NCBI GenBank assembly: GCA_012512325.1
Contig: JAAZEL010000066.1
Location: 1 to 35,204 of the forward strand
Length of the DNA: 35,204 nucleotides
Reading direction: 5' to 3'
Source: Candidatus Fermentithermobacillaceae bacterium
GTDB taxonomy: Bacteria > Bacillota > Sulfobacillia > Fermentithermobacillales > Fermentithermobacillaceae
Below, one piece after another: positions 1 to 35,204 of this stretch (the first letter of the stretch is position 1; the number at the start of each line of letters is the position of its first letter). The notes beneath the pieces were generated by a model. That model ran no database searches and was not told the DNA's origin. It saw only the letters and a list, made by a program, of their open reading frames with translations. Both the position numbers and the translations under genes were made by a program.

Positions 1-550
1 CCCTGGAAACATATGCCTGAACCCGCTCATGGGTCCAGCCAAGGTTCCAGATGCCGCCTATGCCTGCGTGGATCACTCCGTCAGACGCTAACACGACCCA
101 GCTGCTCTCGTCCAGCCTGAAGCGGGCTTCTTTTATCTTACGGCCGTATATGACCCTAGCTTCCCTGGGGACATGGATTATACCGCTGCCTTTCCCGATG
201 ATCGCCGGGGGGTTGTCGTATTCAGCCAAGTACGCTCTGCCGTCATCGAACACCTGGAGAATGGTGAAGGTAGAATAGGCGATTCCCCTCACTTCGCACA
301 CGGGCAGTGTGCCTGCAAGGGTTTCTATGACCTCGCTGAGATCGCATCCGTACTTAAGCATTCCCACGGTCATTTTCGCCGTCAGGGAAGACAGGATATT
401 AGCCTTTACTCCGCTGCCCAGCCCGTCTGAGAGCACTACCACAGTGGATGATCCGTAGGAGTCTACCTCAACGGTATCGCCGGGCAGCTCTTCGTCCTTC
501 TTGGGCAGCAGGGCTTTCCCAACGTCAATCTTCAGAGCCACTGTCTTCAC
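1..550 (-). CDS. SpoIIE-type (PP2C-like) serine phosphatase, partial at window edge
   Basis: About 183 N-terminal residues are visible before the gene runs off the left edge. The likely start is GTG at 550 (reading VKTVALKIDVGKALL); a second GTG lies at 541. The metal-binding motifs of the SpoIIE/PP2C family are visible: VVVLSDGLGSG near residues 34-44 and SSWVVLASDGV near residues 149-159. The gene overlaps the 3' end of the hydrogenase gene by about 26 bases, so the two are translationally coupled. Known biology: phosphatases of this family remove phosphate from Ser/Thr residues of partner-switch proteins, and genes of this type accompany some PAS-bearing [FeFe]-hydrogenases, including the hfs cluster of Thermoanaerobacterium. 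Inference: it is the output module of a redox- or H2-responsive switch. Its target is not visible, and the missing C-terminus may hold further domains. Confidence 0.8.
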   Translation of the reverse strand, partial: MKTVALKIDVGKALLPKKDEELPGDTVEVDSYGSSTVVVLSDGLGSGVKANILSSLTAKMTVGMLKYGCDLSEVIETLAGTLPVCEVRGIAYSTFTILQVFDDGRAYLAEYDNPPAIIGKGSGIIHVPREARVIYGRKIKEARFRLDESSWVVLASDGVIHAGIGGIWNLGWTHERVQAYVSR

Positions 551-2336
551 CCCGTCCCATTGCAGTGCTTGTTTCGCCCTTTAGGATCTTTACCAGCTGG
601 CTCAGGGTGCCTTTTGTCTCGGCGGTCGTTTCCCCGAGCAAGCCGGCCACCTTCTGTGCAGCCTCCATCTGTTTCAAGATCACTTGTTCGACTCTGCCGA
701 GGGTTTCGCTTCTCAGCTGGGACAGGCGTTCCCTGTCTTGGATTTCCTTGCTCTTATCTGTGAGTATGATTACTTTGACCTGTTGGGTAGGCTCGGAGAA
801 AATCGTAAGGTCAAACCACTTGCCGTCAAATTCCATAAGACCTCTGAATACGTCCTCGTCGTCTATCATCCGGTGCAACTGAGCTGACACTTCCGTGGGC
901 AAAATGTGTTCGATGCTCTCCCCGATCAAATTGTGGAGAGGCTGTTTGGCCAGGACCTGGGCGAGCCTGTTCACCTCAAGGATGCGGTCATCCCGGGACA
1001 CCACGAAAATGGCGCTGGGGATGGCCGACACAATCAGGTTGGCCATGGATTCGGCCCGTTGTCTCATGTAAGGGATACACATGACCGGATCGGCGAATCC
1101 CATGTAGCACGCTATTGCCTTGTCCCGACAGCTGTGGTAACCGCATGCACCGCAGTTGAGTTCGTCTTCAGGTGTATACTTGCCTGTCGCGGCAAGCATT
1201 TCCCTGATAGCTTCTTCAGGTACTTCGATGGGTTTCTGAGTCTTGTCACGGTATGTGCGCATGAGCTGGGATTCAGGCACGGCGTGATCTGCCGGTGCGC
1301 CTTTGGGCGTTGCGCTCTCAGGTTCGGCCTGCTTCCTGTCCCCTCTACGGTCGGGCCTCCTCGACTCCCAATACTCCAAGAGCTTTTGCCGCCTGGCGTA
1401 GATATTGAGTTCGCTGGCTGCTCCGGGGCCGCCTAGGCAACCCCCGCTGCATGACATGAGATCCACCAGGTCAACCGAGGCCTGTCCTGACGTAACGTAG
1501 GTAATCATCTCAATGCAGTGTTCTATTCCCGAGGCTGAAATCACTTTGGGCGAGGACACGCTGCCGGTAAACCCTGCAGCTCTCAGGATCCCGCCTTCAG
1601 TGGGGAACAGTCTTCCCAGATCAGGGTAAGGCGGGTCAAAATCAGAGGCTTCCAGGGAAGCTACATCAATGTCTTCTTCCTCAATCCATGACCAGAGTTC
1701 GAGGAAAGTGAGAGCCACGTCTACTGACAAGGCCGCATCGGGCCGGGTGCATTCCTCTTTCTTGGCTACGCACGGTCCTATGAACACAACTTTCAAGTCT
1801 GGGTCCAGGGATTTCAGGTACCTTGCATGGGCGACTGCGGGTGAAACCAAAGGAGTCAGGTAAGGGATAGCTTCAGGGTAGTGCCTTTCCACAAGGTTTA
1901 CCACGGCAGGGCAGGGGCTGGTGATCAAGGGCCTCTTGCCATCCTCCAGAAGTCTGCGCTGTGCCCTCGCTACCATCTCGGCCCCGTAAGCTGTCTCTGA
2001 AACCGTTGCAAACCCCAGTTTTCTTAGGATTGTGGGCAGCTTTAGGGGATCATCCAGTGGTAACAGAGCGGCGAAGGAGGGCGCTACCGTGGCTGCCACT
2101 TTGTAACCCCGGGACAGCATGGTCTTTACCGCTCTTACGCCTGATCTCGGCTGCTTTGCGTTTTGCGGGCACACCCTTATGCATTTGCCATCGAGGATAC
2201 ACCTGTCTTCAATGATCTCCACGTGCATTTCAGGGCTGTTGTCTTCTTTTACAACCTTGATCGCTTTGACCGGACATTCTCTGAGGCATCTGTAGCAATC
2301 TTTGCACTTAGCCGGGGTACGTTCGATGAATCCCAT
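525..2336 (-). CDS. PAS-domain [FeFe]-hydrogenase, probably sensory type
   Basis: A 603-residue iron hydrogenase-like protein. Two ferredoxin-type 4Fe-4S motifs lie at residues 11-21 (CKDCYRCLREC) and 46-56. The H-cluster domain follows, with L1 TSPCP (Cys142), L2 GPCVAKKEE (Cys189, Lys192) and L3 LMSCSGGC (Cys296, Cys300). A 4Fe-4S motif (Cys395, 398, 403, 410), a PAS domain (about 432-535) and a helical tail complete it. All four Cys ligands of the H-cluster are present, but the proton-relay Cys that precedes the L1 ligand in catalytic enzymes is Pro. Known biology: PAS-bearing enzymes of this architecture are classed as sensory or electron-relay [FeFe]-hydrogenases. ATG at 2336 is chosen because GGTGG lies about 6 bases upstream; an in-frame TTG at 2342 would overlap the previous gene. 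It sits between a 2Fe-2S ferredoxin and a SpoIIE phosphatase. Whether it evolves or only senses H2 is open. Confidence 0.9.
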   Translation of the reverse strand: MGFIERTPAKCKDCYRCLRECPVKAIKVVKEDNSPEMHVEIIEDRCILDGKCIRVCPQNAKQPRSGVRAVKTMLSRGYKVAATVAPSFAALLPLDDPLKLPTILRKLGFATVSETAYGAEMVARAQRRLLEDGKRPLITSPCPAVVNLVERHYPEAIPYLTPLVSPAVAHARYLKSLDPDLKVVFIGPCVAKKEECTRPDAALSVDVALTFLELWSWIEEEDIDVASLEASDFDPPYPDLGRLFPTEGGILRAAGFTGSVSSPKVISASGIEHCIEMITYVTSGQASVDLVDLMSCSGGCLGGPGAASELNIYARRQKLLEYWESRRPDRRGDRKQAEPESATPKGAPADHAVPESQLMRTYRDKTQKPIEVPEEAIREMLAATGKYTPEDELNCGACGYHSCRDKAIACYMGFADPVMCIPYMRQRAESMANLIVSAIPSAIFVVSRDDRILEVNRLAQVLAKQPLHNLIGESIEHILPTEVSAQLHRMIDDEDVFRGLMEFDGKWFDLTIFSEPTQQVKVIILTDKSKEIQDRERLSQLRSETLGRVEQVILKQMEAAQKVAGLLGETTAETKGTLSQLVKILKGETSTAMGRGEDSGSED

Positions 2337-2338
2337 GA

Positions 2339-2587
2339 TCAACCACCTATATATGGAAGAATGTGTTCTTCAAACAGCGCCGGGACATCTTCGGGGGTTA
2401 CACACGAAAACTGCCTGCCCTGGATCTTGATGGTAACGCCTGCAGTGCACTGCCCCATGCAGAAGCTGCCTTTGAGCACCGCTTTGCCGGGGCACTTGTC
2501 TTCTATGAGCTGCTGAAAAGCTTTGACTACCTCTTCGGAACCCCTCAGAAAGCAGGAACTGCCTACGCACACCTCAATTTCTACCAT
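2339..2587 (-). CDS. Thioredoxin-fold [2Fe-2S] ferredoxin (NuoE/HymA-like)
   Basis: An 82-residue protein, MVEIEVCVGSSC..., with four cysteines in the CxxxxC and CxxxC pattern (CVGSSC and CMGQC) that holds a 2Fe-2S cluster in the C-terminal domain of NuoE-type proteins. The start at 2587 is set by a strong GGAGGGG sequence five bases upstream; the frame is open further upstream, but the homologous protein begins here. Its stop lies two bases from the hydrogenase ATG, so the two are surely co-transcribed. Inference: it passes electrons to or from the hydrogenase. It is much shorter than full NuoE (about 160 residues) and lacks the N-terminal helical domain, as is usual for the small stand-alone ferredoxins beside hydrogenases. 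Confidence 0.85.
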   Translation of the reverse strand: MVEIEVCVGSSCFLRGSEEVVKAFQQLIEDKCPGKAVLKGSFCMGQCTAGVTIKIQGRQFSCVTPEDVPALFEEHILPYIGG

Positions 2588-2780
2588 GGGTACCCCTCCG
2601 GAGCTTGTTGGATAAGTTCGAATTGTCAGAACGATAATGGCCTCCGGTACTTGCACTGGAATCGCGATTGATTGATACCGCAGGTGCAGGTAACCGGCAG
2701 CTACTTCTCCGGTAATTACACCAGACTCCGAAAGCGAGACTCCGAGAGCCTGGTACGACTTGGCATCGATGGTTGCTTCG

Positions 2781-3018
2781 TTGCAAGATGTTTTGTTACA
2801 AGATGCTCTGTTACAAGGTGCTGCGTTTTACAATGCCTCGTTGCAAGGTGCTTTACTACAATATGCTTCGTTGCGATGTGCTTTGTTGTAAGATGATTGC
2901 TGCAACATGCTGCATTGTAAGATGCTCCGTTGTAAAATGCTTCGTTTGCAAGATCCTTCATCATAAAATGCTGCGTTGTAGATGCTTCGCCAAAAATGCT
3001 TCGTTACAAGATGCGGTG
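2781..3018. repeat. Degenerate 15-bp tandem array, 16 units
   Basis: Consensus on the plus strand is about TTGCAAGATGCTTCG. Units begin at 2781, 2796, 2811, 2826, 2841, 2856, 2871, 2886, 2901, 2915, 2930, 2945, 2961, 2976, 2991 and 3004. Twelve of these are exactly 15 bp; the unit at 2945 is 16 bp, that at 2901 is 14 bp and that at 2991 is 13 bp. No two neighbours are identical, yet most keep the ATGC core. The last unit supplies the stop codon of the XRE-cupin gene. The array fills most of the gap between that gene and the ferredoxin-hydrogenase operon. From 2588 to 2780 I see no gene, only an imperfect hairpin at about 2720-2754 (ACCAG/CTGGT arms). Minus-strand frames give pentapeptide-like strings but are broken by the off-length units. 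Confidence 0.9.
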
Positions 3019-3561
3019 AATGCACCATATAAGTTTGGTTTGAACCTGGTCCCTGTTGCTCAATGACTGGATGTTTTCATAGGTCACGTAACATGCTTCA
3101 TCGTGTCCTACCGTCATGCTACGCTTGTCCGTTGTGACGTTTGCAGTGCCCGCTATCACATAGATAAAATCGTCTTGGCCGTCGCACCTATCGGAGTAGA
3201 GCATGTCTGCGGAGAATACCGCTCCGGGTTCCAAGGTAACCATGTACATTTCCATCCGCCTGTCCCTGGGTCCAGGGAATGCGAACAGTTCCAAACGTAC
3301 GCCTTCCTGGCCTGTATACACGCTACGCCGTCCGTCTTTCTTTACGAGCAGCCATTCCAGGGGCGACTTGCCATCTATCAGGCTCGAAGGGTCCTCGCTG
3401 AGCGCCTTGGCTAAGCCCTTCAGGGTGGAATACGAAGGAGACACCTGGTTCCGCTCGATCTGAGATATGAGGCTGGGCGAAACTCCAACTTGTTTGGCCA
3501 GTTCTCTCATGCTTATACCTTGAGCCAGTCTGATTCTGCGAACCTTTTCCCCAATGGACAT
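3004..3561 (-). CDS. XRE-family regulator with C-terminal cupin domain
   Basis: A 185-residue protein. Residues about 5-60 form a Cro/CI-type helix-turn-helix (GEKVRRIRLAQGISMRELAKQ..., with VSPSLISQIERN as the recognition segment). The rest is a cupin-like beta-barrel of the kind that binds a small ligand in MmsR/PuuR/SinR-like regulators. ATG at 3561 is chosen because AGGAGG lies seven bases upstream; an in-frame ATG at 3579 lies before that ribosome site. The extreme C-terminus (CIHRIL then stop) is encoded by the last unit of the 15-bp array, so the original end of the protein may have been replaced. A promoter and an inverted repeat upstream suggest autoregulation. The hydrogenase operon downstream on the same strand is a plausible target, by position only. 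Confidence 0.85.
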   Translation of the reverse strand: MSIGEKVRRIRLAQGISMRELAKQVGVSPSLISQIERNQVSPSYSTLKGLAKALSEDPSSLIDGKSPLEWLLVKKDGRRSVYTGQEGVRLELFAFPGPRDRRMEMYMVTLEPGAVFSADMLYSDRCDGQDDFIYVIAGTANVTTDKRSMTVGHDEACYVTYENIQSLSNRDQVQTKLIWCIHRIL

Positions 3562-3600
3562 CGATAAGCCTCCTCTCATAGGATACTGGTAGTTAATAGA

Positions 3601-3654
3601 AAGTGAATGATCTCACTTACTTAACAGTGTACACCTAACCGGAGAATTTTGCAA
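3601..3654 (-). promoter_or_regulatory. Promoter and likely autoregulatory operator of the XRE-cupin gene
   Basis: Reading the minus strand, TTGCAA (3654-3649) and TACACT (3631-3626) are 17 bases apart and each matches the sigma-A consensus at four of six positions. Just downstream is an inverted repeat AAGTGA-N6-TCACTT (3601-3618) with perfect six-base arms, and GTGTACAC (3627-3634) overlaps the -10. Placement of a dyad over the start point is typical for autorepression by XRE regulators. No transcript data, so this is inference from sequence and position. Confidence 0.5.
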
Positions 3655-3676
3655 TCCAATTGGGGAAGGCTTACCA

Positions 3677-4798
3677 TCAAGTGTCGGAATCGAGGGGAAT
3701 GTCGTGTAAGGTTCCGGCTGCCATCCTGTGGGAATCAGGTAGGTAGTTACTCAAGAGGCAGTCTATCTTGATGTCGGGCCTGGAGTACAATTCTACGTCT
3801 ATTGGCTTGCTTGCGCCCGGGCCTCCCACAATCCGCACCAACGGACGGAGGTTGGAGCGGGGATCTTGAGCCGTCACCACTGCTATGTAGCCTCCCCACA
3901 AGGAGAGGAGTGTACCTGTGGGGTACAGAGCTACTTTGCTCAAGAGGGCATCTACTGCAGCACTGTCAAACAGCACACCTTTGTGTTGTACCATGTGGTT
4001 GTAGACGGTTTCAGGGAAAATGGCCTTCCTGTGGGGCCTGTCGGCGGTCATGGCGTCATATACATCCGCCACCGCCGTGATCTTGCCGATATCTGAGATC
4101 ATGTTCTCCGTTAGTCCTTTGGGGTATCCGGACCCGTCGAGCCTTTCGTGATGCTCCAGGGCTCCTCGAGCAATATACCCCCCTGTGTTGAAACATTCAG
4201 ACAAGAGCTTCCAGCCTTTCTCGCAATGGGTCCTCATGAGGCCGTGCTCTTCAGCTGTGAGAGGCCCTGCTTTGTTGAGCAGGTCCAAGGGGATGAGAAT
4301 CTTGCCGATGTCATGGAGCAAGGCCGCGGTTCCCAGCTCTCTGAGATCCTCTAGGCGCCATCCAAGGCAGTGGCCGATGGAGATGCTCAGAATACACACG
4401 TTGATGCTGTGGGTGTATGTATTGCCGTCATACGACTGGATTGACACGATGCCCGATGACATCCCCGAATTGGCCCATAGGTTGGCGATGATGGCATCAA
4501 CCGCTTCCAACACTCGCTTGAGATCCGGGGACCGTCCTGCCAGCAGCCTATTTGCAGCTTCCTCAAGTGCGGTTTCGGTCTGGACTCGTGTCTGGTAGCT
4601 GATAGGGTGGTCCGGCACTGAGTCCGGCATGAGGGATTTTTTCACAACTACTTTGGTGTATCCTCGGGCTCTGAGGGTTTTGATCAAGCTTCTGGTGAGG
4701 CGTGTTCCTGCACCAAGCATGAGCTTGCCGCCGTCTCCATGAATAGGCATGGCGAGGTAAGCACCTATAAGCCTGTCATGCAGATCAACGATTCTCAT
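3677..4798 (-). CDS. HD-GYP domain protein, putative cyclic-di-GMP phosphodiesterase
   Basis: A 373-residue cytoplasmic protein. The HD-GYP domain spans about residues 125-290, with the metal-binding HD pair in LLHDIGK (162-163), the HH of ALEHHERLDGSGYP (216-217) and the GYP signature (224-226), followed by ITAVADVYDAMTADRPHRK. The N-terminal ~120 residues match no domain I can name; no receiver domain or membrane segment is seen. A C-terminal ~80-residue beta-rich stretch follows. Known biology: HD-GYP proteins hydrolyse cyclic-di-GMP and some related dinucleotides. ATG at 4798 has GGGAGG about ten bases upstream. It is transcribed alone, separated from the upstream MFS gene by nearly 300 bases. 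Confidence 0.88.
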   Translation of the reverse strand: MRIVDLHDRLIGAYLAMPIHGDGGKLMLGAGTRLTRSLIKTLRARGYTKVVVKKSLMPDSVPDHPISYQTRVQTETALEEAANRLLAGRSPDLKRVLEAVDAIIANLWANSGMSSGIVSIQSYDGNTYTHSINVCILSISIGHCLGWRLEDLRELGTAALLHDIGKILIPLDLLNKAGPLTAEEHGLMRTHCEKGWKLLSECFNTGGYIARGALEHHERLDGSGYPKGLTENMISDIGKITAVADVYDAMTADRPHRKAIFPETVYNHMVQHKGVLFDSAAVDALLSKVALYPTGTLLSLWGGYIAVVTAQDPRSNLRPLVRIVGGPGASKPIDVELYSRPDIKIDCLLSNYLPDSHRMAAGTLHDIPLDSDT

Positions 4799-4884
4799 CT
4801 ATATGTACCCTCCCCGAGCAGCCAGGCGCTATTTCAAGTATCGTAAAATCCTAAGAAAGCATTAATTGCCAACCGATGCCTGAG

Positions 4885-5063
4885 GTTCAGGGGAGGGTAT
4901 GGCTGTGTGACGCAAGAGAATCCGGTGCTCGGAGCCCCATAGCCGGGGTTGCGTTCAGGAGAATCCTTGTCCGGACTTCACACGCGGAGAGGGCTTCTCC
5001 CCAGACTACGCAAAGCGGTTCAGGAGAATCATTATCGGGACCTCACGGGCAAGTCAGGAGAAA
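4885..5063. repeat. Short degenerate repeat cluster, about 66-bp period
   Basis: The gap between the HD-GYP and MFS genes (4799-5092) has no convincing gene. It holds GTTCAGGAGAATC motifs at 4953 and 5018 within a 29-base segment that matches at 25 positions. Shorter partial copies lie at 4885 (GTTCAGGGGAG) and 5053 (GTCAGGAGAA). Spacings are 68, 65 and 35 bases, so the period is about 66 with one half step. Too few copies to call a family, but the layout resembles the larger arrays in this window. Confidence 0.55.
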
Positions 5064-5092
5064 ATAGGCCTAGAGCACACCCTTTGACTTAA

Positions 5093-6492
5093 TCACCTGT
5101 GGAGGAGTCTAACCCTTTCGTCTTCGGGAGTGCGCACTTCAAGATACCTTACAGTCAGGAGGCCAAGGGCAGTCACAATCGCAAAGGCCATATATACCTG
5201 GAAGAATCCAGGCACCGGGGCTGAGATGTCTTCAGGAACGCCGGTAAACAACTTGTCCATTGCCAGCCCAACGAGCACCATGCTTGTAGAGGCCATTATG
5301 AGCCTGATCATGTTGAAGAGCCCTGTGGCGGAGCTGGCCATTTCCTTGGGAGATGAGTTGATGGCCGCATTGAGGGAGGGTGACCACACCAGTGCCGCGC
5401 CTATACCGTCCAGGAGCAACGCTAGGGTTATGGTCGTATTGGTTGACGATGGCGTGAGCAGCCCGAGGAACACCAACCCCGCGGTACGGAGTACCAGCCC
5501 GGCTGCGACAGGCACTCTTGAACCGTAACGGTCTTCCAGCATCCCTGCGATGGGAGATACCACAAGGCGTATGAGCGCCTGGGGCATAAGCATAAGGCCT
5601 ATCTTTACCGCGTCAAATCCTTTTACCGTTGACAGGTAAATGGGCATGATGAACTGCATTCCCTGAATGGCGATCAGGTGGGTGCTGCCGCAATACACTG
5701 CCGAGAGGAATGACAGGTTCGTAAACATCTTGAGTTCAACCACGGGCTCGCAGCAGTTCTGCTCGATCCTCTTGAACAAGGGCAAACACACCAAGGCGGT
5801 GGACAGCATTATCATTGCCCTGGGGGAGCCCCATCCGTCCTCGGATCCTGCTTGAAGGCCTGCGATTAGGGATACTATCATGGCTGCGAGCACGAAAGCT
5901 CCCAGGTAATCAAAATGGAAGGACGGGGGCTTGTGCCAATCAGACTCGATCAAGAGGAAGATGGCTATTCCAGACAGGACAGCAAAGGGCACGTTCATGA
6001 AGAAGATGTACTGCCATCCCAGGTATTGCACGATGAACCCGCCGACTGAAGGCCCTAACACAGAAGCCATCGACGTTGACATGCCCCAAATCCCCATCAC
6101 TTTGCCGCTGTGCTCAGGGGGAAACAGGTCAGTTCCGGTTACCAGTGCGTTGTGGCCGCGGCGCCGACTGCCTGAAGGGTCCTGAAAGTGACCAGAGAGG
6201 TGAAATCCCACGCGAAGCCGCCTAAGAGAGCACCCAATGCAAATACGGCGATCCCTGCTACAAGGCACTGTCTTCGTCCGAATTTGTCACCTATCTGCCC
6301 GAATACCGGAAGCAGTACAGCATAGGCGATCTGATAGCTGTTGAACACCCAAGACAGGTTCGAGTAGTTCACATCTAGGGTTTCCTGGAGGTGGGGTGAT
6401 GCCACCCTGATCATGTTGGTGTTTATCACTGTGAGGAATGAAGCAACCAGAATCGCGGAAAATGCTATGTATCTGGCTGTCTTACTCAACAT
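5093..6492 (-). pseudogene. DHA2-type MFS drug exporter, frameshifted
   Basis: The N-terminal part (6492 to 6139) reads as the first four membrane helices of an EmrB/QacA-type antiporter, with GQIGDKFGRRQC as the loop 2-3 motif and FRTLQAVGAAA as the antiporter entry motif. It then hits a stop after TTHW. The rest continues in another frame from about 6155 as HNALVTGTDLFPPEH... through WGMSTSMASVLGPSVGGFIVQYLGW to the end at 5093. The gene is 1400 bases long, one short of a whole number of codons, so a single lost base in the GC-rich stretch at about 6150-6162 explains it. Restored, the protein would be about 466 residues, with the 12-14 helices usual for the family. ATG at 6492 has AAGGAG seven bases upstream. 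Either a fresh pseudogene or an assembly error; everything else looks intact. Confidence 0.8.
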
Positions 6493-6520
6493 TTAGCGCT
6501 CCTTATCCTGTTTCGTTGTT

Positions 6521-6535
6521 CCTGATTCGGTCAGG
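6521..6535. promoter_or_regulatory. Possible operator upstream of the MFS gene
   Basis: CCTGA-TTCGG-TCAGG is an inverted repeat with five-base arms, about 30 bases ahead of the MFS start codon. Short dyads like this are common operators for TetR/MarR-type control of exporters, but no regulator gene is adjacent and the arms are short, so this is weak. Confidence 0.2.
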
Positions 6536-6731
6536 TTGTATTGCTGTTTTGTTGTGTTGAGCCCTCATTTCATCATTGTCTACCTACGGGTTTCATTAGT
6601 CAAGCCGACTTGAGCACGTCCTAAAGCGGGATCCGGTATTAGGTCGGCCTTGCTCCTTTCCACAGGTGTTCTGGACAATCAGCCAGTCTTTCGCAACCAC
6701 TCTGCTGGAGTTGATGCACTTGGAGAGTGGA

Positions 6732-7150
6732 GTGGTGCACTCCGTGCACCATGGTTTTCGATTTTGGATTTGAATGGTGCACCAGATGTACCAAGCTTGC
6801 TGATCTCGGTTCACGATGGCGCACCACGTGTACCGTTCTTCGAGCTTGCGAGTGTCTCTGGGGCTAAAATGGCCTACCGGATGTACCAAGCTTGCGGATT
6901 GAGTATCAGAATGGTTCGCCACGTGAGCCATTGCGTCGGGTTTTCAGATGCTTCTGCGGCTGAAATGGTTCACCGGATGCACCAATCTTGACGATCTAGG
7001 CACAAAATGGTTCACGCATGTACCATTCTCGTGGGTCTACGGGTATCCGTGGGGGCCAAATGGCCCACGCGATGTACCAGTCTTGCGGATTGGGAATTAG
7101 AACGATCCTCCACGTGCACCACTCCCGGATTTTGAGGCGCCGTGATAGCC
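6732..7150. repeat. Non-coding tandem array, alternating 42- and 53-bp half-units
   Basis: Full units of 95, 96 and 95 bases begin at 6774, 6869 and 6965, with a partial unit before and a degenerate one from 7060. Each has two half-units that begin with ATGG-N2-CACC-like sequence followed by GTACCA-like sequence. The first half-unit is about 42 bases (ATGGTGCACCAGATGTACCA at 6774) and the second about 53 (ATGGCGCACCACGTGTACC at 6816). The cores contain GGTGCACC and CACGTG palindromes. Copies are about 60-75% alike by eye. 95 is not a multiple of three and every long frame here changes register from unit to unit, so the array is not coding. Together with flanks it fills the 820 bases between the MFS and nitroreductase genes; 7151-7314 shows nothing else I can support. 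Confidence 0.85.
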
Positions 7151-7314
7151 AACAAGTTCAACTCTCCTTTGATAATCAAGTCGCAAGGATTTTTGCGGTA
7201 GCTCAAAGAAGGTTACTGCCCAAGGCAGTTGATGGGAGAAACCAGCTCCCGTCGTCCACAAAGAACTCTGGGAGTTTCGCAAGATAGGAATACCACCAGA
7301 AAGGAAGTGATACC

Positions 7315-7812
7315 GTGGAGGTTATGGAAGCCATCCGGACCAGGCGGTCCATAAGGGGTTACAAGAGCGACCCAATACCTGAAGAAGCCCTTGCCGCCGT
7401 GTTGGAGGCGGCCAGGATCGCTCCGTCTGCGGGAAACCGCCAGGAGTACAAGTTCATGCTGGTGAAAGACGAGTCCCTTAGGAAGGCGCTGGTGCCTATT
7501 TGCCGAAACCAGGCATTCGTAGGACAAGCACCTCTGGTGATCGTTGGGTGTGCAACAAATCCCAGTCGGCGGTATTCCTTTGTTGACGTAGCCATAGCCA
7601 TGGATCACATGACCCTGGTTGCCCAGGCCCATGGATTGGGTACTTGCTGGATTGGGGCTTTTGATGAAGACAAGGTCAAAGAACTGCTGGGCATCCCCGA
7701 AGACGTGAGCGTGGTGTGCCTGTTGCCCATAGGTGTTCCTGCCAAGCCCGGGGTTATGAGAAGCCGGAAATCCCATGATGAACTATATGTAGACGACAGA
7801 TGGCAGGACTAG
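7315..7812 (+). CDS. Nitroreductase-family flavoprotein
   Basis: A 165-residue protein of the FMN-dependent nitroreductase fold, close to the family's short form. It opens MEVMEAIRTRRSIRGYKSDPIPEE, the usual RRSIR FMN-phosphate contact, and has PSAGNRQEYKF at residues 37-47, the second FMN-binding segment. GLGTCWIGAFDEDKVKELLGIPEDV near 105-130 is the typical late motif. The start is GTG at 7315 with AAGGAAG about seven bases upstream; ATG at 7324 is the alternative. Such enzymes reduce nitro or quinone compounds, or remove halogens, with NAD(P)H; the substrate cannot be told. It stands alone between the 42/53-bp array and the ABC-F gene. Confidence 0.88.
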   Translation: MEVMEAIRTRRSIRGYKSDPIPEEALAAVLEAARIAPSAGNRQEYKFMLVKDESLRKALVPICRNQAFVGQAPLVIVGCATNPSRRYSFVDVAIAMDHMTLVAQAHGLGTCWIGAFDEDKVKELLGIPEDVSVVCLLPIGVPAKPGVMRSRKSHDELYVDDRWQD

Positions 7813-8109
7813 ACGGGTGGTGGCAGCGCATTTAGCGGCGCACACACAGGGTGATCTGTGCTCGGGCAGGGATATTGCGTTAAGCGGTGAGTTCGATGCA
7901 TTTCGCCAGGCAGTGATATCGCACCTTGGGTGACCTGTACGGGGCAGGCCCCTTCGTTGCCCAATGGGCTTGCTCCGTGATATCATAAGTGCGCTGGTAT
8001 CGTGACTACAACTACTACCCTAAGAGGAGGATCGCTCCCGGAGCCATGCGCTAAATCTCAACTGTTAACCGCGTTTTGTAACCCACGCGATGGATCGGGA
8101 GTGATCTAT
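7813..8109. other. Intergenic region before the ABC-F gene
   Basis: No gene is supported here. Two loosely similar blocks, CAGGGTGATCTGTGCTCGGG (7849-7868) and TTGGGTGACCTGTACGGGGC (7927-7946), suggest an old duplication about 78 bases apart. A strong AGAGGAGG lies at 8023-8030, but the only ATG after it (8046) gives a two-codon frame, ATG CGC TAA, at an over-long spacing of about 15. Several ABC-F genes are controlled by short leader peptides, so this site deserves a look. The reading frame of the ABC-F gene is also open back to 8002. Confidence 0.35.
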
Positions 8110-9948
8110 ATGGTCTTGCTTTGGCTCCGCAATATAGGCATATCCTTCCAGGGTATTCCCGTGCTGGAAGATGTGGATGCTTTTGTCTCCCAGGGTTCCC
8201 GGGTGGGGGTCATCGGCCCTAACGGAAGTGGCAAGTCCACCCTTCTCAAAATAATCACAGGCTGTGTCAAACCCACTCAGGGAGTCGTAGAACGGGCGAA
8301 GACGCTGAGGATAGGGTATGTGCCGCCTCAAGAAGATGTTATGTTTCAAGGCGGACCGACGCTTGAGAGCGGACCCGCGCCCCAGGACGAGCCCACCACA
8401 CTAGGCAGGCAGGCGCCTCAAGATGTGACGACAGTTGGAGGTGGCACGGTATCCCCTGACCGGACCCCCCTGGATCTCATAGGCCCGGAACACTCCGGAA
8501 TGCTTGGCCGGTTCGGGCTCTCCCGGCGCCTGTGGGACCAACCTGTGTCTGCCCTCAGCGGCGGGGAACGGGCCAGACTGCTTCTGGCAGTAGCCATCGC
8601 AAACACCCCTGAACTTCTGGTGCTTGACGAACCTACCAATCACATGGACATCGGCGCTGTGGAGGCGCTGGAAACGCTGATTAAGGGTTTTCCCGGGACC
8701 GTCTTGATCGCGTCCCATGACCGATACTTCTTAGACTCGGTGTGCAGCGAAATATGGCGGGTTGAAAACCGCAGGGTGAAGGCGTACAAGGGCAACTACT
8801 CGGCTTACGTAGAGGCACGGCGGGTGGAAGAGGCTAGTCTGGCCAGGGAGTATTCCAAATGGCGGACTTCAGTCGACAGGCTGGCCGTTGAGGTGCGGGC
8901 CAGGCAGCAATGGTATGACAAAGCCCACAGGGATGCGGGCAAGAATGACTACCTGAGGAGGCGGGCTAAGAAACACGCCAGGCAGTTCAAGGCTAAGCAG
9001 AAGAAGCTGGATAAGCTGCTTGAAGACCGGCCTGAGAAACCACCAGCTGTTAAGCCTGTGACGATAAAGCTCCAGGAAGGCTCCTACAGAACCAAGACCA
9101 TCCTTAGGGCTCGGGATTTGTCCTTCAGATATGAAACGGGAACCTCTCCAATCATAGCAGATGCTACTTTCGCAGTGTCTCCCGGCGAGAAGATCGCCCT
9201 TGTGGGGCCTAACGGTTGTGGCAAGACGACCATGATAAGGCTGTTTGCAGGGGAGCTGATACCGGAAGCCGGTGGCCTTTGGGTGAACCCCAACATACAG
9301 GCGGGCTACCTCGCCCAAATGCTCGACCATCTGGATTTGTCCCGCAGTGCGGCTGATAACGTCTCACTGCATACCGGCAGGACCATTCCTGAAGCCAGGC
9401 GCCTTCTCGGGTATCTGGGGATATCCAAGCAGGCCCAGATCATGCCTTTGGGCAAACTCAGTGCGGGGCAACGCACCAAAGTTGCCTTAGCCTGCCTTAC
9501 CTTTGCTCCCTTTGACCTCTTGCTCTTGGATGAACCTACAAACCACTTGGACGTAACCGCCAGGGAAGCTGCGGAGGAAGCGTTGGCAGCCTTCCCCGGA
9601 GCAGTCATAGTCGCTACCCATGACAGGTTTTTCATCGACAAGGTATGTGGATCTATATGGCACCTTGAAAAGGGAAAGCTTCACATATACGAAGGCTCAT
9701 ATGCCGAGTTCCGGGCCCGGGTTGAGGCCGGGAAGCAAAGGTACTGCGCAGATGAAGAAGATACAGGCGGTACGCCGGCCGGCCCGGGATTGCCAGGAGA
9801 CAGGAAAGCCGTGGAACTGGCGCTCAGGACCAAGCTGGCGTATATTGCCTCGCGACTTGGGTTTGTGGACGATGAAGCGGAGAAGCTCCGGCTGGAATCT
9901 GAGTACGAGGAGACTCTGGCCAAACTCAGGCGGCTGGAGAGGGACTAA
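8110..9948 (+). CDS. ABC-F family ATPase (translation factor or ribosome protection)
   Basis: A 612-residue soluble protein with two ATPase domains and no membrane segments. Domain 1 has Walker A GPNGSGKST, signature LSGGERARL and Walker B LLVLDEPTNHMD. Domain 2 has GPNGCGKTT, LSAGQRTKV and LLLLDEPTNHLD. Between them is the charged helical linker that contacts P-site tRNA in this family. A lysine- and arginine-rich tail ends in a coiled coil. Known members (EttA, VmlR, Uup) act on the ribosome; which role applies here is not clear. The stretch between Walker A and the signature of domain 1, normally the arm region, is a Pro/Gln/Gly/Thr-rich segment with a 36-base in-frame repeat (APQD at 8377 and 8413). 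ATG at 8110 is preferred over upstream in-frame starts because homology begins there, though its ribosome site (GGGAG) is modest. Confidence 0.88.
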   Translation: MVLLWLRNIGISFQGIPVLEDVDAFVSQGSRVGVIGPNGSGKSTLLKIITGCVKPTQGVVERAKTLRIGYVPPQEDVMFQGGPTLESGPAPQDEPTTLGRQAPQDVTTVGGGTVSPDRTPLDLIGPEHSGMLGRFGLSRRLWDQPVSALSGGERARLLLAVAIANTPELLVLDEPTNHMDIGAVEALETLIKGFPGTVLIASHDRYFLDSVCSEIWRVENRRVKAYKGNYSAYVEARRVEEASLAREYSKWRTSVDRLAVEVRARQQWYDKAHRDAGKNDYLRRRAKKHARQFKAKQKKLDKLLEDRPEKPPAVKPVTIKLQEGSYRTKTILRARDLSFRYETGTSPIIADATFAVSPGEKIALVGPNGCGKTTMIRLFAGELIPEAGGLWVNPNIQAGYLAQMLDHLDLSRSAADNVSLHTGRTIPEARRLLGYLGISKQAQIMPLGKLSAGQRTKVALACLTFAPFDLLLLDEPTNHLDVTAREAAEEALAAFPGAVIVATHDRFFIDKVCGSIWHLEKGKLHIYEGSYAEFRARVEAGKQRYCADEEDTGGTPAGPGLPGDRKAVELALRTKLAYIASRLGFVDDEAEKLRLESEYEETLAKLRRLERD

Positions 9949-10000
9949 AGCTGTGAAGGGGCATGAAACAGAGGAACTAGGACCGTAGCCGGTGGAGGGT

Positions 10001-10256
10001 CGACCAGAAACCGGGGAACGCATTAAGAACTGAGATCCGACTGGGAACCGACCAGGAACCAGCCATAAATCGATCAAGAACAGACCAGGAACTGACCAGG
10101 GTCCGACCTAGCCACGACTAAGAACCGAGCAGGGCCCCGCCAGGGCCAGGCTAAGGATCGGTCGGGAACCGACCAGTGACTGGCCAGACCCAACTAGGAA
10201 CAAGCCGGGAATCAACCAGTCATCGGCCAGGACCCGACTGGGAATAGACTGAGAAC
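10001..10256. repeat. 11-bp degenerate tandem array, at least 20 units
   Basis: From 10038 to 10256 the sequence divides into 20 consecutive units, 19 of exactly 11 bases and one of 10 (at 10192). Consensus is about CGACCAGGAAC. Examples are CGACTGGGAAC (10038), CGACCAGGAAC (10049), CGATCAAGAAC (10071), CGGTCGGGAAC (10159) and CGACTGGGAAT (10235). A further unit (CGACCAGAAAC) lies at 10001. Substitutions are many but indels nearly absent. Eleven is not a multiple of three and no frame stays open through it in a meaningful way. The array fills the space between the ABC-F and guaA genes. From 10257 to 10351 there is a short leader with a weak promoter-like pair (TTGTTG, GATACA, 16 apart) before the guaA ribosome site. 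Confidence 0.92.
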
Positions 10257-10351
10257 GATAATGGGTGTAAGCCCTACTCTGTAGTACTTGTTGCGCCAAT
10301 CTCTCAGGTGATACAGTCATTATGTGGGAATGCACGGAGGGGATGATGACC

Positions 10352-11809
10352 ATGGCAGAACATGATAAGCAAGCAAGCAGTCCACATGGTGGGAGACGGG
10401 GCAGATCAGATGACAAGCAAGCAAGCAGTTCACATGATGGGAGACAGGGCAGACCAGATGACAAGCAGGCAAGCAAGCCACATGATGGGCAAGCAAGCAG
10501 GCCACAGGATAGCCGACAGGCCGGACCACATGATAGGCAGCTGAGCGGGCCCGGGGAAAAACGACACCACAGACCGCAGGGCATTCAGCATTGCGGACCG
10601 GTGAACAGTCAGCAGAACAGGAAGGGCAGGCAACGCAACAACGAATGGTACGCCCGGTTTGTCCGTGATTCCATATCTCACATAAGGGAAACAGTAGGAG
10701 ATTCCAAGGCCATCGTAGGCGTTTCCGGCGGGGTGGATTCCACCGTCGCAACTGTATTAGTACATAGAGCCATAGGTGACAAGCTGATACCGGTGATGAT
10801 AGACCACGGTCTGCTCAGAGAAGGTGAAGTTGAACTCGTGGTCTCCGCCTTTTCAGAATTGGGCATCCATCTCCGGGTGGTGGACGCCGGCGCCCGTTTT
10901 CTGGCACGGCTCAAAGGGGTCGCGGACCCGGAGGAAAAGCGCAAAGTCATCGGCGAAGAGTTCATACGCGTGTTCGAGGACGAAGCAGCCAAGTACGGAG
11001 ACGTCCGTTTTTTGGTGCAGGGCACCATCCTCTCTGACGTGGTAGAGTCGGGTACATCAGTTGAGCTTGCAGTTGGGGATTCAGCGAGCGATATAGATGA
11101 GGACATAGGTGAGGATATAGGTGAAGACACAGGTGCCCATAGAGGTAAGGATGTAGGTAAGGATGCCGGTGAGGATGCATTTGAGGATGCCGATGAGGAT
11201 GCAGGCGAGGATACAGGCGGGGATCCGGGTGATGGTGAGGACAAAACTGAGGATGCAGGAGAGGACACAAGAGACGCAGGCACCCCTCAGCTCGTAAAGA
11301 GCCATCACAACGTAGGGGGCTTGCCTGAGCACATGGATTTTGAACTGCTTGAGCCCTTGAGAGAGCTATACAAAGAGCAAGTGAGGCTGGTAGGCGAAGC
11401 CCTAGGGCTGCCCAAATCCCTCATCTACCGGCATCCGTTCCCAGGGCCGGGTTTGGCCGTGAGGGTGCTGGGAGAGGTGACAAAAGAGAAACTGGATACC
11501 CTTAGGAAGGCCCAAGCAGTGCTTGACAGGGAGATCCTCGAGTCGGGTTGGTACGATAACTTGTGGCAATACTTCTGTGTGCTCCCTAATGTAAGGACCG
11601 TGGGCGTCAAAGACGGCCGAAGGACTTACGGACATCTGATCGGCGTACGGGCGGTCTTGTCCTCTGATGCCATGGTAGCCAAGTGGGCTCCCATCCCCCA
11701 CCATGTGCTTGACAGGATAGCTCTAAAGATTACAGAAGAAATTCCCCAGGTAAACAGGGTAGTATACGATATCACCTCTAAACCGCCGGGAACGATTGAG
11801 TGGGAATAG
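10352..11809 (+). CDS. guaA: GMP synthase, ATP-pyrophosphatase and dimerization domains only
   Basis: A 485-residue protein that amidates XMP to GMP. The PP-loop SGGVDS (125-130), DHGLLREGE, the KSHHNVGGLPE motif (316-326) and the C-terminal dimerization domain ending KPPGTIEWE are all present. The N-terminal glutamine amidotransferase domain of ordinary bacterial GuaA (about 190 residues) is absent; in its place are about 97 low-complexity residues rich in Gln, Ser, His, Asp and Arg. A second insert of about 78 acidic residues (236-314) sits between ESGT and VKSHHN, where most homologues have only a few. It may use free ammonia or a separate amidotransferase subunit, as in archaea; none is in this window. 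ATG at 10352 is chosen because GGAGGGG ends nine bases upstream; ATGs at 10322, 10343 and 10346 are in frame. purB follows 14 bases downstream. Confidence 0.9.
   Translation: MAEHDKQASSPHGGRRGRSDDKQASSSHDGRQGRPDDKQASKPHDGQASRPQDSRQAGPHDRQLSGPGEKRHHRPQGIQHCGPVNSQQNRKGRQRNNEWYARFVRDSISHIRETVGDSKAIVGVSGGVDSTVATVLVHRAIGDKLIPVMIDHGLLREGEVELVVSAFSELGIHLRVVDAGARFLARLKGVADPEEKRKVIGEEFIRVFEDEAAKYGDVRFLVQGTILSDVVESGTSVELAVGDSASDIDEDIGEDIGEDTGAHRGKDVGKDAGEDAFEDADEDAGEDTGGDPGDGEDKTEDAGEDTRDAGTPQLVKSHHNVGGLPEHMDFELLEPLRELYKEQVRLVGEALGLPKSLIYRHPFPGPGLAVRVLGEVTKEKLDTLRKAQAVLDREILESGWYDNLWQYFCVLPNVRTVGVKDGRRTYGHLIGVRAVLSSDAMVAKWAPIPHHVLDRIALKITEEIPQVNRVVYDITSKPPGTIEWE
10364..10550 (+). repeat. In-frame 48-bp repeat in the guaA N-terminal extension
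   Basis: Two full 48-base units (10364-10411 and 10412-10459) encode DKQASSPHGGRRGRSD and DKQASSSHDGRQGRPD, and a third begins at 10460 (DKQASKPHDG). It then breaks into shorter QASRPQDSR and QAGPHDRQ variants. The underlying smaller unit is about nine residues, QASxPHDGR. All lengths here are multiples of three, so the reading frame is kept. Confidence 0.85.
11099..11281 (+). repeat. In-frame 12-bp acidic repeat inside guaA
   Basis: Eleven uninterrupted four-codon units (residues 250-293; bases 11099-11230) follow the pattern E/K-D-x-G: EDIG, EDIG, EDTG, AHRG, KDVG, KDAG, EDAF, EDAD, EDAG, EDTG, GDPG. After a six-residue break come EDAG and EDTR. The DNA unit is about GAGGATATAGGT. The insert lies beside the KSHHN segment of the ATP-pyrophosphatase domain, probably in the flexible lid loop. 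Confidence 0.9.
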
Positions 11810-11823
11810 GAGGGAAGCACCGC

Positions 11824-13128
11824 ATGATCCCACGTTACACAAGGCCTGAAATGGCGCGTCTATGGACCGACGAGAACAAGTACCGCCGCTGGCTGGAAGT
11901 TGAGATCCTTGCATTGGAAGCATGGGAGCTCCTCGGGAAAGTGCCGCCGGGCACCGCCAAGGCCGTCAGGGAAAACGCCAGGATAGACGTGGACCGCATA
12001 GCCGAAATCGAATCCCGGGTGCGGCATGATGTGATTGCCTTTGTGAGCCAGGTGGCGGAAACCGCAGGGGAAGCGGGTAAGTACATCCACTACGGCCTCA
12101 CATCGTACGATGTGGTCGACACCGCCTTGTCTTCATTGCTCAGGGATTCGCTCATGATTATCCTGGACGACGTAAGCAGGCTCTTGGATGTCCTCGGTAA
12201 GCTGGCGGTGCGGTACAAGCATACTCCAATGATAGGGCGGACCCACGGGGTTCACGCAGAACCGGTGACCTTCGGCCTTGTGCTCGCCCTATGGTATGAG
12301 GAGATGAGAAGGAACCGGACCAGGGTGGAATTAGCCCTCTCAGAAATATCCGTGGGAAAACTGTCGGGTGCCGTAGGTACTTACGCCCACGTGGACCCGT
12401 TTGTGGAGCGATACGTGTGTGAGAAGCTGGGGCTGGAGCCTGCGCCTTTGTCCAACCAGATAATCCAGCGGGACAGGCACGCAATGTGTATAAGCGTCCT
12501 TGCAGTAGTGGCAGGCACGTTGGAAAAGATGGCGATCACCCTGAGGGGACTGGCCAGAACTGAGATCCGTGAAGTTGAAGAGGCTTTCAGGCAAGGGCAA
12601 AAGGGTTCCTCGGCCATGCCCCACAAGCGTAATCCTGTGGGCTTGGAGCAGATATGCGGTATGGCGCGGCTTATGCGAGCTTATGCATCGGCTGCTTTGG
12701 AGAATAACAGCCTCTGGGATCAGAGGGACATATCCAATTCCTCTGTGGAACGGATAATAGTGCCCGATTCGGTGATCCTCCTCAACTACATGCTCAACCG
12801 CATGACGGGGATCCTTTTGGGCCTCAGGGTATATCCCGACAGGATGCTTTACAACCTAAACCTTACCGGCGGACTTGTGTTTTCTGAAGAAGTGATGTTG
12901 CTCTTGATCTCAAAGGGGTTTACCAGGGAAGAAGCCTACGGGAAAGTGCAGGAACTGGCCATGGCAGCCTGGGAGGGGGGCGCCTCTTTCAAGCAAAGGG
13001 TGCTTGAAGACCCTGAGATTTCTCGGGTGTGCACTGCCGGAGAGATAGAAGCATGTTTTGACTTCGACAAGACACTTGCCCACGTAGATGCCGTGTTTGA
13101 GCGGCTGGGGCTGACGGGCGAAGGTTAG
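11824..13128 (+). CDS. purB: Adenylosuccinate lyase
   Basis: A 434-residue enzyme, close to the usual 430, that releases fumarate from SAICAR and from adenylosuccinate in purine synthesis. The family signature GSSAMPHKRNP is intact at about residues 262-272, with the catalytic Ser in the flexible loop. The earlier conserved segments TSYDVVDTA (near 98) and RTHGVHAEP (near 139, with the catalytic His) are also present. ATG at 11824 is supported by GGAGGG about nine bases upstream; a GTG at 11800 would overlap guaA. It lies between guaA and purL in one operon. Unlike both neighbours it carries no repeat-derived insert that I can see. Confidence 0.95.
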   Translation: MIPRYTRPEMARLWTDENKYRRWLEVEILALEAWELLGKVPPGTAKAVRENARIDVDRIAEIESRVRHDVIAFVSQVAETAGEAGKYIHYGLTSYDVVDTALSSLLRDSLMIILDDVSRLLDVLGKLAVRYKHTPMIGRTHGVHAEPVTFGLVLALWYEEMRRNRTRVELALSEISVGKLSGAVGTYAHVDPFVERYVCEKLGLEPAPLSNQIIQRDRHAMCISVLAVVAGTLEKMAITLRGLARTEIREVEEAFRQGQKGSSAMPHKRNPVGLEQICGMARLMRAYASAALENNSLWDQRDISNSSVERIIVPDSVILLNYMLNRMTGILLGLRVYPDRMLYNLNLTGGLVFSEEVMLLLISKGFTREEAYGKVQELAMAAWEGGASFKQRVLEDPEISRVCTAGEIEACFDFDKTLAHVDAVFERLGLTGEG

Positions 13129-13181
13129 GATTGACGGGCCTGTGCATACCAATACAGAACCAAGAGCCAAGGGGGCGGTGC

Positions 13182-15677
13182 ATGGTGAACAATCGTAACG
13201 GAAGACACAATACGGTCAACAATCGTGACGAGCGCGACGAAAGGCCCAATGCGGTGAGCAATGGCGACGGAAGGCGCAATATGGTGACTAATAAGGGCGA
13301 AAAAAGCAATATGGTGAGCGATCACGACGGAAGACGCAATGACGAAAAGGCTAAAGACGGCGCTTGGAGAGAGCTGGGCCTCAAAGATGATGAGTACCGG
13401 ATGATCGTCGAAAAACTGGGCCGTGAGCCCAACTTCACCGAGTTGGGTATGTTTGCAGTGATGTGGTCGGAGCATTGCGGGTACAAGCATTCAAAGAACC
13501 TCCTGAAAAAACTGCCTGTGACCGGTCCCCGGATTCTGGTCGGACCTGGCGAAAACGCAGGAGTGGTCGACATTGGGGACGGTTTGGGCGTTGCATTCAA
13601 GATCGAGTCCCACAACCACCCTTGCGCAGTTGAGCCGTATGAGGCGGCAGGCACGGGGGTAGGGGGAATTGTCAGGGACATCCTTGCAATGGGTTCACGT
13701 CCCGTGGCGCTGGCCGGCTCTTTCAGGTTCGGCCCGCCAGACGCTGAAAGGTCCAGGTTTCTGTTTTGCCGGGCAATTGCAGGGGCAACCGCCTACGGAG
13801 ATGCCTTGGGCATTCCTACGATCAGTACTGAGATTATGTTCGCACAACCGTATGCCAACAACCCTCTCTGTAACGTGTTGTGCGCCGGTATCTTGCGTCA
13901 CGACCAACTCCGCAAGGGCTTGGCCACGGGCGTGGGCAATGTGGTCATGATCGCCGGCAACTCTACAGGCAGGGACGGCATCCACGGCTGCACTTTTGCA
14001 TCGGACGAACTTGGAGATGTAGGTACCGAAGGGTCTTCTCACGTTGCGTCAGGGGATCCTCTGATGGGCAAGGGTCTTATTGAAGCTTGCCTTGAGATGA
14101 TGGCTGAAGGCCTGGTTCTGGGAATTCAGGATATGGGTGCCGCGGGGATCACTTCGTCCGGAGCGGAAACCGCAGCCAGGGCGGGCACGGGACTAGCCAT
14201 TGAGGTTTCGAAGGTCCCGGTAAGGGAAGAGGGGATGACCCCGTATGAAATCATGCTGTCAGAAAGCCAGGAACGCATGCTCTTGATTGTGACGCCTGAA
14301 AACCTGGACAGAGTTACGGAGATCGGCAAGAAGTGGGACCTCCACGTCGCCGAGATAGGTGTAGTCAACGATTCGGGCAATCTCCAGGTTTACGCCAACG
14401 GCGTCAAGGTGGCTGACGTGCCGGTAGATATCCTCACCCGAGCCCCGGTGTATGAGCCTGAAAGCAAGGAGCCTGCCTATTTGGAAGATACCAGGAGGTT
14501 TTCGGCAGGCTCAGTTCCTGTCCCGGAAATAGATGAGTTCAACGCCATTTTGACTAAGCTCTTGGCATCGCCCAACATAGTTTCAAAACAGGCGTTGTAC
14601 GACCGGTTTGCCGCTGACCGGTTTGCCGGTGGAGCCAGTGCAGAAATAGCAGGTGAAGTGGGGACAAGGATGGGCGAGGTAAGCAGCCCTCGCGAAGGCG
14701 GGGTCACCCAAGGTCTTGGGAAAGCCGGCATCCCAGAGGTGGGTGTAGGGGTGATCCGGGTTGAAGGCACCTCCAAGGGCTTGGCTGTTACCACCAGGTG
14801 CAACGGCAGGCTGGTTTACCTGAATCCCAGGGCAGGCACCCAATGGGCTGTTGCCCAGGCAGCCAGGGCGTTGGCGGCAACAGGGGCCGTTCCCCTGGCA
14901 ATCACCAACTGTCTCAACTTCGGCAACCCTGAGAAACCGGAAATCTTCTGGCAACTCAAACAATCAGTGGAAGGTATGGCAGAAGCATGTTCAGCCCTCG
15001 ACACTCCCGTCGCCGGAGGTAACGTGAGCTTGTACAACGAAACCCAGGGAGAGCCTGTGTATCCTACCCCTGTGATAGGGATGATTGGCCTCCTGGACGA
15101 TGCACGCAAAGCGGTTACCCCTGGGTTTAAGGCGGCAGGCCACAAGATTGCCGTCATCGGGAAGATTTACGGGGACAACAGGTCCTTGCACGGCAGCGAG
15201 TATCTCCGACTGATTCACGGCGTTACGGGCGGAGACATAAGGTATCCCGACCTTGAGATGGAAAAACGCATTGTCAAGATCCTGACCGAGGGAGCAAGGC
15301 AGGGGCTGTTTGCTTCAGCCCACAGCGTTGCCTTGGGCGGCCTGGCTGTTGCCCTGGCCCAGTCGTGTATCTGGGGCCAAGAGGGAGCCAGGGGCGCAGA
15401 CATCCGCCTGGGCGCCCTCCACGGGATAATTGAGCCTTCCCACAGGCCTGACGGGGTACTCTTCGGGGAGAGCGATTCCGTGGTCATCGTGAGTTTTGCA
15501 CCGGAGCACGAACGTCACATTGAGGCACTCTGCCGCGACAACAAGGTGCCCTTTACACCGGCCGGGACGGTTACCGCCGACGGACTGGTAGTCAAGAGGT
15601 GCAGCGCCTGCTTGGAGGCGGAAATCATCAAACTGGGTTACCAAGATATGGTCCATGCGTATTACATTAGTGTATGA
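13182..15677 (+). CDS. purL: Phosphoribosylformylglycinamidine synthase, small PurL type
   Basis: An 831-residue ATP-dependent enzyme that makes FGAM from FGAR. The Bacillus-type PurL is about 740 residues and works with PurQ and PurS, neither of which is in this window. Family landmarks are MWSEHCGYKHSK, KIESHNHPCAVEPYEAAGTG, GGIVRDILAMGSRP and ITNCLNFGNPEKP. The excess length comes from an N-terminal extension of about 60 residues made of 10-residue repeats, and an insert of about 30-40 residues near bases 14613-14745 between YDRF and GVIRVEGTSKGLAVTT. That insert begins with a direct repeat GACCGGTTTGCCG (14601 and 14616). ATG at 13182 is preceded by AGGGGG; homology to other PurL proteins begins only near AWRELGL, so the true start could be later, but no good ribosome site was found there. 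Confidence 0.92.
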   Translation: MVNNRNGRHNTVNNRDERDERPNAVSNGDGRRNMVTNKGEKSNMVSDHDGRRNDEKAKDGAWRELGLKDDEYRMIVEKLGREPNFTELGMFAVMWSEHCGYKHSKNLLKKLPVTGPRILVGPGENAGVVDIGDGLGVAFKIESHNHPCAVEPYEAAGTGVGGIVRDILAMGSRPVALAGSFRFGPPDAERSRFLFCRAIAGATAYGDALGIPTISTEIMFAQPYANNPLCNVLCAGILRHDQLRKGLATGVGNVVMIAGNSTGRDGIHGCTFASDELGDVGTEGSSHVASGDPLMGKGLIEACLEMMAEGLVLGIQDMGAAGITSSGAETAARAGTGLAIEVSKVPVREEGMTPYEIMLSESQERMLLIVTPENLDRVTEIGKKWDLHVAEIGVVNDSGNLQVYANGVKVADVPVDILTRAPVYEPESKEPAYLEDTRRFSAGSVPVPEIDEFNAILTKLLASPNIVSKQALYDRFAADRFAGGASAEIAGEVGTRMGEVSSPREGGVTQGLGKAGIPEVGVGVIRVEGTSKGLAVTTRCNGRLVYLNPRAGTQWAVAQAARALAATGAVPLAITNCLNFGNPEKPEIFWQLKQSVEGMAEACSALDTPVAGGNVSLYNETQGEPVYPTPVIGMIGLLDDARKAVTPGFKAAGHKIAVIGKIYGDNRSLHGSEYLRLIHGVTGGDIRYPDLEMEKRIVKILTEGARQGLFASAHSVALGGLAVALAQSCIWGQEGARGADIRLGALHGIIEPSHRPDGVLFGESDSVVIVSFAPEHERHIEALCRDNKVPFTPAGTVTADGLVVKRCSACLEAEIIKLGYQDMVHAYYISV
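13185..13343 (+). repeat. In-frame 30-bp repeat at the purL N-terminus
   Basis: Five units encode VNNRNGRHNT (13185), VNNRDERDERPNA (13215, 39 bases), VSNGDGRRNM (13254), VTNKGEKSNM (13284) and VSDHDGRRND (13314). Four are exactly 30 bases and the fifth is 39, so the frame is kept. Units share V-x-N/D and R/S-N-M/A/T ends. Confidence 0.85.
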
Positions 15678-15725
15678 ATGTCCCATTCGCCATGTTATTC
15701 CCAAGTGCAGTGGAGGTGCACATGG

Positions 15726-16490
15726 ATGATTAAGATGTCCGAGGTTTCCAAGAGCTACGGCCGTGAAGTAAAGGCTGTAGACAGTCTGGACTTGCATGTG
15801 ATTCCCGGTGAGATCTTCGGGTTTCTGGGGCCTAACGGTGCCGGAAAGACAACCACCATCAAAATGCTGGTGGGGATCCTTCAACCCGATGAAGGCTCAA
15901 TCGAAGTAGCCGGTATCAGCATGCTCGATAACCCTATAGAGGCCAAGAAGCGGATAGGCTATGTTCCTGACGAAGCTCAACTGTGGGAAAAACTAACAGG
16001 AGCCGAATACCTTGACTTTGTGTGCGATGTATATGGGGTTCCCGGGGTAAGGCGGGAGGCTGAAGCTGTGAAGATGCTTGAGACCTTCGAGATGCTTCGC
16101 GCAGTGAACGACCCCATCGGCAGCTATTCCAGAGGTATGCGCCAGAAGATCGCCTTGATAGGCTCGCTCATGCACCGCCCTCCGGTGTGGGTTCTGGATG
16201 AACCCATGGTTGGCCTGGATCCCAGGTCTTCATACTTGCTGAAGGAGCTCATGCGTTCCCACGTTGAACAGGGGGGAGCGGTGTTCTTCTCCACCCATGT
16301 GCTGGAAGTGGCCGAAAGGCTGTGCGATCGGGTGGGCATCATCCACAAAGGCAAACTCATTGCGGTGAACACCGTGGAAGAAATGAAAGAACTGTTCGCT
16401 AAAGAGGGAGACAAATCCCTGGAAGAGATCTTCCTGGAGGTTACAGGAGCCAAACTGCCCCAGGAGCAACTGGCGTCCTTGGCCAAGTGA
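15726..16490 (+). CDS. ABC transporter ATP-binding protein
   Basis: A 254-residue ATPase. It has Walker A GPNGAGKTT, a signature variant YSRGMRQKI, Walker B VWVLDEPMVGLDP and the switch His in FFSTHVLEVAERLCD. This is the CcmA/NatA-type subfamily that pairs with ABC-2 permeases. ATG at 15726 is favoured by GGAGGTG about eight bases upstream; the frame is open back into the end of purL. It is followed after 19 bases by its permease. The substrate is unknown. Its place downstream of purL without a terminator suggests read-through from the purine operon. Confidence 0.9.
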   Translation: MIKMSEVSKSYGREVKAVDSLDLHVIPGEIFGFLGPNGAGKTTTIKMLVGILQPDEGSIEVAGISMLDNPIEAKKRIGYVPDEAQLWEKLTGAEYLDFVCDVYGVPGVRREAEAVKMLETFEMLRAVNDPIGSYSRGMRQKIALIGSLMHRPPVWVLDEPMVGLDPRSSYLLKELMRSHVEQGGAVFFSTHVLEVAERLCDRVGIIHKGKLIAVNTVEEMKELFAKEGDKSLEEIFLEVTGAKLPQEQLASLAK

Positions 16491-16509
16491 CACGGATGGG
16501 GGGATAGTT

Positions 16510-18207
16510 GTGACCACCGCTATAAGAGGGTTCAAGAGGAAAGGTACCCGGAAGCCTTTCTGGGCACTGGTGAGGATGCAGCTCAAGGTCCGGTACAACC
16601 CAGGGAAACTGGTAGAGAGCCTTGGGATGGACGAGAGCAAACGTCAGTACGGATACCTCTACCTGGCGCTCGTGGCCTTGGCTTTCATTCCCTTCACCGT
16701 GATGTTGTTCAGGCTTGCAGATAGCTTGACGTTGGAACTTGTACGGGCAAACCAGCCGGGGTTGGCTGTGGTGATTGCCGTGTTGGCAGGGCAGTTAACG
16801 GTGGTGTTATTCGGCCTGAGTCACCTCATGTCCAGCATGTATTACAGCAGCGACCTGGATCAGCTGCAGTCGTTTCCTCTGAAACCGTGGCAGATAATGT
16901 ACGGCAAAGTGGCCGTGGTTTATGCCGGCCAACTGGTAATCACGGCCTTTGTGGTAGCGCCCTTTCTCATAACCCTGGGCAAGAACCTGGGCGGTGCAGT
17001 TTACTGGCCCCTTGCCTTGCTGGTATACCTGCTTATTCCCTTGGTTCCCCTTGGCGTCAGCTTGTTGATACTGGTGCCTATTATGAAAGCCACCGCGGGT
17101 TCGCGTAGGCGGGACACGTTCAGGGTTTTGTTGGGACTGGTATTTGTGGTGCTCATATTTGCGTTTCAGTACCTCAACAACACAATGCTCCGTTACGGTC
17201 CGGAAACCCTTATAGCCAGACTCATGGAGAGGGACGGCCTGGTCAGTACAGCGGCAGGATACTACCCTGTGCTCAAATGGGCGGCATGGGCGCTTACCGG
17301 CGGCGATGCGGCCAGGCAGTTGTTGGGATTAGCGCTTTATGCAGGCGTGTCTGTAGGCTTAGTCAACCTTGTGATCTCATTGACCCAGGGCTGGTTCTTT
17401 AGCGGGATTGCCCCGGCAAGCTCCGGAGCTACCAAGAAGCATGTTCCCAGGGCCGGCGCGGCGGTTGCAAGGCCAAGGGGTACCATGAGTGCGCTGATAC
17501 TCAGGGAACACAGGATCATAGCCCGGACGCCCAACTTTCTCTTGACGGTCTTGCTCAACCTGTTGGTTCTCCCCATCTTGGTAGTATCCATGTACATCAC
17601 AGGAGGAGACGCGATACCGCAAATCCTCCAGACCTTGTTGGGCGCCAAGACAAAAGACGTAGTGGTCCTGGTCATGCTGGGGATCCACGGCTTGTTCACG
17701 GGGATGAACCAGGTTGCATCAACTGCAGTGTCCAGAGAAGGGCCCATGTTCTGGATGAGCAAACTCATCCCCGTAGCCCCCAAGGTACAGATGCGAGCAA
17801 AGCTCATCTACAGCCTGTTGTTTTCCTTGGCGCAACTGGCAATACTTGCAGGCGCGGCTATATGGTTCCTGAAACTTGACTTTGTGCGGTCTGTGGTACT
17901 CATAGCCTTGGGTATCCTGGTATCCGCGCCGGTGAGCATCATATGTCTGTTGAATGACTTGCGCAGTCCGAAAGTCAACTGGACTGAACCCCAGCAAGCC
18001 ATGAAAGGCAACTTCCAGACCTTGGTGGCGTGGCTGTTTTCGTTACTGTACTTGGGTATCCTGGTATTGGTGACAAGAGGCTTTCTCTTACTGGGACTAT
18101 CTATCCGGCTGCTGTATGCCGTCCTAGGCGTGCTGATGGCGGTGTCTTCTTATGGGCTGCTCACCTGGCTTGATAGCGCGGCCGAATCGGTATATCCCAA
18201 GCTGTAA
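16510..18207 (+). CDS. ABC-2-like transporter permease
   Basis: A 565-residue integral membrane protein with about 12 hydrophobic segments, for example LALVALAFIPFTVMLF (near 51-66), VVIAVLAGQLTVVLFGL (near 87-103), LLVYLLIPLVPLGVSLLILVP (near 170-190) and several after residue 330. It resembles the large two-half permeases that work with NatA-like ATPases. The start is GTG at 16510 with a G-rich (ATGGGGGG) site upstream. A conserved charged motif MYYSSDLDQLQSFPLKPWQI lies in an early loop, as in this family. Export or import and the substrate cannot be told. A strong terminator follows. Confidence 0.85.
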   Translation: MTTAIRGFKRKGTRKPFWALVRMQLKVRYNPGKLVESLGMDESKRQYGYLYLALVALAFIPFTVMLFRLADSLTLELVRANQPGLAVVIAVLAGQLTVVLFGLSHLMSSMYYSSDLDQLQSFPLKPWQIMYGKVAVVYAGQLVITAFVVAPFLITLGKNLGGAVYWPLALLVYLLIPLVPLGVSLLILVPIMKATAGSRRRDTFRVLLGLVFVVLIFAFQYLNNTMLRYGPETLIARLMERDGLVSTAAGYYPVLKWAAWALTGGDAARQLLGLALYAGVSVGLVNLVISLTQGWFFSGIAPASSGATKKHVPRAGAAVARPRGTMSALILREHRIIARTPNFLLTVLLNLLVLPILVVSMYITGGDAIPQILQTLLGAKTKDVVVLVMLGIHGLFTGMNQVASTAVSREGPMFWMSKLIPVAPKVQMRAKLIYSLLFSLAQLAILAGAAIWFLKLDFVRSVVLIALGILVSAPVSIICLLNDLRSPKVNWTEPQQAMKGNFQTLVAWLFSLLYLGILVLVTRGFLLLGLSIRLLYAVLGVLMAVSSYGLLTWLDSAAESVYPKL

Positions 18208-18244
18208 CCTGAAGCTCATTGGCTGATTGACCTTAGCTATGACA

Positions 18245-18279
18245 AAACCGGAGGCGGGCAATGTACCCGCCTCCGGTTT
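18245..18279. terminator. Bidirectional intrinsic terminator
   Basis: Arms AAACCGGAGGCGGG (18245-18258) and CCCGCCTCCGGTTT (18266-18279) pair perfectly over 14 bases around loop CAATGTA. A-rich sequence before and T-rich after make it work on both strands. It sits between the convergent permease gene and the PLP-enzyme gene. Confidence 0.9.
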
Positions 18280-18293
18280 CATATGGGGGAAGG

Positions 18294-19754
18294 CTAGGAT
18301 AAGAATCCTGCGTTTCTCCCGATGATTTCCATGAGTGTGAGCAGGCCTTTGACGGCCAGACGCATCTTTTCTTCATCCAAGTTGCCTTCCTCGTCGGAAG
18401 TGCCCTGACCGGGTGAGATGAAGATGTTGCCGTCGTAGGAGATGGTGGCTATGATGCCCATCTGGGCGCAGCCCACCTGCAGCAGGTGGGAGCCTGCGTA
18501 CATGTCTTCGATGGAGAAGATGGGGAAGCCCATTCCTTCTTTCCATGTATTCTCGTAGTTGATTTCGACTGTTCCCGAGTTGTAGGATTTGGAGACGAGC
18601 AGTCCTTGCTTGAGCTTGGGATGGACCTTGTCAAGCTCGGAAGTCACGATTTCATACAGTTTGTCTACCTGTTCAGTGTACATCTTCGGGTTGTCTCTCA
18701 GATCTTTGAGCACGGCAACTTGTGTGAGCAGTGCTTCCTTGCCCGGGTCGATCATTACGTAGGCGGCTTTGCCGTAGGAAGCGGTGGTGCCGTACCTGTC
18801 GCCATGGAAGCCCATGCCGCGCCTTATCGGGACCATTACGTCTTCACGCCCGATAATCAGGCCTGAGGTTCCTGAACCGGAGGCTTTGTCCATGCTGTAG
18901 ATGATGACGTCTCCGCCTGACTTCCTCAGGTCGTGGCCTACGAAGGGGAGTCCCCACGCGTTGTCGAGGACGTACGGTACGTCGAATTCCTTGGCAAGTT
19001 CGGCCAAGCCCTTCTGGAGCACCGGAGTTCCCGTCTCATCCTTTTCGCCGTAACCGTATCCAGGAGTGTCGTATGCCAAAGACGAGAAGCCTGCCAGATA
19101 AGGTGCGTGCACTTCTGCAGCGGCAGCGAGCACTTCGATGGATGCCTCGGGATCAACATCGATCAACATGGGAACGGGATGATACATGATTCCATGCACG
19201 TCATACTTAGCGCCTACCAGAGGCACGATGACTACATCCAGGTTTTCCAGGCGTTTGCCTGCAAATCCGAAGTCGCCCGGGGTGGTGCCGCGGTCAGCAA
19301 GGATTTCCTTGTACTTAGGAGGCACCGGCCGCCCGTAACCGGCCTGGTGATGCATGTGCTTTTCCCAGGGCACTATGTATCTCGACCGGTACTTGTCTCC
19401 CCGGCCCGCGAGAGGCGGTGAGAACAAGGTGTCAAAAGTCACCCACAGGCCACCTTCACAGGTAGCTACAGGGCAAGCATCGAACTCATCACCATAGACG
19501 TCTTTTACGATCTCCCTGATTTCCTCAACCAGGGTTGCCAGGGGGATAGAGCGGCGTTCGCCTTCCATGATGGCTTCCATCACGTTTCTCCGCATGGGGG
19601 CCGGGCAACCTGAGATGGCGCCGGTAAGCCCTATCTGGCCTCTGTATTTGGTGATACCGAGGTCGTCAGCTGCTTTGCGGGCTTCTGCATAGATCTCAGG
19701 TGTCTTTGCCTGCAGATGCTTATACATCTGAAACTTGTACTTGAAGCTGGACAT
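18294..19754 (-). CDS. PLP-dependent enzyme of the aminotransferase fold (type I), substrate unknown
   Basis: A 486-residue soluble protein. The PLP signs are VLDNAWGLP with Asp264, the residue that would contact the cofactor ring nitrogen, and YSMDKASGSGTSG with Lys290 as the Schiff-base lysine, followed by Ser and Gly residues that hold the phosphate end. CPVATCEGGLWVTFDTLF (94-111) is a probable cofactor-stacking region. The overall order fits the class I/V aminotransferase superfamily, including tyrosine phenol-lyase and Sep-tRNA:Cys-tRNA synthase relatives, but I cannot place it in a named family. No domain is missing or truncated. Start ATG at 19754 has only a weak AGG site. It is co-transcribed behind a small unknown protein, 39 bases apart, and the pair may form one function. 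Confidence 0.65.
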   Translation of the reverse strand: MSSFKYKFQMYKHLQAKTPEIYAEARKAADDLGITKYRGQIGLTGAISGCPAPMRRNVMEAIMEGERRSIPLATLVEEIREIVKDVYGDEFDACPVATCEGGLWVTFDTLFSPPLAGRGDKYRSRYIVPWEKHMHHQAGYGRPVPPKYKEILADRGTTPGDFGFAGKRLENLDVVIVPLVGAKYDVHGIMYHPVPMLIDVDPEASIEVLAAAAEVHAPYLAGFSSLAYDTPGYGYGEKDETGTPVLQKGLAELAKEFDVPYVLDNAWGLPFVGHDLRKSGGDVIIYSMDKASGSGTSGLIIGREDVMVPIRRGMGFHGDRYGTTASYGKAAYVMIDPGKEALLTQVAVLKDLRDNPKMYTEQVDKLYEIVTSELDKVHPKLKQGLLVSKSYNSGTVEINYENTWKEGMGFPIFSIEDMYAGSHLLQVGCAQMGIIATISYDGNIFISPGQGTSDEEGNLDEEKMRLAVKGLLTLMEIIGRNAGFLS

Positions 19755-19793
19755 TAGACCTATTCCACCCTTTCCTTTGTTATCCTGCTGTTT

Positions 19794-20249
19794 TCAGCCT
19801 GAGCGTTCACTGCAAACAGCGTGTGCCTTAAAGACTACTTGCATACCGACTTCCAATCCTCTGTCCTCGCCCGATTTGAGATCTCCTCGCAGCACGACGT
19901 TCATGTGGTTTGGGAAGTGGGCCATGTCATACCCTGCTACGGTACCCAGGCAGCCTTTTTCAGTCATCGCACTGTCTGTGTGCAGCAAAACCCCTCCGTT
20001 TAGAAACTCCACGAAGGCAACATATGCAATCCTCTGAACTTTGCAGCCCGGGCCTGCATTTTCGTCAGTGACGATAAGCTCGTGGATTTCGCCTTGCCGT
20101 ATTGCCCGTGATGGCTGAGGGATGAGCTCCAGGTTGCGGTTATCAAGTTGGCCTCTGAGAACCGCTACCACCTTGGCTACAAGCTCGTTTCTTTGGGCGT
20201 AGTAGCTTGTGTTGACAAGTTTCCGCGTATAGGGGTCATTGCTTGCCAT
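19794..20249 (-). CDS. Conserved-looking small protein of unknown function
   Basis: A 151-residue soluble protein with no membrane segment or signal peptide. I do not recognise it. Strands and turns alternate (KVQRIAYVAFVEFLNGGVLLHTD, GTVAGYDMAHFPNHMNVVLRGD), suggesting a compact beta-barrel. AHFPNHMNVVL with paired His residues could bind metal or substrate. ATG at 20249 is chosen because AGGAG lies eight bases upstream; an in-frame GTG lies at 20258. It is the first gene of a two-gene operon with the PLP enzyme, behind a promoter at about 20283-20312. Function as a partner or ligand-binding accessory of the PLP enzyme is a guess from position. Confidence 0.7.
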   Translation of the reverse strand: MASNDPYTRKLVNTSYYAQRNELVAKVVAVLRGQLDNRNLELIPQPSRAIRQGEIHELIVTDENAGPGCKVQRIAYVAFVEFLNGGVLLHTDSAMTEKGCLGTVAGYDMAHFPNHMNVVLRGDLKSGEDRGLEVGMQVVFKAHAVCSERSG

Positions 20250-20282
20250 ACGGTTCACTCCTAATCATGTATGAGCAAGTTC

Positions 20283-20312
20283 AGTATACCACAATAGACG
20301 CGAGAACAACAA
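20283..20312 (-). promoter_or_regulatory. Promoter of the small-protein/PLP-enzyme operon
   Basis: On the minus strand TTGTTG (20312-20307) and TATACT (20288-20283) are 18 bases apart; the -10 matches the sigma-A consensus at five of six positions. A start near 20276 would give a leader of about 27 bases carrying the AGGAG site. The remaining ~90 bases to the divergent fapA gene must hold that gene's promoter, which I could not identify. Confidence 0.5.
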
Positions 20313-20404
20313 CGTCCACAGGAATTTCTTCTCATACTTGCCTGTGATCTTTCCGATAGGTCTTGAGAGAACACAGTTAATGAATTGGAACGGAGGGCAG
20401 AGAT

Positions 20405-22213
20405 ATGCAGCCCAGCAGCGGTAGGAGTACCTCAGGTTTAGCTTGGGTGGAGAAAGGGAAACTTATGGTTACCGACCCCGGCCCGGGAGAGGCACCTGCC
20501 AAGATAAGGCCTTGCGACGGAGTGGAAGTCTTCGTGGAAGGGGTCAAGATAGCCGGCGAAACCGAGGTAACCGCGTCGAGCGACGTGCTCCTGCGGCCTG
20601 TTGAACAACTACCCGAGGTAGCTTTCAAGTTTCAGATAAGCCAAGACGACCTGGAAGCCTATGTACTACTTGAAGCCATAGACGGTGTGCGGTGCAAGGT
20701 CAAAGACACCGAACCCTCCCATGCGTTGCAGTTGGAAGTTGAAAGGGAGGTCGTTCCTGCATGCGTCGACCCCCAATCCCTCATTGAAGGTGCAGAGAAG
20801 GCAGGTATCAGATTTGGGCTGGACACCAAAGCATGTCACATGGTATGCAGAGAAAAACCTTCAAAGTCGGTTCTCATAGCCTCGGGCATTCCTGCCGCGC
20901 CCGGACAAGACGGTAAACTCGAGTTTTCCGTCCCCCTTGAGAAAGTGGTGGAGCTTCCCCTTGACGAGATCAGGGTTGATTTCAGGTCTTCCATCAGGAT
21001 TCCGGATGTAAAGGCCGGCCAGACCATTGCAGTGAAAAAGCCTGCCAAGCCGGGGTTGCCGGGTAAAGGAGTAAGCGGCAAGACCCTGCACCCGAAGAAG
21101 CCCCGTGACCCGAGGCTAAGGGCTGGGAAAGGCGTTGAACTGAGACAACAAGGAGAACTCATCATTGCGGTGGCTACAACTTCCGGTTGGCCAAGGTACA
21201 ACGAGAGTTCAGGGATTGTAGAAGTGGATGAAGTGTATTACCACCGGGGAGACGTGGACCTGTCTTCAGGCAATCTCAAGACATCGGGCAGCATAGAAGT
21301 GGCCGGCAGCGTGTTTGAAGGTATGAAGGTCGAGAGTGAAGGCAACCAGATTATCAGCGGCACCGTAACCGATGCTGAGTTAAGCGCGTGGGGAAGCATA
21401 ACCGTTAGGGGCAATGTGTTCAAGTCGCGCCTTTCAGCGGGCAAGGATGTGAGATGGCTCCACAGGTGGAATGATTTGCTGGCCAACGTGGAAGAAAATC
21501 TTGTGCGCATAATGGAACTCAGGGACCTTGACAACCGCCTGGCCGAGGAAGCCGAGAACGGGGACGGAGAGGATCAGCCGGCAGAAGTGATAAGCGTTTC
21601 CGATTCGGAAGTCTTGTTCGATTACTTCAGGCAGCTCATCATTGCGTTAAGCAACTTGTACAAAGAAGACCTGTCCCAGCTTCCCACGGAGATCGTCCGG
21701 AAGATCCTGGCCGCCAGGGATAAGATAGGGCGTAAGGGAGATGTGTATCAAAGGGCCCAAGCAGTTGAAGACGACATAAGTCATGTAAGGTCGTGGATTG
21801 ACTACGAGTTATCACGGGGCGAGTCGGACATAATAGTGCCTTACGTTCAGAGCTCCTACCTCGAGACTTCCAGGGATATCATAGTGACCGGGCAGGGAGC
21901 CTTGTACTCGAACCTTTCTGCAGGCAGGGCAATTAAGGTTGCCGGAAGCCCGGGTATCGTCCGCGGGGGCGAGGTGACGGCAGCCGAGCTGATCCAGGTG
22001 AATGAGGCAGGAGGCCGGGGCTCGGCCCAAACGGTACTCAGGGTGTCTGAAAAGGGGAGGATCGTCGCCCGCACGGTTCATCCCAATACAACTCTCATTT
22101 TGGGAAGGCTGAAGGCCAGGACGGAAAACTTGCTGGAATCAGTGGAGATCCGTATAGTAAAGGACAGGCTGGTCATATCGAGCAGGTCGGGTACGATTAC
22201 AATGGACGATTGA
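20405..22213 (+). CDS. FapA/DUF342-family polymerizing beta-solenoid protein
   Basis: A 602-residue protein of the DUF342 (FapA) family. The N-terminal ~180 residues are the small domains typical of the family. The central part, from KKPAKPGLPGKGVSGKTL (near 208-225) on, carries right-handed beta-helix turns such as SGSIEVAGSVFEGMKVESEG and ITVRGNVFKSRLSAGKDVRW. A charged helical insert lies at about 355-480 and further beta-helix turns (ETSRDIIVTGQGALYSNLSAG) at the end. Known biology: FapA proteins are linked to flagellar or surface-organelle control in some Bacillota, but the function is poorly settled, and no flagellar gene lies here. ATG at 20405 has GGAGGG seven bases upstream. dppA follows on the same strand after 100 bases. 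Confidence 0.85.
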   Translation: MQPSSGRSTSGLAWVEKGKLMVTDPGPGEAPAKIRPCDGVEVFVEGVKIAGETEVTASSDVLLRPVEQLPEVAFKFQISQDDLEAYVLLEAIDGVRCKVKDTEPSHALQLEVEREVVPACVDPQSLIEGAEKAGIRFGLDTKACHMVCREKPSKSVLIASGIPAAPGQDGKLEFSVPLEKVVELPLDEIRVDFRSSIRIPDVKAGQTIAVKKPAKPGLPGKGVSGKTLHPKKPRDPRLRAGKGVELRQQGELIIAVATTSGWPRYNESSGIVEVDEVYYHRGDVDLSSGNLKTSGSIEVAGSVFEGMKVESEGNQIISGTVTDAELSAWGSITVRGNVFKSRLSAGKDVRWLHRWNDLLANVEENLVRIMELRDLDNRLAEEAENGDGEDQPAEVISVSDSEVLFDYFRQLIIALSNLYKEDLSQLPTEIVRKILAARDKIGRKGDVYQRAQAVEDDISHVRSWIDYELSRGESDIIVPYVQSSYLETSRDIIVTGQGALYSNLSAGRAIKVAGSPGIVRGGEVTAAELIQVNEAGGRGSAQTVLRVSEKGRIVARTVHPNTTLILGRLKARTENLLESVEIRIVKDRLVISSRSGTITMDD

Positions 22214-22313
22214 CACATGCCCCTCGGACCCAGGCAGGAAACACGCCTCAAACGAAGAACACTATATCGTTAAGCTTTGGCCAATGTTATCAGTGAATTG
22301 GGGGCATTTGAGC

Positions 22314-23117
22314 ATGAAGGTATTCATTTCAGTCGACATGGAAGGTATTAGTGGTGTAGTCAACTGGGCCCACACCGAATACGGCAAAGACAGCTATGAG
22401 AGATTCAGACGGCTCATGACCAAAGAAGCGGATGCTGCAGCCAAGGGTGCCTTCGAGGCAGGTGCCACCGAGGTGGTCATCAACGATTCCCACGGCGGCA
22501 TGCGGAACATCATCATCGAAGACCTGGATCCAAGGGTGAAACTGATAACCGGGTCCCCGAAACCCATGTCAATGATGGAAGGAATCGGCCCTGATTTCGA
22601 TGCGGTCATGTTGATCGGTTATCATTCCAGGGCGTCAAGCACGGGAGTGCTCAACCACACGTATACAGGCAGGATAGCGAATCTCTGGGTTAACGGCAAG
22701 TGTTTGGGCGAGACCGGGCTGAATGCCATGATAGCAGGGTATTACGGAGTGTCTGTGGTCTTGGTCTCAGGCGACTCTGTGGTGGTACAAGAGGCAAAAG
22801 ATCTCCTCGGCCAGGTGGAAACCGTGGCTGTGAAAGAGGCCAGGAGCCAGTTTGCTGCCATGTGCCTCCACCCTGAGAAAGCCCAGGCCCTAATACGCGA
22901 GAAAGCGGCTTTGAGCCTCAAGAATCTCAATATGTATAAACCCCTGGTACCCGATGCACCGGCTACCGTAAGGATTCAGTTCCACACTTCAGGTAACGCG
23001 GACGGGGCGTCAATCATGCCGGGGACCGTGCGTATAGATCCGGTGACTGTCGAATTCGCGGCCAAAGATTACCTGGATGCATATCGGGCTGCAAGGACCA
23101 TGATGGCTTTGGCGTAG
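22314..23117 (+). CDS. dppA: Zinc D-aminopeptidase, DppA type (M55)
   Basis: A 267-residue enzyme that cleaves N-terminal D-amino acids such as those of D-Ala-D-Ala. The catalytic residues of B. subtilis DppA occur at the same numbers: Asp8 and Glu10 (SVDMEG), His60 (NDSHGG), His104 (GYHSR), His115 (LNHTY) and Glu133 (GETGLN). The match in position supports ATG at 22314 as the start, with a GGGGGC site nine bases upstream; the frame extends back to 22284. Known DppA forms decamers in the cytoplasm. It stands between fapA and a strong terminator, not in a dpp transporter operon, and lies convergent with the muropeptide-salvage operon, for which it is a plausible helper. Confidence 0.93.
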   Translation: MKVFISVDMEGISGVVNWAHTEYGKDSYERFRRLMTKEADAAAKGAFEAGATEVVINDSHGGMRNIIIEDLDPRVKLITGSPKPMSMMEGIGPDFDAVMLIGYHSRASSTGVLNHTYTGRIANLWVNGKCLGETGLNAMIAGYYGVSVVLVSGDSVVVQEAKDLLGQVETVAVKEARSQFAAMCLHPEKAQALIREKAALSLKNLNMYKPLVPDAPATVRIQFHTSGNADGASIMPGTVRIDPVTVEFAAKDYLDAYRAARTMMALA

Positions 23118-23177
23118 CAGATTGAGGCTGGATGATGGCCGTGAACCCATAAGCAAGTGCCTGTGGGCAAATGCCTC

Positions 23178-23212
23178 CGCCTGCCGGACAAGATCCGGCA
23201 GGCGTCTATTTT
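23178..23212. terminator. Intrinsic terminator after dppA, shared with birA
   Basis: Arms CGCCTGCCGGA (23178-23188) and TCCGGCAGGCG (23194-23204) pair perfectly over 11 bases around loop CAAGA, followed by TCTATTTT on the plus strand. The T-run overlaps the birA stop codon (23206-23208), so the two convergent genes share it. On the minus strand the tail is not T-rich, so stopping of birA transcripts may be weaker. Confidence 0.8.
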
Positions 23213-24225
23213 GGCCTGAGGGACAGGTCCCCGGCGGCAAAGCGCCAAATTTCCCCTGTGAGAGTGCGTAGGAGGATGCTGCCATCCCTGTCCAACCCCT
23301 GGAGAACGCCGTAGTAGCTTTCATCAGATCCCAAGGCCGTGTTATGTATCATCACCTGCTCCCCTACATAGGCCAGGGAAGGCTGGATCAGGGGGATGAG
23401 AGGTTCGATCCCCGACTCCAGGAACCGGTGATATAGGGGCTCGAACTCGTTGAGTACCCGGGCGATGAGGGAGCTTCTGTCCACGGGCTTCCCAAGCTTA
23501 TCAGATATGGACGTGGAGCGCTTCCTTACCTCCTGGGGCATGTGATCGGCGGAAATGTTGGCATTGATGCCGACTCCCACAATCACGTGTTCTACTTGGC
23601 CTTGCCCGGCGCCTAGCTCGCACAGGATCCCCGCCAGCTTCTTGCCGTCTACAAGCACGTCATTGGGCCATTTCACCGACGGGTTGAGCCCTTGACCTTC
23701 CAGGGCTTTTGCTACTGCGTACCCTGCCGCCAGGGCCAGCGGGGGCACTTCCGCCGGTGTGATTTCCGGCTTGAGAATGACTGACATGAATACCCCGCCC
23801 CTGGGAGACTCCCATTGGCGCCCCAGCCTGCCCTTGCCCTTGGTCTGGGTTTCACATATAACCAGGGTGCCGTCAGGGCAGCTTGGGGCCATCACCTTGG
23901 CATCATCGTTGGTGGAAGCGGTGGTGAAGGCGTATTGGATTTGCCTTCCGAGGGCGCGTGTGTTGAGCTGTCTGTAAATTCCGGGGACGGACAGGACGTC
24001 ATGGCCCTCCGAAATCGCACACCCGGCTTCCCCGGCGGTTATCATATTGAAACCATGGTCAATCAAGCTCCCGACAATCCCCTTGGCGTGCTCTACGGTG
24101 ATACCGGCGCCGCCCGCTATTCCTGCCCATGAGAGAGTTCTGCCCTGGGACTCCAACAGCAGGTGCAAGACTGCGTAGTCCAGGGAGGTGTTTCCCGGAA
24201 ATGTCATGTAGTTTGCTCTGCCCAT
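23206..24225 (-). CDS. birA: Biotin-protein ligase with HTH domain (BirA)
   Basis: A bifunctional protein of about 339 residues that attaches biotin to carboxylase carrier proteins and can repress biotin genes. An N-terminal winged helix (residues about 8-65, LSWAGIAGGAGITVEHAKGIVGSL) is followed by the ligase. Ligase motifs are STNDDAK, the biotin-binding loop TKGKGRLGRQWESPRGG with the usual GRGRxGR-like pattern, KWPNDVLVDGKKLAGIL and VGVGINANIS. A C-terminal SH3-like cap closes the protein. ATG at 24225 has AGGAG nine bases away; ATG at 24231 is only three away and less likely. It is the last gene of the minus-strand run that begins at 33265, 42 bases after anmK. No biotin operon lies here. 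Confidence 0.93.
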   Translation of the reverse strand: MGRANYMTFPGNTSLDYAVLHLLLESQGRTLSWAGIAGGAGITVEHAKGIVGSLIDHGFNMITAGEAGCAISEGHDVLSVPGIYRQLNTRALGRQIQYAFTTASTNDDAKVMAPSCPDGTLVICETQTKGKGRLGRQWESPRGGVFMSVILKPEITPAEVPPLALAAGYAVAKALEGQGLNPSVKWPNDVLVDGKKLAGILCELGAGQGQVEHVIVGVGINANISADHMPQEVRKRSTSISDKLGKPVDRSSLIARVLNEFEPLYHRFLESGIEPLIPLIQPSLAYVGEQVMIHNTALGSDESYYGVLQGLDRDGSILLRTLTGEIWRFAAGDLSLRPK

Positions 24226-24267
24226 AGACATCAGCTCCTGGCTTCTAAGCTAAGCTTGCTGGACGTA

Positions 24268-25500
24268 TCACCAAGGCAAGGCCAGCTTGCCCATGACCAC
24301 AGGCCGGGCCGCCCCTGTTGCTGAAGGGATGTTATTTGCCATCCCCCCTATAAACTGGTTGCCCAAGATGGCAAACGCAAGGGCTTCTTTGGCCTTGTCT
24401 GATATCCCGAAGTCTCCATGGGTCAGCAGTTTGACCGAAGGGTTGAGCTCCAAGAGTTCCTGCTTAAGCCGGGCGACGAAATACCCGTTGTGTGCTCCGC
24501 CACCGCCCAGGATCACCTCGTCAATGGGGCCTCTTGGCAGGATCCAGGTCCTATACGCCGCTACCATGGATTGTACCGTGAGTTCTGACACTGTGGCGAC
24601 AATATCCCGGAGGTGGACGCCGGGGTCCCAAGGTTCCCCGGACGCGCCTGTAAACTGCCTGTACTCGTCCACGACCTTCCGGGCATATTGCACCCCAAAG
24701 GCTTCCCTGCCCGTTGACTTGGGAGGACGCTTGTTGAAATACTCGTGGGACATTAGATGGCGCAGGAGAGGGCGGTTTACGGTTCCGGAGAAAGCCAATC
24801 GGCCGTCGGTGTCCATGGATTGCCTACCCTTGGTCAACCTATCTACCACCGCGTCAACCACCATGTTGCCGGGGCCGGTGTCGAAGGCTATGACCTCTTC
24901 AGGCCTGCATCCGGGCGGAAGGTATGTCAGGTTAGCTATCCCTCCGATGTTCTGCACGATTCTGCCTAGTCTTTCATCTCTGAACAGGACGGAATCGGCA
25001 AAGGGAACCAGGGGCGCCCCCTGGCCTCCTTGGGCCATGTCAGCGGGGCGGAAATCGCCCACTGTGACGAGCCCGGTGATCTGGGCTATAACTGAGATGT
25101 CACTTACCTGAAGAGTGGCTCTTACAGGCAGGAGTTCGTGGTCTGCTTCGGGGAAATGAGCAAGAGTCTGGCCGTGGGAAGCGATGAAATCGATGTCGGA
25201 TACATGAAAGCTCGCTTCTTCAATGCACTTGAGGGCTGCCTTAGCGAAAACCTCAGCTATCAAGAAGTTAAGCCTTGCGACTTCTTCCACGTCAAGCTTG
25301 CCAATCCTGTGGGTGAGCAGGTTCCTCACATGCTCCGGGTAATCCACCGAGGCAAGGTGGACCACCCTGGCTTTGGTGTCGGGCCCGTACCCTGAGATCT
25401 CGCACAGGCAGGCGTCAACTCCATCGGCGGAGGTGCCCGACATCAGCCCCACCGCCATTCTCGAAGGTTTGCTGCGTACCTTAGTGAGCCAAGCTATCAT
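24268..25500 (-). CDS. anmK: Anhydro-N-acetylmuramic acid kinase
   Basis: A 410-residue kinase that opens and phosphorylates 1,6-anhydro-MurNAc to MurNAc-6-phosphate. The AnmK opening motif GLMSGTSADGVDAC (18-31), IASHGQTLAHFPE, NIGGIANLTYLP and FDTGPGNMVVDAVV are all intact, as is the later GGGGAHNGYF. Start ATG at 25500 follows GGAGGT by six bases; the nagZ stop lies four bases upstream. Anhydro-muropeptides come from lytic transglycosylases, so this gene says the cell recycles such products in addition to hydrolysed ones. MurQ in the same operon is the next step. Confidence 0.95.
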   Translation of the reverse strand: MIAWLTKVRSKPSRMAVGLMSGTSADGVDACLCEISGYGPDTKARVVHLASVDYPEHVRNLLTHRIGKLDVEEVARLNFLIAEVFAKAALKCIEEASFHVSDIDFIASHGQTLAHFPEADHELLPVRATLQVSDISVIAQITGLVTVGDFRPADMAQGGQGAPLVPFADSVLFRDERLGRIVQNIGGIANLTYLPPGCRPEEVIAFDTGPGNMVVDAVVDRLTKGRQSMDTDGRLAFSGTVNRPLLRHLMSHEYFNKRPPKSTGREAFGVQYARKVVDEYRQFTGASGEPWDPGVHLRDIVATVSELTVQSMVAAYRTWILPRGPIDEVILGGGGAHNGYFVARLKQELLELNPSVKLLTHGDFGISDKAKEALAFAILGNQFIGGMANNIPSATGAARPVVMGKLALPW

Positions 25501-25504
25501 CCGT

Positions 25505-27241
25505 TTACCTCCGTCCCTGATCTGGACTATGTGCATCCGTGCCGGCTGGGCCGACGGATCGGAGCCACATTTCGGTTTCTAATTTGACCTGATCCCCACT
25601 GCCGCTAACCCCGGGTATGGTCACAGGCAGCTTGCCTGACGGCGCCCTTTTGCCCATGAGCACATGGGCGAGGGCGTCCATGGCTTCGGGGCGGCTGCTG
25701 TAGGTGCACAAGTACGTATGGGCTGCCGGAACCGCCAGGATGTCGTAAGGGCTCCTGGCAGCAACAAGCACAGCGTTAGGCACAGCTTGAATGACCCCTT
25801 GCGCAAATACGGCTTGAGACGGGTGCTTGACCGCGTCTTGGGTGAGAACGACGGTGGCGTCTGCCTGGCGCGCCGAGGCCAGGCAGGCCTCCAATGCGTC
25901 GGGCTCGTCCATGTCAAATTCATCTATTTCTAAGGAGTCGCACAATTTCAGGAGACTCTTACCCAATTCGGTCCTCGGCCCGGATCCGGCCACGCCCCTG
26001 CCCTGCCTCAGGGGATCATCCTCTACCTGGAGGAGCCGCTTGGGCATGGTGGCAGCCAGGCACAGCTTCACGGTGCGCCCCTCAGGCAAGGCCAGAGGGA
26101 ACAGGTGCCTTTCGTTTTTCACCAGGGTAATCGAACGCAGGTGGAGTTCACGGGACAGCCGCTCAAACCTGGGATCATACGCCTTTTCCGTGGGGAGGGG
26201 GTTGGGAATCCCGAACATCTTCTTGAGGTTGAGTATTCGGCCGACGGATTCATCCAGCCTGTCTTCGGAAACCTCACCTGACTGAACGGCCTCCAACAGG
26301 GCTGCCCACGCTTGTGCTTGCAACCGGCGTGTATGGGAGATAAGCAGCAAGTCACACCCTGCCTTGAACGCTTCTACGGCACCTCTTGCAGTCCCTGGGT
26401 GGTTGGCGATTGCGTTCATCTCAAGGCAGTCTGTCATTATGACGCCTTGGAAGCCTAAGGTGTTCCTCAGCAGCCCTCTCAATACGGCGCCTGATAAGGC
26501 GGCGGGTTTTTCGGTGTCAATTGCCTGAAACACGATGTGGGCGGTCATAATCGCCGGGATGCCGGCATCTATAGCCTTCTTGAAGGGGACCAGCTCGCAT
26601 GAGTTCAGCCTTTCCATGGGATGGGGCAACACCGGCAAGTCCAAGTGGGAGTCAACGGAGGTGTTGCCGTGCCCGGGGAAGTGCTTGCCTGTTGGGATTA
26701 CCCCTCCCCGACGCAAGCCCTCTGCGGCGAGCACTCCGTAGCAGGCGACCGGTTCGGGGCGTTCGCCGAAGGACCTGATGCTGATAACGGGGTTTTGGGG
26801 ATTGTCGTTTACATCGAGGACCGGTGCGGCGTTGAGGTTTATCCCTGCGCAGCGGAGCTGTATGGCCGTGGCCCATGACGCTTCTTCTATCAGCTGTACA
26901 TCATTCTGGGCATCATCGCCCGCCACTGCCGCGGCCAGAGACATGGGTCCAGGCATCACATGTATGCCCTGGGTGAGCCGCGCCACCACTCCCCCTTCCT
27001 GATCCGCGGCGATAAGCAGGGGAATGCCTGGGCCTGAATTGCGGGCCCACTCTTGCAGTTGGGCCGAAAGGGCCGCCGTTTCTTCTACAGTGCCGCAGTT
27101 ACGTGCGAAATATATGATACCTCCCGGTTTGAAGTTCCTAATCAGGTAGTGGGCGTCTGCAGGATCCTTTCCGGGAAAACCGAACATAAACACCTGTCCG
27201 ATCCTTTCTTCAAGGGTCAGGCTTTCCACCGGGTTTCCCAT
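25505..27241 (-). CDS. nagZ: Beta-N-acetylglucosaminidase, NagZ family (GH3)
   Basis: A 578-residue GH3 enzyme that removes GlcNAc from GlcNAc-MurNAc muropeptides. Motifs include IAADQEGGVVARL (77-89), KHFPGHGNTSVDSHLDLP with the DSH loop (Asp197, His199) that serves as acid/base in NagZ enzymes, and VIMTDCLEMNAI with Asp271 as the probable nucleophile. After residue ~370 comes a second domain like that of the two-domain B. subtilis NagZ (YbbD). There is no signal peptide; it begins MGNPVESLTLEERIGQVFMFGF, so it should be cytoplasmic, unlike YbbD. ATG at 27241 has AGGAGG eight bases upstream; the frame is open to 27346 but overlaps the murQ-amiE gene. Intergenic spacing to that gene is about 100 bases. 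Confidence 0.94.
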   Translation of the reverse strand: MGNPVESLTLEERIGQVFMFGFPGKDPADAHYLIRNFKPGGIIYFARNCGTVEETAALSAQLQEWARNSGPGIPLLIAADQEGGVVARLTQGIHVMPGPMSLAAAVAGDDAQNDVQLIEEASWATAIQLRCAGINLNAAPVLDVNDNPQNPVISIRSFGERPEPVACYGVLAAEGLRRGGVIPTGKHFPGHGNTSVDSHLDLPVLPHPMERLNSCELVPFKKAIDAGIPAIMTAHIVFQAIDTEKPAALSGAVLRGLLRNTLGFQGVIMTDCLEMNAIANHPGTARGAVEAFKAGCDLLLISHTRRLQAQAWAALLEAVQSGEVSEDRLDESVGRILNLKKMFGIPNPLPTEKAYDPRFERLSRELHLRSITLVKNERHLFPLALPEGRTVKLCLAATMPKRLLQVEDDPLRQGRGVAGSGPRTELGKSLLKLCDSLEIDEFDMDEPDALEACLASARQADATVVLTQDAVKHPSQAVFAQGVIQAVPNAVLVAARSPYDILAVPAAHTYLCTYSSRPEAMDALAHVLMGKRAPSGKLPVTIPGVSGSGDQVKLETEMWLRSVGPAGTDAHSPDQGRR

Positions 27242-27342
27242 GAGCTCATCCTCCTTCCTTTCCAGACGGCCAGGCTGCGCCTGAATGCGTGCTGAATGCT
27301 GAATATTGATGCCAGGCCGCCAAGGTGTGCCCTGATGCGGAC

Positions 27343-29484
27343 TCAATCCCTGTCAATCGCCGCCGCCACCGCGTTGGCGAAGGTAGCCCTGAGCCTTATG
27401 TGAGCGTTGCCTTCCCGGCCGGCATGAACCCTGTTGGTCAGCAGGATTACGGCCAGGTCGTAGGCGGGGTCGCACCAGAGGCTGGTGCCTGTGAACCCGG
27501 TATGCCCGTATGCCATATCTGACAGGAAATCGCCGCCTGAGGAAAACGTCTTAGATTTCAACATCCAACCCAAGCATCTCCGCTCTTCCAGGTTTGCCTG
27601 CTCCTTTGTGGCCGCGGATACTGTGCTCTTGCCGAGAATCCGAGTGTCGCCCCAACGGCCGTTGTTCAGCCACATGAGGGCATACTTGGCCGTATCCAGC
27701 GCGGTGCTGAAAAGCCCCGCGTGGCCGGCTATACCTCGCAGGGCATGGGCGTTTTCATCGTGGACTTCGCCCCACATCACCCTCGCGAAATCCTCACGAT
27801 ACTCGGTAGCGGCAATCCTGTGCTTCAGCGACTCAGGGGGCAAGAAGCAAGTGTCATACATGCCAAGGGGTCTGAACACCTCTTCTTCGGCAAACTGCTT
27901 TATGTCCATCCCTGTAACCCTTTGGACGATTTCGCCTAAGAGAATGAACCCGAGATCGCTGTATATTACCTGTTTTCCGGGCCTACGTCCTTCGGCGATT
28001 TCCAGGGAGCATATCTTGTCTACAATCTGCTTTCCTCTGAGGCCTTCCTTCCAGAACTTGATGTGGTCCGGCAGCCCTGAAGTGTGGGTCAAGAGGTGCC
28101 TAATGGTTATGGCATCCTTCCCGTGGGCTCCGAACTCCGGAATGAATATGGCAACAGGGTCATCCAGGCGGAACTTGCCTCGCTCGCACAAGATAAGCAC
28201 TGACGGGGTGGCGGCCATCACCTTGGTGAGGGAGGCCATGTCGAAGATGGTATCGGGGGTCACAGGTATGCGCTCAGGCGTCCGGACGGCCCATCCCCAA
28301 GCCCGTGGCCCGATTACCGCGTTGTGTCGAATCACCACAGCGACCGCTCCGGGTATGGGCCCTTGGCCGTCTCCCACGGCTTGGCTTACTACCCGGAACG
28401 CCCGCTCAAGCCTTTTAGCGCTGAAACCTGCTTCTTCGGGAGTGCCGAAGTACAGGCCTGCCTGGGGCTTAGCTGAAGGCCTTTCACAGAACTCGCCATG
28501 GAGTGTTTTCCCTGCGGCTTCTACAGCTGGGGCCGGCTCATGACTTTCCCGGCATTCCGGTATGCCCTCCATGGCCAGTCTAAGAGCTTCCCTTATAGAG
28601 CCGGAAGCTCGCTCAAGGGCGCACCTGGCTTCGTCTGCGCTGACTTCTGCCGTGAGCATGATAAGGGCTGGTGCAATCTCGCCGTCAGCTTGCTCCAGTG
28701 CCGCTTGTAGCTGTTCAGGTTCGCGCCGGGTGGCTTCCCGGAGGATGCGTCTGGCTCTCGATGACAGTTTCAGATTGGTGGGGCTGGTGCCTGCCATTAG
28801 GTTGGAATACGTCCTGCCCAACCGTATCATTGCCGCAGTGGATATCATGTTGAGCACCATTTTCTGTGCCGTCCCATTCTTCAGGCGCGTGGAACCTGTA
28901 ATCACCTCGGGCCCCACGTCAGGGGATATGGTGACCTGGGCGCTGCCGGCCACCGGCCCACGGGGATCCCCTACGATGGCTATGGTCTTGCAGCCACATG
29001 ACCGGGCGGCTTCCATCGCCCCCAGCACAAATGGGGTTTTCCCGCTTGCGGTGATGCCCACTACTGCGTCCCTGGGACCCGGGTCGTAGGACAAGAGCGC
29101 TTGCTTCCCGTCTCCCTCGCTGTCTTCGGCACCTTCGATAGCAGAGAACACCGCCTCTTTACCACCGGATATGATGGCTATGGCTTTGTCTTTGGGCAGG
29201 CCGAAGGTGGGATTAAGTTCGGCGGCGTCAAGGATACCAAGGCGGCCGCTTGTGCCCGCGCCTATGTAGAACAGGCGGCCTCCCTTGGACAAGCACTCGA
29301 CCACCATTTCAACGGCTTCTTGGATTCTGGGAATCTCCCTGGCTATTGCAGGCGCGATCCTGTGATCTTCGCAGTTCATCACCTCAAGGATTTTGCGCAA
29401 GGGCCACGTATCTATGTCCCTGGTCAGAGGATTTGAGTTTTCGGTTCTGGGAACAAAGGTTTCACCTAAGTTTCGGTTGTTCAT
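27343..29484 (-). CDS. Fusion of MurNAc-6-P etherase (MurQ) and AmiE-like serine amidase
   Basis: A 713-residue, two-enzyme protein. Residues 1-305 are MurQ: SIS-fold IGAGTSGRLG (74-83), the family's DAAEL with Glu89 as catalytic acid/base, and TRLKNGTAQKMVLNM (199-213). A linker (about 308-345) follows. Residues 345-713 are a beta-lactamase-fold serine hydrolase with SxxK (Ser418-Leu-Thr-Lys421), YSD in place of YxN, and HTGFTG near the end. The best functional parallel is AmiE (YbbE), the N-acetylmuramoyl-L-alanine amidase encoded near murQ in B. subtilis. There the two are separate and AmiE is exported; here no signal peptide is possible in the middle of the chain, so the amidase must act in the cytoplasm. 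ATG at 29484 has AAGGGG about eight bases upstream. Both active sites look complete. Confidence 0.9.
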   Translation of the reverse strand: MNNRNLGETFVPRTENSNPLTRDIDTWPLRKILEVMNCEDHRIAPAIAREIPRIQEAVEMVVECLSKGGRLFYIGAGTSGRLGILDAAELNPTFGLPKDKAIAIISGGKEAVFSAIEGAEDSEGDGKQALLSYDPGPRDAVVGITASGKTPFVLGAMEAARSCGCKTIAIVGDPRGPVAGSAQVTISPDVGPEVITGSTRLKNGTAQKMVLNMISTAAMIRLGRTYSNLMAGTSPTNLKLSSRARRILREATRREPEQLQAALEQADGEIAPALIMLTAEVSADEARCALERASGSIREALRLAMEGIPECRESHEPAPAVEAAGKTLHGEFCERPSAKPQAGLYFGTPEEAGFSAKRLERAFRVVSQAVGDGQGPIPGAVAVVIRHNAVIGPRAWGWAVRTPERIPVTPDTIFDMASLTKVMAATPSVLILCERGKFRLDDPVAIFIPEFGAHGKDAITIRHLLTHTSGLPDHIKFWKEGLRGKQIVDKICSLEIAEGRRPGKQVIYSDLGFILLGEIVQRVTGMDIKQFAEEEVFRPLGMYDTCFLPPESLKHRIAATEYREDFARVMWGEVHDENAHALRGIAGHAGLFSTALDTAKYALMWLNNGRWGDTRILGKSTVSAATKEQANLEERRCLGWMLKSKTFSSGGDFLSDMAYGHTGFTGTSLWCDPAYDLAVILLTNRVHAGREGNAHIRLRATFANAVAAAIDRD

Positions 29485-29496
29485 CCGCATAACCCC

Positions 29497-30435
29497 TTAA
29501 CATTGATTGGCCTGGTTTCGGCCTCGGAGCAGGTTGTCCCGGGCAAGCAGAGCAGCCCCTACATGGGGCGGTTCCATAGGAAATATTGGCCTGGCCTGGG
29601 GCACTGTTGTCTCCAGATGTGAGATAAACCCGTTCTTGAAGGCTTCTTGTGAAAAGCAGCCTCCCACCATGGCTACCAGGGTTTCCCCGTTGAAGCCCAA
29701 CCCTTGATATACCGCCCGGACCATCACAGCCAGTTCCATGGATTCTTCATCCAGAATCTTGCGGGCAACGGCATCACCCTTATCAGACTCTTGGAACACC
29801 AAGACGGCCAGGGCCGCGATCTGTTTTCTGTTGAGCCGGCGAACCGCATGGAAGATGTCCTCAGGGGTACCCAGCCCCAAGTGAGCAACAAAGCTGTCTG
29901 TCAGCGAAGTGCTTGGGCTTCTGCCATCGTAACCCCTCAGGGCTGCGATGAGTCCTTTCCGGGCTATGCTGAACCCGCTGCCCTCATCCCCCAGGAGGGA
30001 GCCCCATCCGCCTGACCGCCTGTATCTGTCTTGGCGTACTCCCAGGCAGTTGGAACCCGTGCCGGATATCACCGCAATGCCGTCTTGGCCGGCCAGGGCC
30101 CCGTGGAGGGCGCCTGTTACGTCTTCCACAACCAGGAATGGTATGTCGCCCATCAAGGGCTCAATGAGCTTGGTAGCCTTGGCCTTGTTTTCCTGAGAGC
30201 CCGCGCCGGCGAGGGCTGCACAAGCCGCTGAGATGGTCAGACCCGGGTGTCTGGTTTCAGCAGCCCTCAAGGCAGCGTCCACGGCGCCCTGTATGGATTT
30301 TCTGACCTCATCCTCTGGGGTGTAGTTGAGGTTGCCGGGCCCGCCTGTGCCCAAAGCTGCCACTTGTCCCCTTTCGTCGATTATGCAAGCCTTGGTGGAG
30401 GTGCCTCCGCCGTCGATGCCCAGAAAAAATCGCAT
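29497..30435 (-). CDS. BadF/BadG-type sugar kinase, probable MurNAc/GlcNAc kinase (MurK-like)
   Basis: A 312-residue kinase of the ASKHA fold. GIDGGGTSTKACIIDERG near the N-terminus is the phosphate-1 loop and ISGTGSNCLGV near 125-136 the phosphate-2 loop; GGWGSLLGDEGSGF and VGGCFSQEAF follow as in N-acetylglucosamine kinases. Clostridial MurK is of this type and phosphorylates both MurNAc and GlcNAc. Between namZ and murQ-amiE, it most likely makes MurNAc-6-P, the MurQ substrate. ATG at 30435 is preceded by AAGGAAGGG; an ATG at 30453 overlaps the namZ stop (ATGA) but has no ribosome site of its own. Confidence 0.85.
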   Translation of the reverse strand: MRFFLGIDGGGTSTKACIIDERGQVAALGTGGPGNLNYTPEDEVRKSIQGAVDAALRAAETRHPGLTISAACAALAGAGSQENKAKATKLIEPLMGDIPFLVVEDVTGALHGALAGQDGIAVISGTGSNCLGVRQDRYRRSGGWGSLLGDEGSGFSIARKGLIAALRGYDGRSPSTSLTDSFVAHLGLGTPEDIFHAVRRLNRKQIAALAVLVFQESDKGDAVARKILDEESMELAVMVRAVYQGLGFNGETLVAMVGGCFSQEAFKNGFISHLETTVPQARPIFPMEPPHVGAALLARDNLLRGRNQANQC

Positions 30436-30449
30436 ACCCGACCCTTCCT

Positions 30450-31598
30450 TCATGGATATATGAGGCAGTCTCGACGATCCTCCCTGAACTCATCGGCTTC
30501 TTGGGCCCATCTCTCCAGGAGGGGTTCAGGAGAATCGTCCTTTGCCAGGGCGGTACTCAGATCATCGCCTCCGCACAACAGATCCAGGAAACGCCTCCTG
30601 TCCGGCCCCGGGGGTGTCAGTTCAAAATCGTCGGGGTACAGGTCCCTCAAGGCAAACAGCAATCTCACACCTAGCTCCACGGGCCTTACCTTCTCAGCTT
30701 CTATGATGTGCACCTGGACGCCTTTGCACACCCGGCCGGTCCACTTGCTGAACGATGGCCTGAAATATGCAGGCCTGGCTCTTACTCCGGGCAAGCCCAT
30801 GTCATTGAGGGCCCTTGCCAATTCAGGGCCGTCGATCCACGGCGCGCCCAGCACCTGGAAGGGTACCGAAGTGCCCCGGCCTTCGGACACATTGGTGCCT
30901 TCAAGCAGGCAGGTGCCCGGATACAAGAGGGCCATTTCAATTGATGGGGCACTGGGGGACGTGGGCACCCAGGGCAACCCCGTGTCCTGGAAGTGCATCC
31001 GACGGGACCAGTTCTTGAGGGGCACAATCGTAGGCTCAGGGAGGCCCTTCTGAGCCGCAACGAACATGGCGATCTCCCCGGGAGTCATCCCGTGGCGGAT
31101 GGCGATATGGGCGTAAGCCACAGGGGATATCCAGGAAGGCTTGGTTACATTGCCTTCCACTGCGGTACCTCCTATGGGATTGGGCCTGTCCAAGACGACG
31201 AATTCGATGTCCTTGTCTGATGCCTCTTCCATGGAAAGCAGCATGGTGGACATATAGGTGTAGTAGCGGGCGCCTATGTCTTGGATATCAAAGACCAGGA
31301 CGTCTATGTTTTCCAGCATGTCCCGGGTAGGTTTCTGAGTGTCTCCGAACAGACTGTAGATGGGAATCCCGGTTCCGGGGTATGCAGAGTGTTCCACATA
31401 CTCCCCGTCGGGATAATCGCCGAACAGGCCGTGTTCAGGGCAAAAAAGGGCGGCTATCTTGTAGCCGTCCTTAAGCATGAGATCGATGTTTTGGTCAAGC
31501 TCAGGGCTTACGCCTGTGTGGTTGGTAATCAGGCCTATCTTCTTGTCTATGTACGACCTGTTCTGGATCATGACTTCTAATCCCGTGAGCACGCGCAT
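30450..31598 (-). CDS. namZ: Exo-beta-N-acetylmuramidase (NamZ/YbbC, DUF1343)
   Basis: A 382-residue protein of the DUF1343 family. B. subtilis NamZ (YbbC) of this family removes MurNAc from the non-reducing end of peptidoglycan fragments. Family segments include GLITNHTGVS (near 21-30), LFCPEHGLFG, SLFGDTQKPT, VFDIQDIGARYYTYMSTM and FVVLDRPNPIGG. It begins MRVLTGLEVMIQNRSYIDKKIG with no signal peptide, while the Bacillus enzyme is secreted. ATG at 31598 follows AGGAGAAGGA; the gene overlaps the end of the histidine-kinase gene by 22 bases, so it is translated in step with it. It sits first among the enzyme genes, in keeping with an early pathway step. Confidence 0.92.
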   Translation of the reverse strand: MRVLTGLEVMIQNRSYIDKKIGLITNHTGVSPELDQNIDLMLKDGYKIAALFCPEHGLFGDYPDGEYVEHSAYPGTGIPIYSLFGDTQKPTRDMLENIDVLVFDIQDIGARYYTYMSTMLLSMEEASDKDIEFVVLDRPNPIGGTAVEGNVTKPSWISPVAYAHIAIRHGMTPGEIAMFVAAQKGLPEPTIVPLKNWSRRMHFQDTGLPWVPTSPSAPSIEMALLYPGTCLLEGTNVSEGRGTSVPFQVLGAPWIDGPELARALNDMGLPGVRARPAYFRPSFSKWTGRVCKGVQVHIIEAEKVRPVELGVRLLFALRDLYPDDFELTPPGPDRRRFLDLLCGGDDLSTALAKDDSPEPLLERWAQEADEFREDRRDCLIYP

Positions 31599-33265
31599 TT
31601 CATTCCTTCTCCTTCTTGAGGGTTTTCCAGATTGTCGGTTAAGACGGGCAGTGAAAGCTTTATGACGGTTCCTCCCTGGGGTCTTGTCTCGGCCCACAGG
31701 TCTCCCCCGTGCATCCGCGCGAGGAACCTGCTCACGTAAAGCCCCAGGCCGACTCCGGAGAACTTGTCCCTGGTTTTTGAGCCCCGGTAGAATTGGTCAA
31801 AGACCCGCTCAAGTTCTGAGGGAGCGATGCCGATGCCTTCGTCTTCCACCACAAGCAGGGCAGTGCCGTCTGAAATGAGCAGGTCCACCCAGATCCTTTT
31901 TCCCGGAGGTGTGTACTTCACCGCGTTGTTGATCACATTGGCCAGGATCTGATGTATGCGCACAGGGTCGACGATCGCCGGCACGCTCCGTTGTTTATCA
32001 AACCGCCGGATGAACATATGCCTGGGGTTAGTCAGGTAAGGCTCTAGAGCTTCTACTAGCAGCGTTTTGAGATCCGCCAGGACAGGGTTGATGACCGTGG
32101 TGTCCTTATTGATCTGGCCTGTTGACAGCAGGTCTTCCACGATCCCGGTAATCCTGGACAAGCAGGAATCAGCCAGTTGGATGTACTTGTAGACGGGTAT
32201 TTCAGGGTCAGGCAGCGATGATTTCATGAGATTGATGATTGCTCTCATGGTCTGGATGGGGTTCTTGAGCTCGTGGCTCACTACTTGAAGGAAGTTGCCG
32301 TCAATGGTATCACGGGTCCTTAGCCCCGTAATGTCGTGGAAGATGAGGAGCAAGACCTCAGGTATGATGGCGTTGGGTTTTGCCGCCTTGATGTTGACCA
32401 GGAGCTCCAAGTCGCCGTGGCTGGGAGACTTGGCTCTCCAGTAGTCGTCCACATCACCGGATGAAACCAGATGGGCGGCCTCAGGCCGGACCCGGCCGGT
32501 GATTGAGCTCACATTGAAGCGGGAAGCGAACTCCTGCACATCAGAACCGAGCCCTGACAGAGCAGTACAGCCGAACAACTCAAGGAACCTGTTGCTGGCG
32601 GTGATGATGGCTCCGGAAGTGTCAATTACCAGCATACCTTTAGTAAGGGTATCCAATAGGGATTGCCAGATGAGGTCCCTGTGCCTGGCCGACGGGACAA
32701 GATGCCAGCTTGATTGGGACGGCAGCAGCACAAAATGATGCATATATGAGATCTGCAGCATGTCAATGTGATCCCGGCCGGCGGCCGGGTAAAAGCACAG
32801 GGCAACGATGGGTTCCTGCATGGAAAACGCGCAGAACCGCTCTTCATACGCTTGAAGGGAAGGGCTTGACCTCAGCCAAGACAGATCGCCCGCCACCCTC
32901 AGTCCGTCGAACCCGGCGTTAATCGCGTCTGACACCTCAGCGGACCACCGGTCCAGCACTGCAGATATATCAAATTCGCTGTTTCCCGTAAGGTACACCT
33001 GTTGATAATCGACCACTGTCAGATGTCCCATTTGGAGCAAGCCGGCTAACTCAGGGTGTTCTTGCCTGAGCAAGGCCCTGGCGGCCTCAGCGTCAAAGGG
33101 TTCGGCGCACACCCATATGCACCTTTCGTTGTTCTCCACCCCCGCTTTCAAGTACGGGACCACCGCGTCAGCCAAGTCCTTGTGGTTTGCATAAAAGTAG
33201 CAGATGTGAGTACCTTTAGCCAGGTTATTGAAGGGGGCGTATGCTCCACTTGGTTGCCGGTCCAT
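31577..33265 (-). CDS. Histidine kinase with MEDS sensory domain and PAS domain
   Basis: A 562-residue soluble sensor. Residues 1-185 resemble the MEDS (DcmR-like) domain: THICYFYANHKDLADAVVPYLKAG and DGLRVAGDLSWL are its usual segments. A PAS domain follows (about 200-315, MLVIDTSGAIITASNRFLELFG). The kinase core has the phospho-acceptor His331 in VVSHELKNP, N box ILANVINNAVKYT, G1 DEGIGIAP, F box FDQFYRG and G2 GVGLGLYVSRF. No membrane segment is present, so it senses an internal signal. No response regulator gene is in the window. ATG at 33265 has AGGAAGG seven bases upstream. It leads the muropeptide operon and overlaps namZ, so a role in sensing cell-wall sugars or their peptides is possible but unproven. 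Confidence 0.88.
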   Translation of the reverse strand: MDRQPSGAYAPFNNLAKGTHICYFYANHKDLADAVVPYLKAGVENNERCIWVCAEPFDAEAARALLRQEHPELAGLLQMGHLTVVDYQQVYLTGNSEFDISAVLDRWSAEVSDAINAGFDGLRVAGDLSWLRSSPSLQAYEERFCAFSMQEPIVALCFYPAAGRDHIDMLQISYMHHFVLLPSQSSWHLVPSARHRDLIWQSLLDTLTKGMLVIDTSGAIITASNRFLELFGCTALSGLGSDVQEFASRFNVSSITGRVRPEAAHLVSSGDVDDYWRAKSPSHGDLELLVNIKAAKPNAIIPEVLLLIFHDITGLRTRDTIDGNFLQVVSHELKNPIQTMRAIINLMKSSLPDPEIPVYKYIQLADSCLSRITGIVEDLLSTGQINKDTTVINPVLADLKTLLVEALEPYLTNPRHMFIRRFDKQRSVPAIVDPVRIHQILANVINNAVKYTPPGKRIWVDLLISDGTALLVVEDEGIGIAPSELERVFDQFYRGSKTRDKFSGVGLGLYVSRFLARMHGGDLWAETRPQGGTVIKLSLPVLTDNLENPQEGEGMKCACSRD

Positions 33266-33372
33266 GGGTACCTTCCTTTGCTTATCATCACATAATGACC
33301 CGGTGTCCGATGGAGTTTTTTGTATACTGAACAATACTACACCCACCGGGTGATTCCTGCATAGCCGGAAGT
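33266..33372. other. Divergent region between the histidine-kinase gene and the gcv leader
   Basis: It should hold the promoter of the minus-strand salvage operon. TATACA-like sequence lies at about 33321-33326 on the minus strand but no good -35 partner is clear. CACCC-ACC-GGGTG (33341-33353) is a small inverted repeat that might be an operator. Nothing firmer can be said. Confidence 0.3.
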
Positions 33373-33401
33373 TTGCCTCGTGTGCTTCTGTGTTATATAT
33401 G
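33373..33401 (+). promoter_or_regulatory. Possible promoter of the gcv operon
   Basis: TTGCCT (33373-33378) and TATATG (33396-33401) are 17 bases apart and match the sigma-A consensus at four positions each. If used, transcription starts near 33408 and the leader before gcvT is over 550 bases long. A closer promoter just before the riboswitch is also possible. Confidence 0.4.
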
Positions 33402-33690
33402 CGTGTAACCCTGGAATAACCGGGGAGGGAGACGGTGGGGCCGGTCTAACTTGGTGGCTTGAAACAGGCGGGAAAAAGGACGCGCCTGTGAGGCCGGTTC
33501 TCGTGGTATCTTACGATAAGGCAGCTGCTGTGCTGTGATGGAAGCCGCGGTTGTCTTCCCTGAAACGGAAACCCGCTTTGGAGGAATTTCCTTCGGCATG
33601 TAGAAACTGATTTATTGCATGCCGGCTTATCAAAGCTTCGTCAGGTGTGCAATGTCATGCCACGCGTGTTGAAGCATCGCCAATTGAATA
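33402..33690 (+). other. Long structured leader of unknown class upstream of the glycine riboswitch
   Basis: No gene is supported. Several possible hairpins follow in series: ACCGG/CCGGT around 33419-33445, ACAGGCG/CGCCTGT (about 33464-33489), GGAAG/CTTCC (33540-33559), GGAAA/TTTCC (33567-33591) and CGGCATG/CATGCCG (33594-33624). I compared it by eye with known riboswitch classes (cobalamin, SAM, TPP, THF, ydaO, GEMM) and 6S and SRP RNA and found no match. It could be an unlinked small RNA, part of the gcv leader, or unstructured sequence. Confidence 0.35.
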
Positions 33691-33694
33691 ACGG

Positions 33695-33876
33695 GGCGGA
33701 TGAAGGCGCCGGGAGAGTCCTGTGTAGGAGCAGGCGCCGAAGGAGCAAGGATGTGTATCCGAAACTCTCAGGCACAAACACCGTCGCCGGACGCATCTCT
33801 GGAGAGCCATTTGAGTATGGCACCAAAGGGGTAACCCGCTTGGTAAGCGGGGAATCTCTCAGGTAAAAGGACAGGG
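33695..33876 (+). promoter_or_regulatory. Tandem glycine riboswitch
   Basis: Two glycine aptamers in series precede gcvT. The first runs from GGGAGAGTCC (33711) to GAAACTCTCAGGCACAAA (33761-33778). After a short linker the second runs from GGAGAGCC (33801) to AATCTCTCAGGTAAAAGGAC (33853-33872). The GGAGAG...CTCTCAGG pairing and the following AAAAGGACAG are the class hallmarks. Glycine binding normally turns on the gcv genes, here most likely by preventing the terminator that overlaps its 3' end. Confidence 0.95.
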
Positions 33877-33902
33877 ACTTCGCGCAAGCCCGGTCCTTTT
33901 TT
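33865..33902 (+). terminator. Riboswitch-controlled intrinsic terminator
   Basis: AAAAGGAC-A-GGG (33865-33876) pairs with CCC-G-GTCCTTTT (33889-33900, one A/G mismatch), followed by further Ts. The 5' arm is the end of aptamer 2, so ligand binding and terminator formation should compete. Confidence 0.85.
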
Positions 33903-33983
33903 GACTTTTTCCGGTTCCCCGGCGCAGTGGCAGGCAAGAGTTGCGGATTTACGGCCCAAAATAAGCAGGAGGTGACGACAAAG

Positions 33984-35108
33984 GTGGCGCAGGCACCCAA
34001 GAAGACCCCCTTATACGATACCCATGTGAAAAACGGCGGCAGGATTGTGGACTTCGGCGGTTGGGCGCTTCCGGTGCAGTTTTCAGGGATCAAGGAAGAG
34101 CACAACGCATGCCGAACAGCCGCCGCCCTTTGGGATGTATCCAACATGGGTGAGCTGTTGGTTCAAGGTAAGGAAGCCCTTGACCTTCTCCAGATGATCC
34201 TGGTCAACGATGTATCCAAGATCTATCCCGGCAAACTCATCTACTCACCCATGTGCTACCCCCACGGAGGCATAGTAGATGACCTGCTGGTGATGTGTTT
34301 GGCTGAGGACAAGTACTGGCTCATTGTCAACGGGGCGAACATAGGAAAGGACTTCGAATGGATCCGGCCTATCGTGGGTTACTTCAACGACACCACTCTT
34401 GAGAACATATCCGACAGTATAGCCCAGCTGGCACTCCAGGGGCCCAATTCAGTGGCAATCCTGAAGCAGATCACCAAATATCCCGTTGACGAAATTCGGT
34501 ATTACCATGGGGCACAGGATGTGGATGTGGCAGGGATCAGCTGCCTGGTTACCAGGACCGGTTACACAGGGGAAGACGGGTTTGAGCTTTATTGCCAGGC
34601 TGACAAAGGGCCTGAACTCTATGAGGCGGTGGTTGAAGCAGGAAAGGACCATGGCTTGGTCCTGGCCGGGTTGGGCGCCAGGGATACCCTCAGGTTTGAG
34701 GCTTCCATGTCCCTCTACGGCCATGAACTTGACGAAGATCATACGCCTTTGGAAGCAGGGCTTGGCAGGACTGTTGCCTTCGACAAAGGAACTTTCTTCA
34801 TCGGTTCCAAAGCTCTCATGGAGCAACGGGAAAAAGGTTTGCAGGTCAAACTTGTAGGCATTGAGATGGTGGGCAAAGGCGTGCCCAGGCACGGGTACAA
34901 GGTGTTTGATGAAACCGGCGAAAAGGAAATAGGCTATGTCACCACCGGGACTTATGCCCCCTACTTAGACAAGTATCTCGCCATGGCGTATGTGCCGGTT
35001 GAGTACAGCCAGCGAGGTACTGCCTTGAACATCGATGTAAGGGGCAGAAAGATCCCCGCCAAGGTTGTAAGGATGCCATTTTATCGCTGGGAGGTTAAGA
35101 AAAAATGA
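33984..35108 (+). CDS. gcvT: Aminomethyltransferase, T-protein of the glycine cleavage system
   Basis: A 374-residue folate-dependent enzyme, near the usual 365. It takes the aminomethyl group from lipoylated H-protein and makes methylene-THF and ammonia. Family segments are [91 protein letters not shown] and the terminal domain TTGTYAPYL. The catalytic Asp of the folate site falls in the segment after DVSNMGE. The start is GTG at 33984, nine bases after a perfect AGGAGGTG; the frame is open to 33927. gcvH overlaps the stop (ATGA). It is controlled by the glycine riboswitch upstream. Confidence 0.95.
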
Positions 35109-35204
35109 ACTATCCTGAGGATCTCAAGTACACCAAAGAGCATGAGTGGGTGCGGGTTGACAACGGCAAGGCGCGTGTAGGCGTCACTTTCTACGCCCAG
35201 GACC
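35105..35204 (+). CDS. gcvH: Glycine cleavage H-protein, partial at window edge
   Basis: The first 33 residues are visible: [18 protein letters not shown] followed by [24 protein letters not shown] and VGVTxYAQ are the conserved start of the lipoyl carrier H-protein. The ATG overlaps the gcvT stop by the ATGA arrangement. The lipoylated Lys lies beyond the edge. gcvP genes would be expected next. Confidence 0.95.

Follow-up and report, generated by a model that had tools for sequence, protein, structure and literature searches.

A degenerate 11-bp tandem array upstream of guaA, probably a lineage-specific minisatellite, with a deficit of indels

Bacterial minisatellites of the VNTR (MIRU-VNTR) type are head-to-tail arrays of short units that are specific to a locus and a lineage and lie in spacers as well as in frame within genes. 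Plasmid iterons likewise consist of some 20 short units at nearly constant distances, diversity-generating retroelements produce variation that is rich in substitutions and poor in indels, and the Rickettsia palindromic elements belong to a single mobile palindromic family, copies of which are inserted in frame into genes. Here, we describe an array of 11-bp units between abcF and guaA in the window, that is, the whole stretch of 35,204 nt that was analyzed, an entire contig of a 1.66-Mb genome of a Candidatus Fermentithermobacillaceae bacterium. This array and its sister arrays share all the named features of minisatellites, but the 11-bp array is far more degenerate than VNTR typing loci, and arrays are very dense in this species. 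Unlike plasmid iterons, it lies in a chromosomal housekeeping operon, without a rep gene or a conserved core, and is missing from congeners. Unlike diversity-generating retroelements, it is non-coding, shows all types of substitution, and is accompanied by neither a reverse transcriptase nor a template repeat. As with the Rickettsia elements, insertions inside housekeeping genes are tolerated; however, every array here is built from a different unit, which is non-palindromic and of local origin. Our search of the literature found no description of the array phenomenon.

The initial annotation had described a heavily substituted 11-bp array with near-perfect register throughout positions 10001 to 10256. 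The array itself was confirmed by the autocorrelation of this region (0.535 at lag 11, 0.43–0.51 at lags 22, 33, 44, and 55, and about 0.13–0.33 at most other lags), by a cyclic profile fit, and by shuffling, with no array of comparable strength in 1.06 Mb of the locally shuffled own genome. The near-perfect register holds for the core (Table 1), the consensus of which, CCGACCAGGAA, is a rotation of that of the whole array in the cyclic profile alignment. Clean register starts near 10029, whereas the first 28 bases of the region described earlier, 10001 to 10028, belong to the out-of-register part. Altogether, the five units at the 5' end (9972–10028, the start being obtained with a softer gap penalty) are unit-like but out of register, and including them adds about six indels. 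The substitution count in Table 1 takes the majority base of each column as the consensus; against the profile's own consensus, the count is 72. Every column contains deviations, 3–7 per about 21 units when C is taken as the consensus of column 5, and no column of the array forms a conserved unit core. The substitutions are of every type, with transitions in both directions. A blastn search of the own 1.66-Mb genome returned a single match to the array and no second copy. Thus, the units are arranged head to tail and are locus-specific rather than members of a dispersed family, as in minisatellites, the units of which measure about 7–100 bp.

Table 1. Features of the window discussed in the text.
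Feature	Position	Strand	Description
15-bp array	2774..3014		Unit TTGCAAGATGCTTCG; 3' end of XRE-cupin regulator gene; 46 substitutions, 4 indels
abcF	8002..9948	+	Ribosomal-protection-like ABC-F ATPase; insertion of about 105 bp at 8336–8457 relative to G003
Whole degenerate 11-bp tandem array	9972..10259		Consensus ACCAGGAACCG, about 26 units
In-register core of the 11-bp array	10029..10256		20.7 units, 65 substitutions, 1 deletion
guaA leader	10283..10360	+	77% identical in G003; similar by eye in G001
Promoter-like motif	10288..10317		TTGTTG(10288)-18-TACAGT(10312); by eye common to G003, nearly so to G001
guaA	10322..11809 (ORF)	+	ATP-PPase part of GMP synthase only, without glutaminase domain
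24/48-bp in-frame array	10360..10551	+	N-terminal extension of guaA
12-bp in-frame acidic array	11090..11274	+	guaA loop (SDVVESG...LVKSHHN)
15/30-bp in-frame array	13182..13359	+	5' end of purL; seed ATGGTGAGCAATCATAACGGAA
MurQ fusion	27343..29490	-	One ORF: N-acetylmuramic acid 6-phosphate etherase (MurQ) plus PBP4B/class C beta-lactamase-like domain
Tandem glycine riboswitch	33700..33877	+	Upstream of gcvT-like gene; ordinary

The array sits 3' of the abcF stop codon and 65–100 bp upstream of the guaA start, in agreement with the placement before guaA given earlier, and guaA is followed by purB and then purL. Judged against the congener G003, guaA probably starts at 10352. The guaA frames are short (333–379 aa) in the congeners and in the genus g4, and exceed 500 aa in most other relatives. 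The array ends just upstream of the guaA leader, which contains a promoter-like motif; we infer that the leader may act as a promoter, and a consensus scan made no call there. A coding function of the array was ruled out by stop codons in all six frames. Its predicted RNA fold is unremarkable (z-score −1.5), with no Rfam match there, and promoter or terminator calls within the array did not exceed chance.

The order abcF-guaA-purB is kept in three congeners (G001, G002, and G003), all of which lack the 11-bp array. G003 and G001 are collinear with the window over its full length, and G002 is collinear with part of it via a 9.3-kb contig. Between the aligned flanks there are 332 bp in the window and 11 bp in G003, and the spacer is likewise short in G001; in G002, the same spacer harbors an independent array of three 18-bp units. 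Length is thus not conserved at the orthologous loci, an outcome that the initial annotation itself had counted against its proposals. The guaA leader is kept in G003 and G001 despite the absence of the array. Presence in the window and absence in the congeners was also found for the other four arrays of Table 1 and for the abcF insertion. Elsewhere, an array-free segment of 7.5 kb (14730–22224) is 90% identical to G003, as compared with 75–85% for most of the remaining window, which possibly reflects a recent homologous exchange.

On a genome-wide scale, 56 arrays above threshold were detected in 1.06 Mb of the own genome, with periods from 9 to 70 and with many unrelated units. These arrays are clustered along the genome (variance test, P 0.003), and the periods of arrays in long open frames are almost always divisible by three. 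The array density is similar in G003 and lower in G001, G004, G012, and G007. For three of the five arrays tested, a seed was found in G003. The seed of the 15-bp array is single-copy in G003 and G001 (0 of 100 random sites as good in G003), that of the purL array is single-copy in G003 (0 of 100), and that of the 12-bp guaA array, EDA..QDTGD, occurs once in G003 (1 of 100). The N-terminal guaA array yielded no seed in G003. For the 11-bp array, no single-copy seed was detectable, given that random sites scored as well in 124 of 300 cases in G003 and in 136 of 300 in G001. The presence of seeds at uninterrupted G003 sites suggests that local sequence was expanded in tandem in situ.

Loss of mismatch repair or PolA was rejected as the source of array abundance because MutS, MutL, and PolA are present throughout. 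The mutS gene of the own genome spans two contig ends (G000:C37:67-666 and G000:C53:55-1998), with a short part missing; possibly, an array or insertion at mutS broke the assembly. SbcD was rejected as well: there was no match in the own genome and only sub-threshold relatives in congeners, so that array-rich and array-poor species were not separated.

We therefore consider the 11-bp array to be, with a probability of about 0.75, a degenerate minisatellite that was born in the lineage of its own species. A short sequence in the small abcF-guaA spacer would have been tandemly duplicated to about 26 copies, most likely by replication slippage, a birth step suggested by the single-copy seeds at three sister arrays, with none here. 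This expansion would have followed the split from G003 and would itself have been followed by decay through ordinary point mutation. The array would be one outcome of a wider tendency, seen across the genome in the own species and in G003, of local sequences to expand into arrays where this is tolerated: in spacers, in N-termini, and, for periods divisible by three, in loops of housekeeping proteins. The divergence of the units from the consensus is 0.286, or 0.36 per site after Jukes-Cantor (JC) correction, and dS to G003 is 0.75–1.25 in four genes, about 0.5 per lineage. Hence, the divergence fits neutral decay since the G003 split. We further infer that the array has no essential function. 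Besides the lack of a seed for this array in G003 and G001, two observations run against the minisatellite reading. There is no sign of stepwise growth, and the pattern is that of a burst with subsequent decay: similarity between units does not fall with distance along the array, there is little nearest-neighbor similarity, and the unit-order test for stepwise growth was negative, except at a lag of four units (P 0.012). In addition, plain neutral decay does not account for the low number of indels.

The flat similarity along the array, as if all units stemmed from one template, would be expected if the units had been made by templated, error-prone copying with a fixed step, by a reverse transcriptase or a telomerase-like enzyme, with the variation present at birth. 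The initial annotation had offered error-prone copying of this kind as one of its two explanations. It is not needed, given that neutral decay suffices, and we consider it very improbable. No reverse transcriptase (RVT_1) was found in five genomes of the genus (G000–G004), the substitutions are not confined to one base, the units differ at every locus, which leaves no common template, and several sister arrays show neighbor similarity or multi-unit duplication.

The tandem arrangement of short units with fixed spacing would also be compatible with an iteron array of a replication origin or partition system. However, no rep or par gene is found among the neighboring genes (abcF, guaA, purB, and purL), the unit core is not conserved, and the array is absent in the congeners, so that such a role appears extremely unlikely. 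More broadly, the iteron-like, sequence-specific protein binding proposed earlier is unlikely for the lack of a conserved core and the absence from three congeners, and other arrays have unrelated units and periods.

The low number of indels is not peculiar to the array in the window. Non-coding arrays of the genus with periods of 10–22 were pooled, leaving out multiples of three. The four 11-bp arrays contain 151 substitutions and 5 indels (30:1), as opposed to 471 substitutions and 76 indels (6:1) in the 16 other arrays, 25 of the 76 indels being supplied by one chimeric array, L092. By label permutation, the difference has a P of 0.001, and a P of 0.006 without the window array, for a sample that is partly post hoc: it comprises four arrays, two of which are short and lie within one 2-kb stretch, the window array had been picked by a reader for its register, and the cleaning of the list involved hand choices. 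The second large 11-bp array, in G003 (L101:2973-3148), lies beside a sigF-like gene; its unit is unrelated, and G001 lacks this array. In simulations run with the substitution-to-indel ratio that the other arrays show, 0–2% of cases yielded a stretch of 20 or more units with no more than one indel, or with no more than one event in total, so that the register is tighter than expected from this ratio; simulation gave no support for detection bias as the source of the deficit. The earlier claim that indels are fewer than expected is thus borne out relative to the other arrays of the genus, whereas neither of the two causes proposed for it, selection on spacing and fixed-step copying, is established.

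Under selection on spacing, the array would act in cis, upstream of the guaA promoter, as a helically phased element that binds protein, or bends without strict sequence specificity, and in which indels are purged and substitutions are tolerated. The 30:1 versus 6:1 ratio, which detection bias did not produce, and the position of the array just 5' of a promoter-like leader kept in G003 are consistent with such an element. Nevertheless, we regard it as unlikely. All three congeners lack the array, even though the leader is retained in G003 and G001; none of the columns is conserved, and the five 5' units have lost register. Moreover, a step of 11.0 bp departs from the helical repeat of B-DNA by roughly half a base each turn, and after 21 units this adds up to a full turn. 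The sequences of the other 11-bp arrays are unrelated, as are the genes that they adjoin, and the comparison involves only four arrays, including the one chosen for its register. Taken together, the array is ordinary in kind but has preserved its register better than most arrays of its genome.

Helical phasing is far more plausible for a genus-restricted intergenic array of a 23-bp palindrome-like site, AATGGTGCACCACGTGCACCATT, in the window spacer 6561–7307 (array at about 6731–7123). Further loci are L047:6761-7123, L053:6914-7254, L092:3519-4156, L093:3138-3682, and L185-L195. The array was found in the own genome (G000), G001, G003, and G004, but not in G002, in other genera of the family, or in the class members searched. 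In the sampled genomes, adjacent sites are, almost without exception, 42–43 or 52–54 bp apart, in either a rigid 53-bp or an alternating 42/53-bp pattern, and the spacers vary in sequence, not in length; the 53-bp distance is maintained in G003 and G004 across arrays with as many as 20 sites, even as the spacers change. Distances of 42.5 and 53 bp correspond to four and five turns of 10.6 bp. The whole looks like a phased protein-binding array. No match to a RAYT-type transposase was found in the genus. The window spacer 6561–7307 and its counterpart in G003 (contig C95) are of about equal length and do not align convincingly, suggesting that different repeats may have emerged independently within one spacer; the abcF-guaA spacer, with the array of G002, is another such case.

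A broader, rather improbable possibility is that the 11-bp non-coding arrays of the genus are held in register by selection on helical spacing, not on sequence. These independently born arrays with unrelated units would then be interchangeable as phased spacers or bending elements close to promoters, and phasing of this kind would take a second, sequence-specific form in the rigid 42/53-bp palindrome arrays. The indel deficit of the 11-bp arrays offers a concrete and cheap test of selection on helical spacing alone. The many arrays together provide an internal ruler of indel and substitution rates. The lineage-specific arrays of this genome are unusually dense, and some of them are inserted in frame in guaA, purL, and abcF; orthologous sites are uninterrupted and seeds survive, which makes the genus well suited for watching the birth and decay of bacterial minisatellites.
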